Positions 1 to 64,000 of a DNA stretch of 64,000 nt are shown one piece after another (the stretch's first letter is position 1; each line of letters starts with the position of its first letter). Made by a program: the position numbers and the translations under genes. The notes under the pieces were generated by a model. The model had not been told where the DNA came from, did no database searches, and was given only the letters and a program-made list of their open reading frames with translations. Source of the stretch: Candidatus Zemynaea palustris (GTDB lineage: Bacteria; Vulcanimicrobiota; Vulcanimicrobiia; Vulcanimicrobiales; Vulcanimicrobiaceae). Where the stretch lies: positions 1 through 64,000 of the forward strand of contig PLCB01000012.1 in the NCBI GenBank assembly GCA_003134695.1, given 5' to 3'.

Positions 1-62
1 GGATTCGAACCCGTGTTACCGCCGTGAGAGGGCGGCGTCCTAGGCCTCTAGACGATAGGGCC
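1..62 (-). tRNA. tRNA-Glu (CTC), 3' end cut by window
   Basis: Read on the minus strand from position 62, the acceptor GGCCCTA is followed by a tRNA-Glu D-arm and an anticodon arm CCGCC/GGCGG closing the loop CTCTCAC, giving anticodon CTC. The T-arm with GGTTCGAATCC runs into position 1, so the 3' acceptor strand lies outside the window. It sits 3 nt downstream of tRNA-Gln on the same strand, so the two are probably co-transcribed. Confidence 0.93.
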
Positions 63-768
63 ACGCTCCCGGGGATGGATTTGAACCACCGAATGGAGGC
101 TTCAGAGGCCCCTGCCTTACCGCTTGGCGACCCGGGAATGCTTTTTCAGTTATCAGGAACGAAATCTGAGACCGCTTTAGTTTCCGATTACGGGCGCCAT
201 ACGTTTCCGTCTGGCTGTGGCAATTCGGACAAAGCATCCGAAGATTTTCAAGCCGATGGTCGTCTTTTATCCCGTTGCGGTGGTCGATTTGAACCGATAG
301 CGGCTGTCCCCTCCATTCGGTTAGGCCGCATTCCTCGCATCGATTAACGAGTATACCAGCTTCGAGCAAGCGTCTCTTTATCGTCCAGCGGCTCTTGCTG
401 TTCGCAAGAATATGCTCAAGTGTCAGTTTTACGGAACGGCCCTTAACTTGGCCTCGGTGCGCGGCCTTTACCCAAGCACCCATTGAGAAGCCAAAGTGCG
501 TCATGCAGTCGCGAACGGTATGGCTTGCGTCGTAGTAGCTCTGTATCGCCCTCCAGTCGTACACGCAAGCCTTGCGAAAAACGTACGGGTGCCGCGCCCG
601 CGCCTCCTCACTCAAGCGGAGCTGGCCGTTGCGGAGCGAGTTGTACCAACTCGCCGCGCAGAATCCAAATCGCAGTTGGCACTCTCGGCGAGAGTGGCCC
701 GCCTCAAAGAAATCAGCGATCTCTTGCCATCGATAGACACACGGCTGGTTCTTCCCCATAGCAAACAT
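40..768 (-). CDS. HNH endonuclease overlapping tRNA-Gln/tRNA-Glu
   Basis: The product is 242 aa if it starts at the ATG at 768 (an alternative ATG is at 759; the frame is open further upstream but unlike the family). Two N-terminal helical repeats share a pattern like W-x-x-I-x-x-(F/Y)-(F/Y)-x-(A)-x-H-(S/T)-x-R-(E/D)-C and a following FGF. They are followed by an HNH domain with CEECG, QIDHRNG, LENLRMLCPNCH and two zinc CxxC pairs. Such proteins cut DNA and are often mobile or phage-associated. The recognisable domain ends about 46 residues before the stop; the remaining tail is encoded by the tRNA-Gln gene and part of tRNA-Glu, and the stop (40-42) lies inside tRNA-Glu. The tail is probably fortuitous, from loss of an original stop or insertion of the gene next to the tRNA pair. 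HNH identity is clear; the C-terminus is doubtful. Confidence 0.75.
   Translation of the reverse strand: MFAMGKNQPCVYRWQEIADFFEAGHSRRECQLRFGFCAASWYNSLRNGQLRLSEEARARHPYVFRKACVYDWRAIQSYYDASHTVRDCMTHFGFSMGAWVKAAHRGQVKGRSVKLTLEHILANSKSRWTIKRRLLEAGILVNRCEECGLTEWRGQPLSVQIDHRNGIKDDHRLENLRMLCPNCHSQTETYGARNRKLKRSQISFLITEKAFPGRQAVRQGPLKPPFGGSNPSPGAWPYRLEA
66..137 (-). tRNA. tRNA-Gln (CTG)
   Basis: The 7-bp acceptor TCCCGGG/CCCGGGA closes perfectly, with discriminator G. The anticodon stem GGGGC/GCCTC holds the loop CTCTGAA, giving anticodon CTG. The T-loop is TTCAAAT. No CCA is encoded. The long HNH nuclease ORF on the same strand reads through this whole gene. Confidence 0.93.
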
Positions 769-923
769 ATGTTCGATACTTAGCAACCAAACTCCTGCTC
801 GCTTAGGCCTGGACGCGTGCCAACTTCCGTCGCGAGCCTGGGTAGATACGGCGGGTGGGCGCAAGCCGAGCACGCTCCGGCGGCGAAGGCTTGGCGCCCC
901 AGCCGGCGAGCGCAGGAGGTTGG
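769..923. promoter_or_regulatory. divergent intergenic region
   Basis: This 155-bp gap separates the HNH gene (minus) from the sugar-nucleotide transferase (plus). The only clear element is the Shine-Dalgarno-like AGGAGG at 914-919, which supports the TTG start at 924. I see no convincing -35/-10 pair. Confidence 0.35.
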
Positions 924-2051
924 TTGCAAGCAGTCATTCTGGTTGGTGGCGAGGGTACGCGGTTGCGGCCGCTCACCTACGGCACCCCAAAACCGATGGT
1001 GCCGTTGTTCGGCGTCCCATTTCTCGAACGAACGCTGTCGCGGCTCCATCAAGCCGGGATCGATGACGTCATCCTCGCCGCCGGCTACCTCCCGAAAGCG
1101 ATCACCGATCACCTCGGCGACGGCTCGCGGCTCGGCGGCATGCGGCTCACCTACGTGATCGAGGAAGAACCACTCGGCACCGCCGGCGCAATCAAGAACG
1201 TCGCCGATCATATCAAGGGCCCGTTCTTCGTTCTCAACGGCGACGTATTGACGAGCCTCGACCTCCGCGCGATGGCCGCCTACCACCGACAAACCAAAGG
1301 CATCGGCACGCTGCACCTCATCCGAGTCGACGACCCATCACCGTTTGGTTGCGTCGTCCACGATGCGACCGGCCGCGTCTCGGCTTTCGTCGAGAAACCC
1401 AAGCAGGACAAGGCTCCAACCGACGAGATCAACGCCGGCACGTACCTCCTCGAGCGCGACATCCTCGACCAGATCCCACGCAACCGCAACGTCTCGATCG
1501 AGCGCGAGACCTTCCCGCAGCTCCTCGCGAACGGCGCGAAACTCTACGCCTACACCACGCAAGACTACTGGCTCGACGTCGGGCGCCCCGACCAATACTT
1601 GCAGGCCCACAGAGATGTTCTCGACGGCAAACTCACGCTCGGTCCGACGGCCGATCCCGACGCGCACAAGGGCACATTTTATCTTGTCAGGGCGGAGAAC
1701 ACGCGCGGAACGACGCGCACGCTCGAAATGCCGCCGAGCATCCGCCCTCCCGTTTTCGTGGGCGCGGAGACCAAATTGGACCCGACCGCCGAGATCGGCC
1801 CCTACACCGTCCTCGGCGATCGGACTCGCGTCGAGGCCGGCGCCTCCGTTAAAGGTACGGTCCTTTGGGAGGGGGTTGTGGTAGGCTCTAAGGCCCAGAT
1901 CGTGGACTCGATCCTCGCGACCAACGTACAGGTCGGAGAAAACGCGCGCATCGGAACAAATAGCGTAATCGGACACGATGTGGAAATCGAAGCCGGGGCC
2001 GAACTTCCCCCCGAGTCGCGCAAAACTGCCGTTGAGCCAGTGCAACGGTGA
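924..2051 (+). CDS. sugar-1-phosphate nucleotidyltransferase (GDP-mannose pyrophosphorylase-like)
   Basis: The product is about 375 aa and transfers an NMP onto a sugar 1-phosphate to make a nucleotide sugar in the cytoplasm. The N-terminal Rossmann-like domain has GGEGTRLRPLT followed by TPKPMVP, with NGDVL as the metal-binding Asp motif, EKP, and a DVGRP sugar-binding motif. From about residue 270 a left-handed beta-helix of hexapeptide repeats follows (IGPYTVLGDRT, VEIEAG). The TTG start is chosen because AGGAGG lies 4 nt upstream and translation then begins directly at LQAVILVGG; an ATG at 855 is also in frame. Mannose-1-phosphate guanylyltransferase or a dTDP/UDP-glucose-type enzyme are both possible. 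The next gene is a glycosyltransferase, which suggests donor supply for a polysaccharide or glycoconjugate. A paralogue lies at 11372. Confidence 0.85.
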   Translation: MQAVILVGGEGTRLRPLTYGTPKPMVPLFGVPFLERTLSRLHQAGIDDVILAAGYLPKAITDHLGDGSRLGGMRLTYVIEEEPLGTAGAIKNVADHIKGPFFVLNGDVLTSLDLRAMAAYHRQTKGIGTLHLIRVDDPSPFGCVVHDATGRVSAFVEKPKQDKAPTDEINAGTYLLERDILDQIPRNRNVSIERETFPQLLANGAKLYAYTTQDYWLDVGRPDQYLQAHRDVLDGKLTLGPTADPDAHKGTFYLVRAENTRGTTRTLEMPPSIRPPVFVGAETKLDPTAEIGPYTVLGDRTRVEAGASVKGTVLWEGVVVGSKAQIVDSILATNVQVGENARIGTNSVIGHDVEIEAGAELPPESRKTAVEPVQR

Positions 2052-2128
2052 AAATATCCTTCTGTTTATAGCAGGTTTGCCACGGGTAAATCCTCAAAGC
2101 CCGGGGCCCCGCTTTACGAGGTAGCTGC

Positions 2129-3331
2129 TTGCAATACCGAGCGCCGGTATTTCCGCCGGTCCCACCCCTCACGCTATTCATGGGATCATTCCCGCCCCGG
2201 GAGTGCGGCATCGCCACGTTCACAAAAGATGTCGTCGACAGCTTCGAAGATGCGTTCGGCCTCCGCAGCCAGGTCATCGCAATCGACGAACCGGGCGCCG
2301 AGCAACGCACCTACGACGCGCGGGTCCTGACGCGCATCTCGCAGGACGACCGCGCGTCCTATATCCACGCGGCCGCCGCGGCCAACGCGCATCCCGCGCA
2401 ACTCGTGAACGTTCAGCATGAATACGGCCTCTTCGGCGGCCCCGACGGCGCGTGGTTTCTCGATTTCCTCGAGGAATTGGAGAAGCCGGTGGTCGTCTCA
2501 TTGCACACCGTTCTGCCGGAGCCGAGCGACTCGCATCGCGCGATCGCACGCCGCATCTGCGAACGTGCCGATTCGATCGTCGTCCTCTCGAAAACCGGAA
2601 AGAAAATTCTGACCGACGTCTACGGCGTCGACGCCGAGAGGATCCATGTCATCCATCACGGCGTCCCCGACGTCCCGTGCCTCCCGGCGGAGACGGCGAA
2701 AATAAAGTTTGGAATCAGCGACCGCATGTTGATCTCCACCTTCGGCCTCATCAGCCGCGGCAAGGGTCTCGAGTACGCGATCGAAGCCATGCGCACGGTG
2801 GTGGCGCGCCATCCCGAAGCGTTGTACCTCATTCTGGGTCAGACGCATCCGGGCGTGCGCCGGCACGAAGGTGAGTCGTATCGCCAATCGCTGCACGAGA
2901 TGATCGCGAGCTACGGTCTCGAGCGCAACGTGCAGCTCGTCGACAAATATCTGGACTTCGACGAATTGCTCAAATACTTGGGCTCGACGGACATCTACTT
3001 GACGCCATATCTCAACCCGGTGCAAATCGTGAGCGGAACGCTCGCGTACGCGGTCGGTTGCGGAAAGGCGATCGTCTCGACGCCTTACCTCTACGCGAAG
3101 GAAGTGCTGGCGCACGGACGCGGCTTCTTGGTCGATTTCCGCGATGCGGATGGTCTGGCCAAACAAATTCTGGCGTTGCTCGACGATCCGTGGCTGCGCC
3201 ACGCAACCGGGCGCCGCGCCTATCGCTACGGCCGCCAGATGACCTGGCCTCACGTTGCAAGCGAGTACGGCCGGCTTTTTGGCGAGATCGTTCCGCAGAG
3301 GGCGGAGCCGATGCTGGTTCTCCCGGCGTAG
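2129..3331 (+). CDS. GT4-type glycosyltransferase
   Basis: This 400-aa retaining glycosyltransferase has a GT-B fold. The N-terminal half has FMGSFPPRECGIATF, NVQHEYGLFGG and SLHTVLPEP; the C-terminal half has the donor-site segments TFGLISRGKGLEYAIEAM and YLNPVQIVSGTLAYAVGCGKAIVSTPY. The PPRECGIATF opening is shared with glycosyltransferases that sit beside glycosidase-like proteins. The TTG at 2129 follows a weak ACGAGGTAG; an in-frame ATG at 2180 would remove 17 residues before GSFPP. The acceptor is unknown. The preceding transferase probably makes its donor, and the next gene, 20 nt on, is a helical glycosidase-like protein that may act in the same pathway. Confidence 0.85.
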   Translation: MQYRAPVFPPVPPLTLFMGSFPPRECGIATFTKDVVDSFEDAFGLRSQVIAIDEPGAEQRTYDARVLTRISQDDRASYIHAAAAANAHPAQLVNVQHEYGLFGGPDGAWFLDFLEELEKPVVVSLHTVLPEPSDSHRAIARRICERADSIVVLSKTGKKILTDVYGVDAERIHVIHHGVPDVPCLPAETAKIKFGISDRMLISTFGLISRGKGLEYAIEAMRTVVARHPEALYLILGQTHPGVRRHEGESYRQSLHEMIASYGLERNVQLVDKYLDFDELLKYLGSTDIYLTPYLNPVQIVSGTLAYAVGCGKAIVSTPYLYAKEVLAHGRGFLVDFRDADGLAKQILALLDDPWLRHATGRRAYRYGRQMTWPHVASEYGRLFGEIVPQRAEPMLVLPA

Positions 3332-3351
3332 TTTAGTGTCCCGACACTAGC

Positions 3352-4413
3352 ATGTGGCAACCACCGAGCCTCGATCACCTCGCCGAGCTGACCGACGAGA
3401 CCGGCCTCCTGCAGCACGCCCTGGGCGACATTCCGAATCGCGAGTACGGCTACTGCACCGACGACGTCTCGCGTGGTTTCATCGTTGCCTGCGGCGCGGC
3501 GCGGCACACCCGGCTTCGGCCCGAAGCGGTACGTCTCGCGCGCAACTATCTGTCCTTCCTCCATGATGCGCAGCTGCCGGACGGCCGATTCCACAACTTC
3601 ATGAGCTATGACCGGCGCTGGCTCGACGAGGTCGGGACAGAAGATTCCATCGGCCGTTCGATTTGGTCCGTCGGCGTCGGCGTCAGTCACGCGCCTCGCA
3701 GCGCCTGGCGCGACCTCTGCGGGGACATGCTCGAACGCGCCGTCCCGGTCGTGCACGATCTCCAACATCTGCGCCCGCTCGCTTACGCGGCGCTCGGGCT
3801 GAGCGAAGCTTGCAAAACGCCACAACGAGAGCTCGCTTCGATCGAGGCGGCGCTCCGCGAGATCGGAAGCAGGCTCAGGGCCGCCTACGAGACCGCGCAC
3901 ACCGGCGACTGGGAGTGGTTCGAACCGGTGATGACCTACGACAACGCGCGCCTCCCGGAAGCACTCTTGCGCGTCGGCCGGGCGCTTGACGACCGCGACC
4001 TGATTGCCCTCGGGCTACGCACCCTCGACTTCTACGAGTCGGTGGTTATCGAAGGCGGCGTCTTCGTCCCCATCGGAAACGCCGGCTGGTACCGGCACGG
4101 CGGGCAGCGGGCGCGCTACGAGCAGCAGCCGCTCGAAGCGGCCGCGATGGTCGACGTCGCGCTCGTCGCACACGCGCTTAGCGGCGAGGCCCGTTATCGG
4201 CGTTTGGCCGAGACCGCTCTCGAGTGGTTCTATGGAAGAAACACGCGCAATGTGGTGATGGCGGCGGGTGGCGGATCGTTCGACGGGTTGGGCGAGCTGG
4301 GCGTCAACCGCAACATGGGTGCGGAATCGTCCCTTGCGTACCTGGCGAGCGCCCTGGCGCTGGCGCAGCCGGCCGCAGAAGAGTTGCGTATCGCGCGTTC
4401 GCAGGTGCGATAA
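3352..4413 (+). CDS. helical (alpha/alpha) six-hairpin glycosidase-like protein
   Basis: This 353-aa protein has no signal peptide. It is almost entirely helical with repeating segments ending in short loops (DDVSRGFIVACGA, MTYDNARLPEALLRVG, QQPLEAAAMVDVALVA), the pattern of an alpha/alpha toroid as in six-hairpin glycosidases, epimerases and lanthionine-cyclase-like proteins. Acidic residues in GDWEWFEP and EDSIGRSIW could be catalytic, but no family signature lets me name a reaction. It follows the glycosyltransferase by 20 nt and probably shares its transcript, so an oligosaccharide substrate made by that enzyme is likely. Confidence 0.7.
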   Translation: MWQPPSLDHLAELTDETGLLQHALGDIPNREYGYCTDDVSRGFIVACGAARHTRLRPEAVRLARNYLSFLHDAQLPDGRFHNFMSYDRRWLDEVGTEDSIGRSIWSVGVGVSHAPRSAWRDLCGDMLERAVPVVHDLQHLRPLAYAALGLSEACKTPQRELASIEAALREIGSRLRAAYETAHTGDWEWFEPVMTYDNARLPEALLRVGRALDDRDLIALGLRTLDFYESVVIEGGVFVPIGNAGWYRHGGQRARYEQQPLEAAAMVDVALVAHALSGEARYRRLAETALEWFYGRNTRNVVMAAGGGSFDGLGELGVNRNMGAESSLAYLASALALAQPAAEELRIARSQVR

Positions 4414-4474
4414 AACTCGGATTCCCTGGGGCGCCGAGGCGCGGAGGCCTCGGACGGCGAATAAGTCACGTCCG

Positions 4475-6637
4475 ATGATCGCAGAAACAATCGACGTTCT
4501 TAGTGACGTGCAGCTGGATGCTGTCCGCCAAACCGATGGCCCGGTCCTTATTTTTGCCGGCGCCGGCAGCGGAAAGACGCGCGTCCTGACGCATCGCATC
4601 GCGTACCTGCTCAACGAGAAGGGGATTTTTCCCGATCGCATTCTGGCCGTGACGTTCACGAACAAAGCGGCCGGTGAGATGAAGAGCCGCCTCGAGCGCA
4701 TGGTCGGCGAGCAAGCGGGCGATCTCTGGGTCGGAACCTTCCACTCGATTTGCGTTCGCATGCTGCGCCGCGACGGCACCAAAATCGGCATCGCAAAGAA
4801 TTTCGCGATCATGGACGAGACCGACCAGCGTTCGATCGTTCGCGATGTCCTGCAAGACCTCGATTTCGACGAACGTCAGATCAGTCCGGGCGCTGCGCTC
4901 GACGAAATCGGCAAGGCGAAGAACTCGCTGCTTTCGCCCGAGGAATACGAATCACGCACGACCTCGTTCTTCGGTGAACGCCTGGCGAAGGTCTACCGCG
5001 AATACGACCGGCGCCTGCGCGAGAGCAACGGCCTCGATTTCGACGACCTGATCGCGCAGGCGATCAAGTTGCTCGAAACCCAAGACGACGTCCGCACGCG
5101 CTATCAGAACAAGTTCCGCTACATCCTGGTCGACGAGTATCAAGACGTCAACTTCGCGCAGTATCGTCTTTGCGCGATTCTGGCCGGCGAACACAAGAAT
5201 CTGACCGTCGTCGGCGACGACGACCAGTCGATCTATTCGTGGCGCGGCGGCGATTATAAGAACATCTTGCGCTTCGAGCAAGACTTCCCCGGCGCGAAAA
5301 TCTTCAAGCTCGAGCAGAACTATCGCAGCCCGCAGTCGATCTTGTCGGTCGCCAACGAGCTGGTCGCGAACAACAAGTCGCGCGCGGAGAAGAAACTCTT
5401 CACCAACCGGCACGGCGGCGACGTGGTGACGGTGTACGGCGCCGAAACCGAGCGCGCCGAGGCCCGCTACGTAATCGAGAAGATCAAAGAACACGTCCGC
5501 GAGGGCTCGGCCTATCGCGACTTCCTGGTTCTCTATCGGACCAACGCGCAGTCACGCGTCTTCGAAGAAGGCTTCCTCAGCGAAGGCATCCCGTATCGCG
5601 TCGTCGGCGGCGTCGGCTTCTACGCGCGTACCGAAATCAAAGACATGATGGCGTACCTGCGCTACATCGTGAATCCGTCGGATGCGGTCGCTTTCCGGCG
5701 CATCGTCAACGTTCCGCGCCGCAGCATCGGTCAACAAACGATCGCCAGCTTGGTGAACGCGGCGACGGCGGCCGGCGTCTCGGTCGGTCAGACGATCTTC
5801 GATAAGGAATTGCTCAAGCGCGCCGTCCCCAAGAAACAACGCGAACTTGAGCGCTTCGCCGAGTTGATCGAGGACCTTCGCGCACGGGCGAGCGGTTTGT
5901 CGATCTCGGAGTTGCTGGTCGCGGTTATGGAGGAGTCGGGCTACATTCGCGAGTTGCAGGGTGAAGACACGCCCGACGCGCGCGTGCGGCTCGAGAACCT
6001 GCAAGAACTGGTCGGCGTCGCTCGCGAATTCGAATCTCAAGAGAACGCCGGAACGCTCGACGACTTCCTGGCCAACGTCGCGCTGATCAGCGATCTCGAT
6101 ACGCTCGATCCCGAGACGTCGTTCGTCACGTTGATGACGATGCACGCCGCGAAGGGGCTCGAGTTCCCGATCGTCTTTATGACCGGCCTCGAGGACGGGG
6201 TTTTTCCTCACTCGCGCGCGCAGACGGACATGAACGAACTCGAGGAGGAACGGCGCCTCGCCTACGTCGGCGTAACGCGCGCGGTCGACCGCCTCTATTT
6301 CTCGTACGCGCAGCGCCGGACGCTGTTCGGCAACACCTTCGCGCATCCGAAATCGCGCTTCTTGGAAGAGATGCCGAGCGTCGAGCCGGTTGGGATGCTC
6401 GTGCCGAACCCGCGGCCGTCGGGCGGACGCTGGCGCGAAGTGTCGATCCACGAAACCGCCGGCAACGGCGTCAATCTCGGGCTGGCTGTCGGCGATCGCG
6501 TTCGCCATCCCAAATGGGGTGAGGGCTTGGTCAAAGCCGTGACCGGTGCGGGCGGCGACGGGCTTCTGACGATCAACTTCCCGAACGTCGGCGAGAAGAT
6601 GGTCATGCTCAAGTACGCCCCGCTGGAAAAAGTTTAG
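4475..6637 (+). CDS. pcrA: ATP-dependent DNA helicase, UvrD/PcrA family
   Basis: This 720-aa superfamily 1A helicase unwinds DNA 3' to 5' in repair and in clearing replication conflicts. It has Walker A GAGSGKTRVL, motif Ia TFTNKAA, motif II VDEYQDVN, motif III GDDDQSIYSWRGG, motif IV QNYRSP, motif V TMHAAKGLEFP and motif VI VGVTRAVDRLY, in order and intact. The C-terminus has a KWGEGLVK segment like that of the PcrA Tudor tail. The ATG at 4475 is chosen because the upstream in-frame residues are the antisense-like end of the previous gene and ETIDVLSDVQLDAVR is a normal PcrA beginning. The next gene, dapB, is 14 nt downstream. Confidence 0.95.
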   Translation: MIAETIDVLSDVQLDAVRQTDGPVLIFAGAGSGKTRVLTHRIAYLLNEKGIFPDRILAVTFTNKAAGEMKSRLERMVGEQAGDLWVGTFHSICVRMLRRDGTKIGIAKNFAIMDETDQRSIVRDVLQDLDFDERQISPGAALDEIGKAKNSLLSPEEYESRTTSFFGERLAKVYREYDRRLRESNGLDFDDLIAQAIKLLETQDDVRTRYQNKFRYILVDEYQDVNFAQYRLCAILAGEHKNLTVVGDDDQSIYSWRGGDYKNILRFEQDFPGAKIFKLEQNYRSPQSILSVANELVANNKSRAEKKLFTNRHGGDVVTVYGAETERAEARYVIEKIKEHVREGSAYRDFLVLYRTNAQSRVFEEGFLSEGIPYRVVGGVGFYARTEIKDMMAYLRYIVNPSDAVAFRRIVNVPRRSIGQQTIASLVNAATAAGVSVGQTIFDKELLKRAVPKKQRELERFAELIEDLRARASGLSISELLVAVMEESGYIRELQGEDTPDARVRLENLQELVGVAREFESQENAGTLDDFLANVALISDLDTLDPETSFVTLMTMHAAKGLEFPIVFMTGLEDGVFPHSRAQTDMNELEEERRLAYVGVTRAVDRLYFSYAQRRTLFGNTFAHPKSRFLEEMPSVEPVGMLVPNPRPSGGRWREVSIHETAGNGVNLGLAVGDRVRHPKWGEGLVKAVTGAGGDGLLTINFPNVGEKMVMLKYAPLEKV

Positions 6638-6651
6638 GCGACGCCGCAGCC

Positions 6652-7404
6652 ATGAGCACCAAGCGCGTCGCGGTCGCCGGCGCGCTGGGCCGGATGGGCC
6701 GCACCGTCTGCACCGCGATCTCAAAAGCCGACGACCTCGAGCTCGTCGGCGGATTCGATCAGACCGACGCGGGCCGCCCGCTGGCCGACGTCGTCGGCTT
6801 GCCGCGCGAGGCGGGCGTGATCTACGACGACCTCGTTGCGTTGTACGATCGTGCCAAGCCCGAGATCGTGGTCGATTTCACGACGCACCCCGCGACCGTC
6901 TCGGTCGCGCGGGAAGCCGTGCTGCGCGGGATCTCGCCCGTGATCGGCGCGACGGGTCGCACCGCAGCGGAAGAAGCCGAACTCGAGGCGCTCTGCCGAG
7001 AGCGTGGCGTCGGCGGCGCACTCGTCCCCAACTTCGCGATCGGCGCGGTGTTGATGATGCGTTTCGCCGCAGAAGCGGCGCGCTTTTTTCCAACCGTCGA
7101 AGTGATCGAACTGCACCACGACGGGAAGAGGGACGCGCCCAGCGGGACCGCGCGTCTAACAGCGCGCCGCATCGAAACCGCGGCGGGCCGCGGCGAGGTT
7201 CCGATACATAGCGTGCGCTTGCGAGGCCTAGTGGCGCATCAGGAGGTTCTCTTTGGGGGCGAGGGTGAGGTGCTGACGCTCCGCCACGACTCGTTGTCGC
7301 GCGATTCGTTCATGACCGGCGTGCTGCTCGCGGTGCGCGCCGTCCGCAATCATCGCGAGCTCGTGATCGGTCTCGAAGGTCTCATGGACGGGCTGCAGTC
7401 GTGA
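6652..7404 (+). CDS. dapB: 4-hydroxy-tetrahydrodipicolinate reductase
   Basis: This 250-aa enzyme reduces 4-hydroxy-tetrahydrodipicolinate with NAD(P)H in lysine/diaminopimelate synthesis. It has the Rossmann motif VAGALGRMGR, DFTTHPATV and the family signature ELHHDGKRDAPSGTA carrying the catalytic His and Lys. The length is normal. Its stop overlaps the GTG of asd by 4 nt. It is the first gene of a dapB-asd-lysC-dapA operon supplying diaminopimelate for peptidoglycan and lysine. Confidence 0.97.
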   Translation: MSTKRVAVAGALGRMGRTVCTAISKADDLELVGGFDQTDAGRPLADVVGLPREAGVIYDDLVALYDRAKPEIVVDFTTHPATVSVAREAVLRGISPVIGATGRTAAEEAELEALCRERGVGGALVPNFAIGAVLMMRFAAEAARFFPTVEVIELHHDGKRDAPSGTARLTARRIETAAGRGEVPIHSVRLRGLVAHQEVLFGGEGEVLTLRHDSLSRDSFMTGVLLAVRAVRNHRELVIGLEGLMDGLQS

Positions 7405-8426
7405 AGCTGGCCATCGTCGGCGTAACCGGGATCGTCGGCGAGACGATCCTGCGCGTTCTCGACGAGCGCGCGATCCCGGTCGACGAACTTGGTGCGTTCG
7501 CTTCGCGCGAGCGCAGTGAGCCGCTCGAGTTTCGCGGCAAGAAGGTCCCGATTCGCGCCGCGACTGCGGCGGCGCTCGCCTCCGGCAAGTACGACGTCGT
7601 CTTCTTTGCGTCGAGCGACGACGCGAGCGGCGAACTCGCGCAGCCGGTGCTCGACTCCGGCGCGAAGGTCATCGACAACAGTTCGAGTTTCCGAATGGCG
7701 CCCGGCGTGCCGCTCGTGATTCCGGAGGTCAACGCGCACGCGGTGGAAGCGCACCACAATCTTTTTCCGGTCGCGAATTGTACCGCGATCGTGTTGGTCA
7801 TGGGAATCGCGCCGATCCACCGCGCGGTCGGGCTCGGTGCGGTGCACGCCGCGACCTACCAGGCGGTGAGCGGCGCCGGCCGGGCCGGACTCGACGCCTT
7901 AGCCGCGGAGGAGCAAGCGGCGCTCGGCGGCGGTGCCAACGGAAGTGTGAAGTCGCCGTTCGTCGCGCCGATCTTTCGCAACGTCGTCCCGCAGATCGGG
8001 AGCTTCGACGAATTCGGCGACACCGGCGAAGAGAAGAAGGTCGCCGCCGAAACACGCAAGATGCTCGAGGCGCCCGATCTTCACGTGGCCGTGACGACGG
8101 TGCGCGTCCCGGTGCGCGCGGCGCACAGCATCGCGGCGTTCATCGAGACTTCTAGCGACACGAGCGTCGACGAGCTGGCGCGTGCCTACGACGGGGCGCC
8201 CGGGACCGTCTTCCATCGCGATGGCATCGTGACGCCGCGTGAGGTCGAAGGTCAGGACGTCATCCACGTCGCGCGACTTCGTGCCGAAGAAGGCTCGAAG
8301 CGCCACTTCCAACTTTGGGCGGTCGGCGATCAATTGCGCAAAGGCGCTGCGACCAACGGCGTGCAGATCCTCGAATTGTTGCTCGAACGTGGTTATGTCG
8401 GGCGCGGTGAGCAGGCTCGTGCCTGA
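7401..8426 (+). CDS. asd: aspartate-semialdehyde dehydrogenase
   Basis: This 341-aa enzyme converts aspartyl phosphate to aspartate semialdehyde with NADPH. It has the N-terminal nucleotide motif GVTGIVGE, the catalytic Cys in NCTAIVLVMGIAPIH, and SGAGRAG further on. Its GTG start overlaps the end of dapB by 4 nt (GTGA), so translational coupling is likely. Its 3' end overlaps the likely start of lysC. Confidence 0.96.
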   Translation: MKLAIVGVTGIVGETILRVLDERAIPVDELGAFASRERSEPLEFRGKKVPIRAATAAALASGKYDVVFFASSDDASGELAQPVLDSGAKVIDNSSSFRMAPGVPLVIPEVNAHAVEAHHNLFPVANCTAIVLVMGIAPIHRAVGLGAVHAATYQAVSGAGRAGLDALAAEEQAALGGGANGSVKSPFVAPIFRNVVPQIGSFDEFGDTGEEKKVAAETRKMLEAPDLHVAVTTVRVPVRAAHSIAAFIETSSDTSVDELARAYDGAPGTVFHRDGIVTPREVEGQDVIHVARLRAEEGSKRHFQLWAVGDQLRKGAATNGVQILELLLERGYVGRGEQARA

Positions 8427-9675
8427 GGCGCGCGCCCCGAAGACGGTCGTCCAAAAATTCGGCGGCACTTCGCTCGCGACGCCCGAGTCGCGTGAGATTG
8501 CGGCGTCGCGCGTCCTCGAAGCGCGCGCCCGCGGCGTCTCGCCGGTCGTGGTTTGCTCGGCACTCGGCCGCCCGCCGGATCCGTACGCCACGGATTCGCT
8601 CGCCGCGCTGCTCGGGCCGGCCCGTCACGGACCCAATCGCGATCTGTTGCTCGCGTGCGGCGAGTCGATCGGCAGCGCCGTCTTCGCCGAACTGTTGACG
8701 TCGTGGGGCGCCGAAGCGCAGGCCATGACGGGCAGCCAAGCCGGCTTCATCACCGACGACGCCTACGGCGACGCCAAGATTCTGCGCGTCGAACCGTACA
8801 ACGTGATCGCGGCCCTGCAACGCGGCGTCATCCCGGTGGTCACCGGCTTTCAAGGAGTCACTGAGGCCGGCGCCGTCACGACGATCGGCCGCGGCGGCAG
8901 CGATCTCACCGCGATCGCGCTCGGCGACGCGCTCGGCTCGGAGGCAGTCGAGATCTACACCGACGTGAGCGGCGTGATGTCGGGCGACCCGCGCCGCATC
9001 GCGGGCGCCCACACGGTCGACCGCGTTTCGTACGCGGAGATGGTCGAATTGGCCGCCGACGGCGCGAAAGTCGTGCACGCGAAAGCCGCGGAGATGGCGC
9101 GCGTCACGCATACGCCGTACGTGGTCAAAGGCTTGCGCTCGAATTTCGGGACGACGATCGACGAAGGCGCGACGCCGGATAGCCTGCGTCCCGTCAGCGG
9201 GATCGCGTCCTTCAAAGACGCGACGTTCTTCCGCGCGATTCAAGGCGATCTTCATGACCTCGAAGCACGTCGCCAACTCGAGGTCGAGTTGTTCCGGCGT
9301 CTGGCCGAGCGCGGCGTCTCGGTCGACATGATCAACGTCAACAACGCCGGCATTTTTTTCATCGCCGACAGCGAGAAGGTCGACGTCGTTCGTTCCGAGT
9401 TGCAGAATCTCAACCTGGCGTTGCGCGTCAGGCCGCACTGCGCCAAGATCTCGATCGTGGGGGCCGGGATGCGGGGGACGCCGGGCGTCATGTACCGCGT
9501 TGTCGCGGCTCTGACCGAGGCTCAGATCGAGATCATCCACTCGACCGACTCGAACATCACGATCTCGGTCCTCGTCCCCGAGGAAGAGATGGCTCGCGCG
9601 GAGCAAGCGATCCACGATTCGTTCCGTCTCGGTCGGCCGACCGCGCAGCCAGAGACGGTGGGGGGAAGCAAATGA
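8395..9675 (+). CDS. lysC: aspartate kinase with C-terminal ACT domains
   Basis: This enzyme of about 426 aa phosphorylates aspartate, the entry step of the operon. It has the amino-acid-kinase motif VVQKFGGTSL, GRGGSDLTAIALG and YTDVSGVMSGDPR, then two ACT domains from about residue 290 (VSVDMINVN; CAKISIVGAGMRGTPGVMYR), implying feedback control by lysine and/or threonine. The start is uncertain: ATG 8395, GTG 8407 and GTG 8419 are all in frame and overlap the asd end, and the core begins within 10 residues of the last. Its stop overlaps the dapA start by 4 nt. Confidence 0.93.
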   Translation: MSGAVSRLVPEARAPKTVVQKFGGTSLATPESREIAASRVLEARARGVSPVVVCSALGRPPDPYATDSLAALLGPARHGPNRDLLLACGESIGSAVFAELLTSWGAEAQAMTGSQAGFITDDAYGDAKILRVEPYNVIAALQRGVIPVVTGFQGVTEAGAVTTIGRGGSDLTAIALGDALGSEAVEIYTDVSGVMSGDPRRIAGAHTVDRVSYAEMVELAADGAKVVHAKAAEMARVTHTPYVVKGLRSNFGTTIDEGATPDSLRPVSGIASFKDATFFRAIQGDLHDLEARRQLEVELFRRLAERGVSVDMINVNNAGIFFIADSEKVDVVRSELQNLNLALRVRPHCAKISIVGAGMRGTPGVMYRVVAALTEAQIEIIHSTDSNITISVLVPEEEMARAEQAIHDSFRLGRPTAQPETVGGSK

Positions 9676-10595
9676 AAGCGAACGGACGCGCTCCGAAACT
9701 CGGCCCGCTGATGACGGCGATGATTACACCTTTCAACGAGCGCGGGGCCGTCGATCTGCGCGAAGCCGCGCGCTTGGCGCGCTGGCTCGTGGAGCAGGGG
9801 AATCACGGCCTGATCGTCTGCGGCACGACCGGCGAATCGCCGGCGCTCAGCGATGATGAGAAAGTCGCGCTGTTCCGAGCAGCCAAAGGAGCTGTTGGCG
9901 ATCGCGCCGCGATCGTCGCCGGCACCGGCGGCAATAACACCGAGCATTCGATCGAGTTGACCGAGCGCGCCGCAAAAGAAGGCGTCGACGCAGCGCTCGC
10001 CGTCGTGCCATATTACAACAAGCCGCCACAAGACGGGATGCTGCGGCACTTCGGCGCAATCGCCGAGGCGACGAAACTGCCGGTGATCATTTATAACATC
10101 CCGGGACGCACGGGCGCGAACATGCTCCCCGCGACGCTGCTCGAACTCGCGCGGCGTCATCCCAACGTCGCCGGCGTCAAAGAGTCGAGCGGCGACCTCG
10201 CTCAGATCACGGCGATCCTCCGCGATCGGCCGGCCGGCTTCGGCGTGTGGTCGGGTGACGATCATTTGACATTGCCGTTGCTTGCCGTCGGCGGCGACGG
10301 CGTGATCAGCGTCGCCGCGCATCTGTGCGCGCGAGAGATGCGCGAGATGATCGAGGCGCACGCGAAGGGCGACGTCGCGCGCGCCGCGCGAATCCACCAA
10401 GACCTCGCGCTCTTGATTGCGACGCTGTTTGTGACGACGAGCCCGATTCCGGTGAAGTGGGCGATGAATCGGATCGGTTTCGCGTGCGGACCGTGCCGGT
10501 CGCCGCTTGGAACGATGCCCGACGATCTGGCCGCAAAGCTCGAACCGATGCTCGCGCCATATCGCGAGCGAGTGCGCGACAAGGCGCTGGCCTGA
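9672..10595 (+). CDS. dapA: 4-hydroxy-tetrahydrodipicolinate synthase
   Basis: This 307-aa TIM-barrel aldolase condenses pyruvate with aspartate semialdehyde. It has GTTGESPAL for pyruvate binding, the catalytic Tyr in YNIPGRTG, the Schiff-base Lys in VAGVKESSGD, and GGDGVISV. The ATG overlaps the lysC stop (ATGA). It is the last metabolic gene of the operon; the next gene starts 6 nt after its stop. Confidence 0.97.
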   Translation: MKANGRAPKLGPLMTAMITPFNERGAVDLREAARLARWLVEQGNHGLIVCGTTGESPALSDDEKVALFRAAKGAVGDRAAIVAGTGGNNTEHSIELTERAAKEGVDAALAVVPYYNKPPQDGMLRHFGAIAEATKLPVIIYNIPGRTGANMLPATLLELARRHPNVAGVKESSGDLAQITAILRDRPAGFGVWSGDDHLTLPLLAVGGDGVISVAAHLCAREMREMIEAHAKGDVARAARIHQDLALLIATLFVTTSPIPVKWAMNRIGFACGPCRSPLGTMPDDLAAKLEPMLAPYRERVRDKALA

Positions 10596-10601
10596 CGATT
10601 C

Positions 10602-11375
10602 GTGGCGCCGTCGCCTGAGCCGCCGGCGCACGCCATGGTGCTCGGCTGTCGCGTCGACGCGCTCGACACGCGCGGCGCCGTCGAACGGATCGTCGAGTTG
10701 GCGCGGGCCGGTGGTTGGTCGAGCGTCGTGACCTTGGGAACTGAGATGGTCGTTCGCGCGCAACGCGACGAGAAGTTTCGCGCTCTGATCAATGCGAGCG
10801 CCCTGTCGCTATGCGACACCGTCGGCGTGCTCCACGCCGCGCGCGCACAGGGCCTCGCGGTTCCGGAACGCGTCAGTGGGATCGATTTGATCGATCCGCT
10901 CTGCGCGGCGTTCGCGTTCGAGGAGATCCCGGTGTTTCTCCTAGGCGGAAAGGGCGACACGGTGACGCGCGCCGCCGCGGCACTGAAGGTGCGTCATCCT
11001 GGGTTGATCGTCGCCGGCACGCGCGACGGTTACGAGGGGCCACGCGACGTCGTTCCGCTGCTCGAAGAGATGCGCGCCGGCGGCGCGCGCGTGCTGCTCG
11101 TCGGCCTCGGCTCGCCGCGCCAAGAGCATTGGATCGCGACCTACTTGCCGTACAGCGGCGCGTCGGTCGGTATCGGCGTCGGCGGTTCGTTCGACGTCTT
11201 GGCCGGAAACGTGGCGCGCGCGCCCGCGCTGTTCCGCACGTTGAATCTCGAGTGGTTCTACCGGTTGCTCAAGGAGCCGTCGCGCTGGCGGAGGCAACTC
11301 GCGCTGCCGGTCTTCGTGTGGCTGCTCCTGCGGGAACGGATCCTCTCCCGTCTCGAACGGCGGCGGACCGCATGA
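10602..11375 (+). CDS. WecG/TagA/CpsF family glycosyltransferase
   Basis: This 257-aa family GT26 enzyme transfers an N-acetylmannosamine-type sugar onto an undecaprenyl-diphosphate-linked N-acetylglucosamine at the inner face of the membrane. Family features are NASALSLCDTVGVLHAARAQG, ERVSGIDLIDPL, the Rossmann segment PVFLLGGKG, VGLGSPRQEHWI, GVGGSFDVLAG and the C-terminal LNLEWFYRLLKEPSRWRRQ. The GTG start lies 6 nt after dapA; the stop overlaps the next gene's ATG. It is likely part of surface-polymer synthesis. Confidence 0.92.
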   Translation: MAPSPEPPAHAMVLGCRVDALDTRGAVERIVELARAGGWSSVVTLGTEMVVRAQRDEKFRALINASALSLCDTVGVLHAARAQGLAVPERVSGIDLIDPLCAAFAFEEIPVFLLGGKGDTVTRAAAALKVRHPGLIVAGTRDGYEGPRDVVPLLEEMRAGGARVLLVGLGSPRQEHWIATYLPYSGASVGIGVGGSFDVLAGNVARAPALFRTLNLEWFYRLLKEPSRWRRQLALPVFVWLLLRERILSRLERRRTA

Positions 11376-12388
11376 AGGCGATGATCCTCGCCGGCGGTTT
11401 GAGTACGCGGCTCTACCCGCTGACCAAGGCGGTGCCGAAGCCGCTGGTGCCGATCGCGGGCGAACCCAACGCGATCCACGTGATGCGCTATCTGCGGTCG
11501 TTTGGGATCGAAGACGTCGCGATCAACGTACACTACCATGCCGAGCAGATCGAGAAGCGGCTCGGGGATGGGTCCGCGTGCCGCGTCCGCTTGCACTACC
11601 TGTATGAAGAAGTGCTGCTCGGCAGCGCCGGCGCGGTCAAGCAGATGGAACCGTTCTTCGACGAGACGTTCGTCGTGATCGGCTGCGACGATCTCACCGA
11701 CATCCCGCTCGACAACGTGATTGGGTTTCACCGCGATCGCGGCGCGCTGGCGACGATCGCCCTCGTCGAGGCGGAGGACGTCTCGCACTATGGCGTCGTG
11801 GTCGTCGACGAGAATGGAAAGATCGTCGAGTTTCAAGAGAAGCCGGAACCCGGGACGGAGAAATCGCACCTGGTCAACACGGGCGTCTACGTCTTCGAGC
11901 CCGAGATCTTCAAACGCATCCCGGCCGGCGAGTTTTTTGATTTCGGCAAGCAGGTTTTTCCCGGCTTACAACGCGATCGCGCCGAGTTTTACGGGCTCGC
12001 AGCCGGCGATGCGTATTGGTGCGACATCGGCACGCCCTCCGAATACGTTCGCGCGACGCGCGACGTGCTGTCCGGCCGCATGCGCCTTCTGGGTGATGGA
12101 CCCGTACGCAGCGTCGCGCGGAGCGCGCGGCTCGGCGACGGCGTGCAGATCGAGGGCGACGTTCACATCGGTGAGCGCTGCAGGATCGGCGATCGCGCGC
12201 GCATCCTTGGCTCGAGCGTCCTCGGCGACGACGTCGTCGTCGGCGACGAGGCGCTCATCGAACGGTCGATCCTCTGGGATCGCGCGCGCGTCGGGACTCG
12301 CGCGCACCTGATCGACTCGATCGTCGGCATCGACTATTCCGTCGCCGACGGTTCGCATCTGCACGACGTCATCGTCGCTAACGAATAG
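11372..12388 (+). CDS. sugar-1-phosphate nucleotidyltransferase with hexapeptide tail
   Basis: This 338-aa protein has LAGGLSTRLYPLTKAVPKPLVPIAG, GCDDL as the metal site, QEKPEPG, and DIGTPSEY. From about residue 240 beta-helix hexapeptides follow (VHIGERCRIGDRARILG, SSVLGDDVVVGD). It makes a nucleotide sugar, and the ATGA overlap with the WecG-type gene suggests it feeds that enzyme. It is paralogous to the gene at 924 but more divergent, with GCDDL in place of NGDVL. The exact sugar and nucleotide cannot be told from sequence. Confidence 0.87.
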   Translation: MKAMILAGGLSTRLYPLTKAVPKPLVPIAGEPNAIHVMRYLRSFGIEDVAINVHYHAEQIEKRLGDGSACRVRLHYLYEEVLLGSAGAVKQMEPFFDETFVVIGCDDLTDIPLDNVIGFHRDRGALATIALVEAEDVSHYGVVVVDENGKIVEFQEKPEPGTEKSHLVNTGVYVFEPEIFKRIPAGEFFDFGKQVFPGLQRDRAEFYGLAAGDAYWCDIGTPSEYVRATRDVLSGRMRLLGDGPVRSVARSARLGDGVQIEGDVHIGERCRIGDRARILGSSVLGDDVVVGDEALIERSILWDRARVGTRAHLIDSIVGIDYSVADGSHLHDVIVANE

Positions 12389-12411
12389 GAGCCGGCAACC
12401 CGCTAGGCTCC
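12388..12411. terminator. weak bidirectional hairpin
   Basis: GGAGCC (12388-12393) can pair with GGCTCC (12406-12411) across a 12-nt loop in the narrow gap between convergent genes. No T tract follows on the plus strand, so terminator function is tentative. Confidence 0.3.
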
Positions 12412-13410
12412 CTATGGCGGGGGGATCGGAGTTCCGGCGCGTACGGCCGCGATCCAGGTCCCGATGAGATCGGCGTCGGCGGTCTGTCCGTCCTTTCGAT
12501 ATCCGTTCTGCGCTTCGCCGAGATCCGCGAGCGCGCCGTCTTTGTCGCCGAGCCCGTAGCGCGCGATGGCGCGCTCTTTATAACCGTCGGGATCGGTGGG
12601 CGCGCGGCCGACGTAGGTTTGGAGATCGGTCAACGCCAGGCGATAACTTCCGATTCGATTGTAGGTAAGCCCCCGGAAGTAATATGCCGTGTCCGAATGT
12701 TTATCGTCTTGTGCGATATATGAGGTGAGATCGCCGATCGCCCGCGGATACTGCTTGTCGACGATTTCGAGACGACCGCGCGCCCATAGTCCGCGCCGGC
12801 TCTTGGGGTCGAGCGTCAAAGCTTTGTCGCAATCGCTCGCCGCGCGCTCTCGATTGCCGACGAGGCGGTTCGTGTCGCATCGGGCGGCATATACGTAAGC
12901 GCCCGGCCGGCCGAGCGCGATCGCATGGTCGTAGTCGGCCAGCGCCAACGAATACGCTTCGCGCTGGAATTGGACGTCACCACGATCTTCGTAGGCGAGC
13001 GCGTCGTTTGCATCGAGTCGGATCGCGGTGTCGCAGTCGGCGAGGGCTCCGGTGGAGTCGTCGAGTTGCAAGCGCGTCTCACAGCGGGTGACGTATGCGT
13101 ACTGGTAATCGGGCGCGATACCGATTGCCGCGTTATAATCCTTGAGCGCCGCTTCGCTCTGGCCGAGGTTCGCCTTCGCGTCGCCGCGTAGGACGAGCGC
13201 GTTCGGGTCGCGCGGATGCGCCGCGATGAAGACGTCGAGCAGCGCGATCGCGTCGTGATAGTTGCGAGCCTTGAATGCGGCACGCGCCTGCTCGATCGTC
13301 ACCGGCGCGTCGGCGAGCGCGGCGGCGCCGGCGTGCGGTTGGGCCGTCGCGAGCGCGAGCAGCACGATGCACGCGGCGACGACGCCGGCTTGGAATCGGC
13401 GAACCAGCAT
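12412..13410 (-). CDS. secreted TPR-repeat protein
   Basis: This 332-aa protein has an N-terminal signal peptide (hydrophobic VVAACIVLLALATA, then a GAAALADA cleavage region). Six or more tetratricopeptide repeats follow, seen as repeated A-x-x-D-(C/Y)-(D/N)-x-A-I blocks such as ALKDYNAAIGIAPDY, ALADCDTAIRLDAND and ALADYDHAIALGRPG. It probably acts as an exported interaction scaffold. The ATG at 13410 is preferred over an upstream in-frame start because a GGGGAG ribosome site lies 6 nt ahead. It is the last gene of the phosphoesterase-Kelch-TPR operon, 20 nt after the Kelch gene. Confidence 0.85.
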   Translation of the reverse strand: MLVRRFQAGVVAACIVLLALATAQPHAGAAALADAPVTIEQARAAFKARNYHDAIALLDVFIAAHPRDPNALVLRGDAKANLGQSEAALKDYNAAIGIAPDYQYAYVTRCETRLQLDDSTGALADCDTAIRLDANDALAYEDRGDVQFQREAYSLALADYDHAIALGRPGAYVYAARCDTNRLVGNRERAASDCDKALTLDPKSRRGLWARGRLEIVDKQYPRAIGDLTSYIAQDDKHSDTAYYFRGLTYNRIGSYRLALTDLQTYVGRAPTDPDGYKERAIARYGLGDKDGALADLGEAQNGYRKDGQTADADLIGTWIAAVRAGTPIPPP

Positions 13411-13430
13411 GGAGTCTCCCCTTTTCTTGG

Positions 13431-14351
13431 TCATGACGATCCGAACGCAAAGAGCGTGTTCGACTGGCTGCCGCCCGGTGTCGGTCCGCCGGCCGGAAGG
13501 AAGAGCGTATCGCCGACGGTCGCGGCGCCCGTGCCGTGCCGGCCGCTTGGGAGCGGGGCGTACGTCGTCCAGGTGTTCGTCGCCGGATCGTACGCTTCGT
13601 TTTGAACGAAGGTCCCGCGCGGCGCTTCGCCGCCGATGACGTGGATGCGTCCGTGATAGACGACTCCCGCCACGCCGCTGCGCGCCGTCGGGAGGGGTGC
13701 GCCGACCGACCACTTATCCTTCGCCGGATCGTAGATATCGGTGCGATCGACGTTGTTCGTGAAACTGTTGATGCGCCCGCCGATTGCGTAGATCTTACCG
13801 TTGAAGGCGACGACGGCGAGGTGGTCGCGCGGCTGAGGCAACCGCGCGGCGCCCGCCCAAACGTTCTCACGCGGATCGTAGATGTCGTGGTCGGGGACGC
13901 TTCCGCCCCGATTGCCGCCGACCGCGTACAACTTTCCATTCAGCGCGGCCAGGCCGAGCGCGCCGCGCGGAAAGGGCAGCGGCGCAATGTCTTGCCAGCG
14001 ATCGCGCGCGGGATCGTACACCATGCCGCCGCTCGTTGGATTGCCGTCTTCGCTATAACCGCCGACGACGTAGACCTTTCCGTCGAGCGCGGCGGTGCCG
14101 GGATGGTTGAGGCCGCGCGGCAGCGACGCGACGGTCCGCCAAGAATCCTTGGCGGCATCGTAAACGTCGACGCGCGTCTGTTGGGCCGTTCCGGCGGTGA
14201 AGCCGCCGAGTACGTAGATCGATGTTCCGACCGCGGCGACGCCGACTTCGCTGCGATTGCTCGGCATCGGGGCCTTTTCGGTCCACGCGCCTGGCGGCGC
14301 GGTCGCCCCGACGAGCGCGAACGCTGCCACGACGACGAGCGTCACGTTCAT
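13431..14351 (-). CDS. secreted Kelch-repeat beta-propeller
   Basis: This 306-aa protein has a signal peptide (LVVVAAFALVGATA) and six Kelch blades, each with a double glycine after hydrophobics (IYVLGGF, VYVVGGY, LYAVGGN, IYAIGGR, IHVIGGE, LFLPAGG) and a W about 20 residues later. Such propellers bind proteins or glycans; no enzymatic residues typical of galactose oxidase are apparent. Its ATG overlaps the stop of the metallophosphoesterase by 4 nt, implying coupled translation, although one product is cytoplasmic and the other exported. Confidence 0.88.
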   Translation of the reverse strand: MNVTLVVVAAFALVGATAPPGAWTEKAPMPSNRSEVGVAAVGTSIYVLGGFTAGTAQQTRVDVYDAAKDSWRTVASLPRGLNHPGTAALDGKVYVVGGYSEDGNPTSGGMVYDPARDRWQDIAPLPFPRGALGLAALNGKLYAVGGNRGGSVPDHDIYDPRENVWAGAARLPQPRDHLAVVAFNGKIYAIGGRINSFTNNVDRTDIYDPAKDKWSVGAPLPTARSGVAGVVYHGRIHVIGGEAPRGTFVQNEAYDPATNTWTTYAPLPSGRHGTGAATVGDTLFLPAGGPTPGGSQSNTLFAFGSS

Positions 14352-14971
14352 GACAACTCGAAGATCATCGGCGCGTTCTTCGGCCGATAGTCGAAGGTGC
14401 AGATCGAAGCGTTCATGTAGCGGGTCGGCCCGTCGTCGCGAATCCCGTAGCCCTCATGAATGTGGCCGAAAACGTGAAGCTTCGGCTTTAACTCGGCGAC
14501 GCGTTCGGCCAGCTCCTCGCAACCGGCATGGTCGCCGTGAACGGTTCGGTCGAGGACTTTATTCGGCGGGCCGTGCGTAACGAGCACGTCGACGTCGTTC
14601 GGGATGCGCGCCCACTTGGCCCGCAGCGCCTCGCCGCGCGGCAACATGAAGGCCCAGTTGAAAAACTCCGGCGTGTAGGGGCTACCGTAAAAGCGCACGC
14701 CGTCGATCTCGACGGCTTCATCTTCGAGGTACGTGGCGTGCGTGAAAAGCGCACGCGCCGCCGCGGGATCGCGCTCGAACAAAAAATCGTGATTGCCGGC
14801 GACGACGAGCTTATGCTTGTGCGGCAATTTCGTCAGCCACTCTCCGGCGGCCCGAACTTCCTCGAGGGTTCCACGTTTGGTCAAATCGCCGGCGTGGATG
14901 AGCACGTCGCCGTCCGGGACGTGCATCGCGTCGTGATAACCATGCGTATCCGAAACGCAAACCAATCGCAT
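14348..14971 (-). CDS. calcineurin-like metallophosphoesterase
   Basis: This 207-aa cytoplasmic protein has all five metal-site motifs: SDTHG near the N-terminus, GDLTKRG, GNHD, VTHGPP and FGHIHEG. It is likely a dinuclear-metal phosphodiesterase or phosphatase of unknown substrate. The ATG at 14971 is used because MRLVCVSDTHG is a typical beginning; the frame is open further upstream but low in similarity. It is the first gene of a three-gene operon with the Kelch and TPR proteins. Confidence 0.9.
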   Translation of the reverse strand: MRLVCVSDTHGYHDAMHVPDGDVLIHAGDLTKRGTLEEVRAAGEWLTKLPHKHKLVVAGNHDFLFERDPAAARALFTHATYLEDEAVEIDGVRFYGSPYTPEFFNWAFMLPRGEALRAKWARIPNDVDVLVTHGPPNKVLDRTVHGDHAGCEELAERVAELKPKLHVFGHIHEGYGIRDDGPTRYMNASICTFDYRPKNAPMIFELS

Positions 14972-15048
14972 GCAGACCGGTTGGAGCCGGGTCTCGGAAG
15001 GTCCCGCCGTTCCCTTGTCGCGACCTGTCGAGTGTGCGATTGAGAGGC

Positions 15049-15657
15049 ATGCGACTCTCAACGATTCTCGACATTCTCTTCCCGGCGGCTTGCGCCGGGT
15101 GCGGCGGCGCCGACGGCGTGCTTTGCCCGGCCTGCCTGCCGAGCGGGCGGGCGATACAGCGTTTCCAGCTGGACGCACTCCATGTCGCAGCGCTCGGGCC
15201 TTACGACGGGTCGCTGCGGCGAGCGATTCTCGCCTTCAAGCGCGGGCGACGCGACGTCGGTGCCGTCTTGGCGGATATGCTCGCCCGGTACCTAACGTCG
15301 GCGTTGCCCGCTCATTCGGTGCTCGTCCCCGTTCCGACGACGGCTGCGCGTCGGGCGGAGCGCGGCTTCGATCAGGCAGTCTTGCTCGCGCGGGAAGCCG
15401 GCAGGCTGTCGGGACTCGGCGTCCTCGACATCTTGCGGCAGACTGCCGGCGACGCGCAACGCGGCCGGTCTCGCCTGGCGCGGCTCGGCGCGCGGGGGCG
15501 CTTTCGCTGCAGCGCCGGAAAGCTTGTCGCCGAGGTGCGAGTCGTCTTGATCGACGACGTTGCGACGACCGGTGCAACCTTGCGCGACTGCAGCGCCGTC
15601 TTGACCGCCGCCGGTGCGCGCGTCGCGGGCGCGCTCGTCGTCGCCCGCACGCCCTGA
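15049..15657 (+). CDS. comF: ComF-family phosphoribosyltransferase-like protein
   Basis: This 202-aa protein has an N-terminal zinc module CAGCG...CPAC followed by a phosphoribosyltransferase domain with LVPVPTTAARRAERGFDQA and the PRPP loop VVLIDDVATTGATL. ComF proteins are needed for DNA uptake in some bacteria, while many members have an undefined role. The ATG at 15049 has GAGAGG just upstream; a GTG at 15034 is an alternative. The ribD gene follows within about 50 nt. Confidence 0.9.
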   Translation: MRLSTILDILFPAACAGCGGADGVLCPACLPSGRAIQRFQLDALHVAALGPYDGSLRRAILAFKRGRRDVGAVLADMLARYLTSALPAHSVLVPVPTTAARRAERGFDQAVLLAREAGRLSGLGVLDILRQTAGDAQRGRSRLARLGARGRFRCSAGKLVAEVRVVLIDDVATTGATLRDCSAVLTAAGARVAGALVVARTP

Positions 15658-15707
15658 ATTTGGATGCGGCGGAAGAGTCGGGAGAAGATCGAGTCGATGA
15701 AAGCTAC

Positions 15708-16862
15708 GTGGAACGGTGCCGTGATCGCGGTCTGGCACGATGTCGAGGTGAAGCCGTAAGCATCGACGCCGTCGACCGCGTCTTTCTGCGCCGAACCTAC
15801 GAATTGGCGGAGCGCGGACGCGGCAACACCGTTCCCAATCCGTGCGTCGGAGCCGTGGTCGCGCGAGCCGACTTCACGCTGGGCGAGGGCTTTCATCACG
15901 CGCGTGGCTCGCCGCACGCCGAGGTCGAGGCGCTCGAGGCCACGCGAAACGCGGGCCGCGACGCGCACGGTGCAACCCTTTACGTTTCGCTCGAACCCTG
16001 TTCGCACGATGGTCTCACGCCGGCGTGCACGCGCGCGATTCGTGACGCCGGCATCGCGCGCGTCGTCATCGGCGCGCGTGATCGCAATCCAGTCGCCGCT
16101 GGGGGAGCCGAGCGACTGCGCGACGGCGGCGTCACGGTTGAGGTCGCCGACGACCCGGCGGCGGAGGCGATCGTCGAGGATTTCGCGAGCGCCTTCGCTT
16201 CACCGAGGCCGTACCTTACGTTGAAGATGGCGGTTTCACTCGACGGCTTCGTCGCCGCGCAGCCCTCTTCAACGTGGTTGAGCGGCGAGCGCGCGCGTGA
16301 TTTTGTGCGGGATCTGCGCATCGCCCACGACGCCGTTCTCGTCGGCGCGCGAACCGTGCGCATCGACAATCCGCAGTTGACGGTTCGCCCGCCACGCGCA
16401 CGCCGGCGACCGTACCGGCGCATCGTCGCATGCGCCTCGAAGCCTGTCCCGGCCGAGGCGCGAGTCTTCGAGCCGGTCGAGGGCTACGCACGCACCCTCG
16501 TTCTCGCACCGCAGCTGTACCGCGAACGCTTCGCACCGCTCGAATCGGTCGCCGACGTGATCTACGTCGGCGACATCGAGGCGACGCGGCTCGATATCGA
16601 AGCGGCCCTTGAGGCATTGAAAGCGCGCGAGATCTTCAGCGTCCTGTGCGAGGGCGGGCCGATTCTGGCGGGGGCGCTGCTCGAGCGACGGCTCGTCGAC
16701 CGCCTGCACTGGATCGTCGCGCCGCAGCTGCTGGCGAACAAAGACGCGGTGCCGGCGCTGGCGCGCGCAAGCGTCGCCGGTGCGCTGCCGGAATTTCGGT
16801 TCGACCGCGTCGAACGGCTTGGTGACGACCTCCTCCTCTCCGCACCCTTCGCTCGGGAGTAA
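15708..16862 (+). CDS. ribD: bifunctional riboflavin deaminase/reductase RibD
   Basis: This protein of about 384 aa catalyses deamination and then side-chain reduction of the pyrimidine intermediate in riboflavin synthesis. The deaminase domain has PNPCVGAVV, HAEVEAL (zinc His plus catalytic Glu) and EPCSHDGLTPAC (zinc Cys residues). The reductase domain begins at RPYLTLKMAVSLDGF, with STWLSGERARDFVRDLR, DAVLVGARTVRIDNPQL and CEGGPILAGALLE. No ATG lies near the conserved start; GTG 15708 is my choice, with TTG 15660 possible. The gene ends 2 nt before ribE. No FMN riboswitch is visible upstream. Confidence 0.92.
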   Translation: MERCRDRGLARCRGEAVSIDAVDRVFLRRTYELAERGRGNTVPNPCVGAVVARADFTLGEGFHHARGSPHAEVEALEATRNAGRDAHGATLYVSLEPCSHDGLTPACTRAIRDAGIARVVIGARDRNPVAAGGAERLRDGGVTVEVADDPAAEAIVEDFASAFASPRPYLTLKMAVSLDGFVAAQPSSTWLSGERARDFVRDLRIAHDAVLVGARTVRIDNPQLTVRPPRARRRPYRRIVACASKPVPAEARVFEPVEGYARTLVLAPQLYRERFAPLESVADVIYVGDIEATRLDIEAALEALKAREIFSVLCEGGPILAGALLERRLVDRLHWIVAPQLLANKDAVPALARASVAGALPEFRFDRVERLGDDLLLSAPFARE

Positions 16863-16864
16863 GC

Positions 16865-17512
16865 ATGTTTACGGGCCTCATCGCGCACATCGGGCGCGTC
16901 GTCTCCCAAGAGCGCGACGCACTCGGCGGCGCCCGTCTTCTGATCGAAGTCGCGGCTGCAATCGCCGAAGGAGTCACGCCCAAAGACTCCGTCGCGATTG
17001 ACGGCGTCTGCTTGACGGTCGTCGTCAACGATGCGCGGAGGCTTGCATTCGACGTCGTCCCCGAGACGCTCGCGTGCTCGACGCTCGGCACCTTGCGCGC
17101 CGGCGACACGGTCAACCTGGAGTTGTCGGTGCGTGCCGGCGATCGTCTCGGTGGCCATTTGGTGTACGGACACGTCGATGCAACGGCGCCGATCTTACGC
17201 AAGACGGAAGAAGGTCAAGGGCACCGGCTCGTGATCGGTCTCTCGGACGAGCTTCGAGACTACGTCGTAACCAAAGGGTTCATCGCGCTGGACGGCGTCA
17301 GTCTTACGGTCGCCGCAACGACGGCGGGGCGGTTCGAGGTCGCACTTATCCCGGAAACCGCGGCGCGCACGACGCTCGGCCGAAAGGGTCGCGGCGATCG
17401 CGTGAATCTGGAGATCGATCCCGTCGCGCGCTACGCGGTCGCCGCCGCCGGGCGCTATGGCGTCGGGACTGCGGGCTCGCGCGAAGAACTCGCCTGGGCC
17501 TACGAGATCTGA
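16865..17512 (+). CDS. ribE: riboflavin synthase alpha chain
   Basis: This 215-aa trimeric enzyme dismutates two lumazines to riboflavin. Two similar lumazine-binding barrels are seen: MFTGLIAHIGRV with DGVCLTVV and GHLVYGHVDAT, then KGFIALDGVSLTVA with VALIPET. The N-terminal MFTG is diagnostic. The gene overlaps the oppositely oriented membrane-protein gene tail to tail by 13 nt. Confidence 0.96.
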   Translation: MFTGLIAHIGRVVSQERDALGGARLLIEVAAAIAEGVTPKDSVAIDGVCLTVVVNDARRLAFDVVPETLACSTLGTLRAGDTVNLELSVRAGDRLGGHLVYGHVDATAPILRKTEEGQGHRLVIGLSDELRDYVVTKGFIALDGVSLTVAATTAGRFEVALIPETAARTTLGRKGRGDRVNLEIDPVARYAVAAAGRYGVGTAGSREELAWAYEI

Positions 17513-18348
17513 GCGGGCTTCGGCTGCGCGATCAGATCTCGATACAAACCGACCTGCACGATCGCGGAGAACCCAGCGTACGCCAGCAAGGCGAGGACGG
17601 GCACCACGCAGCCTACGCCGCTGAACATGAGCAAAGGGACCGGGGGCATCTGGAGCGTCGCACTCGATCCCGTCGGCACGGTCGAGAACTGCAGCGGCAG
17701 CATCGCGCCGTACATTAAAAAGCTCAGAAGAAAGCTCAGACCGTATTGGATCGCGTACAGCACGAGCCACGTGACCAGCGAGGGAACTAAGAACCGTCGG
17801 ATGAGCGTGAACGACTCGCCGACCGCTTCGAATCCACCACGCCGTCCGGCGATCGCCGCCGGAAGCACGTACATCGTAACGAACGTCAAGGCGATGATCG
17901 AAAGACCGAGGGTCGGCAACAGGAGGATGAACGCCAGCAAGGCGACTCCGATGAGCCCGATCCACGCCACGAACACCGCACTAGCGCGCGACGAGAAGGC
18001 AGCGAACCCGTCGGCGAAGGTCGTCGACCCGCGCGTCCACGCTGCGTCCGCCATGGCATACATCGCAATTTGCGACCATAATGCAAGCAACATTACGAGG
18101 ACGAAGAGCAGCAAAGAGCCGACGATCGCGAACCCGGCGAAGCCGGCCGAGGCGTGCTCCGCGCCGTGCGTCGCGATCGCGCCGACGATGACGGCGACGG
18201 CGAACGCCGCCAGGATGATCATGGCGAGGAACCCGGCCACGATCGGCGGCAGCGACACGATCCAATTGCGCTTGAAGAGTTCCCACGATTGGGCGAAGAG
18301 CACTCCGAATTCAATCGGAGCGGGGGCCGGGCCGGCACTCGTCGTCAC
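17500..18348 (-). CDS. polytopic membrane protein of unknown function
   Basis: This 282-aa protein has about six hydrophobic segments, with a basic/aromatic start (SWELFKRNWIVSLPPIVAGF) of the kind seen in glycerophosphodiester phosphodiesterase-type membrane-domain and DUF975-like proteins. The GTG at 18348 is preceded by AAGGAGG, a strong ribosome site, so the longer frame to 18414 is not used. It lies between ribE and ribBA on the opposite strand. No transporter signature for riboflavin is recognisable; a role in flavin movement is only a guess from position. Confidence 0.75.
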   Translation of the reverse strand: MTTSAGPAPAPIEFGVLFAQSWELFKRNWIVSLPPIVAGFLAMIILAAFAVAVIVGAIATHGAEHASAGFAGFAIVGSLLLFVLVMLLALWSQIAMYAMADAAWTRGSTTFADGFAAFSSRASAVFVAWIGLIGVALLAFILLLPTLGLSIIALTFVTMYVLPAAIAGRRGGFEAVGESFTLIRRFLVPSLVTWLVLYAIQYGLSFLLSFLMYGAMLPLQFSTVPTGSSATLQMPPVPLLMFSGVGCVVPVLALLAYAGFSAIVQVGLYRDLIAQPKPAQIS

Positions 18349-18471
18349 GGGGCCTCCTTGGCAGTGAGGTCGTGCAGCAGCGCGTTCATAGACGCGCACG
18401 CTCCTTTCGCGCAACGCAGCCGCGTCCTGGAGTGCGGCACCCGGGCGGGGTTGTTGCAGCGCAAGTGGACG

Positions 18472-18489
18472 GGTTAACGTCTGTTAACC
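18472..18489. promoter_or_regulatory. 18-bp palindrome, putative operator for HTH-RibBA
   Basis: GGTTAAC (18472-18478) and GTTAACC (18483-18489) form an inverted repeat with a 4-nt spacer. Each half contains the self-complementary GTTAAC, and the half-sites are 10 bp apart, one helical turn. It lies 14 bp before the ribBA ATG, in the 155-bp gap between divergent genes. TTGTTG at 18451-18456 could be a weak -35. The adjacent product carries a DNA-binding domain, so autoregulation is a reasonable inference. Confidence 0.5.
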
Positions 18490-18503
18490 TCGAACCAGCC
18501 GGC

Positions 18504-19913
18504 ATGCCCGACTTTGCCGAGGAACTTCGCGCCGCGATGGAGCGAGCCGGCCTGACCGCCGCCGAGGTGGCCGTTCGCTCCGGCCTGACCGAGGGGGCGA
18601 TCTCCTACCTCCGCTCGGGGCGGCGCAGTCCTTCGTACCGCACGGTCCAAGCCTTGCGCAAGGCACTGCCGGATCTCGCCGCCGACACCGAACCCGGAAC
18701 CGAAGAACAGATCTTCGAGCCGATCGAAGATGCGATCGCGGACATTCGCGCCGGGAAGATGGTCGTGGTCCTCGACGACGAGGATCGTGAGAACGAAGGC
18801 GACCTGGTCATGGCCGCGCAGATGGTCACGCCCGACGCGATCAACTTCATGCGCCGCGAGGCCGGCGGATTGATTTGCGTCCCGATCATCGGCAAGCGGC
18901 TTGACGAACTACAAATTCCGCAGATGGTCTCTGAGAATACGGCGGTACACGAAACCGCCTTCACGATTTCGATCGAAGCGCGCGGCCGTACCACGACCGG
19001 AATCTCGGCGCACGACCGCGCGGCGACGATTGCGGCGCTGCTCGACCCGAATGCGAAGCCGGCCGACTTCTTGCGTCCGGGGCACACCTTTCCGTTACGC
19101 GCGCGCGACGGCGGCGTGCTCGTTCGCGCCGGCCAAACCGAGGCGGCAGTCGACCTCGCGCGGCTCGCCGGTTTCTATCCGGCAGGCGTCGTCGTCGAGA
19201 TCATGGACGATGACGGGAGCATGATGCGGCTTCCGCGTCTCAGAGAGTTCGCGAAGCGTCATGGGCTGCGCTTGATCACGGTGAAGGACCTGATCGCCTA
19301 CCGCATGCGCACCGAGAAACTCGTGCAACGCATCGCCGAATTCGATTTTCCGACAGCGCACGGCAACTTCCACGGCGTCGCGTACGAAACGAAGATCGAC
19401 GACATCGCCCACGTCGCGATGGTCATGGGCGAGATCGGCGATGGCAACGGTCTGCTGGTGCGCGTCCATTCGGAATGCCTCACCGGCGACGCGCTGCACT
19501 CGTTGCGCTGCGATTGCGCGGCCCAGCGCGACGCCGCGCTCGAACTCATCGCGCGCGAAGGACGCGGCGTGTTTCTCTATCTCCATCAGGAAGGCCGCGG
19601 GATCGGGCTTGCCAACAAATTGCGCGCGTACGAATTGCAAGACCGCGGCGCCGACACCGTCGAAGCGAACATCGCGCTCGGCTTGCCGGTCGACAAGCGC
19701 GACTACGGAATCGGCTCGCAAATCCTGGTCGATCTCGGGGCGCGCGAGATGCGCTTGATCACGAACAACCCAAAGAAGATCGTCGGCCTCGAAGGCTACG
19801 GTCTAAAGATTGTCGATCGCGTTCCGTTGCAGATCGAACCGACGGCACACAACGCGCGCTATATCGAAACCAAGCGCGATCGTCTCGGACACATCTTCGG
19901 AGCCGCGTCGTGA
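18504..19913 (+). CDS. ribBA: HTH-RibBA fusion (DHBP synthase / GTP cyclohydrolase II with N-terminal XRE helix-turn-helix)
   Basis: This 469-aa protein has three parts. Residues about 4-57 form a Cro/CI-type helix-turn-helix (GLTAAEVAVRSGLTEGAISYLRSGRRSP). Residues about 72-270 are 3,4-dihydroxy-2-butanone-4-phosphate synthase, with DDEDRENEGDLVMAA and GHTFPLRARDGGV. The rest is GTP cyclohydrolase II, with zinc ligands in SECLTGDALHSLRCDC, then HQEGRGIGL. Both enzyme domains look active, so it supplies both riboflavin precursors. The HTH is not part of normal RibBA (about 400 aa) and suggests the enzyme is also a regulator. A palindrome lies 14 bp upstream. No clear Shine-Dalgarno precedes the ATG. 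The GTG of ribH overlaps its stop. Confidence 0.93.
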   Translation: MPDFAEELRAAMERAGLTAAEVAVRSGLTEGAISYLRSGRRSPSYRTVQALRKALPDLAADTEPGTEEQIFEPIEDAIADIRAGKMVVVLDDEDRENEGDLVMAAQMVTPDAINFMRREAGGLICVPIIGKRLDELQIPQMVSENTAVHETAFTISIEARGRTTTGISAHDRAATIAALLDPNAKPADFLRPGHTFPLRARDGGVLVRAGQTEAAVDLARLAGFYPAGVVVEIMDDDGSMMRLPRLREFAKRHGLRLITVKDLIAYRMRTEKLVQRIAEFDFPTAHGNFHGVAYETKIDDIAHVAMVMGEIGDGNGLLVRVHSECLTGDALHSLRCDCAAQRDAALELIAREGRGVFLYLHQEGRGIGLANKLRAYELQDRGADTVEANIALGLPVDKRDYGIGSQILVDLGAREMRLITNNPKKIVGLEGYGLKIVDRVPLQIEPTAHNARYIETKRDRLGHIFGAAS

Positions 19914-20377
19914 AGCCGGCCGCAATCGCGCGGCATGGTACGCTTCCCGACGGAAGAGGACGCCGGGTCGCCGTCGTGTGCGCAGAGTTCTACGTTCAAC
20001 TGGCGGAGTGGCTCGAAGATGGTACTCGCCGGGCGCTGGCGGATTGCGGCGTCTCGGAGGAGCATCGGACCTTCGTGCGCGTACCCGGCTGTTTCGAATT
20101 GCCGCTCGCCGCGCAGCGTCTGATCCAAACCGGCAAGTTCGACGCGGTCGTCGCGCTCGGCGTGGTGGTTCGCGGTGATACGCCGCACTTTCAATATGTC
20201 GCCGGCGAATGCGCGCGCGGCATCATGGACGTCCAACTGTCGACCGGAACTCCGATCGGTTTTGGGGTCCTGACGACCGAGACGCTCGAACAGGCGGAGG
20301 AACGGGCCGACCCCCGGCGCGGCGACAAGGGCTACGAGGCGGCGCTCGCGGCGCTGGCCGCGCTCAGCGTCGGCTGA
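19910..20377 (+). CDS. ribH: 6,7-dimethyl-8-ribityllumazine synthase
   Basis: This 155-aa enzyme condenses the ribityl-pyrimidine with dihydroxybutanone phosphate to give lumazine. It has VPGCFELPLAAQ, the substrate loop ALGVVVRGDTPHFQYV, GFGVLTTET and the phosphate-binding RRGDKGYEAA. The GTG overlaps the ribBA stop by 4 nt (GTGA), so the two are coupled. With ribD, ribE and ribBA it completes the riboflavin pathway except for the phosphatase step. Confidence 0.95.
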   Translation: MKPAAIARHGTLPDGRGRRVAVVCAEFYVQLAEWLEDGTRRALADCGVSEEHRTFVRVPGCFELPLAAQRLIQTGKFDAVVALGVVVRGDTPHFQYVAGECARGIMDVQLSTGTPIGFGVLTTETLEQAEERADPRRGDKGYEAALAALAALSVG

Positions 20378-20384
20378 GGGTCGC

Positions 20385-20413
20385 TTGCGTTTTCCCTAAA
20401 CCTTCCCTATACT
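20385..20413 (+). promoter_or_regulatory. sigma-70-like promoter
   Basis: TTGCGT (20385-20390) and TATACT (20408-20413) are separated by 17 bp, a good match to a housekeeping promoter. It lies just after ribH and about 65 bp before the zinc-ribbon gene. Confidence 0.55.
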
Positions 20414-20477
20414 CGCTGGGTAACGGGGGTGCTTTAGCGCACGTCCGTTTGCACTTCGCAGACCCCCGGAGGCCCCA

Positions 20478-20774
20478 GTGCAAGACAAGACCCTCATTTG
20501 TAAAGACTGCGGTTCTGAGTTTGCGTTCTCGGTTCGCGACCAGCAGTTCTATGCCGAGAAAGGCTTCGAAAACGAGCCGCAACGCTGCCGCGATTGCCGG
20601 AGCGCTCGCAAATCGCAACGCTCGAATTCGGGCGGAGGTGCGCGCGAAATGTTCGAAGCGATTTGCGCTCAGTGCGGCGTGCCGACGACCGTGCCGTTCA
20701 AACCGCGCGGCGATCGTCCGGTGTACTGCCGGGCCTGTTACGCGACGCTCGCACCGCAAGCGGCGCGCGTCTAA
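20478..20774 (+). CDS. small double zinc-ribbon protein
   Basis: This 98-aa protein has two zinc-ribbon modules: CKDCGSEF...CRDCRSAR in the first half and CAQCG...YCRACY in the second, joined by a polar linker. Proteins of this type are widespread, usually annotated as CxxC-domain or zinc-ribbon proteins of unknown function, and may bind nucleic acid or protein. The GTG start is preceded by GGAGG at the right spacing, and a clear promoter lies upstream, so it is probably well expressed on its own transcript. Confidence 0.85.
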   Translation: MQDKTLICKDCGSEFAFSVRDQQFYAEKGFENEPQRCRDCRSARKSQRSNSGGGAREMFEAICAQCGVPTTVPFKPRGDRPVYCRACYATLAPQAARV

Positions 20775-20827
20775 CTTTCCAGCCAGGTAGCGGAAACGCT
20801 CCCGCACGGTCGAACCGTCGCGGTAAG

Positions 20828-21862
20828 ATGAGTCATTTGCCGGCGGCGGCGTTCGAAGCGGTGTGGTGGGACGGCGACGCCGTCGGCTACATCGATCAGC
20901 GCGGGTTGCCCCACGACATCATTCGCAAACGGGCGCACGGCGTCGACGAGATCGTCGAGGCGATCGCGACCCTCGCCGTGCGCGGCGCGCCGTGCATCGG
21001 GATCTTCGGGGCGTACGGCGTCGCGCTCGCGCGCGCGTCGACGGACGACGACTCAGCCTTCGCGTCCGCGGCCGCCCGCATTCGTGCGGCGCGACCGACC
21101 GCGGTGAATCTGGCGTGGGCCGTCGACCGCGTGCTCGCCGCTGCGCAGTCCGAACATCTCTCCGAGGCGCGCGCGATCCACGCGGAGCAGCGCGCGGTCG
21201 ATCGGGCGATCGCCGAGTTCGGAGCGGCGCTGTTGCCCGATCGCTGCGACGTATTGACGCACTGCAATACCGGTCCGCTCGCAACCGGCGGAGACGGAAC
21301 GGCGCTCGGCGTCATCATCGCCGCGCATCGGCTCGGCAAACGCGTTCACGCTTACGTCGACGAGACGCGTCCCCTTTTGCAGGGGGCGCGTCTGACGACG
21401 TTCGAGCTGGCTGCCGCCGGCGTCCCGGCGACGCTCATCGCCGACGCTGCGGCGGCCGCGACGATGCGCGAGAAGAAGATCGCGGCGATCATCGTCGGGG
21501 CCGATCGAATTGCAACCAACGGTGACACCGCGAATAAAATCGGAACCTACCAGCTTGCGATTGCCGCCGCGCACCACCGCATTCCGTTTTACGTCGCGGC
21601 GCCGCGCTCGACGATCGACTTCGCGCTTACCGGCGGCGACGGGATCGTTATCGAGCAGCGCGCCGCCGAAGAGGTGCGCGCGTTCGGCGAGCAAGCGACG
21701 GCACCGCGCGACGTCGACGTCTACAATCCGGCGTTCGACGTGACTCCAGGACATTTGATCACGGCGATCGTCACCGAATATGGCGTCCTTCGCCCACCGT
21801 ATCAAGAAGCGATCCCCGATCTTGCGCTGCGTCCGCGCTTGTTGCTCGAATTCGCACGCTAG
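20828..21862 (+). CDS. mtnA: S-methyl-5-thioribose-1-phosphate isomerase
   Basis: This 344-aa enzyme isomerises methylthioribose 1-phosphate to the ribulose form in methionine salvage. It has the N-terminal RGLPHDIIRKRAHGVDEI, RGAPCIGIFGAYG, the catalytic Cys in THCNTGPLATGGDGTALGVI, DETRPLLQGARLTTFEL and the catalytic Asp in VGADRIATNGDTANKIGTY. The ATG at 20828 follows GCGGTAAG. No other methionine-salvage gene is nearby; the next gene starts 12 nt downstream. Confidence 0.95.
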   Translation: MSHLPAAAFEAVWWDGDAVGYIDQRGLPHDIIRKRAHGVDEIVEAIATLAVRGAPCIGIFGAYGVALARASTDDDSAFASAAARIRAARPTAVNLAWAVDRVLAAAQSEHLSEARAIHAEQRAVDRAIAEFGAALLPDRCDVLTHCNTGPLATGGDGTALGVIIAAHRLGKRVHAYVDETRPLLQGARLTTFELAAAGVPATLIADAAAAATMREKKIAAIIVGADRIATNGDTANKIGTYQLAIAAAHHRIPFYVAAPRSTIDFALTGGDGIVIEQRAAEEVRAFGEQATAPRDVDVYNPAFDVTPGHLITAIVTEYGVLRPPYQEAIPDLALRPRLLLEFAR

Positions 21863-21874
21863 CGACCTGCGAGC

Positions 21875-22852
21875 GTGAGGTTCTACGATTTTCTCGACAA
21901 GGCGCCGGCGATCGGACGGCTCGTCGTCATCGAAGGCGTCGAACGTGTCTTCGCGGAGCGAGCCGTAGCGGCGATCGTCGAGCGCCAACTTGCGCCGGCC
22001 GAACGGGATCTCAATCTCGAGCGCATCATCGCAACCGAGCTCGAAGATTTTTCGCGCGTCGAAGCCGCCGTCGCGGCCCTCCCTTTCTTGGGATCGACTC
22101 GGGTCGTCGTCGTCCGGGGCGCGCACGAGCTCAGGGCCGATCCGCGACGGGCCCTCGTCGCCGTTGCGCAGACCGTCCCCGAAGGGAACACGCTGGTCAT
22201 CGAAGACCTCGTCTCCCCGGCCAGCAAGCGGCCCGAGCCGATCGGGAAGCTCGTCGGGGCTCGCGCGGCTCTCCGAATCGACACGACGCCCTCCGCCGAT
22301 GCGCGGGAGCGATTCATCCGCGAGCTCCTCGGAGAGCTGGGCGCCACGATGGAACCGGCCGCGCTGGCGGCGTTGGTAGGTAGCGAGGCGGATCTCGGCT
22401 CGGTCCGGACCGACGTCGAGAAGCTCGTGCTCGGCGGGAAGAAGGTCACGCTGGCCGACGTCATGCGGGAAAGCCTCATCACCGAAGATGTCCGGGCCTA
22501 CCAGTACGCGAGCGCCGTCGCCGCGGGTCGAGTCGCCGAAGCGCTGGCGATGGCTCAGGAACTCTTCGCATCCGATCCGCGGAGCGCGGCCGTGCCGATG
22601 CTGGCGGCATTGGCCCAGGAGTACGGCTTCGTCTGGGAGTTGACAAGACCGGGTGGGGCGCTTCCGCCGCGCGCGCGTTGGCGAGAGCGCGACCTCCGAG
22701 CGGTGGCGCGACGGCTCGGAGAACGGCAGGCACGCCTCGGCTTCGAGCGAGCGGTCCGGGGATTCGAGGCGGTGGTAACCGGGCGCGCCGACGACCCACG
22801 GACGGTCGTGGAAATGGCGACCGCGGCGGGGGCGGATGCAGGGACGCGCTAG
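21875..22852 (+). CDS. holA: DNA polymerase III delta subunit
   Basis: This 325-aa clamp-loader subunit opens the beta clamp. It has the N-terminal AAA+-like fold with VVIEGVERVFAERA, ERIIATELEDFSRVEAAVAALPFLGSTRVVVVRGA, a lid with GAALRID..., and the C-terminal helical domain with DVRAYQYASAVAAGRVAEALAMAQEL. As in other HolA proteins there is no complete Walker A. The GTG start lies 12 nt after mtnA, so they probably share a transcript. Confidence 0.88.
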   Translation: MRFYDFLDKAPAIGRLVVIEGVERVFAERAVAAIVERQLAPAERDLNLERIIATELEDFSRVEAAVAALPFLGSTRVVVVRGAHELRADPRRALVAVAQTVPEGNTLVIEDLVSPASKRPEPIGKLVGARAALRIDTTPSADARERFIRELLGELGATMEPAALAALVGSEADLGSVRTDVEKLVLGGKKVTLADVMRESLITEDVRAYQYASAVAAGRVAEALAMAQELFASDPRSAAVPMLAALAQEYGFVWELTRPGGALPPRARWRERDLRAVARRLGERQARLGFERAVRGFEAVVTGRADDPRTVVEMATAAGADAGTR

Positions 22853-22969
22853 CTTCCCTGAGCAACAGGATTGGAGCAGCGGGACGGGCAACGTCGCCCC
22901 AAGCGCGGCGTGCGTACGTGCTGACGTTCGCTTATCTTCCCGCGGAACTTTTTCAAGGAGTTCTATTTC

Positions 22970-23803
22970 ATGCGCAGTTTCTTAGCTCGACTGGCCCTCG
23001 TGGGATTGGTCGGCATCGCACTCGTTGGATGTGGGACGTCAAACGGAACGACACTCCAGGCCGGAGCGGTACCGAACAATTCCGGCGGCGGACCGATCAA
23101 CACGACCGTGGGCGTCGGCAATCCGCCCGCGGGCTCGATCGCGCCCTCGGGATTACTCGATGACGGGGCGCTCACGGCACTTCCGGGGGCAACGGCGCCC
23201 GGCACCTTCACCGGCTTCAACGATGTTGCGACCGACACGCAGGGTCTAGGCAGCGGCCCCGGAGCGGATCCTGCTCCGGCGCCGACGGATGCCTTTGTCA
23301 CCGCGATGGGTGGCTACGACATACTCGCCTGGTCCGGCAACAACAACCAAGTTATTCAACTGAAGTACAATCCCGTTGGGCGGGTCAATCCGAGCCTGGT
23401 GTACACCTTCGGTTTGCCGGGGAACTCGGCGTTCTTCACGTACAGTCAGATCGTCATCCACATCGGCGCCATTACGGGTACATTACCCGCGCCGACGTCG
23501 GTCAGCCTCGAACTCGTCGGCAACGGAACGACCGCGGGCGCCGGTAGTGCCACGAGTACCTATGACGTTCGGGTTGCGTGCACCGCCGCGCCCGCCATCG
23601 CGGTCTTCGCTTTCAAGTGCGGCGCGCTGCCGGCTTACGGCGCGGTCGCAAATACCGTCGGCCCGTCACCGATCGTTCCGGGCGCTGCCGGTGCGTACAC
23701 GCCGTACAGTTACAACCTCTACCTAGAGCCGATCTATGCGGCCGTGACCAATCCGACGCAGAGCGCGACTTTTAATTTCGCGTACGCGTACGCCATTCAG
23801 TAG
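22970..23803 (+). CDS. secreted lipoprotein of unknown function
   Basis: This 277-aa protein has a lipoprotein signal: basic start, hydrophobic LALVGLVGIALVG and lipobox LVGC at about residues 18-21. It is followed by a Gly/Asn/Thr-rich linker and a beta-rich body with no recognised domain (VYTFGLPGNSAFFTY, TSVSLELVGNGT, YNLYLEPIYAAV). The body resembles an exported beta-sandwich. AAGGAG lies 9 nt before the ATG. It is preceded by a 117-bp gap that must hold its promoter. Confidence 0.75.
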   Translation: MRSFLARLALVGLVGIALVGCGTSNGTTLQAGAVPNNSGGGPINTTVGVGNPPAGSIAPSGLLDDGALTALPGATAPGTFTGFNDVATDTQGLGSGPGADPAPAPTDAFVTAMGGYDILAWSGNNNQVIQLKYNPVGRVNPSLVYTFGLPGNSAFFTYSQIVIHIGAITGTLPAPTSVSLELVGNGTTAGAGSATSTYDVRVACTAAPAIAVFAFKCGALPAYGAVANTVGPSPIVPGAAGAYTPYSYNLYLEPIYAAVTNPTQSATFNFAYAYAIQ

Positions 23804-23818
23804 CAATGCTTCGGGCTC

Positions 23819-23845
23819 GGGGTTCCGCCGGAGTGGCGGATCCCC
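23819..23845 (+). terminator. stem-loop after the lipoprotein gene
   Basis: GGGG, TT, CCGCC, loop GGAGT, GGCGG, AT, CCCC form an 11-bp stem with one mismatch, 16 nt after the lipoprotein stop. No T tract follows, so it may act only weakly or stabilise the mRNA end. Confidence 0.4.
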
Positions 23846-23921
23846 GGGCCTCTAGGCAGCAACTAGCGGCCGGCAGTTCCGCAACCAAGGCGCGGTTTTC
23901 AGGCTCGGCGAACCGCGTTTC

Positions 23922-25352
23922 GTGATGGATTACGGGTCGTACGCCTCGCCGTTCTCGTGGAGATATGGGCGCGCCGAGTTGCGCGAACTCTTCTCGGAGC
24001 GGGAGCGCAGACGACTGTGGCGTGCCGTCTGGGTGGCGCTGGCCCGCTCGCAAGAGCGCAGCGGTCTCGTCTCCGCAAGCGAAGTGACGGACCTCGAAGC
24101 GCATGCGAACGACGTCGACATCGACGCCGCGCTGAAGATCGAGCGTGAAATCGGTCACGACCTGATGGCGGAATTGCGCGTCTTCGCTTCGCAAGCGCGC
24201 AGTGGTGGCGGAAAACTGCACCTCGGCGCGACCTCGATGGATGTCGAGGACACGGTCGAGGCCTACCGGATGCGGCGCGCGCTGTCGCTTGTCGGCGAAC
24301 GGTTGCATGCCGTCCTGCATGCGTTGGGCGTTCGGATCGTCCAATACGCCGACTTGGTCGCTTTGGGATACACGCATCTCCAGCCGGCCGAGCCGACGAC
24401 GCTCGGGTACCGGCTCGCGGTGTACGCTCAGGATCTGTTGGTCGACGAAGCGCAACTACGCGACGCATACCATCAGATAACGGCCAAAGGCATTCGCGGG
24501 GCCGTCGGAACCTCGGCTTCGTTCGAGCGCCTGCTGCGGGGCACCGGCCGTAGCGCGCGCGATCAGGAAGAAGACGTTCTTTCACATTTTGACTTGAGCG
24601 CTCGCGAGGTCAGCGGTCAAACTTATCCGCGCAAGCTCGATTACTTGGTCGTCTCCGCGCTCGCCGGGCTCGGCGCGTCTCTCTCGAAATTCGCCGCCGA
24701 CGTTCGCATCTTGTCCTCGCCGGGATTCGGCGAACTCTTCGAGCCGTTCGGCGCCAAGCAGGTCGGCAGTTCGGCGATGCCCTTCAAGCGTAATCCGGTA
24801 ATGTGCGAGCGCCTCGGCTCGCTGGCGCGGCTCCTGCCGGCGTATGCGAACGTCCTGTGGCAAAATGCCGCGACCAATTATCTCGAGCGGACCCTCGACG
24901 ACAGCGCCAATCGGCGCGTGGTCCTTCCCGAGTCGTTCTTGTGTAGCGACGAACTGCTCGGCTTGGGCTTGAAGATCGTGGAAGGGCTGCGGGTCGACGA
25001 GCGACGGATCGCGCAGAATCTGCGCGCCTTCGGACCCTTCGCCGGCAGCGAAGCCGTACTCATGGAAGCGGTCAAAGCCGGTGGCGATCGCCAAGTGCTG
25101 CACGAGGTCATTCGAGAAGCCGCCATGCGCGCGCACGAAGTGGTGGGGAGCGGCCGCGACAATCCGCTCGCGCAGTATCTGGTCGACGACACGCATTTGA
25201 CGGCGCTGCTCGACCCGGCCGAGATTCGCGCGTTGCTCGATCCGAGCGATCAGGTCGGCGACGCGCCGGAGCGCGCCCGCCGTTTGGCGTCGCAGATCGA
25301 AGAGTTGCCGCCGTTTCCGAAGCCGCGCGCTTTGTTGGGAGCATCTTCGTGA
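23922..25352 (+). CDS. purB: adenylosuccinate lyase
   Basis: This 476-aa member of the aspartase/fumarase superfamily cleaves SAICAR to AICAR and adenylosuccinate to AMP. It has LHLGATSMDVEDT, GYTHLQPAEPTTLGYRLA with the catalytic His, RGAVGTSASF and the signature SSAMPFKRNPVMCERL with the flexible catalytic loop. GTG 23922 and ATG 23925 are adjacent possible starts. It opens the purine cluster; its stop overlaps the purC start. Confidence 0.95.
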   Translation: MMDYGSYASPFSWRYGRAELRELFSERERRRLWRAVWVALARSQERSGLVSASEVTDLEAHANDVDIDAALKIEREIGHDLMAELRVFASQARSGGGKLHLGATSMDVEDTVEAYRMRRALSLVGERLHAVLHALGVRIVQYADLVALGYTHLQPAEPTTLGYRLAVYAQDLLVDEAQLRDAYHQITAKGIRGAVGTSASFERLLRGTGRSARDQEEDVLSHFDLSAREVSGQTYPRKLDYLVVSALAGLGASLSKFAADVRILSSPGFGELFEPFGAKQVGSSAMPFKRNPVMCERLGSLARLLPAYANVLWQNAATNYLERTLDDSANRRVVLPESFLCSDELLGLGLKIVEGLRVDERRIAQNLRAFGPFAGSEAVLMEAVKAGGDRQVLHEVIREAAMRAHEVVGSGRDNPLAQYLVDDTHLTALLDPAEIRALLDPSDQVGDAPERARRLASQIEELPPFPKPRALLGASS

Positions 25353-26542
25353 ACAAAGGTCTCGAGGTCGCGCGCGGTAAGACGAAGGTTCTCTTCGAGC
25401 AGCCCGGCCAGCCCGACGTACTGGTCGTTCAGGCGCTCGATTCGATCACCGCCGGCGACGGAGCGCGTCGGCACGAGATCGCGGGGAAGGGCCGCATCGC
25501 CGCCAAGACGACCGCGCGCATCTTCCGTTTGCTCAACCTGTGCGGTTTGCCGACGCACTACCTCTCCGGCGGTGAAGACGACGACGATAACGAGATGCTG
25601 GTGCGCCGTTGCAGCATGATTCCGCTCGAAGTCGTCGTTCGCGGCGTCGCCGCTGGTTCGCTCGTGCGCCGGAAGCCGGGGATCGCGCGCGGCTCGATCA
25701 TCATCCCGCGCATGGTTGAGTTCTTCTTCAAGGATGACGCCAACCACGACCCGCTCATCGATCCCGAAGACATCGTGGCCCGGGGCATCGCGTCGCCGGC
25801 CGAGATCGCGCTGATGGGCGAGGTGGCGCGCCTGACGTTCGAGATCTTGGCGCACGCTTGGCGGCGGCGCGAGACGCTCTTGGTCGACTTAAAAGTCGAA
25901 TTCGGTCGGCTGGTCGGCGGCGAAAGCCGCGGCACGCTCGTCCTGGCCGACGTCATCGACAACGACGCGTGGCGCGTCTGGCCGCAAGGCCGCGAAGACC
26001 TGATGCTCGACAAACAAGTCTACCGGAATCTGAGCGAGGTGACGCCGGCCGATCTCGACCGCGTTCGCGAGAATTACGAGCAGGTCTCCGAGATCGTCGG
26101 AACGTTTCCGACGATGCGCCCGGCGATGGCGGCGCTGATCGCCGACGGGGAAAATGCCGTCGCGCTGCTGGATCCGGTGATGCGTGCGCTGGCGCAGTTT
26201 GGGATGCAGAGTCTGCGGCGGGTCGTCTCGACCGACCTCACGCCGCACTTCGTCGTTCAGGTCACGCAGCAGCTCGACGCGAGCTTCTCGCGCCTCGTCT
26301 ATGTGGCATCGGGGCCGCAACTCGCGGCGATGCTCGGTGCGGCGACCGCGGCGCCGGTGTTCGACGCGACCGAATTCGAGGCCGACGAGCTGGCGCTCGC
26401 GATCGCAAAGCCGCTGGCGCTGGACGACACGATCCTCTTCGGACGGGTTCTACTCGTGCAAGCCAACGCACGCTCGGCGGTTCTGCATGCCGATGCGCAA
26501 CTCAACGCGCCTGGGCCGGCGCCGAACGGGACCGTTGCCTAA
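25349..26542 (+). CDS. purC: SAICAR synthetase fused to a degenerate PurE-like domain
   Basis: This 397-aa protein is about 150 aa longer than normal PurC. Residues 1-250 are SAICAR synthetase (ATP- and aspartate-dependent), with EVARGKTKVLFE, EMLVRRCSMIPLEVVVRGVAAGSL and DKQVYRN. Residues about 257-375 follow the PurE fold segment by segment: ALAQFGMQSLRRVVSTDLTPHF matches the PurE helix then VVSAHRTP, and LVYVASGPQLAAMLGAATAAPVF matches IIAGAGGAAHLPGMIAAKT. The PurE catalytic elements are lost: GSxSD reads DGENA, the AHR of SAHRTP reads TDL, and GGAAHLPGM reads GPQLAAMLG. The fusion mirrors animal PAICS (PurC-PurE) but its second domain should be catalytically dead and may serve oligomerisation. 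ATGA-type coupling joins it to purB. Confidence 0.93.
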   Translation: MNKGLEVARGKTKVLFEQPGQPDVLVVQALDSITAGDGARRHEIAGKGRIAAKTTARIFRLLNLCGLPTHYLSGGEDDDDNEMLVRRCSMIPLEVVVRGVAAGSLVRRKPGIARGSIIIPRMVEFFFKDDANHDPLIDPEDIVARGIASPAEIALMGEVARLTFEILAHAWRRRETLLVDLKVEFGRLVGGESRGTLVLADVIDNDAWRVWPQGREDLMLDKQVYRNLSEVTPADLDRVRENYEQVSEIVGTFPTMRPAMAALIADGENAVALLDPVMRALAQFGMQSLRRVVSTDLTPHFVVQVTQQLDASFSRLVYVASGPQLAAMLGAATAAPVFDATEFEADELALAIAKPLALDDTILFGRVLLVQANARSAVLHADAQLNAPGPAPNGTVA

Positions 26543-28901
26543 GGCTTCTTTCCCCGGGATCGGCCTTTCGGACGACGAGATTCGCCTGATTACCGAGCGC
26601 CTCGGGCGCGAGCCGACGCTTGTGGAGGCGCACGCGTTCGACGCGCAATGGAGCGAGCATTGCTCGTACAAGAGCTCGCGCGCTCACCTCGCACGGCTTC
26701 CGACCGACGGACCCGACGTGATTCTCGGTCCGGGTCAGGATGCCGGGATCGTACGGCTCGGGGAGTGGAAGGGCGAGACCTACGGCATCGTGATCGCGCA
26801 CGAGTCGCACAACCATCCGTCGCAGGTCGTGCCGTTCGAGGGCGCGGCGACGGGGATCGGCGGCATCGTGCGCGACGTGCTCTGCATGGGAGCGCGCGTG
26901 ATCGCGCTGGCCGACCCGCTGCGTTTCGGCCCGCTCGACGATCCGCATTCGCGCTACGTCGCGCAAGGCGTCGTCGACGGGATCGCGGCCTACGGCAACG
27001 CAATCGGCGTCCCGACGATCGCCGGCGACGTCTACTTTCACGACGGCTTCCGCGACAATTGTCTGGTCAACGTCGTCGCGCTCGGGATCGTCAAGGAGTC
27101 GGAGATCATCCATTCGTGCGCGCCGGCCGGCTCGGACGGCTGGGATATCGTGCTGATCGGGAAAGCGACCGATCGCAGCGGCTTCGGCGGCGCCGCGTTC
27201 TCGTCGCTCGTGCTCGATGAGAAGGATGCGGAGGCGAATAAGAGCGCCGTTCAAGTTCCCGACCCGTTCCTGAAGAACGTGATCATGCGCGCCTCGTATC
27301 GGGCGTTCGATGTGATTCGCGAACTCGGACTGACGGTCGGCTTCAAGGACCTCGGCGCGGGCGGGATCATGGGCTGCACGGCCGAGTTAGCCGCGAGCGG
27401 TGGCTTCGGTGCGCGCATCGCACTCGATCGCTGCCTGACGTCGCAGCCCGATTTGCCGGCGGCGGTGATCGCCGTCGGCGAGACGCAGGAACGGCTGGCG
27501 TGGGTCGTCCCGCCCTCGTTCACGCCGCGCTTGTTGCAGATCTATAATGAGGAGTTCTCGTTGCCCCAGATCGCGCGTCATGCGCAAGCGGCCGTTATCG
27601 GAACGATCACCGCGGAGAAGGAGTACGTGCTCACGCACCACGGCGCGGAGGTGATGCACGTCCCGATCGACTTCCTGACCGCCGGCGTGCGGTACGACCG
27701 AGATTACAAGCGGCGTCGACCGAGATACCGAATCGACGAGGACCTGATAATCGACGAGGTTCTGATCGCGGATGACGAGCCCGAGCGCGCCGCCGATAAA
27801 TTCTCTTGGCGGCGTCAGGCCGAGGTCCTCACGCGCCTGACCTTTGACCGGGACCTCGCCCTCAAGGTCTTGAGCCATCCGGACGTCGCATCGCGCCGCA
27901 CGATTTACGAGCGCTTCGATTCGGTCGTGCGCGGAGCGACGTCGATTCCTAGCGGATACGCCGATGCCGGGGTCGTCGTTCCGATACCTGGCAGCCCCTT
28001 CGCCGTGGCGATCGGCCTTGGAGGAAACCCTAGGTACTCGAGACTCGATGCATGCTATGCGGCCGAGCAAGCGGTGTGCGAGGCGTTACGCAACGTCGTT
28101 GCCGTCGGCGCTCGCCCCGCGGCTTTGACGGATTGCTTGAACTTCGGGAATCCGGAGGATGCGAGGCAAATGGGTGACTTCGTTGCGGCCGTCGACGGTC
28201 TGCGGTTCGCCGCATCTCAGTTTGGCTTGCCATTCGTCTCGGGCAACGTGAGTTTTTACAATCAGTCCGCATCGGGGGAATCGATTCCCGGGTCACCGAT
28301 CGTTGCATGTGTGGGGGTCATCGACGACGTCTCCCATACCGTCACGCCCGCATTTCACCGCTCGGGGAACAAGCTGTATTACATCGCCGGCCTTTCGAGC
28401 AATGCCCTCGGCGGATCAGTCTTCGCCGACGTCTTCGGACTTGAGAACGGGCCGCTCCAGCCGATTGCGTACGGCGACGTACGGCGTGAGCCGAACTTCG
28501 TACGCTCCGGTATAACCGCCGGCGCGATCCTTTCGTGTCATGACGTCTCCGATGGCGGCGTTTTCGCGACGGTCGCCGAGATGGCGTTCGCGACGCGCAA
28601 CGGGCTCCGCATCGGAGCCGAGCTTTCGTCGTTTGACCTGGAGGGAGTGAGTGATAAGGTTCTTATCACCGAGTACTTCAACGAGGGCGGCGGATTCGTT
28701 ATTGAGGCGAGCGACGTCTTCGACGAATGGTCCGCGCAGCTTGAGCACTACCGAGGTGCGTGGGAGCTCGGTACGACGACGCAGGCGTACGAGCTAACGG
28801 TCCGCAGGGGTGAGCGTCCGTCTCTCCGCTGGACCGTCGATGAACTCTACGAAGCATGGTCGGATCCGTTGCGGACCTTCTACGAGGGCGTGCCGGCGTG
28901 A
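26535..28901 (+). CDS. purL: FGAM synthase large subunit (PurL, small type)
   Basis: This 788-aa protein makes formylglycinamidine ribotide from FGAR, ATP and ammonia delivered by PurQ, and as the small form needs PurS. It has LGREPTLVEAHAFDAQWSEHC with the catalytic His, IAHESHNHPSQVVPFEGAATGIGGIVRD for ATP and magnesium, KDLGAGGIMGCTAELA, and the second half with DCLNFGNPED and SGNVSFYNQS. It is slightly longer than the usual 600-750 aa. The only start near the conserved region is TTG 26535, overlapping the purC end by 8 nt. Its stop overlaps the purQ GTG. Confidence 0.94.
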   Translation: MPKASFPGIGLSDDEIRLITERLGREPTLVEAHAFDAQWSEHCSYKSSRAHLARLPTDGPDVILGPGQDAGIVRLGEWKGETYGIVIAHESHNHPSQVVPFEGAATGIGGIVRDVLCMGARVIALADPLRFGPLDDPHSRYVAQGVVDGIAAYGNAIGVPTIAGDVYFHDGFRDNCLVNVVALGIVKESEIIHSCAPAGSDGWDIVLIGKATDRSGFGGAAFSSLVLDEKDAEANKSAVQVPDPFLKNVIMRASYRAFDVIRELGLTVGFKDLGAGGIMGCTAELAASGGFGARIALDRCLTSQPDLPAAVIAVGETQERLAWVVPPSFTPRLLQIYNEEFSLPQIARHAQAAVIGTITAEKEYVLTHHGAEVMHVPIDFLTAGVRYDRDYKRRRPRYRIDEDLIIDEVLIADDEPERAADKFSWRRQAEVLTRLTFDRDLALKVLSHPDVASRRTIYERFDSVVRGATSIPSGYADAGVVVPIPGSPFAVAIGLGGNPRYSRLDACYAAEQAVCEALRNVVAVGARPAALTDCLNFGNPEDARQMGDFVAAVDGLRFAASQFGLPFVSGNVSFYNQSASGESIPGSPIVACVGVIDDVSHTVTPAFHRSGNKLYYIAGLSSNALGGSVFADVFGLENGPLQPIAYGDVRREPNFVRSGITAGAILSCHDVSDGGVFATVAEMAFATRNGLRIGAELSSFDLEGVSDKVLITEYFNEGGGFVIEASDVFDEWSAQLEHYRGAWELGTTTQAYELTVRRGERPSLRWTVDELYEAWSDPLRTFYEGVPA

Positions 28902-29683
28902 GTGCGCGGGTCGCTGTTCTCGTTTTTCCGGGGACCAATAGCGAAGAAGAGACCGTTCGCGCGTGTCGCGCGGTCGGGCTCGAAGCCGATGCTGTTCACT
29001 GGAACGCCGATCTCGACGAGGTGCGACGCTTCGACGCGTACGTGCTGCCGGGCGGGTTCGCATACGAAGATCGCGTGCGCGCGGGCGCGATCGCCGCGCA
29101 CGATCGATTGATGACGGCCGTCCGCGAGGGCGCCGCCGAGGGCAAACTGGTCCTGGGCATCTGCAACGGCGCGCAGGTCTTGCTCGAAGCGGGGCTCGCG
29201 CCCGCGCTGGGCGGCGACAGCTCCATTCAAGCGGGCTTTGCGAAAAACGCGCCCCTCGGGAAGTTTCGCTCGACGCACGTCCACGTCAAACTCGCGATCC
29301 CACCGGAGCGCTGCGCGATCACCGCGCATCTTGCGCCGAACGCGGTGATCCCGGGATGGGCCTCGCATGGCGAAGGCCGGCTCGCCGCGCACGACGACGT
29401 CCTCGCTCGCATCGAGCGCGAAGGTCACCTCGCCTTCGTCTACTGCGATGCGAGCGGCGAGACGACGACCGAGGCGATCCCCAATGGCTCCGCGCTCGGT
29501 GCGGCGGGGCTGGTCAACGCCGCCGGGAACGTGCTCGCCATCATGCCGCATCCCGAGCGCGATGCGTGGACGTTCAATCATCACGACGATTCGCGCGAGC
29601 GGGCGCGCGGAAACGCGAACGCGATGCTCGCCCCGTCGGGCGGCATCGCGCTCTTTGAAAGCCTGGCGAAAGCGCTACGTTAG
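28898..29683 (+). CDS. purQ: FGAM synthase glutaminase subunit
   Basis: This 261-aa class I glutamine amidotransferase supplies ammonia to PurL. It has VLVFPGTNSEEETVRA, LPGGFAYEDRVRAGAIAAHD, the nucleophile Cys in GICNGAQVLLEAGL, and the catalytic His and Glu in IMPHPERDAW. It is about 30 aa longer than typical PurQ, with extra sequence near the C-terminus (FNHHDDSRERARGNANAML). The GTG overlaps the purL stop by 4 nt. It converges with the next gene, overlapping by 4 nt. Confidence 0.95.
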   Translation: MSARVAVLVFPGTNSEEETVRACRAVGLEADAVHWNADLDEVRRFDAYVLPGGFAYEDRVRAGAIAAHDRLMTAVREGAAEGKLVLGICNGAQVLLEAGLAPALGGDSSIQAGFAKNAPLGKFRSTHVHVKLAIPPERCAITAHLAPNAVIPGWASHGEGRLAAHDDVLARIEREGHLAFVYCDASGETTTEAIPNGSALGAAGLVNAAGNVLAIMPHPERDAWTFNHHDDSRERARGNANAMLAPSGGIALFESLAKALR

Positions 29684-30222
29684 GACTTGGTGCACTCGTC
29701 CGAGGACGTCTCGGTGCCCTTGGCCGTTTTCGTTACGTTCGCGCTGGTCGTCTTGGTATTGCTGACCTTGGTTACGGTCGTTACGCCAAGCGGCTGAGCG
29801 TCGCTGTTGTACATGTCGGTCCAAACCATCTTGTTGCCGTTCCAACCGGGCGATATGCTCATGCCGAAGCCGCCGAAGTTGCTGATCCCGAAGGTGTACC
29901 ACTGTTTTTTCACCCCGTCGTATCCGGTCCAGCTTTGGCCAACGAGCGTCGCCGTGCGGGCTTTGTCAAACGGTTTCGAGGTGCTGTTCGTCAACATGTA
30001 ATGGCCGTCCAGCGCCATGGTGTTGACATCGGTCTCGGTGCGGCCGGTGCCGCGACCCATCGTGTTCTGCACGGTCTTGCAGGTCCACGTTCCGATTAGA
30101 AACTTCATCGAGGACCAGTCCGTCTTCACGTCGGGAACCGGCGTCGCCGTTTGCGCGGCGGCCAACGTTACGGTTGAGAAAATTGCAATCAAAGCGAAAC
30201 TGATAAGTCGCAAGTGCGACAT
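29680..30222 (-). CDS. secreted IGTWxC protein (DUF1579-like)
   Basis: This 180-aa protein has a signal peptide ending in LAAAQ. Its body opens with MKFLIGTWTC and continues with alternating aromatic strands (ALDGHYMLTN, WTGYDGVKKQWYTF), as expected of a lipocalin-like beta-barrel of the DUF1579 type. The function is unknown. The gene at 61864 encodes a clearly similar protein (LIGTWHC, LWSNTDAW). It interrupts the purine run on the opposite strand between purQ and the PurS-like gene. GAAAGGGAGA lies before the ATG. Confidence 0.75.
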   Translation of the reverse strand: MSHLRLISFALIAIFSTVTLAAAQTATPVPDVKTDWSSMKFLIGTWTCKTVQNTMGRGTGRTETDVNTMALDGHYMLTNSTSKPFDKARTATLVGQSWTGYDGVKKQWYTFGISNFGGFGMSISPGWNGNKMVWTDMYNSDAQPLGVTTVTKVSNTKTTSANVTKTAKGTETSSDECTKS

Positions 30223-30343
30223 GCTTTCTCCCTTTCAATAAAGAGTGCTTCCCGAGGCTTCGCGGCTTCGTCGCTTATCCCTCGCCCTCAGGGAGGCGTT
30301 CGCATACGCGGGAGCCGGGAACCTCCGGCAAGTAGAGACACGT
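30223..30343. promoter_or_regulatory. divergent promoter region
   Basis: This 121-bp gap separates the secreted-protein gene (minus) from the purS-like/purP operon (plus). It must contain promoters for both. I see the ribosome site of the minus gene but no convincing -35/-10 pair. Confidence 0.35.
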
Positions 30344-30820
30344 ATGACCGTCACGCGCTACGTCGAAGTCGTCTTAACGATCCCCGACAACGAGGCGGAG
30401 ACGGCCCTGACGACGCTGCGTCGCCTCGGCGTTCACGTCGACGAGTTGCGGCGCTCGGATCTCTATCGCATCGAAGTCGAGCCCGAGCGAGAGGGGACGT
30501 TGCTCGAAACGCTGCGCGAGATCGAGACGATCTACAACCCGAACAAGCACGCGCTGCGACTCCGTTCCGACGTCGCACCGCAACCCGGCGAGGCATGGAT
30601 CGACGAGCCGAAGACGGTGGATTCCGCGCGTGGCCCGGTTCACATCGCGGGGCGGGTCCTGCCCGGCGTTTGGGGGCTCGAGCGTCTCGTCGCCTGGCAG
30701 CTCTCAGATTCGCTTGGCAAGCCTGCAAGCGCGGAGGTTGTCGCGCGTGCAGCCGAAACTCTGCTGTGCAATCCTGCCTTCCAGCGTGCAACGACCAACT
30801 CTCACATAAGGCCGAAATGA
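30344..30820 (+). CDS. purS: PurS-like subunit with C-terminal extension
   Basis: This 158-aa protein is about twice normal PurS (about 80 aa). Residues 1-75 have the PurS pattern: VEVVLTIPDNEAETALTTLRRLG, then DLYRIEVEPEREGTLLETLREIETIYNPNKHAL. The C-terminal part (VLPGVWGLERLVAWQLSDSLG ... VARAAETLLCNPAFQRAT) looks like pieces of a second PurS unit, since PurS ends in a helix and (L/C)-L-A-N-P. It should bridge PurL and PurQ. The ATG at 30344 begins MTVTRYVEVVL; the open frame upstream is unlike PurS. Its stop overlaps the purP start (ATGA). The assignment rests on fold pattern, motif and the absence of any other purS in the cluster. Confidence 0.7.
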   Translation: MTVTRYVEVVLTIPDNEAETALTTLRRLGVHVDELRRSDLYRIEVEPEREGTLLETLREIETIYNPNKHALRLRSDVAPQPGEAWIDEPKTVDSARGPVHIAGRVLPGVWGLERLVAWQLSDSLGKPASAEVVARAAETLLCNPAFQRATTNSHIRPK

Positions 30821-31887
30821 TCGCACCAGAACTTCTTCCGACGCCGGCTCAGCAGCAAGTGGGCGATTTCTATACGATCGCGACCCTCGGCTCGCATTCG
30901 GCGCTGCAGATTCTCAAGGGTGCGCGCGACGAAGGCTTCAAGACGCTCGCGATCGCCAGCTACGAGACCGAGCGGCTCTATCGCTCGTTCAACTTCGTCG
31001 ACGAAGTCATCACGATCTCGCGGTACCAGGATTTCATGTCGCTCGTGCCCGAGCTCGAAGAACGAAAGGTGATCATCGTTCCGCACGGTTCGTTCGTCGC
31101 CTATCTCTCGCTGGAAGAGCACAAGCGAATGAACGTGCCGTACTTTGGAAACAAAGCGGTGCTCGATTGGGAAGCGAGCCGAGAAATGCAGCGGGTTTGG
31201 CTGACGAAGGCCGGGTTGAAGGTTCCACGGCAGTTCCGATCCGGCTCCGAGATCGACCGGCCGGTCATCGTCAAGTTATACGGGGCACAGGGCGGCAAGG
31301 GCTACATGTTCGTGCGCGACGCTGCCGACTTCGAACGCCGTGCCGGCGAACTCACTCGCCAAAACTACGTCCTGCAAGAGTACATCATCGGCGTCCCGTT
31401 CTACATCCACTATTTTTATTCACCGCTTACCGGCAAGCTCGAGATCATGAGCATGGACCGGCGATATGAAACCAACGTCGATTCGCTCGGGCGCATTCCG
31501 GCGGCGGCGCAAGAGGGGATGGACGTCAGCCCGAGTTACGTCGTCGTTGGCAATTCGCCGCTCTCGCTGCGCGAGTCGATGCTGGCCGAGGCGTATCGGA
31601 TGGGCGAAGACGTCGTGCGCGTGAGCCAGGAAATCTGCCCGCCGAAAGGCCTGTTCGGTGCCTTCTGTATCGAAACGATCATCACACCCGACGCACAGTT
31701 CTACATCATGGAGATCTCGGCGCGCATCGTCGCCGGGACCAATCTCTTCATCGACGGATCTCCGTATTCGTATTTGAACTACAGCGAGCCGATGTCGACC
31801 GGCCGCCGGATCGCGCGCGAGATCAAGAACGCGCTGCTCTCGAACTCGTTGCACGCGGTTCTCGACGACGGAGGATCTGCCGGTTAG
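30817..31887 (+). CDS. purP: FAICAR synthetase, archaeal-type PurP
   Basis: This 356-aa ATP-grasp enzyme makes FAICAR from AICAR, formate and ATP without folate. Nearly every PurP landmark is present: YTIATLGSHSALQILKGARDEGF, VIIVPHGSFVAYLSL, PYFGNKAVLDWEASR, IVKLYGAQGGKGYMFV (the ATP-grasp glycine loop), PFYIHYFYSPLTGKLEIMSMDRRYETNVD, RIPA, GPFC-like GLFGAFCIETI, MEISARIVAGTN and SMGQRIAREIK-like STGRRIAREIK. PurP is the usual archaeal replacement for the transformylase half of PurH. Its presence inside a bacterial pur cluster suggests lateral transfer or an ancient bacterial lineage of the family. It is translationally coupled to the PurS-like gene. Confidence 0.93.
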   Translation: MIAPELLPTPAQQQVGDFYTIATLGSHSALQILKGARDEGFKTLAIASYETERLYRSFNFVDEVITISRYQDFMSLVPELEERKVIIVPHGSFVAYLSLEEHKRMNVPYFGNKAVLDWEASREMQRVWLTKAGLKVPRQFRSGSEIDRPVIVKLYGAQGGKGYMFVRDAADFERRAGELTRQNYVLQEYIIGVPFYIHYFYSPLTGKLEIMSMDRRYETNVDSLGRIPAAAQEGMDVSPSYVVVGNSPLSLRESMLAEAYRMGEDVVRVSQEICPPKGLFGAFCIETIITPDAQFYIMEISARIVAGTNLFIDGSPYSYLNYSEPMSTGRRIAREIKNALLSNSLHAVLDDGGSAG

Positions 31888-31906
31888 GTATTTCCTCGCC
31901 GGCCTC

Positions 31907-32980
31907 GTGCTCGTGGCGTTGTCTTTCGCGTCGGCGAGCGCGGTGATCGAGACCGATCCGGGCGTCCTCTCGCAGACGATGCAGCGCGCGTATGAAGAGG
32001 GGGCGAAGAAGGGCTGGCCGTTCAGCGCGACCCTGTACTACCAAACGACGGTCTTCGATGCCGGACGCTCGTTCGCTCTCTTCAAGCCGGCCGATCCGCA
32101 CTACGCTGAGGTCGCCGCCATCGCCATCCAGGTTGCGACCGATGCGCATTACGACCCGCTGCTCAACGACGACGCCTCGCTGTGGTACGTGCGCGATGCC
32201 GCGAAGTGGGTGCAAGAGCACGGCGACGCCGATCAGGCGAAGAAGGCTAGCGCGCTGCTCGACAAGATCGTGGCGGGAGATGCCGACCCGGCGGCGCTCG
32301 CTCGCCAAGCGGAAGACGACGCGATCGCGAATGCCACGGCGTTTCGGCGTGATCCGGATTCGCTGATCCAGATCGTCGTCGCCGACGTCCGGGCGTACAA
32401 CTTGACGCTCGATCGGCGCTACCGCCGCCTCATGTTTCTGCACGCCTCGGAACCGACGATGCCGCTGACGCGCCTCCCCGATCCCGAAGGCGCACAACTC
32501 TTCGCGATCGCGGACGAGGCGCTGCATGGTGGCGGGGGATTCACTGAGACCGATCGTTTCGAGGCGAAGATGCTCGACGAGCGCCGTCGCACCACGCCGG
32601 CGTTGCAGACGACCGGCCGTACCAGAAGCGTGCCGAACGAGGTCCGTCTCTCCCGCACGGCGCCGGCCGATGAATATTTCGGTCGCACGCGGCTTTCACC
32701 GCTCGGCGCCGGCAACGAGATCATTCGCATCAACAAGTATCTGGACGCCGGCTGGGGCAAACGGATGGCGCAAGATGCGCTCTACCTCGAATCGTCCCTC
32801 GAGGATTGGCAGCATCAATACCCGCACGACCCGACGCTACCGCCTCGCCTTCTAGCATTCTATCGATTGCTCGTCCGAATCGACGACGTGACGACGCAGC
32901 CTGAGGCGAAGAAGATTCGCAATCTCGTGCTGGTTCAATATGCCGGCTCGGCGCAAGCGCGCGAGCTCGCGGCGATCTGA
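31907..32980 (+). CDS. exported protein of unknown function between two purP genes
   Basis: This 357-aa protein starts with GTG 31907, giving a short hydrophobic stretch (LVALSFASASA). In-frame codons just upstream (YFLAGLV) would complete a better signal peptide, so the true start may be a non-standard codon. The body is helical with no family I recognise; DEYFGRTRLSPLGAGNEIIRINKYLDAGWGKRMAQDAL is a distinctive segment. It starts 19 nt after purP and its TGA overlaps the second purP ATG, so it is part of the operon. A link to purine metabolism is suggested only by position. Confidence 0.65.
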   Translation: MLVALSFASASAVIETDPGVLSQTMQRAYEEGAKKGWPFSATLYYQTTVFDAGRSFALFKPADPHYAEVAAIAIQVATDAHYDPLLNDDASLWYVRDAAKWVQEHGDADQAKKASALLDKIVAGDADPAALARQAEDDAIANATAFRRDPDSLIQIVVADVRAYNLTLDRRYRRLMFLHASEPTMPLTRLPDPEGAQLFAIADEALHGGGGFTETDRFEAKMLDERRRTTPALQTTGRTRSVPNEVRLSRTAPADEYFGRTRLSPLGAGNEIIRINKYLDAGWGKRMAQDALYLESSLEDWQHQYPHDPTLPPRLLAFYRLLVRIDDVTTQPEAKKIRNLVLVQYAGSAQARELAAI

Positions 32981-34101
32981 TGCAGCGCGGCCTAGCCGGC
33001 TACGATAAACGCCGGCTCGCGTTGGGGTCGATCGGGAGCCACTCGGCGCTCGACGTGGCCTCGGGCGCTCGCGCACAGGGACTCCGCAATGTTATCGTGA
33101 CGGCGCGCGGGCGCGACCAAACGTATGCACGACACTTCGCGAGGCGCGAAACACCGGAGCGCGGCTGCGTCGATCGCGTCGTCGAGCTTGCGGCGTTCGC
33201 CGATGTCTTGAAACCTGAAATTCAGCAGACGCTGCTGGACGAGCAGGTCATCTTCGTTCCGAACCGTTCGTTCGAGGTCTACCTGCGCGAGCGCTATTCG
33301 TATGACGAGATCGAACGAGGGATGCTGGTGCCAATTTTCGGTAACCGAAGGTTGCTGCGAGCCGAGGAGCGCGACGAGGCCGAGAACCAGTATGCGTTGC
33401 TTGCACGCGCCGGCATCAGGCATCCGCGTGCCTATGCCTCGCCTCACGAGATCGACGGGCTCGTGATGGTCAAGGCCGCTCACGCCAAGGTCGGATTCGA
33501 GCGCGCGTTCTTCCTGTGCACTTCACCCGCGGACTACGAAAAACAGGCGGCGAGGTTGATCGCGGCCGGCATGCTGACCGCAGAGAGCCTGCGTCTCGCG
33601 CGGATCGAAGAATTCGCCCTCGGTCCGACCCTCAATCTGAATTTCTTCTATTCACCGATCCTCGGTGAACTCGAACTGTGTGGAACCGACACCCGGCGCC
33701 AGACCAATCTCGACGGTCTGCGTGCGTTGCCGCCTGCTCAGCTGCAGATCGGCGCGGAGATTCCGGTCAAGATGGAAGAGGCAGGCCACATCGCGGCGAC
33801 GCTGACCGAGTCGATGTTGGAGCAGGCCTTCGAGCTCGGCGAGCGTTTCGTGGCAGCGGCGCGCTCGGCGAATCCGCCCGGCGTCGTCGGACCGTTCGCG
33901 CTGCAGTGCGTGATCGTGGCCGGACCGCCGAAGGCGTTCGTGGTCTACGACGTCTCGCTCCGCATCCCCGGCTCGCCGGGGACCCGCTACACGCCGTACA
34001 GTGCCTACCGCTGGGGTCGCGACGTCTCGGTCGGCGAACGCATCGCGATGGAAGTGGTGTTCGCGCGCGACACGGATCGGCTCGCCGAGATCGTAACCTG
34101 A
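32980..34101 (+). CDS. purP: second, divergent PurP paralogue
   Basis: This 373-aa protein matches PurP throughout but with more change: LGSIGSHSALDVASGARAQGL, VIFVPNRSFEVYL (where the first copy has VPHGSF), PIFGNRRLLRAEER, LNLNFFYSPILGELELCGTDTRRQTNLDGL, GVVGPFALQCV and VYDVSLRIPGSPGTRYTPYSAYRWG. The ATP-grasp glycine loop is weak (VKAAHAKVGFERAFF instead of GAQGGKGYM), so ATP use is doubtful. Some archaea also carry two PurP paralogues whose second copy has an unsettled role. It may be a structural partner or act on a related substrate. The TGATG overlap couples it to the gene before; its 3' end overlaps the MCO-ZIP gene by 97 nt. Confidence 0.87.
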   Translation: MQRGLAGYDKRRLALGSIGSHSALDVASGARAQGLRNVIVTARGRDQTYARHFARRETPERGCVDRVVELAAFADVLKPEIQQTLLDEQVIFVPNRSFEVYLRERYSYDEIERGMLVPIFGNRRLLRAEERDEAENQYALLARAGIRHPRAYASPHEIDGLVMVKAAHAKVGFERAFFLCTSPADYEKQAARLIAAGMLTAESLRLARIEEFALGPTLNLNFFYSPILGELELCGTDTRRQTNLDGLRALPPAQLQIGAEIPVKMEEAGHIAATLTESMLEQAFELGERFVAAARSANPPGVVGPFALQCVIVAGPPKAFVVYDVSLRIPGSPGTRYTPYSAYRWGRDVSVGERIAMEVVFARDTDRLAEIVT

Positions 34102-36002
34102 CGCGCGGGCGCCGATCGTTGGTTGAGGCCGACGATGATTTCGGTTGCGAGTGCCAGGATGAAGCCGACTGAAACCATCGCGGTCGCGAGCGGCGTCGTT
34201 CCGCCGAGCCGTTTGAGCAACGCCCAGAGTTCGCCGATCACGAAGATGAGCGCGCCCGCCGCAATCGCGAGGAAAAACGTCGAGAGTAGCGGCGAGACGA
34301 AAACGTAGCCGACGACAGTCCCTAAGAACGTTGGCCCGCCGCCGACGATTCCGGCCGCCGCCAATTGCCCCCAACTCGGTACGGTCGCGCGACCGCTGAG
34401 CGGCGCGGCGATTCCGAAACCCTCGGTTGCGTTGTGCAGCGCGAAGCCGATGATCAACCCGATCGCGAGCGCGGTCTGGCCGAGCGCCGCCGATGCGCCG
34501 ATCGCGAGTCCTTCGGCGAAGTTGTGCGCGCCGATCCCGATCGCGATCATCATCGCGAGCGCGTAGGGATGGTCGGCGATCACGGCGCCGCGTTTTGCGA
34601 ACTGCGTCGAGATCGAGCCGAGTCCGACGAGGCCGACGAGCAGACCGGCGACGAGTGCAGCCCCGAGCGCGAACGGAACGGGGCCGCCGCCATGCCAGAG
34701 CGCGACCGCCGTTTCGACCGGCGAAGTCGCATCGTGTGCGATCTCGACGACCAAGAACACGAGAATGCCGATCGCCACCGCGTTGAGCGCGCCGACGGTC
34801 TTCGCCGGGAGGCGCTGCATTCGAGCAATCGGCAACCCGAAGAATATCGTCAGGCCGGCGATCGCGCCGAGCAAGACGGTGGCACCAAGCCCGAGGGCGC
34901 GGCGCGGCGCGGCCATCAGTGTGGACATGTCCATGCCGGCCATCGCCGGGCCCATCGCGGCGAGCGTATTCGGCGTGCCGCGATAATGGAGCGCGGTGAT
35001 GAGCCCGTCCGGATGTGCCGCGCCATCTTCGGTGTGATCGAGGATGTGACAGTGGACGATCCACGTCCCCGGTTGTGCGTTCGCATCGATGACGACGTCG
35101 GCACGCTGACCGGGGCCGAGCAGCACGGTGTCTTGGCGATCGACGTAATCGAGCGGGAGCGCGTCGCGCGCGATCACGATCATATCGTGACCGTGAGTGT
35201 GCATCGTGTGCAGATTTTCGCCGGAGATGTTGATCCAGCGAATGCGAATTCGTTCGCCTCGCGCGACCTCGAAGGCCGGGATGGCCGGATACGATCTTCC
35301 GTTGAGCGTGAAGTGATTCTCGGCCGTGCTCTGGATCTTCCAAGAGGAAAGGATGCCGAGGTAGTCGCGCGCGACCCGTTCTTCGGGTCGAGGATGGGCC
35401 GGCAGGACGACGATCGCGCCGTAGAGTCCGGCGTTGAGCATCGCTTCGGGCCCGTGCGTATGATAGATGAACGTCCCACTCTGCGTCGCGTCGAAGGCGT
35501 AGCGGAAGCTGCCCTTGGGCGGAATCATCGCTTGCGTCACGCCGCCGACGCCGTCCATCGCGACCCGTGCGCCGTGGATTCCGTGCAGATGCATCGTGTC
35601 GGCGACGGGCAGGTCGTTGGTGTAATCGATGACGACGTGGTCGCCCTGGTGCACGACGAGCGCCGGTCCCGGCACGACGCCGTTGTACGTCTTGGCCATC
35701 ACGGTGAGGCCGGGCTTGAGCGTCCAGGGCGCCTCGCGGCCGACGATATGAAAGACCTTGGTCGTCCCGCGCACGTCGGGGAGCGCACGATAGACGCCGT
35801 CCGGGCCGCGGACGATTTTCGATTCACCCGGTGCCGGGGTTGCCCGCGCGATCGGGCCCGCCAGCGGTTGCAAGCCGAGCGAGGTGACGTCGACCCCCGG
35901 CGGCGCCTCGTCGCCGTCGGCGAGGGCCGCAGCCGGGGCCGCGAAGCAGAGGCCCGCGAGCAGCAACAGGGCGCGGAGCCGGACGTTCGGGGTCCGCCAC
36001 AT
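34005..36002 (-). CDS. multicopper oxidase fused to a ZIP metal transporter
   Basis: This 665-aa protein has an N-terminal signal (LLLLAGLCFAAPAAALA). Residues about 75-345 form a cupredoxin pair with all copper motifs: H-L-H-G-I-H at 138-143, H-T-H at 181-183, HTMHTHGH at 265-272 and H-C-H-I-L-D-H at 317-323, as in two-domain laccases. After a Met/Gly linker, residues about 370-625 form a polytopic ZIP domain with HNFAEG (493-498) and HNATEG (523-528), the paired metal-binding signatures of ZIP family members such as ZupT/GufA. This layout puts an outward-facing metal or phenol oxidase on a divalent-metal carrier. The last 40 residues are antisense to purP and may be fortuitous. A 14-bp palindrome lies 25 bp upstream of the ATG. 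Confidence 0.92.
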   Translation of the reverse strand: MWRTPNVRLRALLLLAGLCFAAPAAALADGDEAPPGVDVTSLGLQPLAGPIARATPAPGESKIVRGPDGVYRALPDVRGTTKVFHIVGREAPWTLKPGLTVMAKTYNGVVPGPALVVHQGDHVVIDYTNDLPVADTMHLHGIHGARVAMDGVGGVTQAMIPPKGSFRYAFDATQSGTFIYHTHGPEAMLNAGLYGAIVVLPAHPRPEERVARDYLGILSSWKIQSTAENHFTLNGRSYPAIPAFEVARGERIRIRWINISGENLHTMHTHGHDMIVIARDALPLDYVDRQDTVLLGPGQRADVVIDANAQPGTWIVHCHILDHTEDGAAHPDGLITALHYRGTPNTLAAMGPAMAGMDMSTLMAAPRRALGLGATVLLGAIAGLTIFFGLPIARMQRLPAKTVGALNAVAIGILVFLVVEIAHDATSPVETAVALWHGGGPVPFALGAALVAGLLVGLVGLGSISTQFAKRGAVIADHPYALAMMIAIGIGAHNFAEGLAIGASAALGQTALAIGLIIGFALHNATEGFGIAAPLSGRATVPSWGQLAAAGIVGGGPTFLGTVVGYVFVSPLLSTFFLAIAAGALIFVIGELWALLKRLGGTTPLATAMVSVGFILALATEIIVGLNQRSAPARQVTISASRSVSRANTTSIAMRSPTETSRPQR

Positions 36003-36026
36003 TCTTAGAAGCGCCTCACAGGGAAG

Positions 36027-36040
36027 TTAGGCATGCCTAA
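36027..36040. promoter_or_regulatory. 14-bp perfect palindrome, DtxR/MntR-like operator
   Basis: TTAGGCATGCCTAA is exactly self-complementary and contains TTAGG-N4-CCTAA, the half-site spacing seen in DtxR/IdeR/MntR-family operators. It lies 25 bp upstream of the MCO-ZIP start and 84 bp before guaA. A metal-responsive repressor controlling MCO-ZIP is the natural reading, but no such regulator is in the window. Confidence 0.55.
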
Positions 36041-36073
36041 TAGTAGGTTACCGTGTCGACCGCGGCCTCCCCT

Positions 36074-36100
36074 TTCGGCGACGGCGCCGGGTTCGCCGAA
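36074..36100 (+). other. hairpin in guaA leader
   Basis: TTCGGCGA (36074-36081) can pair with TCGCCGAA (36093-36100) around an 11-nt GC-rich loop, 23 nt upstream of the guaA ATG. It could affect translation or be a chance product of GC richness. Confidence 0.3.
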
Positions 36101-36123
36101 GTGCGCGCGGAAGTGCGCGGCGG

Positions 36124-37674
36124 ATGGGCGAGGCGGCGCCGGCGACGGTCGTGATTCTGGATTTCGGGGCGCAGTACGGCCAGTTGATCGCGCGCCGCGT
36201 TCGCGAGGCGAACGTCTACTCGGAGTTGCTTCCGTGGGACACGCCGTGGGAAGAGATCGCGGCGCGCGCACCGGCGGCCGTGATCCTGAGCGGCGGTCCC
36301 GAGAGCACGCTCGCGCCGGACGCGCCCGGCGTCGATCGGCGGCTCTGGGACGCCGGCGTTCCGGTGCTCGGCATCTGTTACGGAATCCAGTTGATCGCGC
36401 GCGACCTCGGCGGCACGCTGGTACCGGCGACCCATCGAGAGTACGGTCCGACGACGTTTGAGTTGCTGGAACGCTCGCCGTTGACGGCAGGCGCGGCGGA
36501 GCGCAGCCGCGTGTGGATGTCGCACGGCGACACGGTCGAGAAGCCGCCGCCCGGTTTCTCGGTGATTGGCCACACGCCGCGTTGCGCGATCGCCGCGATG
36601 GGCGATCCGCGCCGGCGTATCTACGGTGTGCAATTCCATCCCGAAGTCGTGCACACCGAAGCCGGACATCGCATTCTCTCGAATTTCTTGCACGGCATCG
36701 CGGATATCAAATCGACCTGGCGCATGGAGTCCTTCGTCGAGCAGAGCGTCGCCGAAATCCGACGCACGGTCGGCGAGGGCCGCGTGATCTGCGCGCTCTC
36801 CGGCGGCGTCGACTCCGCCGTCGCAGCGACGCTGGTCGCCCGCGCCATCGGCGAGCGCCTGACCTGCATCTTCGTCGACACCGGTTTACTGCGCTTGGGC
36901 GAGGCGGAGAGCGTCGTCGCGGCCTTCCGCGACGTGCTGCATCTGCGCGTCGTGAAGGTCGACGCGCAAGAACGTTTTCTCGCACGCCTCGCCGGCGTCG
37001 TCGACCCGGAAGAAAAGCGCATTCGGATCGGACACGAATTCATTGCGATTTTCGAAGAAGAAGCGCGCAAACTTCTCGATGTTGAATGGCTGGTGCAGGG
37101 GACGCTCTATCCCGACGTCATAGAATCGAAGACGCCGGGCTCGAAGGCGGGGCACAAGATCAAGTCGCACCACAACGTCGGCGGCTTGCCCGCGACGATG
37201 AATCTCAAGCTGATCGAGCCGCTACGTCTCTTGTTCAAGGATGAGGTTCGCGCGGTCGGGCGCGTCCTGGGCCTGCCGTCGGAGATCGTCGAACGCCAAC
37301 CTTTCCCCGGACCCGGCTTGGCGGTTCGCGTCCTGGGCGAGGTGACGTCGGATCGTTTACGGACGCTGCGGCTCGCCGACGCCATCGTTACCGGCGAGAT
37401 CGAAGGCGCGCACCTCGCGCCGCATCCGTGGCAGTATTTCGCGGTGCTGACGCCGCTGCAGAGCGTCGGAGTGATGGGCGACGGTCGCACGTATGCAAAC
37501 CTGGTCGCGGTTCGTGCGATCACAAGTGAGGACGGGATGACCGCCGACTGGGCCCGCCTTCCGCATGACTTACTCGAACGCATCAGCACGCGCATCGTCA
37601 ATGAGGTCCCCGGCATCAACCGCATCGCCTACGACGTCACGTCGAAGCCTCCGGCCACCGTCGAGTGGGAATAG
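36124..37674 (+). CDS. guaA: GMP synthase (glutamine-hydrolysing)
   Basis: This 516-aa protein converts XMP to GMP. The glutaminase domain has [24 protein letters not shown], the nucleophile in GICYGIQL (C85) and [12 protein letters not shown]. The ATP pyrophosphatase domain has the P-loop [12 protein letters not shown] and the C-terminal dimerisation part has [18 protein letters not shown] and [14 protein letters not shown]. The ATG at 36124 lacks a strong ribosome site. It is followed at 14 nt by purD, so IMP branching to GMP is built into the cluster. Confidence 0.97.
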
Positions 37675-37688
37675 CGTCGAGCTAGGCG

Positions 37689-38972
37689 GTGCGAATTCTT
37701 GTCATCGGCAATGGGGCGCGGGAAGACGCGCTGGCGTGGCGGTTGGCGCAGTCGCCGTCGTGTGAAGCGGTGTTCGTCGCGCCAGGCAATGCCGGGACCG
37801 CGTTGCGTCACGAGAATTGGCCGATCGTTGCAACCGAAGGGCGCGCGCTCGTCGCGCGCGCCAAAGACGCGCAGATCGATCTGGCGGTGATCGGTCCGGA
37901 AACCGCGATCGCGGCCGGCGTCGCCGATCGTTTTCGCGAGGCGAATATTGCGACGTTTGGCCCCAACCGCAGCGCGGGCCGGCTCGAGTCGAGCAAGATT
38001 TTCGCGAAGCGCTTCATGGAACGGCACGGCGTCTCGACCGCAAAGGCGCGCATCGTCCACTCGCTGGCAAATGCGGAACGCGTCCTCGATGATTGGAGCG
38101 GTGCCTGCGTCGTCAAAGCCGATGGGCTCGCCGCCGGAAAGGGCGTCGTCGTGACGCCCGACGTCGCGACGGCGCGCGCGGTCGTGCGTGAGTGGTACGG
38201 TTCGGGGCGTATCCCGGGCGGCGGCAGCGACGTTCTCTTGGAAGAGAAACTCGACGGACGTGAGGTCAGCGTCTTCGCGCTCGGCGACGGGAAACGGTTT
38301 GTGCCCTTTGCGTCGGCGTGCGACTATAAGCGCGCCGGCGACGCAGATACGGGCCCGAACACCGGCGGGATGGGCGCATACTCGCCGCCTTTCGGATTCC
38401 CGGGAGACCTGCACGACATCGTGCGCGAGCGAATCCTCGAACCCGTCGCGCGCGGCCTGGCCGCCGAAAACGAGCGGTACGTCGGCGCCTTGTACTGCGG
38501 CTTGATGTGGACGGCCGACGGACCGGCGGTGATCGAGTTCAACGCACGTTTCGGCGATCCCGAGACGCAGGTACTTATGCCGCGCGTCCGTGGCGACTTC
38601 GCGCGCGCGCTCGTGAGCGCGGCTCACGGTGCGCTCGAGCCCGACAGCATCTCCTTCGCCGATGACGCGTGCGTCGGCGTCGTCCTCGCGACGGCGGACT
38701 ACCCGCGCACGAGCACACCTCTCGCCGGTCTTCCGGCAGTTCTCGGATTGTCGGAAGGCAAGCTGGCGTTCTGGGGCGGCTCGACGCTGCGCGATGGCGT
38801 CGTCGATTCGAAAGGCGGCCGCGTCCTCACCCTCACCGCACTCGGCGCGACCCTCGCCGAGGCACGTGCCAACGCGTACGACGCCGTCGACGAGGTCGGT
38901 CGCCGGCTAGGCGGCGCCGCGGCGTCGCTTACGTATCGGCGAGACATCGCGGCGCTGCCGCCGACGGCGTGA
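37689..38972 (+). CDS. purD: phosphoribosylamine-glycine ligase
   Basis: This 427-aa ATP-grasp enzyme joins glycine to phosphoribosylamine. It has ILVIGNGAREDALAW, FGPNRSAGRLESSKIFAKRFM, VKADGLAAGKGVVV, LEEKLDGREVSVFAL, DYKRAGDADTGPNTGGMGAYSPP and EFNARFGDPETQVLMPR. The family usually reads GGREHA at the first glycine loop; here it is NGARED. The GTG start begins 14 nt after guaA. Confidence 0.96.
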   Translation: MRILVIGNGAREDALAWRLAQSPSCEAVFVAPGNAGTALRHENWPIVATEGRALVARAKDAQIDLAVIGPETAIAAGVADRFREANIATFGPNRSAGRLESSKIFAKRFMERHGVSTAKARIVHSLANAERVLDDWSGACVVKADGLAAGKGVVVTPDVATARAVVREWYGSGRIPGGGSDVLLEEKLDGREVSVFALGDGKRFVPFASACDYKRAGDADTGPNTGGMGAYSPPFGFPGDLHDIVRERILEPVARGLAAENERYVGALYCGLMWTADGPAVIEFNARFGDPETQVLMPRVRGDFARALVSAAHGALEPDSISFADDACVGVVLATADYPRTSTPLAGLPAVLGLSEGKLAFWGGSTLRDGVVDSKGGRVLTLTALGATLAEARANAYDAVDEVGRRLGGAAASLTYRRDIAALPPTA

Positions 38973-39012
38973 CCGAAACCCCGGTTCTTCGGCCCGGGTA
39001 GTGGTGAGGGCT

Positions 39013-39672
39013 ATGTATCAGTTCCCACAGCGTTCGGGGGTGGCGGTCGCCTCGACCGGGACGCTTCTCGGTCACGTTCTGATGATTACGGGCACCGGAT
39101 TCGTCATTACCGCCGTGGCGGCGTATCTGACCGCTGCGCTGGCGCTGCCGTTCAACGTCGCGCTTATTGCGATGCTGATCGGGTTCGGTTTCCTGATCGC
39201 CATTCAAGCGACGCGCAACAACGAAGCGCTCTCGCTCTTGATGTTCTACCTCTTCACGCTCTGCGAAGGCGTCGGCATCGGGCCGCTGATCGGCTCGTAT
39301 CTGCAAGACCCGAACGGCTCCGGCATCGTCGTCGATGCGGCGGTGACGACCGGTCTCGGGATGCTGACGCTCGCCGCCATCGTCTACCTCACCACCTTCG
39401 ACTACCGGCGCCTTTCGGGGATCGCCTTCGGCGCGCTGGTCTTGCTCGTGATTGCGGGAATCATCTCGCTCTTCGTCCACTTCATCCAGCCGCAAACCTA
39501 CGCGTGGCTGACGCTCGTTATCTTCACCGTCCTCGTCCTCGTCGATTTCGCCCGTGTCAAAGCCGGAGGCGACGGCTTGACGGCGGTGCAAATGGCGACC
39601 TCGATCTATCTCGACGCCATCAACATCTTCTTGGCGCTCCTACAAATACTCGGCGGACGCCGCCGCAGTTGA
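39013..39672 (+). CDS. Bax inhibitor-1/YccA family membrane protein
   Basis: This 219-aa protein has seven hydrophobic segments and the family marks FYLFTLCEGVGIGPL and the C-terminal LYLDAINIFLALLQILG (written SIYLDAINIF here). Bacterial members are calcium-leak channels or FtsH partners. The ATG at 39013 follows GAGG; GTG 39001 is also in frame. It sits between purD and purF without an obvious pathway link. Confidence 0.9.
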   Translation: MYQFPQRSGVAVASTGTLLGHVLMITGTGFVITAVAAYLTAALALPFNVALIAMLIGFGFLIAIQATRNNEALSLLMFYLFTLCEGVGIGPLIGSYLQDPNGSGIVVDAAVTTGLGMLTLAAIVYLTTFDYRRLSGIAFGALVLLVIAGIISLFVHFIQPQTYAWLTLVIFTVLVLVDFARVKAGGDGLTAVQMATSIYLDAINIFLALLQILGGRRRS

Positions 39673-39704
39673 GGGATTCGCGGCCCGAGCGCGAAGCACG
39701 CTAG

Positions 39705-41138
39705 ATGGCACGAGCCTTCGATGAGCGGGCTCCGCTCCCGGGCGGCGACACGCTGCACGAAGCGTGCGGCGTGGTTGGGATCTACGCGCCCGGATTCGAT
39801 GTGGCGCGGCTCGCGTATTTCGGGCTCTACGCGCTGCAGCATCGTGGCCAGGAGTCGGCCGGCATCGCCGTCTCCGACGGTGCTTCGATCGTCTGCCACC
39901 GCGAGATGGGCTTGCTCTCGAGCATCTTCGACGAGGAGATCCTCGCTCGGCTGCAGGGCTACATCGCCGTGGGCCACACGCGTTACTCGACGACGGGTTC
40001 GTCGGTCGTCGTCAACGCCCAGCCGCTGCTCGAGCGCGCGGCGTTCGGTGACGTCGCGCTGGCGCACAACGGAAACCTGACCAACACCGACGAGCTGCGC
40101 GATTCGCTGCTGCCCGAGACGACGCTGCAGGCGACGTCGGACTCAGAAGTGCTGGCCAAGGCGATCGTTCAAGCGCCGGGCGCCGACATAGTGGCGCGGA
40201 TTCGGGACGTCATGACGCGCGCCGCCGGCGCGTATTCAATCGTCATGTCGACGACCGATGCGCTCTACGCGTTCCGCGACCCGTGGGGCGTGCGACCGCT
40301 ATGTTACGGGCGCAACCCCGGCGGCGGCTACGTCTTCGCCTCTGAATCGTGCGCCCTGGCGACCGTCGGTGCGAAATACATCCGCGAGATCGAGCCGGGC
40401 GAGATCATGTGGGTCGACGGCGACGGCCTGCATTACGACAAGATCGCTCAGCCCAAGCCCCAAGCGCTTTGCATGTTCGAATACATCTACTTCGCGCGTC
40501 CCGACTCAGTCCTCAACGATCGCTCGATTTACATGGCGCGGCTCGAGATGGGTCGGCGCTTGGCGCGCGAGCATCCGGTCGCCGCCGATGTGGTGATGGC
40601 GGTTCCCGATTCGGCGATCCCGGGCGGAATCGGTTTCGCCCAGGAGAGCGGACTACCATATATCGAGGGGCTCATCAAGAACCGCTATATCGGCCGCACG
40701 TTCATCAGCCCCGACCAGCGGATGCGCAACCGCAGCGTCGAGTTGAAGTTCAATCCGGTCATGGAAAATCTGCGCGGGCAGCGCGTCGTCGTCGTCGACG
40801 ACTCGATCGTGCGCGGCACGACGACACCCCGCATCGTAAAGTTACTGCGCGACTCGGGGGCGACGGAGGTCCACGTGCGAATCACCTCGCCGCCGATCGT
40901 GCATCCATGCTATCTCGGCGTCGACATGGCGACGTACGAGGAGTTGATCGCGGCAAACATGACCATCCCTGAGATATGCGAAGCAATCGGCGCCGACTCG
41001 CTCGGCTATTTGAGCAAAGAGGGGCTGCTTGCCGCCGTCGCTCGGAAGCGCGGCGAGATGTGTCTCGGCTGTCTTACCGGCGAATATCCGGAGACCTATA
41101 ACGGGCCGGCGGTGGTCGCGAGCGGCGCGCGCGGTTAA
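39705..41138 (+). CDS. purF: amidophosphoribosyltransferase
   Basis: This 477-aa enzyme performs the first committed step, PRPP to phosphoribosylamine. It has a propeptide of 20 residues ahead of C21 in HEACGVVGIY, which becomes the N-terminal nucleophile. It has LQHRGQESAGI, VGHTRYSTTG, LAHNGNLTN, and the PRPP loop VVVVDDSIVRGTTT. Cysteines in ALCMFEYIYFARPDS, HPCYLGVD and CLGCLTGEYP are the usual ligands of a 4Fe-4S cluster, so it is the Bacillus-type oxygen-sensitive enzyme. It converges with, and overlaps by 4 nt, the YkgJ-like gene. Confidence 0.97.
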   Translation: MARAFDERAPLPGGDTLHEACGVVGIYAPGFDVARLAYFGLYALQHRGQESAGIAVSDGASIVCHREMGLLSSIFDEEILARLQGYIAVGHTRYSTTGSSVVVNAQPLLERAAFGDVALAHNGNLTNTDELRDSLLPETTLQATSDSEVLAKAIVQAPGADIVARIRDVMTRAAGAYSIVMSTTDALYAFRDPWGVRPLCYGRNPGGGYVFASESCALATVGAKYIREIEPGEIMWVDGDGLHYDKIAQPKPQALCMFEYIYFARPDSVLNDRSIYMARLEMGRRLAREHPVAADVVMAVPDSAIPGGIGFAQESGLPYIEGLIKNRYIGRTFISPDQRMRNRSVELKFNPVMENLRGQRVVVVDDSIVRGTTTPRIVKLLRDSGATEVHVRITSPPIVHPCYLGVDMATYEELIAANMTIPEICEAIGADSLGYLSKEGLLAAVARKRGEMCLGCLTGEYPETYNGPAVVASGARG

Positions 41139-41830
41139 GTCTTACTGCTGCACACCGTCAGCTCAAGCGTACAGATACCCTCGACGTCAGCCAAGAAACT
41201 CTTGACGCGTGCGGTCGCGCTCTCATCCACGGCTTGTTGCCAATGCAGGACGAGGTTGTCAAAGGACTCTTTGCCGATCTCCGAGCGTCGCGCGTCGATC
41301 GCGTCGAAGCAGCGTTCGACGTACGCGTAATACTGCGGCAGGGTTCCGCCGCTCGGCGCCGAGCTCTCGTTCCAACGCTCGGCGACCAGTCCGTACAGAT
41401 GCGATTCGAAGAGGTGTTCGAGCAAATTACGCCGCCAGTACGGATACGTAATGGTCGCCATGTTCCAGTTCGATGCTTCGCAGCGGATGTCGCTGCGCAG
41501 CGCGACCGAGCCGTTGGTGAAGGTCATGGGATAGACGGCGCAGACGCGCGGGCGCTCCGCATAGATGCCGCAGCGGCGGATTTCACCGGGAAGATGCATC
41601 AGGAACGTGCAGGCTCGCGCGTTTTCGGCGTTTTTTCCGAGGTAGAGCGCATGCCGCTCGCCGTCGATGAGAAACGCCCCGGGTCCGGTCGGTGTGTCGG
41701 CACCGATTGTGACGAACTGACTGAATTCGAGTGCCTGCGCGCGCTTGATCCGCCACGCGTCGTATCCGGTGATGCGCACGATGACGTCGTAGCAGCAGAG
41801 TCCATTGCAGGTAGCGCAGGCATCGCTCAC
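41135..41830 (-). CDS. YkgJ-type Cys-cluster protein (copy B)
   Basis: This protein of about 231 aa starts at GTG 41830. It opens with CATCNGLCCYDV, then CTFLMHLPGEIRRCGIYAERPRVCAVYPMTF, the pattern of the YkgJ/FliB-like family of metal-chelating cysteine proteins. The overall cysteine layout could hold zinc or an iron-sulfur cluster. The start overlaps the stop of copy A by 4 nt. The function is unknown; it lies next to the iron-sulfur enzyme PurF, though on the other strand. Confidence 0.8.
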   Translation of the reverse strand: MSDACATCNGLCCYDVIVRITGYDAWRIKRAQALEFSQFVTIGADTPTGPGAFLIDGERHALYLGKNAENARACTFLMHLPGEIRRCGIYAERPRVCAVYPMTFTNGSVALRSDIRCEASNWNMATITYPYWRRNLLEHLFESHLYGLVAERWNESSAPSGGTLPQYYAYVERCFDAIDARRSEIGKESFDNLVLHWQQAVDESATARVKSFLADVEGICTLELTVCSSKT

Positions 41831-42402
41831 GGCGAGTACGTGTCCAGCAAGTAGCGGCAGAAGTCTTGGTAGGTGAGCTCCGCGGACAGGCTGAGGCCGG
41901 CGACGTAGTCGTTCCACGTTGCGACGACGCCTGAATAGCGCTCGCGATCGCGCTCCTCGGCACGCAGCAGTTGTTCGTCGGCCGCGGCCGGCGCCACGTG
42001 CGACCAATCGCAGGTGCAACCGGAGGTCTCGAATTGGATCTGATTGTCGACCAGTTGGGACGGAAACGAGCGACACGTCGCCGGTCGCCCGGCGCCGAGG
42101 CCGCAGCGCGCCGCGCCGTGGGACGCGCCAACGAGAAACGTGCAGAAAGGTTTGTCCCCTTCCTCGAGTCGGACGCGCACCAGTGCTGCTCGAAAACGTT
42201 TGTCGCTCTTATCGAGGGCGAATGCACCGAGGTCGTCTGGCCGGCAGGGTAGCGCGGCCGTGAACGTCCACGGCGGGACGGCAAGCGTGCGCGCGATCCG
42301 TGCCAAGTCGTCGCCGGTGACGAAGACGGTGTAGTACGAACAACACGTCTTGTCAGGGCAACGGAGCCAACGATCGAGTCGCGATTCGACCGGCGCGATC
42401 AT
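41827..42402 (-). CDS. YkgJ-type Cys-cluster protein (copy A)
   Basis: This 191-aa protein has CPDKTCCSYYTVFVTGDDLARIA near the start, then KPFCTFLVGASHGAARCGLGAGRPATCRSFPSQLV and SGCTCDW. It shares the Cys spacing C-(x)4-CC...C...C-G-(x)n-RP-x-x-C-R-x-(F/Y)-P with copy B downstream. The family is often annotated as zinc/iron-chelating. The two copies are translationally coupled (TGA/GTG overlap), so they may form a heteromer. It is preceded by a strong terminator hairpin for the upstream gene. Confidence 0.8.
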   Translation of the reverse strand: MIAPVESRLDRWLRCPDKTCCSYYTVFVTGDDLARIARTLAVPPWTFTAALPCRPDDLGAFALDKSDKRFRAALVRVRLEEGDKPFCTFLVGASHGAARCGLGAGRPATCRSFPSQLVDNQIQFETSGCTCDWSHVAPAAADEQLLRAEERDRERYSGVVATWNDYVAGLSLSAELTYQDFCRYLLDTYSP

Positions 42403-42430
42403 GCCGAGATCATTCGCCCGCCAGAAGAGA

Positions 42431-42453
42431 GGCCCTCGCTCGAAGCGAGGGCC
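42431..42453 (-). terminator. intrinsic terminator
   Basis: GGCCCTCGCT (42431-42440), loop CGA, AGCGAGGGCC (42444-42453) form a perfect 10-bp stem. On the minus strand it is followed by the T-rich TCTCTTCT. It lies downstream of the secreted-protein gene (42495-43100). Confidence 0.75.
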
Positions 42454-42494
42454 TTCCCTCCGTTATCGGTCCCCGAGGCAGTCGTTAGCAGCCG

Positions 42495-43100
42495 CTAAAG
42501 GCCTGCCGAGCTCAGTTTAATATACAGCGGCATACTGAGGCCACCCTTAACTTTCGCTTGATCTTTGGAGCCGCCGTTGAGTTCTTTGTAGTCGAGCTTG
42601 AGGAAATTGAAGCCGTCAGCCTTCATTCCGTTTTTTACCCAAACGTCGTTCACTTTTGCGTACTGCCACTCTATCGAGCCTTTGTCTTGCTGACTGAGTT
42701 TCTTATATTCGATCGCCGAGAGCCTCGATGCGCCCCAACTAAAGGATTGAATTCCGACGGCCACGTTTTGATCGGCCGGCACCTTGAGCGAATAGACGCA
42801 GCTGCCGTCACCATTCAGTGTGGCATTTGTCTTGCCGACGATCGGTCCAGACATATCGGTGCCCTTGTGGGCGACGACGATGAGATCCTTACACTCAGTG
42901 CTCGAAGGTTTGAACTTCTCGAACGCGCCCTTGATGGAGATCGGGCCGCTGAGCGTGAGGAACTCTTCTTGCTCGCCGCCGGCCTTGCGCATCATCGTGT
43001 TCGCCGGGTTGTTCGTTGGGCCGGCTGCGCGCGCGACGGTCGGGATGGCGATCGCGACGGCGACCGCGAGACATGCAAACAACACGAGAAGACCGGACAT
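42495..43100 (-). CDS. secreted protein of unknown function
   Basis: This 201-aa protein has a signal peptide (LLVLFACLAVAVAIAIPTVARAA) and a lysine-rich beta-type body with two cysteines (STECKD, DGSCVYSLKV) that could form a disulfide. I do not recognise the family. A good GGAGG lies ahead of the ATG, and a terminator follows, so it is a single-gene unit. Its lysine-rich, lower-GC composition differs from neighbouring genes. Confidence 0.72.
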   Translation of the reverse strand: MSGLLVLFACLAVAVAIAIPTVARAAGPTNNPANTMMRKAGGEQEEFLTLSGPISIKGAFEKFKPSSTECKDLIVVAHKGTDMSGPIVGKTNATLNGDGSCVYSLKVPADQNVAVGIQSFSWGASRLSAIEYKKLSQQDKGSIEWQYAKVNDVWVKNGMKADGFNFLKLDYKELNGGSKDQAKVKGGLSMPLYIKLSSAGL

Positions 43101-43119
43101 AGGTTACCTCCGACTCCAG

Positions 43120-43167
43120 GCCTCCGTAGAGGAGGCAGATTCAGTTTGCCTGCCGTCCCGGCAGGTA
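43120..43167 (+). repeat. two adjacent hairpins
   Basis: GCCTCC/GGAGGC (43120-43136, loop GTAGA) is followed by a 9-bp stem with arms TGCCTGCCG (43147-43155) and CGGCAGGTA (43159-43167), loop TCC. They lie in the 127-bp gap between the divergent secreted-protein and aldo/keto reductase genes, in the possible leader of the latter. Their role is unknown. Confidence 0.4.
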
Positions 43168-43227
43168 CCTGGGAAACGCAGGGGGGCACCAGCAGGTTCC
43201 CGCGAGCCGCGAGGCCGACCACGCGAC

Positions 43228-44250
43228 ATGAAGACCGTCACCGCCGCGATGCCCGTCACCCGGCTTGGCCGGACGGGCCTGCGCGTCTCCCGCGTCTGCC
43301 TCGGAACGATGACTTTCGGAGCCCAGGCGGACGAGCGTGCCTCGCATGCCATCCTCGACGTAGCAAGCGAGCACGGCGTCGATTTCATCGACACCGCCGA
43401 CATGTATCCGATTCCGAGCAAGTCTGAGACCTACGGCCGCACCGAAGAGTTCGTCGGCCGCTGGCTGCGCGGCAAGCGCGACCGCTTCGTCTTGGCAACG
43501 AAGGGCTACAACCCGATGGGCCCAGGCCCCAACGATCGCGGCAACTCGCGCGTCCACCTCATGCGCGCGCTCGACGCATCGTTGAAACGCCTGCAGACCG
43601 ACTACGTCGATCTCTACCAGATCCACCGCTGGGACGAGACGGTGCCGATCGAAGAGACGCTCTCGACCTTCGACGACATGCGCCGCGCCGGAAAAATCCG
43701 GTATGCGGGCGCGAGCAATCTGGCCGCTTGGCAACTGATGCAGTCTCTCCGGACGAGCGACGCGCACGATCTCGTGCGCTTCGACTCCGTTCAACCGCGC
43801 TACAATTTGCTCTATCGCGAGATCGAACGCGAGATGGTGCCCGCCTGCATCGCGAACGGCGTCGGAATCATCGTGTACAATCCGCTCGCTGCCGGGATGC
43901 TGACCGGCAAGTATCGTCCGGGCGAGCAGCCGCGCGAGGGGACGCGCTTCACGCTCGGCGGCAACTCAGGGCCACTTTACGGCAGGCGATATTGGCGCGA
44001 CGAAACGATCGCGCTCGTCGAGCGACTTGCGGCCGACGTGGCCTCGCGCGGGAAATCGCTGACCCACGTCGCGCTCCGCTGGGTGCTCGAGCAGCCGGGG
44101 ATCTCGAGCGCGATCGTCGGCGCGAGCAAACCGGAGCAACTCGCGGATTCGCTGCGCGCGCTTACGATCGAACTCGACGACACCGACCGCGCCGCTTGTG
44201 ACGGCGCGTGGTATGCGCTCCCCCGCCGCCGCCCCGAAGACGACGGCTAG
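43228..44250 (+). CDS. aldo/keto reductase
   Basis: This 340-aa NADPH-dependent oxidoreductase has a TIM-barrel fold. It has GLRVSRVCLGTMTFG, the catalytic Asp and Tyr in DFIDTADMYP, the Lys in LATKGYNPMG, the His in YQIHRWD, and the cofactor-binding AIVGASKPEQLADS. The IHRWDETVPIEETL segment places it with the Tas/YajO-like group. The substrate cannot be told. It converges with pepA. Confidence 0.93.
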   Translation: MKTVTAAMPVTRLGRTGLRVSRVCLGTMTFGAQADERASHAILDVASEHGVDFIDTADMYPIPSKSETYGRTEEFVGRWLRGKRDRFVLATKGYNPMGPGPNDRGNSRVHLMRALDASLKRLQTDYVDLYQIHRWDETVPIEETLSTFDDMRRAGKIRYAGASNLAAWQLMQSLRTSDAHDLVRFDSVQPRYNLLYREIEREMVPACIANGVGIIVYNPLAAGMLTGKYRPGEQPREGTRFTLGGNSGPLYGRRYWRDETIALVERLAADVASRGKSLTHVALRWVLEQPGISSAIVGASKPEQLADSLRALTIELDDTDRAACDGAWYALPRRRPEDDG

Positions 44251-44254
44251 CGCG

Positions 44255-45796
44255 TCACGACTTGGCGGCGGTGCTGGGCGCGCCGTTCTTTGCGGCGACG
44301 CGCGTCTTCGCCAGGTCCTCCGCGAACGCGACGAGTGCGCGCACCGGCGTTCCGGTCGGACCTTTCGCCATGTACGGGGTCTCGTCGACGTAAGCGGTTC
44401 CGGCGATGTCGAGGTGGATCCAGGGCGTAGTGCCGACGAAGTTTTGCAAGAACGCGGAAGCCGTGAGGCTCCCGGCGGGCCGGCCCGTCGAGTTACGCAA
44501 ATCGGCGATCTCGCTCTTGACGGCGTTCGAGTAATCCTCGTAGATCGGCAGCTGCCAGTAGCGTTCGCCGGTCTGGTTGGCCACGCTCAAGAAATGTTTG
44601 ACGAAGGGATCGTCGTTGGACATGGTCCCGGTCGCGGCGTGGCCGAGCGCCATCACCATCGAGCCGGTCAAGGTCGCACAGTCGACGATCTTGGTCGCGC
44701 CGAGTTCGCGCGCGTAGCAGAGCGCGTCGGCGAGGATCAGACGGCCTTCGGCGTCGGTGTTGATGACCTCGATCGTCTTGCCGTTCATCGCGCGGACGAT
44801 GTCGCCGGGTTTGGTCGCGCGCGGTCCGGGCAGGTTCTCGCTCGCAGGCACGAGGCCGATCACGTTGAGTTTCGGTTTCAGGCGCGCGACCGCCGAGAGC
44901 GCGGCGATGACGCCGGCGCCGCCCGACATGTCGTACTTCATCTCGTGCATGTTCTCGGCGGGCTTGATTGAGATGCCGCCGGAGTCGAAGGTGAGGCCCT
45001 TGCCGACAAAGGCCAGTTTTTCGGGGTTGCCCGGGTCACCCTCGTAGGTCAGTACGATCAGTTTCGCGGGTTGATCGCTCCCTTGCGAGACGCTGAGCAG
45101 CGAACCCATCCCGAGTTTCTTCATGCGCTCTTCATCGAGCGCTTCGAAACGGAGACCGAATTCTTTGGCCAACTCTTCAGCGCGCTTGGCCATGTGCGTC
45201 GGCGTCATGTCGTTTGCCGGCGTGAGCGCCATCAAGCGCGCGGCGTTGACGGCCTCGCCGAGGACGCGTCCGCGCTCGATGCCCTCGTCGAGCGCGCGTG
45301 CTTCGAATTGGTGGCTTCCCGCGGTTGATACTACGGTGAGTTCTTCGAGCACGATCGGTTTTTCGGGCTCGCTCCGATAGGTGGTCGTATCGATCGTTCC
45401 GGCAAGCGCGCCTTCGACGACGAACGACGCGGCGGCGCGGACGTGATGCTGCGCCTCGAGTGGGAGCGCGATCGCGATCGAGCGGACGTTGCGCTTGCCG
45501 AGGTACCGCACCGCGGTACCGGCATACTTCGCGAGCGCTTGGGGCTCGAACTTCGCGCGGTCGCCGAGTCCGACGACCAAGACGCGCTTGACCGCCAGAT
45601 CTTTAACGTGGATCAGCGCGACTTCGTTGGTCTTTCCTTTTATCTCGCCCGACGCCAAGACGTCGGTGATCGCGCCGCCCAACTCTTGATCGGCTCCTTG
45701 GGCGGCTCCGTCGAGTCGAGCGTCGCTGAAGGCGGGGACGACCAAGGCACCGGCCTGAAGCGATGACGAGGTGCCGGGCGAGACGCGAATTTGCAT
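44255..45796 (-). CDS. pepA: leucyl aminopeptidase (M17)
   Basis: This 513-aa dinuclear-metal exopeptidase has the C-terminal active site VGKGLTFDSGGISIKP, YDMSGGAG, the signature NTDAEGRLILADAL and ATLTGSMVMALG. The ATG at 45796 is supported by GAAAGG 6 nt ahead and by MQIRVSP as a usual start; the frame is open upstream. It diverges from purM with only 34 bp between start codons. Confidence 0.95.
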   Translation of the reverse strand: MQIRVSPGTSSSLQAGALVVPAFSDARLDGAAQGADQELGGAITDVLASGEIKGKTNEVALIHVKDLAVKRVLVVGLGDRAKFEPQALAKYAGTAVRYLGKRNVRSIAIALPLEAQHHVRAAASFVVEGALAGTIDTTTYRSEPEKPIVLEELTVVSTAGSHQFEARALDEGIERGRVLGEAVNAARLMALTPANDMTPTHMAKRAEELAKEFGLRFEALDEERMKKLGMGSLLSVSQGSDQPAKLIVLTYEGDPGNPEKLAFVGKGLTFDSGGISIKPAENMHEMKYDMSGGAGVIAALSAVARLKPKLNVIGLVPASENLPGPRATKPGDIVRAMNGKTIEVINTDAEGRLILADALCYARELGATKIVDCATLTGSMVMALGHAATGTMSNDDPFVKHFLSVANQTGERYWQLPIYEDYSNAVKSEIADLRNSTGRPAGSLTASAFLQNFVGTTPWIHLDIAGTAYVDETPYMAKGPTGTPVRALVAFAEDLAKTRVAAKNGAPSTAAKS

Positions 45797-45830
45797 GACG
45801 AACCTTTCAGCTAGTGGAACGCGCTGTTCG

Positions 45831-46874
45831 ATGGGCAACCCAGACGCCAATTGGCCGGAAGCGAAGGCCCCCCTGCGAGACGCGTACGCGCGTGCCGGCG
45901 TCGACATCGCCGCCGGCAACCTCGCCGTAGCGCGCTATCGTGAACTAGCTGCCGCGTGGCGACATCCGTCACAGCTCGACGCCATCGGCGGTTTCGGCGG
46001 GCTCTTCGCGCTGCCCGGCGACTTGTCGCGCTCGCTCGTCGCTTCCGCCGACGGCGTCGGTACGAAAACCCTCATCGCCGCGGCGCTCAGGCGCTATGAA
46101 TCCGTCGGCGCGGACTTGGTGAATCACTGCGTCAACGACATCCTCGTAATGAATGCGACGCCGTTGTTCTTCCTCGATTATCTCGCGATGGGACGTCTCG
46201 ACCCAGAGGTCGCGGGCGCGATCGTTTCGGGCGTACAACTCGCCTGCCGCGCGCACGAGATGGCGCTCCTGGGCGGAGAGACCGCCGAGATGCCTGGGAT
46301 GTACGAGACCGACCATTTCGATCTCGCCGGTACGATCGTCGGTCTCGTCGAGACTGCACGCATCCCCGATCGCACGCGCGTCCGCGCCGGCGACGCGATC
46401 GTCGGCCTGCCTGCGACGGGCTTGCACACCAACGGCTACACGTTGGCGCGCGCGCTCATCGCGCGCGACGAATGGGCGGCGTACGGCGACGCGCTTTTGG
46501 CCGAGCATCCGTCGTATTACCGAACCGTGCGTGCGATCGAAGACGTCGCCGACGTCAAGGTGATGGCGCACATCACCGGCGGGGGGCTGCTCGAAAACGT
46601 GCCGCGCACGCTCCCAGAAGACGTCAAGGCGATCTTCGAGCAGTCGCGCTGGTCGGTACCGCCGCTCTTGGCCGAATTGGTTCGGCGCGGAGACTTGGCG
46701 CACGAGGAACGTTATCGCACCTTCAACATGGGGATCGGCTTTACGCTCGTCATGACGACCGCCGATGCGGTAAAGGCGTCGCGAGCCGTCCCCGAAGCGA
46801 AGGTCGTCGGCTGGCTCGAGATGCGCGCGCCCGGCGAGCCTGCGGTCGTGGTGCATCCGTCACGCACCGCGTAG
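45831..46874 (+). CDS. purM: AIR synthetase (phosphoribosylformylglycinamidine cyclo-ligase)
   Basis: This 347-aa enzyme closes the imidazole ring using ATP. It has YARAGVDIAAGN, SADGVGTKTLIA, GADLVNHCVNDILV, LLGGETAEMPGMY, GLPATGLHTNGYTLAR and HITGGGLLENVPRTLP. The ATG at 45831 lacks a clear ribosome site and its promoter must overlap the 5' end of pepA. purN starts 11 nt after its stop. Confidence 0.96.
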   Translation: MGNPDANWPEAKAPLRDAYARAGVDIAAGNLAVARYRELAAAWRHPSQLDAIGGFGGLFALPGDLSRSLVASADGVGTKTLIAAALRRYESVGADLVNHCVNDILVMNATPLFFLDYLAMGRLDPEVAGAIVSGVQLACRAHEMALLGGETAEMPGMYETDHFDLAGTIVGLVETARIPDRTRVRAGDAIVGLPATGLHTNGYTLARALIARDEWAAYGDALLAEHPSYYRTVRAIEDVADVKVMAHITGGGLLENVPRTLPEDVKAIFEQSRWSVPPLLAELVRRGDLAHEERYRTFNMGIGFTLVMTTADAVKASRAVPEAKVVGWLEMRAPGEPAVVVHPSRTA

Positions 46875-46885
46875 ACAATCTTCTG

Positions 46886-47995
46886 GTGAACCTCGACGAC
46901 GCTCGCTTGGGACAGGCGGAAGTTCATCATGCGCTCGAAGCTCTTGGTGCACGCGGAGTCCGCCCGATTCGCGATCACCGCACGCCCGAACCGTTGCTCT
47001 CGTGGATCGATGCGGAATTCGGCGGAACGTGGTCGTCGGAAGCGGCGGCCGGCGGCATATGGGTGGCCGAGGATGCGAGCGGGCGGCTCGGCTTCGCCGC
47101 GTTCGATCCCCGTGGGCTCGCTTTTTTTTGGCTGCGCCATTGGCGTCAGAAACCGGGCGTCGGTATCTTCGGGCCGTTCGGGCTCGTCGAACGCGCGCGC
47201 AGGACCGGCTTGGGCGCGACGCTCTTACGCGCCGCGCTCTTTTCGTTGCGCGAGCGCGGTTACCGGCAAGCGCTGATCCCGCTCGTCTCCGAAGGGCGAC
47301 TGGTCGCGTATTACGAGCGTGAGACGGGCGCACGCGTCGTCGAATCGGTCGACCTGCGGCGAGGTGAGAAGAAGTGGCGCGTGACGATCCTCGCCTCCGG
47401 CAACGGCAGTAATTTCGAAGCCGCCGTCGAGCGCGCGAATGCGGGCGAGATTCCGTTCGACGTGCAGGCCCTCGTCGTCAATCGCGGCGACGCGCTCGCG
47501 CTCGAACGGGCGAAACGGCTTGGCGTCGCAGCGTGTCTCGTCGCGTGGCGCCGCGGCGAGGAGTCGCGCGAGTCGTACGATGCGCGTTTGCTGGAAACGG
47601 TCGTGGCGACCGAGCCGGATCTGGTCGTCCTGCTCGGATGGATGCACGTGCTCTCGGCCGGATTCGTCGCGCGCTTTCCGCAGTTGCTCAATCTGCATCC
47701 CGCGTTCTTGCCGCTCGACCCGGCGCTCGATGCGGTCACGATGCCGGACGGAAGTGTGATTCGGGCCTTTCGCGGTGCGCAGTCGGTCGACGACGCACTT
47801 GCCGCGGGCTCCGGTTGGATCGGCGCGACGGTGCATCGCGTCGGCGTCGCCGTCGATCGCGGGGACGTGCTCGCGCGGGTGCCCCTGCGCGCGCTCGAGG
47901 GCGAACCCCGTCAAGCTCTTGACGCGCGGCTGCATACCCTCGAACACGAGGTTGTCGCGAATGCGCTGCGCCGCTGGGCGTGGGAAATGACCTAG
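46886..47995 (+). CDS. purN: GNAT acetyltransferase-PurN fusion
   Basis: This 369-aa protein is about 165 aa longer than PurN. Residues 1-160 look like a GNAT acetyltransferase: after FWLRHW comes GVGIFGPFGLVERARRTGLGATLLRAALFSLRERGY, with the acetyl-CoA pyrophosphate loop RRTGLGA, and then AYYERETGARVVE. Residues 165-369 are GAR transformylase, with ILASGNGSNFEAAVE, NLHPAFLP (N269, H271), ATVHRVG (H317) and VDRGDVLA (D324), so it should be active with 10-formyltetrahydrofolate. The GTG at 46886 is the only plausible start after purM. The acetyl acceptor is unknown; regulation or protein modification is possible. Confidence 0.9.
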   Translation: MNLDDARLGQAEVHHALEALGARGVRPIRDHRTPEPLLSWIDAEFGGTWSSEAAAGGIWVAEDASGRLGFAAFDPRGLAFFWLRHWRQKPGVGIFGPFGLVERARRTGLGATLLRAALFSLRERGYRQALIPLVSEGRLVAYYERETGARVVESVDLRRGEKKWRVTILASGNGSNFEAAVERANAGEIPFDVQALVVNRGDALALERAKRLGVAACLVAWRRGEESRESYDARLLETVVATEPDLVVLLGWMHVLSAGFVARFPQLLNLHPAFLPLDPALDAVTMPDGSVIRAFRGAQSVDDALAAGSGWIGATVHRVGVAVDRGDVLARVPLRALEGEPRQALDARLHTLEHEVVANALRRWAWEMT

Positions 47996-49011
47996 CGCGA
48001 GCTAGAAGCCGGTTCGAACGGCAGATTCGGGTCCGCGCTCGCATGCAGCGGATCGACGCGAAGACGTTCACCTTGCCGGTCGGCGGCGGCGGCGATCATC
48101 GCCGCGTTGTCGGTGCAGAAATGGAGGTGCGGGATCGCGGTGCGGACGCCGGCGCGCCGGCCCCACGCGCTGAAGGCGGCTTGCAGCGCTGAATTCGCTG
48201 CGACGCCGCCGGAGAGGACGGCGAGCCGATACGAAGCGTCTCGGGTAGCGCGTTCGACGCGATCGATCAAGATGTCGACCACGGCGGCCTGAAAGGATGC
48301 GGCGACGTCAGCTTTGTCCGCCGCGCGACCGGGTTCGGTTTCGAGAAAGTAGCGCACCGCCGTCTTGAGACCCGAGAACGACATGTCGAGCGAACCGCGC
48401 TCGGCGCGATGACGCGGAAAGGGGATCGCCGCCGGATCGCCGCTACGCGCGAGCGCGTCGATCTCGGGGCCACCCGGAAACGGCAAGCCTAAGAGTCGCG
48501 CCGTTTTATCGAAGGCTTCGCCGGCCGCGTCGTCGCGCGTCCGCGCGAGGACGTGCATCTCGAGCGGGCCCGCGACGTCGACGAGTTGTGAGTGGCCGCC
48601 CGAGACGAGCAGCGCGAGAAACGGATATTCGGGTTCGAGTTCCTGTTCCAAGAACGCCGCGAAGATGTGGCCATGCAGGTGGTTGACGCCGTAGAGCGGC
48701 TTACCGCTCGCAAACGCGAGCGCTTTGGCGGAAGCGACGCCGACGACGAGGCTGCCGATGAGACCCGGTCCGACGGTGACCGCGATGCCGTCGACGTCGG
48801 AGAGCCGGACTTCGGCGCGTTCGAGGGCATCGTCGACGGCGGCGCTCAGCAGCGCGACGTGCTGACGGCTCGCGATCTCCGGGACGATCCCGCCGAACTT
48901 CGCGTGGAAACGGTCCTGATTGGTCGAGACGTTCGAAAGCGCACGCTTGCCGTCGCGCACGACGGCGGTCGCCGTGTCGTCGCACGAGGTCTCGATTCCG
49001 AGGAGTAGCAC
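47992..49011 (-). CDS. tsaD: tRNA N6-adenosine threonylcarbamoyltransferase
   Basis: This 339-aa ASKHA-fold protein transfers threonylcarbamoyl to A37 of ANN-decoding tRNAs, with TsaB and TsaE. It has LLGIETSCDDTATAVV, GGIVPEIASRQHV, VTVGPGLIGSLVVGV, the metal-binding HLHGHIFAAF, LVSGGHSQLV, DKTARLLGLPFPGGPEID and SGGVAANSAL. The GTG start has no strong ribosome site. It overlaps purN by 4 nt tail to tail. Confidence 0.96.
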   Translation of the reverse strand: MLLLGIETSCDDTATAVVRDGKRALSNVSTNQDRFHAKFGGIVPEIASRQHVALLSAAVDDALERAEVRLSDVDGIAVTVGPGLIGSLVVGVASAKALAFASGKPLYGVNHLHGHIFAAFLEQELEPEYPFLALLVSGGHSQLVDVAGPLEMHVLARTRDDAAGEAFDKTARLLGLPFPGGPEIDALARSGDPAAIPFPRHRAERGSLDMSFSGLKTAVRYFLETEPGRAADKADVAASFQAAVVDILIDRVERATRDASYRLAVLSGGVAANSALQAAFSAWGRRAGVRTAIPHLHFCTDNAAMIAAAADRQGERLRVDPLHASADPNLPFEPASSSR

Positions 49012-49027
49012 GCCGTCGGTTCGCGCC

Positions 49028-50041
49028 TCAGTCGCCGGAGAGCCCGCGCGTCGGCAACGCCGTGCCGGCTTCGGCGTCCTTCGGCGTGATGCCGCGGGGA
49101 TAGCCGACCTTCATGTTTCCGCTGTCGTCCCAGGCGTCGACGATCATGTCGCGCAGCATCGTCGCGCCGTCGCCCAAGCGCGCTTGGACGAAATCGACGG
49201 CTTCCGGCGTTCCGTTCGCGAAACCGCCGCGCTTGTCGATCTCGTAGAGCGGCACGACCTGCGCGAGCGTGGCATGCAGATACTGCGCGACGTGTTGCTG
49301 GATCGTGCAACTGCAAGATTTATATGCGTGCATATGAGCGACGACGCCGACGAGCGTCGCGTGGGCCCGGACGAAATCGCTCTCGAACTTGGAGTGGACG
49401 TCATGGGAATCGGAATACCCGTTCGGGTTCGGGTAGTTGCCCCAGCCGTTGAAGTGGACCGTGACGTGCAGTGGCTGGCTCGCGTCGCCGACGTAGTGGC
49501 TCCAGACGCCGATGTCGCGCAAGGTCAGCGTTTCGCGCAGCGCACGGTCTTTGGCAAACCAGGCGCGGTCGTCGGCGCTGGTCGCTTTGGTTTCCCCCAC
49601 ACGATCGATGCGCCAGATCGCAAAATCGATCCGCACTTGTTCCCATCCGTCGTCCAGCGAATACGGAAGGTACCCTTCGGCGTATTCGTTGGTGCCCGCC
49701 TTACGAAGCGCGGTGTCGTAGTCGCGCCGCGAGTTCGGCAGCGCATCGAGGTCGATTGCGTGCTCGACCTTTCCGTCGTCGGTGAGATCGAGGTAGTGTC
49801 CTGGATCCAAATCGGCGTCGTGCGGTTGGCCAGCGCCTTTCGAACGGTCGAGCTCTGGCCCCAACGCACCGATCTCGGCGACCGCCGCGTCGGAACGGAC
49901 AAAGGCGGGAAGAGTGTCGGGCAGCGCTTTTGCGGCGGCGGTCGAGATGAAGTAATGCCCGGTCAGGCCCCACGCCGACGCGGATTGCGCCAACGAAAGG
50001 ACGGCGGCGATCGCGATGGGGATGTTACGCATACGTCGCAT
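49028..50041 (-). CDS. S1/P1-type secreted nuclease
   Basis: This 337-aa exported protein has a signal peptide (IAIAAVLSLAQSASA) and a mature N-terminus at W in WGLTGHYFIS, where the amino group and W1/H6 bind zinc in S1/P1 nucleases. It has HYLDLT (zinc Asp/His), IGVWSHYVGDASQPLHVTVHFNGWGN, the family signature, and SKFESDFVRAH. It likely degrades single-stranded nucleic acids or 3'-nucleotides outside the cytoplasm. Two in-frame ATGs (50041, 50032) are possible starts. Confidence 0.9.
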   Translation of the reverse strand: MRRMRNIPIAIAAVLSLAQSASAWGLTGHYFISTAAAKALPDTLPAFVRSDAAVAEIGALGPELDRSKGAGQPHDADLDPGHYLDLTDDGKVEHAIDLDALPNSRRDYDTALRKAGTNEYAEGYLPYSLDDGWEQVRIDFAIWRIDRVGETKATSADDRAWFAKDRALRETLTLRDIGVWSHYVGDASQPLHVTVHFNGWGNYPNPNGYSDSHDVHSKFESDFVRAHATLVGVVAHMHAYKSCSCTIQQHVAQYLHATLAQVVPLYEIDKRGGFANGTPEAVDFVQARLGDGATMLRDMIVDAWDDSGNMKVGYPRGITPKDAEAGTALPTRGLSGD

Positions 50042-50074
50042 GATCCGCCGCTTCGACTCGCAAATGCAGCAGTC

Positions 50075-50509
50075 ATGCCGAAATTCTTGGGGTTCGATCA
50101 TGTCGACGCGCGCGTTCCGTCGCTTGCCGTTGTCGAGGCGTTTTACGACCGGCTGTTGCCCGCCCTCGGGCTGTCGCGTAGGAAATACTCGCACGTCGAC
50201 GAGCGCGGCGATTGGCACGACGTTGACGCCGACCACCCGGCAAATACGAAAGAGTACTACGAACCGGCGCTTCCGGGCCAACTGGCGTCGTTCATCGGCA
50301 TCATCGAGGATCGCACGATGCAGCCGACGCGGACGCGCATCGCTTTTCGAGTCGGCACACGCGACGAGCTGGACTCGTGGGAACCGCGCCTGCGTGAGTG
50401 GGGCGCCAAGAACGTCGAGTGGTGTGCCGACATGAATGCGTACCCTGCGCTCTTCTTCGAGGATCCCGCCGGCACGAAGCTCGAGCTTTGCGCCCGCAAC
50501 CCGTTCTAA
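50075..50509 (+). CDS. VOC-family (glyoxalase/dioxygenase fold) protein
   Basis: This 144-aa protein has the paired beta-alpha-beta-beta-beta pattern: FLGFDHVDARVPSLAVVEAFYDRLLPALGL at the start and FFEDPAGTKLELCARNPF at the end. The first-strand His and the terminal Glu are the usual metal ligands. The substrate is unknown. It converges with thrS, overlapping by 4 nt. Confidence 0.87.
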   Translation: MPKFLGFDHVDARVPSLAVVEAFYDRLLPALGLSRRKYSHVDERGDWHDVDADHPANTKEYYEPALPGQLASFIGIIEDRTMQPTRTRIAFRVGTRDELDSWEPRLREWGAKNVEWCADMNAYPALFFEDPAGTKLELCARNPF

Positions 50510-52245
50510 TTCTTTTGCCTGACCCGGTCTCGTAACTCGGCGATGAAGGCGTCGAGCGGCAGCGCCGGGCGCTTCTCGTCGCGGCCGCGCTCGTTAGGAG
50601 CGACGGTTCCGTCGTTCTTTTCCTGGTTGCCGACGACGACGATGTACGGCACTTTTTGCAGCTTCCAGTGCCGGATCTTGTAGCCGATCTTTTCGTTCGA
50701 CTCGTCGACCTGTATGCGAAACCCCTCGGCGCGCAGACGCGCGGCGACCTGCCGCGCGTAGTCGAGTTGATGCTCCGAGATGGGCGCGATGACCGCCTGA
50801 ATCGGCGCGAGCCAGAGCGGAAACGCGCCGCCGTAGTGTTCGATCAGGACGGCGAAGAAACGTTCGAGCGAGCCGGCCAGCGCGCGATGGATCATGACGG
50901 GCGTGTGATCGAGTCCGTCGCTTCCGCGGTACTTCAGATCGAAACGCTTCGGCAGGAGGAAATCGACCTGCACGGTGCCGAGTTGCCACTTGCGGCCGAT
51001 CGCGTCGTGGACGTTGATGTCGAGTTTCGGACCGTAGAAGGCCCCGCCTCCCTCGTCCACCTGATAGGGCAGCCCACGCGATTCGAGGGCGTTGCGAATC
51101 GCTTGTTCGGCGATCGTGTCCGTTTCGATGCGCATGTGTTCTTCGCGCGTCGACAGAAAATACTCGAGGCCGGTGAAGCCGAAGGCCTCGTTGAGCCGCA
51201 ACGCCTCGTCGGCGGTCTGCTCGAATTCCTTTTGCAACTGCTCGGGCGTGCAGAAGAGGTGCGCGTCGTCCTGCGTGAAGCCGCGCACGCGCGTCAGGCC
51301 GTGCAGCGTTCCGCTGCGCTCGAATCGATAGACCGTGCCGAATTCGGCGTAACGCAGCGGCAGGTCGCGATACGAACGACCCTCGCTACGGTAAATCAGA
51401 ATGTGCCCGGGGCAATTCATCGGCTTGAGTCTGAAGCGCTGCCCTTCGACCTCGAGCGGTCCGTACATCGAGTGCGCGTAGTTTTCGAGATGACCGGAGA
51501 TCTCGAAGAGTTTCTCGTGCATGATATGCGGGGTGACGACTTGGTCGTAACCGCGCTCGCGCAGGCCTTCGCGAATGAAGGTTTCGATGATGCCGCGGAC
51601 GACGGCGCCCTTCGGATGCCAAAAAACCAGGCCGCCGCCCGCGTCTTCCTCTAGTGAGAAAAGACCGAGTTCTTGCCCCAGGCGGCGATGGTCGCGTTTG
51701 GCCGCCTCTTCGAGGAACACGAGGTACGCGTCGAGTTCCTTTTGCGTGGAAAACGCGGTGCCGTAGATGCGCTGCAGCATCGGGTTGTGCTCGTCGCCGC
51801 GCCAATAGGCACCGGCGACCGACATCAATTTGAGGGCGCCGATCTCGCCCGTCGAATGGGCGTGACCTCCGCGGCAGAGATCGGTGAAATCGCCGATCGT
51901 GTAAAGGGTAATCGGCTCGCCTTCGGGGATCTCGCGCGCGATTTCGACTTTGTACGGGTTACCTTTGAAGTGCGCGACCGCTTCTTCGCGCGTGGCTTGC
52001 CGCCCGGTCATCGGATAGTCGGCGGAGACGATCTCTTTCATGCGACCCTCGAGCCGACCGAGGTCTTCGGGCGTGAACGGTTCGGCGCGATCGAAGTCGT
52101 AGTAGAAGCCGGTTTCGATCGCCGGGCCGATCGTCGGCTTCGCTTCCGGAAAGAGATCTTGAACCGCATACGCCAGCACGTGCGCGGCGGTGTGGCGCAG
52201 TGCGTCGAGCGGCAGAGCGTCGTGCGGTCGGCGGGCGGCAGCCAT
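50506..52245 (-). CDS. thrS: threonyl-tRNA synthetase lacking the TGS domain
   Basis: This 579-aa class II synthetase starts at ATG 52245. It has the editing-type N2 domain with RHTAAHVLAYAVQDLFPEAKPTIGPAIETGFYYDF and CRGGHAHSTGEI. The class II core follows with the zinc ligands around KPMNCPGHILIYRS, RYAEFGTVYRFERSGTLHGLTRVRGFTQDDAHLF and GSLERFFAVLIEHYGGAFPLWLAP, and then the anticodon-binding domain ending with QEKNDGTVAPNERG. Typical bacterial ThrRS is about 640 aa with an N-terminal TGS (N1) domain; here the protein begins at N2. The upstream in-frame sequence is not TGS-like. Confidence 0.94.
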   Translation of the reverse strand: MAAARRPHDALPLDALRHTAAHVLAYAVQDLFPEAKPTIGPAIETGFYYDFDRAEPFTPEDLGRLEGRMKEIVSADYPMTGRQATREEAVAHFKGNPYKVEIAREIPEGEPITLYTIGDFTDLCRGGHAHSTGEIGALKLMSVAGAYWRGDEHNPMLQRIYGTAFSTQKELDAYLVFLEEAAKRDHRRLGQELGLFSLEEDAGGGLVFWHPKGAVVRGIIETFIREGLRERGYDQVVTPHIMHEKLFEISGHLENYAHSMYGPLEVEGQRFRLKPMNCPGHILIYRSEGRSYRDLPLRYAEFGTVYRFERSGTLHGLTRVRGFTQDDAHLFCTPEQLQKEFEQTADEALRLNEAFGFTGLEYFLSTREEHMRIETDTIAEQAIRNALESRGLPYQVDEGGGAFYGPKLDINVHDAIGRKWQLGTVQVDFLLPKRFDLKYRGSDGLDHTPVMIHRALAGSLERFFAVLIEHYGGAFPLWLAPIQAVIAPISEHQLDYARQVAARLRAEGFRIQVDESNEKIGYKIRHWKLQKVPYIVVVGNQEKNDGTVAPNERGRDEKRPALPLDAFIAELRDRVRQKN

Positions 52246-52323
52246 GAGTGCCTCAGGTTGGCCGCTTGGCAGAGCCGCGCCTTCGCGTAACCCTTTGTCG
52301 GGCGCGCTCGTTTTGGGTCTCGC

Positions 52324-53154
52324 ATGACGAAGCAGACGATAACGATCGGCGGCGACCTGACGGTGCATCGGATGGGGTTCGGAGCGGGCCGCATCTTGGG
52401 ACCAAACTTTTATGGCGAACCCGGCGACCCAGAGGCGGCGCGCGCGGTCCTGCGCCGGGCCGCCGAGCTCGACGTCGACTTGATCGACACCGCCGATTCG
52501 TACGGTCCGGAGATCAACGAACGGCAGATCGCCGAGACGCTCTTTCCCTATCCGCCGAATCTCGTGATCGCGACGAAGGGCGGTTACACGCGACCGCGGC
52601 GCGGTTGGGTGCCCAACGGCCGGCCGGAACATCTGCGCGCCGCCTGCGAGGCCAGCCTGCGACGCTTGCGCCTGGAGCGGATCGATCTCTACCAGTTGCA
52701 CGCGCCCGATCCCGACGTCCCGCTCGAAGAATCGGTCGGCGCGCTCGACGAGCTGCGCCGTGAAGGGAAGATCCGCCACATCGGGCTCTCCAACGTGAAC
52801 AGCGCCGAACTGCGCGACATCCGCAAGATCGCGCCGATCGCGTCCGTGCAGAACGAATACAACGTCGCGCAGCGCGAGTCCGACGACGTCGTCGACGCCT
52901 GCGAGCACGCCGGTATCGCGTTTCTCGCGTATTTTCCGATCGACGCGGGCAGCCTTTCGCGCGCCCGCGGCGGACTCGCGCGCGTTGCGCAGCGGCATCA
53001 CGTCACGCCGGCACAGATCGCGCTCGCCTGGCTGCTCCACCGATCTCCGGCCATCGTGCCGATCCCCGGTACTTCATCGTTGCGTCATCTCGAGGAGAAC
53101 GTCGCCGCCGCGGAGATTGCTTTGACGAAAGAAGACCTCGCCGAACTCGCCTGA
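52324..53154 (+). CDS. aldo/keto reductase
   Basis: This 276-aa protein has the catalytic tetrad in DLIDTADSYGP (Asp, Tyr), IATKGG (Lys) and YQLHAPD (His), with IPGTSSLRHLEENVAAA at the cofactor end. HRMGFGAGRILGP at the start and FPIDAGS resemble the AKR group near YdhF-like or pyridoxal-type reductases. The gap to the divergent thrS start is 78 bp. It is unrelated in detail to the other AKR at 43228. Confidence 0.92.
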   Translation: MTKQTITIGGDLTVHRMGFGAGRILGPNFYGEPGDPEAARAVLRRAAELDVDLIDTADSYGPEINERQIAETLFPYPPNLVIATKGGYTRPRRGWVPNGRPEHLRAACEASLRRLRLERIDLYQLHAPDPDVPLEESVGALDELRREGKIRHIGLSNVNSAELRDIRKIAPIASVQNEYNVAQRESDDVVDACEHAGIAFLAYFPIDAGSLSRARGGLARVAQRHHVTPAQIALAWLLHRSPAIVPIPGTSSLRHLEENVAAAEIALTKEDLAELA

Positions 53155-53228
53155 CGCCCGACGGCGCTGCGACTAAAGTCGAATTGCGCAAACTTTGACG
53201 GCCGTCTCGTGTTGCGAGAAAGAGCAAC

Positions 53229-53396
53229 ATGAGAAAAGTATCATTTCAAGACAACCTGGCTCGCCTGATATCGATGGCCCTGCAGCCGCTAACGCGTTTC
53301 GGGCAGCGGGATCTGCCGGGCGATATCAAGTTCACCGACTCGTTCGAACGCGAGATCGAGCGCCGCAGCCTGTACGCGACCCGACTTTTCCACTAG
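53229..53396 (+). CDS. small ORF, unknown
   Basis: This 55-aa ORF starts at ATG 53229 after an AGAAAGAG ribosome-site-like stretch. It begins MRKVSFQDNLARLISMALQP and is charged and amphipathic, ending LYATRLFH; there is no signal or metal site. Codon choice is like that of real genes. It lies between the aldo/keto reductase and the FecR gene on the opposite strand, in a space that otherwise has no assigned product. I do not recognise it. Confidence 0.45.
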   Translation: MRKVSFQDNLARLISMALQPLTRFGQRDLPGDIKFTDSFEREIERRSLYATRLFH

Positions 53397-53423
53397 TACT
53401 CCGTTCACGCGACGCTGCGCCGG

Positions 53424-55271
53424 CTAACCGCCGGCGTGCTTATGGTCCGGCCCGCCGCCTCCGCCATGCGGTGACTGCCCTGCGGGCGCACCTCGCGGCG
53501 CATTACCACCTCGGGGGCCTCCGCCGGCCGAGACGTGTGCATGTTGCACTCGCATCTGCCGGTACATCTGCGGAGCGGGCTGATGGGGCGTATGGTACAC
53601 TGGCGCCCGGTAGGACCGTGCGGCCGCTTGACGCGGCGCCGCTGCCTGGTGGTAACTGTGAACGGCCGTTGCCGCGCGATAACTGTGTACCGCCGGCTGC
53701 CGCTGGACGTTCACGTTAGCCTGGTGATGCACCATTGCGTTAGCTTGGTGATGCACCATTGCGTTGGCTTGGTGCGCGGTCGTCCCGTGCGCCGCGGTGA
53801 AGCGATTCGACGCCGCTGTCGTCTGATGGCGCGGGGCGCCGATCGCGGGGCCGATGCGTGACGCAAGATTCCTACTCTGCTGTTGGAATGACGATCGCCG
53901 CGCGATGGCCGCATTGCCCGCGAAGCTCCGCTGAGGGATCGAACGCATCGCGAGCTGGTGCGGAATCGACCGACCGCCGAAGCGGAGATTCGATTGCGTC
54001 GGGACCACCGGAACCGCGCCGCGAACGACTCGAGCGTCGCGGATCCGCGGCGCATCTACCGCCTGCAATCGTCCGAATCGGCCGCCTCGGAAGTTCTGAT
54101 AGGCGATCCCCGTCGCGGCTCCTCGCCGCGCGTTCGCATACATGCGCGTAAAGGCGACGCCGTTGACCTGCGCGTTGACGACGGTGGCGCTCGCTACGAA
54201 ATCTCTGCCGCGCCAGCCGTACCACGGGTGATACTCCTCATACGGCGTGAGCGGAACCCAGCCGATGTCGCCAAATGCGATGCCGACCGAAAAATTCGGC
54301 GTGCCGTAGGTGAAGAATGCGACGCGAGCAGGCACGTAGACGGGTTCGATCGCGACGGCCGGCGGAACCCAAGCCCAGCCGTACATGTCGCTGCGGTACC
54401 AGCTGCCGTAGTGAAACGGCGTCCAGCCCCACCGATCGTAATCGACCCAGGTCCAGCCGTAACCGTCTTCCCAGACCCACCGGCCGTCCCGGTACGGCGC
54501 CCAGCCCGGAGCCACGTCGGGGACCCAAACGTTGCCGTAATTGGCAACGACGACCCACTGTCCATAGCCAGCGAAATCGTCGAACGCGATCGTCGCATTG
54601 ACGTACGGATCGCTCAGCGCGGCTTCCGCTTGAACGTCGAGTGCCGCGTTCCATCCGTCGAACGAGTCGTATCCGACAGTAGCGACGTATCCAATGATAG
54701 GATCGCCCGTTGCGGTGAGCGTGCTTCCAGGACGCAGGCTAATCGTTCGCCCGGGCATCAGCACGTCGGCTTGTCCCGACCGGACGGTGATCTGCGTCTG
54801 GCCACGGCCGGTTACGCGGATGCGATAACTTCCGCTGCGATCGGGACGAACGGCGACCGACGGCGTATCGATTTGCGGTCGCCCATCGGATCCGCCGATG
54901 AGACGAAGCCCGACCGTACCCTGCGCGAGCTGCGCTTCGCGGTGACCGCGATTGAGATTGACGACTCGCAGCTCGGTGTTCGAGCCAACGCGGATTGACG
55001 AACGGCCGTCCATCTGTACGACGGCTCTGCCGCGATTCCCAGTTGAGATACGATCGCCCGCGAGGACGGGCGCGTTGTTGGAAGCAGCGACGCTCGTCTG
55101 CGTGTCGGCGCGCCGAATGGCAACGTCACCGCTCATCGAGGTAATGCGAGCGACGCCCGGTCCGGCAGGCAGTCGCGCGCCGACCGCGGGCGGGGGATAT
55201 GATACGATACTAATTAAGAGTGCGGATGCGATAGCTGCGGCGATCGCCGGGTGGCCGGCTGCTCCTCTCAT
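53424..55271 (-). CDS. secreted FecR-domain/tryptophan-rich protein with His-Gln-Ala repeats
   Basis: This 615-aa exported protein has a signal (IAAAIASALLISIVSYPP). Residues about 40-180 form a FecR-like beta-helix (ITSMSGDVAIRRADTQT, GDRISTGNRGRAVVQM, STTL-type SNTELRV). Residues about 205-390 are rich in Trp/Tyr repeats (YGNVWVPDVAPGWAPYRDGRWVWEDGYGWTW) as in DUF6600 proteins. The C-terminal 200 residues are low-complexity Ala/Gln/His with 8-aa repeats (HHQANAMV). The ATG at 55271 has GGAGG 7 nt ahead. It is likely a cell-envelope structural or sensory protein. Confidence 0.85.
   Translation of the reverse strand: MRGAAGHPAIAAAIASALLISIVSYPPPAVGARLPAGPGVARITSMSGDVAIRRADTQTSVAASNNAPVLAGDRISTGNRGRAVVQMDGRSSIRVGSNTELRVVNLNRGHREAQLAQGTVGLRLIGGSDGRPQIDTPSVAVRPDRSGSYRIRVTGRGQTQITVRSGQADVLMPGRTISLRPGSTLTATGDPIIGYVATVGYDSFDGWNAALDVQAEAALSDPYVNATIAFDDFAGYGQWVVVANYGNVWVPDVAPGWAPYRDGRWVWEDGYGWTWVDYDRWGWTPFHYGSWYRSDMYGWAWVPPAVAIEPVYVPARVAFFTYGTPNFSVGIAFGDIGWVPLTPYEEYHPWYGWRGRDFVASATVVNAQVNGVAFTRMYANARRGAATGIAYQNFRGGRFGRLQAVDAPRIRDARVVRGAVPVVPTQSNLRFGGRSIPHQLAMRSIPQRSFAGNAAIARRSSFQQQSRNLASRIGPAIGAPRHQTTAASNRFTAAHGTTAHQANAMVHHQANAMVHHQANVNVQRQPAVHSYRAATAVHSYHQAAAPRQAAARSYRAPVYHTPHQPAPQMYRQMRVQHAHVSAGGGPRGGNAPRGAPAGQSPHGGGGGPDHKHAGG
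53715..53762. repeat. two 24-bp direct repeats within the FecR gene
   Basis: Units 53715-53738 and 53739-53762 differ by one base and a degraded third follows. They encode the 8-residue HHQANAMV repeat. Confidence 0.85.
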
Positions 55272-55452
55272 TGCAATACCTCCATGGAGTCCTATGGGAA
55301 CGTACCCAGGTGACTCGATCGTTCCCCAGTGAGCGAACGAGCGACCGCACGGTGTGACGCGAAGCACCGGCAGCGCTGCTGAGGCCTTCGTTCGCGCTGC
55401 TTCGAACGTGCGCTCGGGCGCTCGAACGCTGAATAATGCTGAATAATAATGA

Positions 55453-55477
55453 AGAAGCCTTACATCGTAAGGCTTCT
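55453..55477 (-). terminator. terminator hairpin after tRNA-Val
   Basis: AGAAGCCTTAC (55453-55463 read on the other strand), loop ATC, GTAAGGCTTCT (55467-55477) form an 11-bp stem directly downstream of tRNA-Val on the minus strand, followed by a T/A-rich run (CATTATTATTC). Confidence 0.75.
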
Positions 55478-55480
55478 CAA

Positions 55481-55555
55481 TGGTGGGCACGGTTGGTATC
55501 GAACCAACGACCTCTACAGTGTCAATGTAGCGCTCTCCCCCTGAGCTACGCGCCC
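55481..55555 (-). tRNA. tRNA-Val (GAC) with encoded CCA
   Basis: The acceptor GGGCGCG/CGTGCCC closes with one G-U pair, the discriminator is A and CCA is encoded (55481-55483). The anticodon stem CTACA/TGTAG holds TTGACAC, giving anticodon GAC. The T-loop is GGTTCGATACC. Confidence 0.94.
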
Positions 55556-55681
55556 CTTTCGTTCGTAAGCGTGGAGATTTAGGCTCCTGCTATTTGCTTC
55601 CTGTTGCGCTTTTGTCACCGGCTTTGTACGTAGCCGACCTGGGAGTCAAATTGAATCGTGCCAGCCCACGCCGCAACCTGG
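55556..55681. promoter_or_regulatory. intergenic region upstream of tRNA-Val
   Basis: This 126-bp gap holds the promoter for tRNA-Val (minus) and the 3' flank of the secreted-protein gene. AGTCAA at 55644-55649 reads TTGACT on the minus strand and could be a -35, but its partner is weak. Confidence 0.25.
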
Positions 55682-56161
55682 CTACGCGCCGCCGCAGCCG
55701 TGCTGGCTACCGCCGGAGTACTGCTTTTTCTGACGCTCGTCGTAGACGCGATAGATGCGGCCGCGCGGATCCTTGTCGGGATCGCAATAGTCGGTGGGCG
55801 GCGGTACGCTGACGAGGCACACTTGGACCTTGTCACCGGCGCGTTCGGCTTGCATGGTCTTGTTATCCGCGCTGCCTTGGTAGTGTGTCACTGTGACCTG
55901 CGACGGCGGAAGCGCGGGATCCGAGCCGAGCGTCGTCTTGTACGTTACGCTCACGCCGCTCATTTGGAAGTCTTGGGCCGAGAACGTCTTTTGCCCGACG
56001 GAGCCGAGTCTCGGCGTGACCGAGACGACCGTCGTTTCGACGCACGGAATCGAACGATAGTGCCACGGCCCTCCTTTGTACGGATCCTGTACTTGCGCGG
56101 ATGCCGGGAGCGAAGACAGTACGAAGGCTGCTGTGATCGAGGCAAAACCAAGCCGTCTCAT
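55682..56161 (-). CDS. secreted protein of unknown function
   Basis: This 159-aa protein has a signal peptide (FASITAAFVLSSLPASAQ). The body has four cysteines, beta-type stretches (VTVTHYQGSADNKT, VQVCLVSVPPP) and a Gly-Cys-rich end. I do not recognise it. It is coupled by an ATGA-type overlap to the DUF5069 gene upstream. Confidence 0.65.
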   Translation of the reverse strand: MRRLGFASITAAFVLSSLPASAQVQDPYKGGPWHYRSIPCVETTVVSVTPRLGSVGQKTFSAQDFQMSGVSVTYKTTLGSDPALPPSQVTVTHYQGSADNKTMQAERAGDKVQVCLVSVPPPTDYCDPDKDPRGRIYRVYDERQKKQYSGGSQHGCGGA

Positions 56162-56610
56162 CGGGCGACCGCCGGCTTCTGCGCAACTTGCGCGTGCAGG
56201 CAAGACCAATCGTCGAGATCGTTGAGCGCGACGCCGTTCCAAAGGTCCGAGTCGGTAAGGTTGAGTGCCGCACGGCGCGGGATCGCGAGCTCGTCGCGCA
56301 TCCGGCGCGTGAGGACCGCTTCGTTGTGCGCGGCGATCGAGACGGGATCGAGTTTCGTCGCATGCTCGCGCACCCAGGCTTCGAGCTGCTGATAGTCGGG
56401 TTTCTCGTTCTCGATGTACGCGACGAAAGCGCCACGATCGACGCCGATGTTGTCGCAGGTGAACTCGTCGAAGCCACCTTCGCCGTGCCGATAGCCTTCC
56501 GGCAACCGGCCACACGCGAACAACAAGATCTTCAACCAGAGCCGCGGTAGGTGGCAGATGCCGAGCGGGCCCTTCACGCTTGAGCTGATCAACGGATAGA
56601 TCGCTTCCAT
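56158..56610 (-). CDS. DUF5069 domain protein
   Basis: This 150-aa cytoplasmic protein has LPRLWLKILLFACGRLPEGYRHGEGGFDEFTCDNIGVDRGAFVAYI, the core pattern of DUF5069, and then ARTKLDP-like segments. The function is unknown. AAAGGTAG precedes the ATG. It lies upstream of, and overlaps, the secreted-protein gene. Confidence 0.75.
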   Translation of the reverse strand: MEAIYPLISSSVKGPLGICHLPRLWLKILLFACGRLPEGYRHGEGGFDEFTCDNIGVDRGAFVAYIENEKPDYQQLEAWVREHATKLDPVSIAAHNEAVLTRRMRDELAIPRRAALNLTDSDLWNGVALNDLDDWSCLHAQVAQKPAVAR

Positions 56611-56655
56611 GCTCTACCTTTCGAAGAAACCCGGCTTCGGTCCCTGTGACCTCGT

Positions 56656-57942
56656 TCAGGCGTAAAGCCAGCGGCGCGTCTCGGGAAGTTCGGTGACGCC
56701 GTCCGCTCTCGGTCGCGCGAGCAGGGACTGAAAGATTCCCGTGCGCCCGCTCGCGAAGCCCTGCGCGCTGCCCGCGATGTAGAGACGCCACACGCGATAG
56801 GTGCGCAGACCGCTCGCCGAGATCGCCGCCGCCGCGTTGCGCTCGAGATTCGCCGCCCACGCGCGCAGCGTGCGCGTGTAATGCTCGCGCAGGTTCTCAA
56901 CGTCACGGACTTCGAAGCCGATGCGTTCGGCAGCAGCGAGCAGCTCGGAGATTGGAAGCAAATCGCCGTCCGGGAAAACATAGCGACCCAAGAAACCTGT
57001 GGCGCGATAGCCGCGCCGCTGCCGCGATTGTTCGGCGATGCCGTGATTCAAGAAAAGTCCGCCCGGCCGCAGCGCCCGAAATGCCGACCGGAAATAATCC
57101 GCCAATCGTTCGCGTCCGACGTGTTCGACCATACCGATGCTGACCACTTTGTCGAATCTCGCGTCGCCGAGGTCACGATAATCGCGCAGTTCGACGTGCG
57201 CACGGTCGCCGACCCCCGCAGCCGCGATGCGCCGCTGCGTCTCTTCATACTGGACGCGGCTCAACGTGATGCCCAGCACGCGCGCGCCATACTCGGCGGC
57301 ACGGATGATGAGAGAGCCCCAACCACACCCGATGTCGAGCAGCGAATCGTTCGGCGCCAGGTTCACTTTGCGCAAGACGTAGTCGAGTTTCGCCAATTGA
57401 GCTTCCTCGAGCGAGCGAGTCTCGCCCTCGAAGTAGGCACATGAGTAAACCAGTCGCGAGTCGAGAAACGCGCGATAGAATTCGACCGGCTGGTCGTAAT
57501 GGAAGCGGATCGCCGCTTCGTCGCGCGCGCGAGAATGCAGCACGCCTTCGAGTTGAGCGGTATTTTCGTCGGTCGATTTCGGCGGTCGCGGAAGTCGATG
57601 GAGCCAAAAACCGAGTGACACCTTGGCGAATCCACCGAGTCGATCGGCCGAGCGCGTCAACAGGTCCACCGCGGCTTCCAGATCGCCCTCGATGTCGAGC
57701 GCGCCCTCTACGAACGCGCGTCCAGGATTGAGATCGAACGGCGGCGTGAAGGCGGCGCGCAATGCGTACGGCGCCTGAACGTTCAGAATGAATCGCTCGT
57801 CTGCCTGAGCGGGAATGACGGTGCCGTCCCAAAACCGAATCGCGAAACGGCGCGCATAGTACGGCCCGAACAGGGTACGCAACACGCGAATCGAGCGTTT
57901 AACCCAGCGATTCCGGATTCTCGGCTTGCGGCGCGCGATCAC
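56656..57942 (-). CDS. cfa: cyclopropane-fatty-acyl-phospholipid synthase family methyltransferase
   Basis: This SAM-dependent enzyme of about 428 aa methylenates or methylates unsaturated lipid acyl chains at the membrane. It has an N-terminal lipid-binding domain, then FHYDQPVEFYRAFLDSRLVYSCAYFE, the SAM motif LLDIGCGWGSL, GITLSRVQYEET and GMVEHVGRERLADYF, with NHGIA and FPDG. GTG 57942 is chosen because it starts 9 nt after the thioesterase; the frame is open to 57990, overlapping that gene. Adjacent fatty-acyl thioesterase suggests shared lipid metabolism. Confidence 0.92.
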   Translation of the reverse strand: MIARRKPRIRNRWVKRSIRVLRTLFGPYYARRFAIRFWDGTVIPAQADERFILNVQAPYALRAAFTPPFDLNPGRAFVEGALDIEGDLEAAVDLLTRSADRLGGFAKVSLGFWLHRLPRPPKSTDENTAQLEGVLHSRARDEAAIRFHYDQPVEFYRAFLDSRLVYSCAYFEGETRSLEEAQLAKLDYVLRKVNLAPNDSLLDIGCGWGSLIIRAAEYGARVLGITLSRVQYEETQRRIAAAGVGDRAHVELRDYRDLGDARFDKVVSIGMVEHVGRERLADYFRSAFRALRPGGLFLNHGIAEQSRQRRGYRATGFLGRYVFPDGDLLPISELLAAAERIGFEVRDVENLREHYTRTLRAWAANLERNAAAAISASGLRTYRVWRLYIAGSAQGFASGRTGIFQSLLARPRADGVTELPETRRWLYA

Positions 57943-57950
57943 GTGACCAT

Positions 57951-58367
57951 TTAGACGCGTTCTTCGAACGCCTCCACCCTCTTGCGCCACTCGTCCGGAA
58001 CGACGATCGATTCGTTCGTCTTATAGTTCATCGCGACGGTCGTGGTGAGGATCTTGGCGCAGCGAATCTTGCGATCTTCGCTCCAGACCTCGTAAGAGTA
58101 ATCGAACGATTTCCGTCCGAAGCGGCTGACGCGGCAGCCGATGGCGACTTGTTCGCGATAATAGACCGGCGCTTCATAATCGACGGTCATGCGGCCCATG
58201 ATCATTCCGCGCTCGCTCGTGATATCTTCGCCCAGCACGTCGCAGAAATACTCGCTGCGAATCTGCTCCGCCCAGCGCACGTAGGCGGTGTTGTTGACGT
58301 GGCGGAGCATGTCGATATCGGCGAACGGGACGCGAAACCGCTGGATGAACCGGTAGCCTTCGAGCAT
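57951..58367 (-). CDS. acyl-CoA thioesterase, 4HBT hot-dog fold
   Basis: This 138-aa protein has FRVPFADIDMLRHVNNTAYVRWAEQIR, the conserved Asp and HVNN of YbgC/4-hydroxybenzoyl-CoA thioesterase-like enzymes, and VDYEAPVYYREQVAIG. It hydrolyses an acyl-CoA of unknown chain length. Its ATG follows the TPR gene stop directly. Confidence 0.9.
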   Translation of the reverse strand: MLEGYRFIQRFRVPFADIDMLRHVNNTAYVRWAEQIRSEYFCDVLGEDITSERGMIMGRMTVDYEAPVYYREQVAIGCRVSRFGRKSFDYSYEVWSEDRKIRCAKILTTTVAMNYKTNESIVVPDEWRKRVEAFEERV

Positions 58368-59861
58368 CTATAGCTCCTTGATGTCGAGGGGGGAGTCGGC
58401 GTACCTCCACGCGGTCGTAAAGGCTTGCTGTGCTGCGGCGGCTTCGGCGTCGAGTCCTTGAGACCGGAGACACGCCGCGGATCCGAAGAGCGAACGCGGA
58501 TTCTTTGGGTTGCGCGCAAGATCTGCGGAGAAGGCGCGGGCGGCTTCGTCGAAGCGGCCCGCGCGAAGGAACGCGCCGCCGAGCGACTCGCGCACCGGAA
58601 AGAAAAACGCGGGTGGCTCGCTGTAGCCTTCGCGATCTTGGATCTCGACGGCTCGCCGCAGCGCCGCGATTTCGGCGTCGCGCTCGCCACGGGAGGCAGC
58701 CAGTTTCGCCCGGATCAGCAGCGCGGAGATTTGGGCGACGGCACCTTTGGATGCTTCGAGCGCGTGGGCGTCGCCTTCGGCGTCGGCCGCGCGACCCGCA
58801 ACCGCAGCCGCCATTCCGTGCGCGAAATGTTGCTCGCTTCCGATCGCCGACAGATCCGCCCAGCGACGGAAACGCACCGCGACGTAAGCCTTGAGCGTCG
58901 CGGCACGGGCGCAGCGCGCCGCGGAACGCTCCGCGGCATCGTGTTCGCCGGACATCATGAAAGCCTCGACCGCGAACGTGCAATCGTGCGAGCGATATCC
59001 TTCGTGGCCGGTTGCATGATCGGAATCGAGATAGGCGTCGAACATGTCGAGCGCGCGCACGTTGACTTCGCCCGCCGCATGATACTCGCCAACGTGCATG
59101 TAGATGTGAGCCGGCATGTGTGTTAGATGCTCGGCCGCCGGTTCGAAATGCATCGCCGTCAACCGATCCGCGGCGGCCTGCGCGCCCTCGGGATGGGGCG
59201 ACTGCTCGAGCGTGTGGATCAGAAAATGATTCGCGCCGATGTTGCCGGGATCGCGCGCCAGAACGTCTTCGAGATGGGCGACGATTCCGGGCGTCGCGGC
59301 CGTGGGCTTTCCGTCGTTCGTCCAAAAGGCCCAGGGCGTAACGTCCATCGCGGCTTCGGCGGCCAGCGCTTGGACGTCGTCGCCGTCCGGAAATGCGCGC
59401 GCGACGGCGCTCATCGTATCGCGATAGGCGGTTGCCGAGCGAGCGGCGTCGGCTTGCCGATCGAAGGCGAAGCGCTCGGAAGCCGCGCCGATCAGAGCGC
59501 GTTCGAGCGACGTGGCTTGCTTCATGAGCGTGACCGCCTGCACGATCGCAGCGCGACCGTGACGTTGGTCGACCGGATCGAAATCGCTGTTGACGTTGAC
59601 GCCCCAGGACATCGCGATGCCCCAGTGCGCCATCGCGCAGGACGGATCGAGCGCGGCGGCGTGTTGAAAGCGGCGCCGTGCTTCGTCGGGGTTGAACGCG
59701 TACAGCAGCGTCAAGCCTTCGTCGAAAGCATGTTGCGCTTCGGCGCTCTTGGTCGTGACCGCGAAGTGTGCGAGGGCGAATGACGGCGCGACGGTCGGCG
59801 TCTGCGCGCTCGCCGTGCGCACGACGAAGAAGAAGAGGAAGAGGGCGAGGCAAGGTCGCAC
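58368..59861 (-). CDS. secreted TPR protein
   Basis: This 497-aa protein has a GTG start preceded by GAAGGA, a signal peptide (ALFLFFFVVRTASAQ), a first TPR-like pair (LLYAFNPDEARRRFQHAAALDPSCAMAHWGIAMSWG), a central His-rich segment (EHLTHMPAHIYMHVGEYHAAGEVN), and later repeats (FDEAARAFSADLARNPKNP). Similar proteins are annotated as TPR-repeat proteins of unknown role, possibly metal-related because of MPAHIYMHVG. Its start lies 19 bp from tRNA-Val on the opposite strand. Confidence 0.85.
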   Translation of the reverse strand: MRPCLALFLFFFVVRTASAQTPTVAPSFALAHFAVTTKSAEAQHAFDEGLTLLYAFNPDEARRRFQHAAALDPSCAMAHWGIAMSWGVNVNSDFDPVDQRHGRAAIVQAVTLMKQATSLERALIGAASERFAFDRQADAARSATAYRDTMSAVARAFPDGDDVQALAAEAAMDVTPWAFWTNDGKPTAATPGIVAHLEDVLARDPGNIGANHFLIHTLEQSPHPEGAQAAADRLTAMHFEPAAEHLTHMPAHIYMHVGEYHAAGEVNVRALDMFDAYLDSDHATGHEGYRSHDCTFAVEAFMMSGEHDAAERSAARCARAATLKAYVAVRFRRWADLSAIGSEQHFAHGMAAAVAGRAADAEGDAHALEASKGAVAQISALLIRAKLAASRGERDAEIAALRRAVEIQDREGYSEPPAFFFPVRESLGGAFLRAGRFDEAARAFSADLARNPKNPRSLFGSAACLRSQGLDAEAAAAQQAFTTAWRYADSPLDIKEL

Positions 59862-59880
59862 GCGGAATCCTTCGACGGCC

Positions 59881-59952
59881 GGGCGCGTAGCTCAGTGGGA
59901 GAGCATCCGCTTCACACGCGGGGGGTCGTTGGTTCAATCCCAACCGTGCCCA
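59881..59952 (+). tRNA. tRNA-Val (CAC)
   Basis: The acceptor GGGCGCG/CGTGCCC and discriminator A match the tRNA-Val(GAC) at 55481. The anticodon stem TCCGC/GCGGG holds TTCACAC, giving anticodon CAC. No CCA is encoded, unlike the GAC copy. Confidence 0.93.
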
Positions 59953-59970
59953 TGCCGAAAAATGCGACCT

Positions 59971-60048
59971 GGCGCTGTAGCTCAGTTGGTTTAGAGCGCC
60001 GCCCTGTCACGGCGGAGGTCGAGGGTTCGAGCCCCTTCAGCGTCGCCA
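59971..60048 (+). tRNA. tRNA-Asp (GTC) with encoded CCA
   Basis: The acceptor GGCGCTG/CAGCGTC closes with one G-U pair. The anticodon stem CCGCC/GGCGG holds CTGTCAC, giving anticodon GTC. CCA is encoded at 60046-60048. It is 18 nt after tRNA-Val and probably on the same transcript. Confidence 0.95.
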
Positions 60049-60054
60049 CTCACC

Positions 60055-60084
60055 GATGCGCCGGATCTCAAGGTCCGGCGCATC
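60055..60084 (+). terminator. intrinsic terminator after tRNA-Asp
   Basis: GATGCGCCGGA (60055-60065) pairs with TCCGGCGCATC (60074-60084) as an 11-bp stem with an 8-nt loop, followed by GTCTTT. Confidence 0.8.
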
Positions 60085-60104
60085 GTCTTTGGAAGGCTTC
60101 TACG

Positions 60105-60665
60105 ATGGATGTGATCGGGGCGTTGCGTTCGCGGCGCAGCATCGGCCGGCTCGAAGGCGACGTCGACGAGAACCAAATTCGCGAACTCGTCGAGCTAGCG
60201 ACGTGGGCGCCCAACCACCGACTGACGGAACCGTGGCGTTTCACGATTATCCGTGGTGCCGCGCGCGAACGGCTCGGGAGACTTTGGGCCGAGATTGCGG
60301 GGCGCGACTTGCCGCTCACCGGCGAGGCGCGCGAGGCCGCGCTGCAGCGCGAGGCGGCGAAGCTGTTACGAGCGCCCGTGCTTATCGCGGTCAGCGTTCG
60401 CACCGATCCCGACGACGTGACGGCAACCGAAGATCTGGCCGCGACGGCGGCCGCGGTCGAGAACATTCTGCTGGGCGCGGCCGGGCTGGGGCTCGGCGCG
60501 ATGTGGCGCACAGGGGAGATGGCCTATTCTGAAGAGGTCAAGGCATTCTTGGGGCTCGACCCGACCGACCGGATCGTCGCCTTCGTGTATTTGGGCCGCC
60601 CGAGCGCCGAGGCGCCACCTCCCAAAGCCCGAGACGTCGAGGCGGCGGTGCGCTGGCTCGACTGA
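60105..60665 (+). CDS. nitroreductase-family flavoprotein
   Basis: This 186-aa FMN protein has the YdjA-like pattern: RSRRSIGRLEGD (FMN phosphate site), WAPNHRLTEPWRF, and AAVENILLGAAGLGLGAMWRTGEMAYSEEV near the C-terminus, then FVYLGRP. It reduces a nitro compound, quinone or another small substrate with NAD(P)H. GGAAGG lies 8 nt before the ATG. Confidence 0.92.
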   Translation: MDVIGALRSRRSIGRLEGDVDENQIRELVELATWAPNHRLTEPWRFTIIRGAARERLGRLWAEIAGRDLPLTGEAREAALQREAAKLLRAPVLIAVSVRTDPDDVTATEDLAATAAAVENILLGAAGLGLGAMWRTGEMAYSEEVKAFLGLDPTDRIVAFVYLGRPSAEAPPPKARDVEAAVRWLD

Positions 60666-60718
60666 TTTAACGCCCCTCTGATGTTCCTATAAGGCCTCTT
60701 GGGTACGCTAGCTATACT

Positions 60719-61696
60719 ATGCGCCTTCCTGCCCTCTACGCGACGCTCGTCCTTCTGCTCGGCCTGGCTGCCTGCGGCGGCGGCGGGGGCGGCGGGAGCA
60801 GCACGTTCGTTCCACCGCCCGGACCCAATCCGCTCATCTACGTAACCGACAGCGGAAACGCGATCATCGAATTCAACTCGGGCCTCAGCGGCAACATCTC
60901 CCCAGCGGCCCAGATCACGGGCAGCAGCACGCTACTCGACTCGGCGACCGCGATCACGCGAGATTCTACCGGCCGCATCTTCGTGGCGCAGCAGAACGAG
61001 AGCCAAATCCTCGTTTTCTCGCAAAACGTCACCGGTAACGCCTCGCCCCTGGTCAATATCTCCGGCGCCAACACGCAACTCAGCACCCCGACCGCCCTCG
61101 CGTTCGATTCCGGTGGCCGGCTCTTCGTCGCCAACGCCGGGACGAACAGCATCACGATTTACGCCGCAAACGCGAACGGCAACGTCGCGCCTGCAGCCGT
61201 AATCTCCGGCAGCAACACCGGACTGAGCGTCCCCGACGGCCTCAGCTTCGACGGCGGCGGCAATCTCTACGTTTCAAATTTCGTCGCGAACTCGGTGACG
61301 GTCTATGCGGCGGCGAGCCTGACGGGTAACGTCGCACCGCTGCGCACGATCTCGGGACCGGCCACTGGTCTCAACGCGCCGGCCGACGTGTTCGTTTCGG
61401 GCGGGAACGTCTACCTCAGCAACGCCGGCGGCAACAGCATCACGATCTTCCCGACCGCGGCGATCGGCAACGCCGCGCCGGCGACGACGATCTCCGGCAC
61501 CAACACCCTTCTGTCGGTACCGCAAGAACTGTTCGTCGATTCGACGGGCAAGATATACGTCGCGAATTTCAACACGCCGGGGTTCCCGGGTTTCATCTTG
61601 GTGTTCGCAGCCGGCGCGACCGGAAACGCGGCGCCGACGCAGACGATCGGCGGATCGAACACGGGACTGGTTGGAACGGTCGGACTGACGCTCTAA
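60719..61696 (+). CDS. NHL-like beta-propeller lipoprotein
   Basis: This 325-aa lipoprotein has a signal and lipobox LAAC, then a Gly run and a Pro-rich linker. Six repeats of about 45-47 residues follow, each with (N/D)-(S/G)-(S/T)-G-(K/R)-(I/L)-(F/Y)-V-(A/S)-N, NSIT(I/V)YAA, and TISG-x-NT(G/L)L. The repeated NA-AP-TISG motif shows recent duplication. It probably sits at the outer surface and binds a ligand. Confidence 0.85.
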   Translation: MRLPALYATLVLLLGLAACGGGGGGGSSTFVPPPGPNPLIYVTDSGNAIIEFNSGLSGNISPAAQITGSSTLLDSATAITRDSTGRIFVAQQNESQILVFSQNVTGNASPLVNISGANTQLSTPTALAFDSGGRLFVANAGTNSITIYAANANGNVAPAAVISGSNTGLSVPDGLSFDGGGNLYVSNFVANSVTVYAAASLTGNVAPLRTISGPATGLNAPADVFVSGGNVYLSNAGGNSITIFPTAAIGNAAPATTISGTNTLLSVPQELFVDSTGKIYVANFNTPGFPGFILVFAAGATGNAAPTQTIGGSNTGLVGTVGLTL

Positions 61697-61751
61697 CTCG
61701 CACGACAAAAGGAGGGGCCGGGGCCGCTCGCGCGCCAAATCACGCCCCGGT

Positions 61752-61824
61752 GCCGAGATAGCTCAGTCGGTAGAGCACGCGCCTGAAAAGCGCGGTGTCG
61801 CCAGTTCGATTCTGGCTCTCGGCA
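61752..61824 (+). tRNA. tRNA-Phe (GAA)
   Basis: The acceptor GCCGAGA/TCTCGGC is perfect with discriminator A. The anticodon stem CGCGC/GCGCG holds CTGAAAA, giving anticodon GAA. A run of six T follows immediately, which may end transcription. No CCA is encoded. Confidence 0.95.
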
Positions 61825-61863
61825 TTTTTTTGATGGCGCCCAAGCGGGGACCGGGCTGCACGA

Positions 61864-62424
61864 GTGAAGAAAAATCCGGCCGTGCGGGCTCTGACAGCGT
61901 CGATCCTCTTCATCACCATGACGGTCGCCGGCGTGCGTGCCCAGCCGTCACCGGTGGCAGACCGGGCTTACATGCTGATCGGCACATGGCACTGTCACAG
62001 TGCCGCCGGAACCGACTCGAAGCTAACGTTCGTCCAGAACGGCGACGGTTCGTTGACTGCAACCAACGAGCTCTATTCAGGCGACTACGCCGCGGTGATA
62101 ACGGCCGGCGGTTCAGCGCGAACGTTCACCGAACACTATGTCTTTGATTCTCAACGGCAACTCTGGAGCAATACCGACGCGTGGAACGGTCTTTACGAGT
62201 TTGGCTTCGTCGGCACGGCGAACCCGTGGACGAGCGATCAATGGCAGATTACGGGGCGAGTTCACACGAGCAGGAGCCCCGGCGCGGGCACCCCCGAACG
62301 TAAGACGTATACCTATATTGGGCCCAATGAATTTCAGCGTCGAATTACGACGGTCGGCCCCGGCCTAAGCGACAGCGTGTGCAAGCGGGTTGACGCCATC
62401 GCACCGAAGGCTACACCGAGTTAA
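61864..62424 (+). CDS. secreted IGTWxC protein, paralogue of the gene at 29680
   Basis: This 186-aa protein starts at GTG 61864 and has a signal (ALTASILFITMTVAGVRAQ). It opens YMLIGTWHCHS, like MKFLIGTWTC in the copy between purQ and purS, and has QLWSNTDAWNGLYEF where the other has KKQWYTF. The C-terminus has a Cys (DSVCKRVD) as in DECTKS. Both look like DUF1579-type beta-barrels. The function is unknown. Confidence 0.75.
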   Translation: MKKNPAVRALTASILFITMTVAGVRAQPSPVADRAYMLIGTWHCHSAAGTDSKLTFVQNGDGSLTATNELYSGDYAAVITAGGSARTFTEHYVFDSQRQLWSNTDAWNGLYEFGFVGTANPWTSDQWQITGRVHTSRSPGAGTPERKTYTYIGPNEFQRRITTVGPGLSDSVCKRVDAIAPKATPS

Positions 62425-62772
62425 CGTAACCAAACTCGTTACTTGATTGAGCGTGAAGCCACGGGAAGGCGCGAGAGGCGGCCGAATGCTATCGTTCGTG
62501 TTGCGGATCCATTTGCTCGGCCGGCCGCGACTGGAGTGGGGCGGCGAGCCGATTCCTTTCTCCGCGCGCCCCAAAGTCTTGCCGCTCTTGGGCTTCCTGC
62601 TGCTTCATTCGGCTGCGCCGACGCATCTGCACACGGCAAGGTCGTTACTCTGACGGGCGAGGCTGCCGAGCACGCGGCCGGCCTCTAGCCGGTCCGGCCA
62701 AGTGCTTTCACGCTATTCCCTCCATCGCAAGGCGAAGGGACTCCGTTGCCCGCCGCCTCGGCCGCGCCCTCC
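62425..62772. other. low-gene stretch with a regulator remnant
   Basis: This 348-bp gap holds the SARP-like remnant at 62486-62653 and a further 120 bp in which I see no gene, tRNA or convincing repeat. Confidence 0.5.
62486..62653 (+). pseudogene. N-terminal remnant of a SARP/BTAD-type regulator
   Basis: The 55-residue stretch FVLRIHLLGRPRLEWGGEPIPFSARPKVLPLLGFLLLH matches the start of OmpR-like DNA-binding domains of SARP regulators, where LLG-(x)n-G-x-x-(I/V)-x-(L/F)-x-x-R-x-x-A-L-(A)-LLAYL(A/L)LH is usual. It ends in a stop after HTARSLL, with no later domain. It looks truncated rather than functional. Confidence 0.55.
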
Positions 62773-62925
62773 CTACGCTTGCGTTGCGTTGGCGACGATC
62801 ATTTCGCGCGGCGCGCGCATCCCATGATTCTCGTCGCCGTGAACGTCGGCGGCGGCGACCAACGAGTCTTCGTCGTCGCCGGTGATGACTTTCCCGCAAA
62901 GCGGGCAGGTGACTTGTAACGCCAT
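62773..62925 (-). CDS. small DUF1059-like zinc protein
   Basis: This 50-aa protein has CPLCGKVITGDDEDSLVAAADVH near the start and HGDENHG, like DUF1059-type C2-H-rich small proteins. AAGGAGA lies 9 nt before the ATG, which supports it as a real gene. It diverges from the MarR gene with 57 bp between. Confidence 0.7.
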   Translation of the reverse strand: MALQVTCPLCGKVITGDDEDSLVAAADVHGDENHGMRAPREMIVANATQA

Positions 62926-62982
62926 GCTCGTTGTTCTCCTTCGACGCTTGCAGGCTTTTGCAAAGCGGCGCTCCAACCTGCC

Positions 62983-63510
62983 GTGCGCATGAGACGCGGA
63001 GACGCAAGCGGCGACGGGCTCGTCGGCTGGCCGGAGAGCCACTTCAACGGATACAAGAAGCGCTTCGCGGAGTTCGACGGCGCAGCGCTGCGAGCGCTGC
63101 TCACGCTGCGGGCTGCCGCCCAGCAGGTCGAGAACGCGCTCGGCGCCTGGTTTGCTGAAAGCGGGTTGACGCCGCAAAAATTCGGTGTCCTGATGCTCCT
63201 CTTCGCCGAAGACAAGCCGATCGCGCTTTCGAACTTGCGCCGCTTCCTCAACACGACGCAGGCAAATGTAACGGGGCTCATCGCGGGACTCGAACGCGAC
63301 GGCCTGATCGATCGCCGCGCGAGCGCCGACGATCAGCGCGTCTCCTATGTGAGCGTCTCGCGCGCGGGGAAGCGCATCTTGCGGACCACACTGCCGGGGT
63401 ATTTCGCCTTGAGCCGGGAGGCGCTCCGCGGGCTGAATCAAGCGGAAAAGAAGACGTTCATCGCATTGCTGGCGCGGGTCGCGCGCGGGTTTGCGCCGAT
63501 CGCCGATTAG
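62983..63510 (+). CDS. MarR-family transcriptional regulator
   Basis: This protein of about 175 aa has the winged-helix core: LTPQKFGVLMLLFAEDKPIALSNLRRFLNTTQANVTGLIAGLERDGLIDRRASADDQRVSYVSVSRAG. It binds DNA as a dimer and is usually relieved by a small ligand. GTG 62983 and ATG 62989 are possible starts. The divergent small gene, or YceI downstream on the other strand, may be a target. Confidence 0.92.
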   Translation: MRMRRGDASGDGLVGWPESHFNGYKKRFAEFDGAALRALLTLRAAAQQVENALGAWFAESGLTPQKFGVLMLLFAEDKPIALSNLRRFLNTTQANVTGLIAGLERDGLIDRRASADDQRVSYVSVSRAGKRILRTTLPGYFALSREALRGLNQAEKKTFIALLARVARGFAPIAD

Positions 63511-64000
63511 CCGGCTGCCGCGACGGCCTCGACTTCGATGGTGATCGCAACCTCGGTTCCAGCGATCAGCGATGCGCCGCTTTGCGACATGAGCGTCAGG
63601 CCGAAGTCGCGGCGGTCGATCTTCGTCGTCACCTCGTAGCCGACGTGCCGGTGGCCGCGCCCGTCGGTGGTCGTCCCGAGTGTTTTCGCCGCGAGCGTCA
63701 CGCTCTTGGTGACGCCGTGAAGCGTGAGGTTGCCGACGACCGTGAAAGCGTCCGGCGTCCCGCTGATCTGCGTGCTGACGAACGTGATCGCCGGAAAATT
63801 CGCGACGTCGAACCAATCCTTCCCGCGCAGATCGGCATCACGTTTGTCGTTGCCGGTATTCAGCTTGGCCGCGTCGAGCGTCGCATCGATCGACTCCGGT
63901 AAGGTCGAGCCCTCTGCCGTCTGAATCGTGGCCTGCTGGATCGGAATCGTTCCCTTGACGTTGGTGACGATCAGATGGCGAACCGTGAATTCAGCGTTCG
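63507..64000 (-). CDS. YceI-family protein, 5' end outside window
   Basis: The minus frame is open from the window end to 63507. It encodes the C-terminal 160 residues of a YceI-like lipocalin: AEFTVRHLIVTNVKG, SIDATLDAAKLNTGNDKRDADLRGKDWFDV, FPAITFVS, LTLHGVTKSVTL and DRRDFGL. YceI proteins bind isoprenoid chains. It overlaps the marR stop by 4 nt tail to tail. Confidence 0.92.
   Translation of the reverse strand, partial: NAEFTVRHLIVTNVKGTIPIQQATIQTAEGSTLPESIDATLDAAKLNTGNDKRDADLRGKDWFDVANFPAITFVSTQISGTPDAFTVVGNLTLHGVTKSVTLAAKTLGTTTDGRGHRHVGYEVTTKIDRRDFGLTLMSQSGASLIAGTEVAITIEVEAVAAAG

Follow-up and report, generated by a model that had tools for sequence, protein, structure and literature searches.

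The window, by which we mean the whole stretch of DNA that was analysed, spans 64,000 nucleotides of contig C12 in a 2.70 Mb Candidatus Zemynaea palustris genome (61 contigs, 96.7% complete). Its forward strand carries a large purine biosynthesis (pur) operon, including purB (23922-25352; TIGR00928, 341 bits, above the cut-off), purC (25349-26542; PF01259, E 3e-55), purL (26538-28901, with an approximate start; NF002290, 657.8 bits, above the cut-off), purQ (28856-29683; TIGR01737, 191.5 bits, above the cut-off) and a gene for a PurS-like protein with a conserved C-terminal extension (30344-30820; PF02700, 22.5 bits against a cut-off of 22.2). The purC product has an extra C-terminal part of about 150 amino acids, which is weakly PurE-like (TIGR01162, E 0.0012 over residues 274-338) and resembles a degenerate PurC-PurE fusion. 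Two genes of the PurP family follow on the same strand, copy 1 (30817-31887, 356 amino acids) and copy 2 (32980-34101, 373 amino acids), separated by a spacer gene for a putative exported protein (31907-32980, forward strand, 357 amino acids). The next forward-strand pur and gua genes are guaA (36124-37674; NF000848, 762 bits), purD (37689-38972; TIGR00877, 402 bits), purF (39705-41138; TIGR01134, 528 bits), purM (45771-46874; TIGR00878, 296 bits) and an open reading frame (46472-47995) whose C-terminal part is a PurN domain for the folate-dependent GAR step (TIGR00639, 129 bits against a cut-off of 150) and whose N-terminal part is GNAT/MshD-like acetyltransferase. On the opposite strand, a multicopper oxidase open reading frame (34005-36002), to which a membrane part similar to ZIP transporters seems to be fused (Zip, 28.8 bits, below the cut-off), overlaps the 3' end of copy 2. 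A preliminary description of this DNA had proposed two archaeal-type PurP paralogues within a bacterial pur operon, separated by a gene of no known family, and these observations hold: both reading frames are present with Pfam and PDB matches to PurP, and the spacer gene is real and without a Pfam or NCBIfam match.

Copy 1 begins with an ATG that overlaps the stop codon of the PurS-like gene, the stop of the spacer gene is likewise overlapped by the start of copy 2 (TGATG), and the translation of both copies is thus probably coupled to that of the preceding gene. The named relatives of copy 2 are metagenome-assembled genomes of Candidatus Eremiobacterota / Vulcanimicrobiota, and the gene order in these relatives is purC-purL-purQ-purS-like-copy 1-(spacer)-copy 2-guaA-purD-purF, all in one direction. 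In nearly all relatives the PurS-like gene immediately precedes copy 1, guaA is the next co-directional gene past copy 2, and the operon position of the pair is conserved across families of the class Eremiobacteria. Spacer homologues, which are 34-60% identical, stand between both purP genes in most of one family (f1), while in two other families (f2 and f3) the spacer is absent and the purP genes are directly adjacent; the spacer product is fast-evolving and probably exported. The two copies are unlinked in a few genomes, for example on separate contigs in G020 and about 27 kb apart in G025.

Brown et al. 2011 (PMC3261824) sorted the PurP-like proteins of archaea into two clusters, I (Ia/Ib) and II. 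In that study, cluster I proteins carry Asn258 (M. jannaschii numbering) and a (K/R)GG(K/R)G loop, whereas in cluster II the loop is two residues longer and has largely lost its glycines, and position 258 is always His. The formyl-contacting residues His27 and Arg314 are kept in both clusters. These features were scored in an alignment of 55 copy-1 and 42 copy-2 sequences with MJ0136, PF1517 and TK0431, in which a few genomes occur twice via two collections.

Copy 1 matches the Pfam families DUF1246 (142 bits) and DUF1297 (225 bits) far above their cut-offs, and a PurP NCBIfam model at 384 bits, below the equivalog cut-off of 590. The cut-off of NF009780 was exceeded in none of 388 genomes, an archaeal-like copy in genome G146 included. 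Among PDB sequences copy 1 matches PF1517 (E 1e-100) and MJ0136 (E 1e-87), and the best Foldseek match of its AlphaFold model (mean pLDDT 77.5) is PF1517 (2r84). Sequence identity is 51% to PF1517, 44% to MJ0136 and only about 32% to copy 2, and a tree of 46 sequences places it within cluster I, beside PF1517, with support of 98/90. The (K/R)GG(K/R)G P-loop was found in copy 1 with a variable first motif position, occupied by Q in the present copy, and its three glycines are invariant in all 55 copy-1 sequences. The same holds for S94, N258, S266 and R314, and H27 is present in each of the 54 sequences covering it. Judged by these residues, copy 1 is a cluster I PurP with intact ATP-grasp loop and AICAR site, in keeping with the preliminary description, which had noted that nearly all PurP motifs are retained, and it is probably a formate- and ATP-dependent FAICAR synthetase (ligase). 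Fold, glycine loop and AICAR contacts are shared with the cluster Ia/Ib proteins (MJ0136, PF1517; 2r7k, 2r84); unlike these, copy 1 has a bacterial host, a bacterial pur operon and PurH alongside, and it does not reach the NCBIfam equivalog cut-offs. According to the citation in PMC3261824, AICAR-formyltransferase activity was reported to be lacking in two Pyrococcus proteins, PF1517 from one cluster and PF0421 from the other, and the activity of cluster Ib is for this reason unproven.

Copy 2 also belongs to the family, with matches to DUF1246 (115 bits) and DUF1297 (187 bits) far above the cut-offs, matches to PurP NCBIfam models below the equivalog cut-offs, and a match to MJ0136 among PDB sequences (E 9e-63). 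The best Foldseek matches of its AlphaFold model (mean pLDDT 82.0) are the MJ0136 structures 2r7m, 2r7l and 2r7k. In place of the glycine loop copy 2 reads VKAAHAKVGFERAFF, confirming the loss described earlier, and this change is conserved across relatives: the loop is two residues longer and has lost the cluster I glycines in 42 of 42 copy-2 sequences, mostly in the form HA(K/R)V(S/G)FERAFF. Asn258 is replaced by His in all 42, and a near-invariant motif, YDVSLRIPGSPGT, replaces the ATP-grasp MEISARIVAGTN of copy 1. Residues kept in copy 2 include R314 (42/42), H27 (41 of the 41 sequences covering it), S94 and S266. By the published loop and residue diagnostics, copy 2 is of the archaeal cluster II type. 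Since the loop change is conserved and accompanied by the other cluster II diagnostics, the loss of the glycines is an old subfamily signature and not decay of copy 2. The PurP tree that the preliminary description had called for placed copy 1 in cluster I and copy 2 in a separate clade outside all cluster I rows (100/100), in a tree that contains no archaeal cluster II rows. Copy 2 resembles archaeal cluster II proteins such as PF0421 and AF0256 in the longer loop with few glycines, the His at 258 and the retained H27 and R314, and AF0256 is described as clustered with guaA1 (PMC3261824), as copy 2 is with guaA here; it differs in being bacterial, and the likeness rests on described features. 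The earlier suggestion that copy 2 may be a structural or regulatory partner agrees with the lost ATP loop, and copy 2 probably serves as a nucleotide-binding partner that works independently of ATP; it may be an IMP cyclohydrolase.

The same genome encodes a complete folate-dependent alternative for the conversion of AICAR to IMP. On another contig (G000:C50) we found a full-length bifunctional PurH (PF01808, 315 bits; NF002049, 580.9 bits against a cut-off of 402; TIGR00355, 508.1 against 528), which aligns over its full length with M. tuberculosis PurH (3zzm). In 29 sequences of the class the active-site motifs are conserved, including K of GRVKTLHP, Y of NLYPF, D of QIDIGG and K of AAAKN, as well as RYG, KH, SN and the final RYF, and PurH decay was rejected on these grounds. 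We take the residue numbers published for human PurH to correspond to these motifs of the class. Residues of both PurH active sites are named in PMC3261824. PurH was present in 52 of 55 class genomes, and the three without it are 63-84% complete. The PurH of the class (e.g. L001:1294-2880, reverse strand) shares unusual KHTVPCG, KSNG and CAGQTNR near the transformylase motifs, where the PurH of G056, a genome of the same phylum with no PurP, has KHTNPCG, KSNT and GVGQQDR. Bacterial PurH is unrelated to PurP and uses 10-formyl-tetrahydrofolate; here a full-length homologue of it resides in the same genome as the PurP pair.

Further one-carbon and purine enzymes were searched for across the genome. 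PurN is encoded in the window and FolD elsewhere. PurO was absent from the whole genome in model searches. The PurU model gave sub-cut-off matches only, to PurN and to another formyltransferase-like open reading frame, and the PurT model likewise stayed below its cut-off, its candidate on contig C48 being PurK as judged from the sequence. Formate-tetrahydrofolate ligase (FTHFS) is absent in this genome and was found in only 3 of 52 class genomes. The preliminary remark that neither purH nor purO is visible thus stands for the window, and genome-wide for purO, and fails for purH, of which a complete copy lies on C50. With PurH intact and PurN and FolD present, the folate route to IMP is complete, and on paper the step could proceed without the PurP pair.

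The literature describes PurP as confined to archaea (PMC4177761). In a first set of genomes, PurP-family matches were present in all 55 Eremiobacteria, mostly two each. Among 149 genomes of the phylum, 112 have a match, all of them in Eremiobacteria except G146, and the Eremiobacteria without one are mostly incomplete, with the exception of G110 (95% complete). When the set was widened to 388 genomes, and so must extend past the 149 of the phylum, 113 genomes had a match, again the class and G146. By eye, the G146 contig (C110; L095) holds a single cluster I PurP amid archaeal-looking genes, for example a ketoacid-oxidoreductase pair, and no bacterial pur operon; it is probably an archaeal contig or binning artefact, and we set it aside as an occurrence outside the class. 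No PurP relatives were found among the viral contigs and plasmids searched.

Both purP genes are under strong purifying selection and clearly maintained, with dN/dS of about 0.01-0.15 for copy 1 and copy 2 in the pairs tested. Among the same 16 genomes, mean identity is 84% for copy 1 and 69% for PurH, and copy 1 is the more similar of the two in 120 of 120 pairs. The PurP tree has only four archaeal or archaeal-like rows, on long branches, and it is therefore the distribution of the family, otherwise archaeal, that indicates the direction of transfer.

On balance, we favour the interpretation that an archaeal cluster Ib and cluster II pair was acquired by the ancestor of Eremiobacteria, became fixed in the purine operon and provides an accessory formate- and ATP-dependent route from AICAR towards IMP beside PurH. 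Pointing to this are the cluster diagnostics, the grouping of copy 1 with PF1517, the synteny, the class-wide presence, the low dN/dS, the stronger conservation of copy 1 than of PurH, the lack of FTHFS and PurO, the sub-cut-off scores with the PurU and PurT models, and the predicted folds; counting against it are the reported inactivity of PF1517 and PF0421, the intact PurH and the lack of an identified formate source in the genome. In this mechanism copy 1 would use ATP to join formate to AICAR, as its conserved ATP and AICAR residues suggest. Copy 2, with nucleotide-monophosphate and formyl contacts kept and no usual ATP site, might, more tentatively, bind AICAR, FAICAR or IMP, and could act either as a regulatory or structural subunit of copy 1 or as a ring-closing cyclohydrolase. 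Most of the class lacks FTHFS, so the pair could channel free formate straight into purines; the likely benefit would be that the final one-carbon addition on the way to IMP can draw on free formate directly.

The main rival, to which we give limited credence, is that the pair acts on another, purine-related substrate or reaction and does not duplicate PurH. It would account for the retention of the pair beside PurH both in Eremiobacteria and in Methanosarcinales (PMC3261824), and it is in line with the reported inactivity, as cited there, of PF1517 and PF0421 as AICAR formyltransferases and with the His that takes the place of Asn at the carboxamide contact in every copy-2 sequence. However, the AICAR-contact residues discussed by Brown et al. 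(PMC3261824) are invariant in copy 1, PF1517 was crystallised with AICAR (2r84), and the pair sits in a pur operon.

A sub-case of the accessory formate route, unlikely in our estimate, is that copy 2 is an alternative IMP cyclohydrolase, such that the pair alone would convert AICAR to IMP. The residues of copy 2 would suit such a role, with formyl and phosphate contacts kept, the ATP loop lost and a His where the substrate carboxamide would lie, and an alternative cyclohydrolase was raised by Brown et al. for archaea without PurO and PurH2 (PMC3261824). Yet these bacteria already have an intact PurH cyclohydrolase domain, and the phyletic pattern in archaea is imperfect (PMC3261824). The bolder form, in which copy 2 is a third type of IMP cyclohydrolase using the invariant His258 near the carboxamide and makes with copy 1 a folate-free AICAR-to-IMP module, is rather unlikely.

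The hybrid pathway proposed in the preliminary description, in which PurP replaces the PurH transformylase so that folate serves the GAR step and formate alone the AICAR step, now appears very improbable. The PurN in the cluster, the intact and highly conserved copy 1 and the lack of PurO would all suit it, but the search for purH elsewhere in the genome, named beforehand as a check that could refute this idea, returned a full-length PurH with intact transformylase and cyclohydrolase residues, both motif sets are conserved across the class sequences, and nearly all class genomes retain the enzyme. Finally, the side-by-side position of the paralogues could suggest that a bacterial gene was recently duplicated and its second copy decayed, and G146 illustrates that archaeal-looking contigs can enter bins, but we give practically no weight to either explanation, as copy 1 is nearer to PF1517 than to copy 2, the low dN/dS, the cluster II diagnostics, the low identity between the copies and the separate clades, whose inner topologies broadly match, rule out a decayed duplicate, and bacterial pur genes flank the purP copies in dozens of genomes.

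The gene set has a close precedent in Methanosarcinales, which possess the same redundant set of full-length PurH, cluster Ib and cluster II proteins (Brown et al. 2011, PMC3261824); the pair described here differs in that a bacterial class carries it within a large pur operon. The kinds of protein and their combination are thus already known, and what is new is the class-wide bacterial occurrence. In the literature within reach of our search, subscription papers lying outside its coverage, no account of a PurP from Eremiobacterota was found.

Throughout a class of soil bacteria, both archaeal PurP types have been kept in the purine operon beside PurH, and, if the favoured interpretation is right, purine synthesis with redundant folate- and formate-based formylation would have been retained across that class. 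Two questions have been standing since at least 2011: what the PurPs of clusters Ib and II do, and what serves as the IMP cyclohydrolase missing from many archaea. Vulcanimicrobium alpinus is a cultured member of the class (PMC9758169), and since the class is mesophilic, has this cultured member and encodes the pair in an operon, both questions become directly testable. If copy 2 did prove to be a third type of cyclohydrolase, the missing-cyclohydrolase problem of many archaea would be solved.
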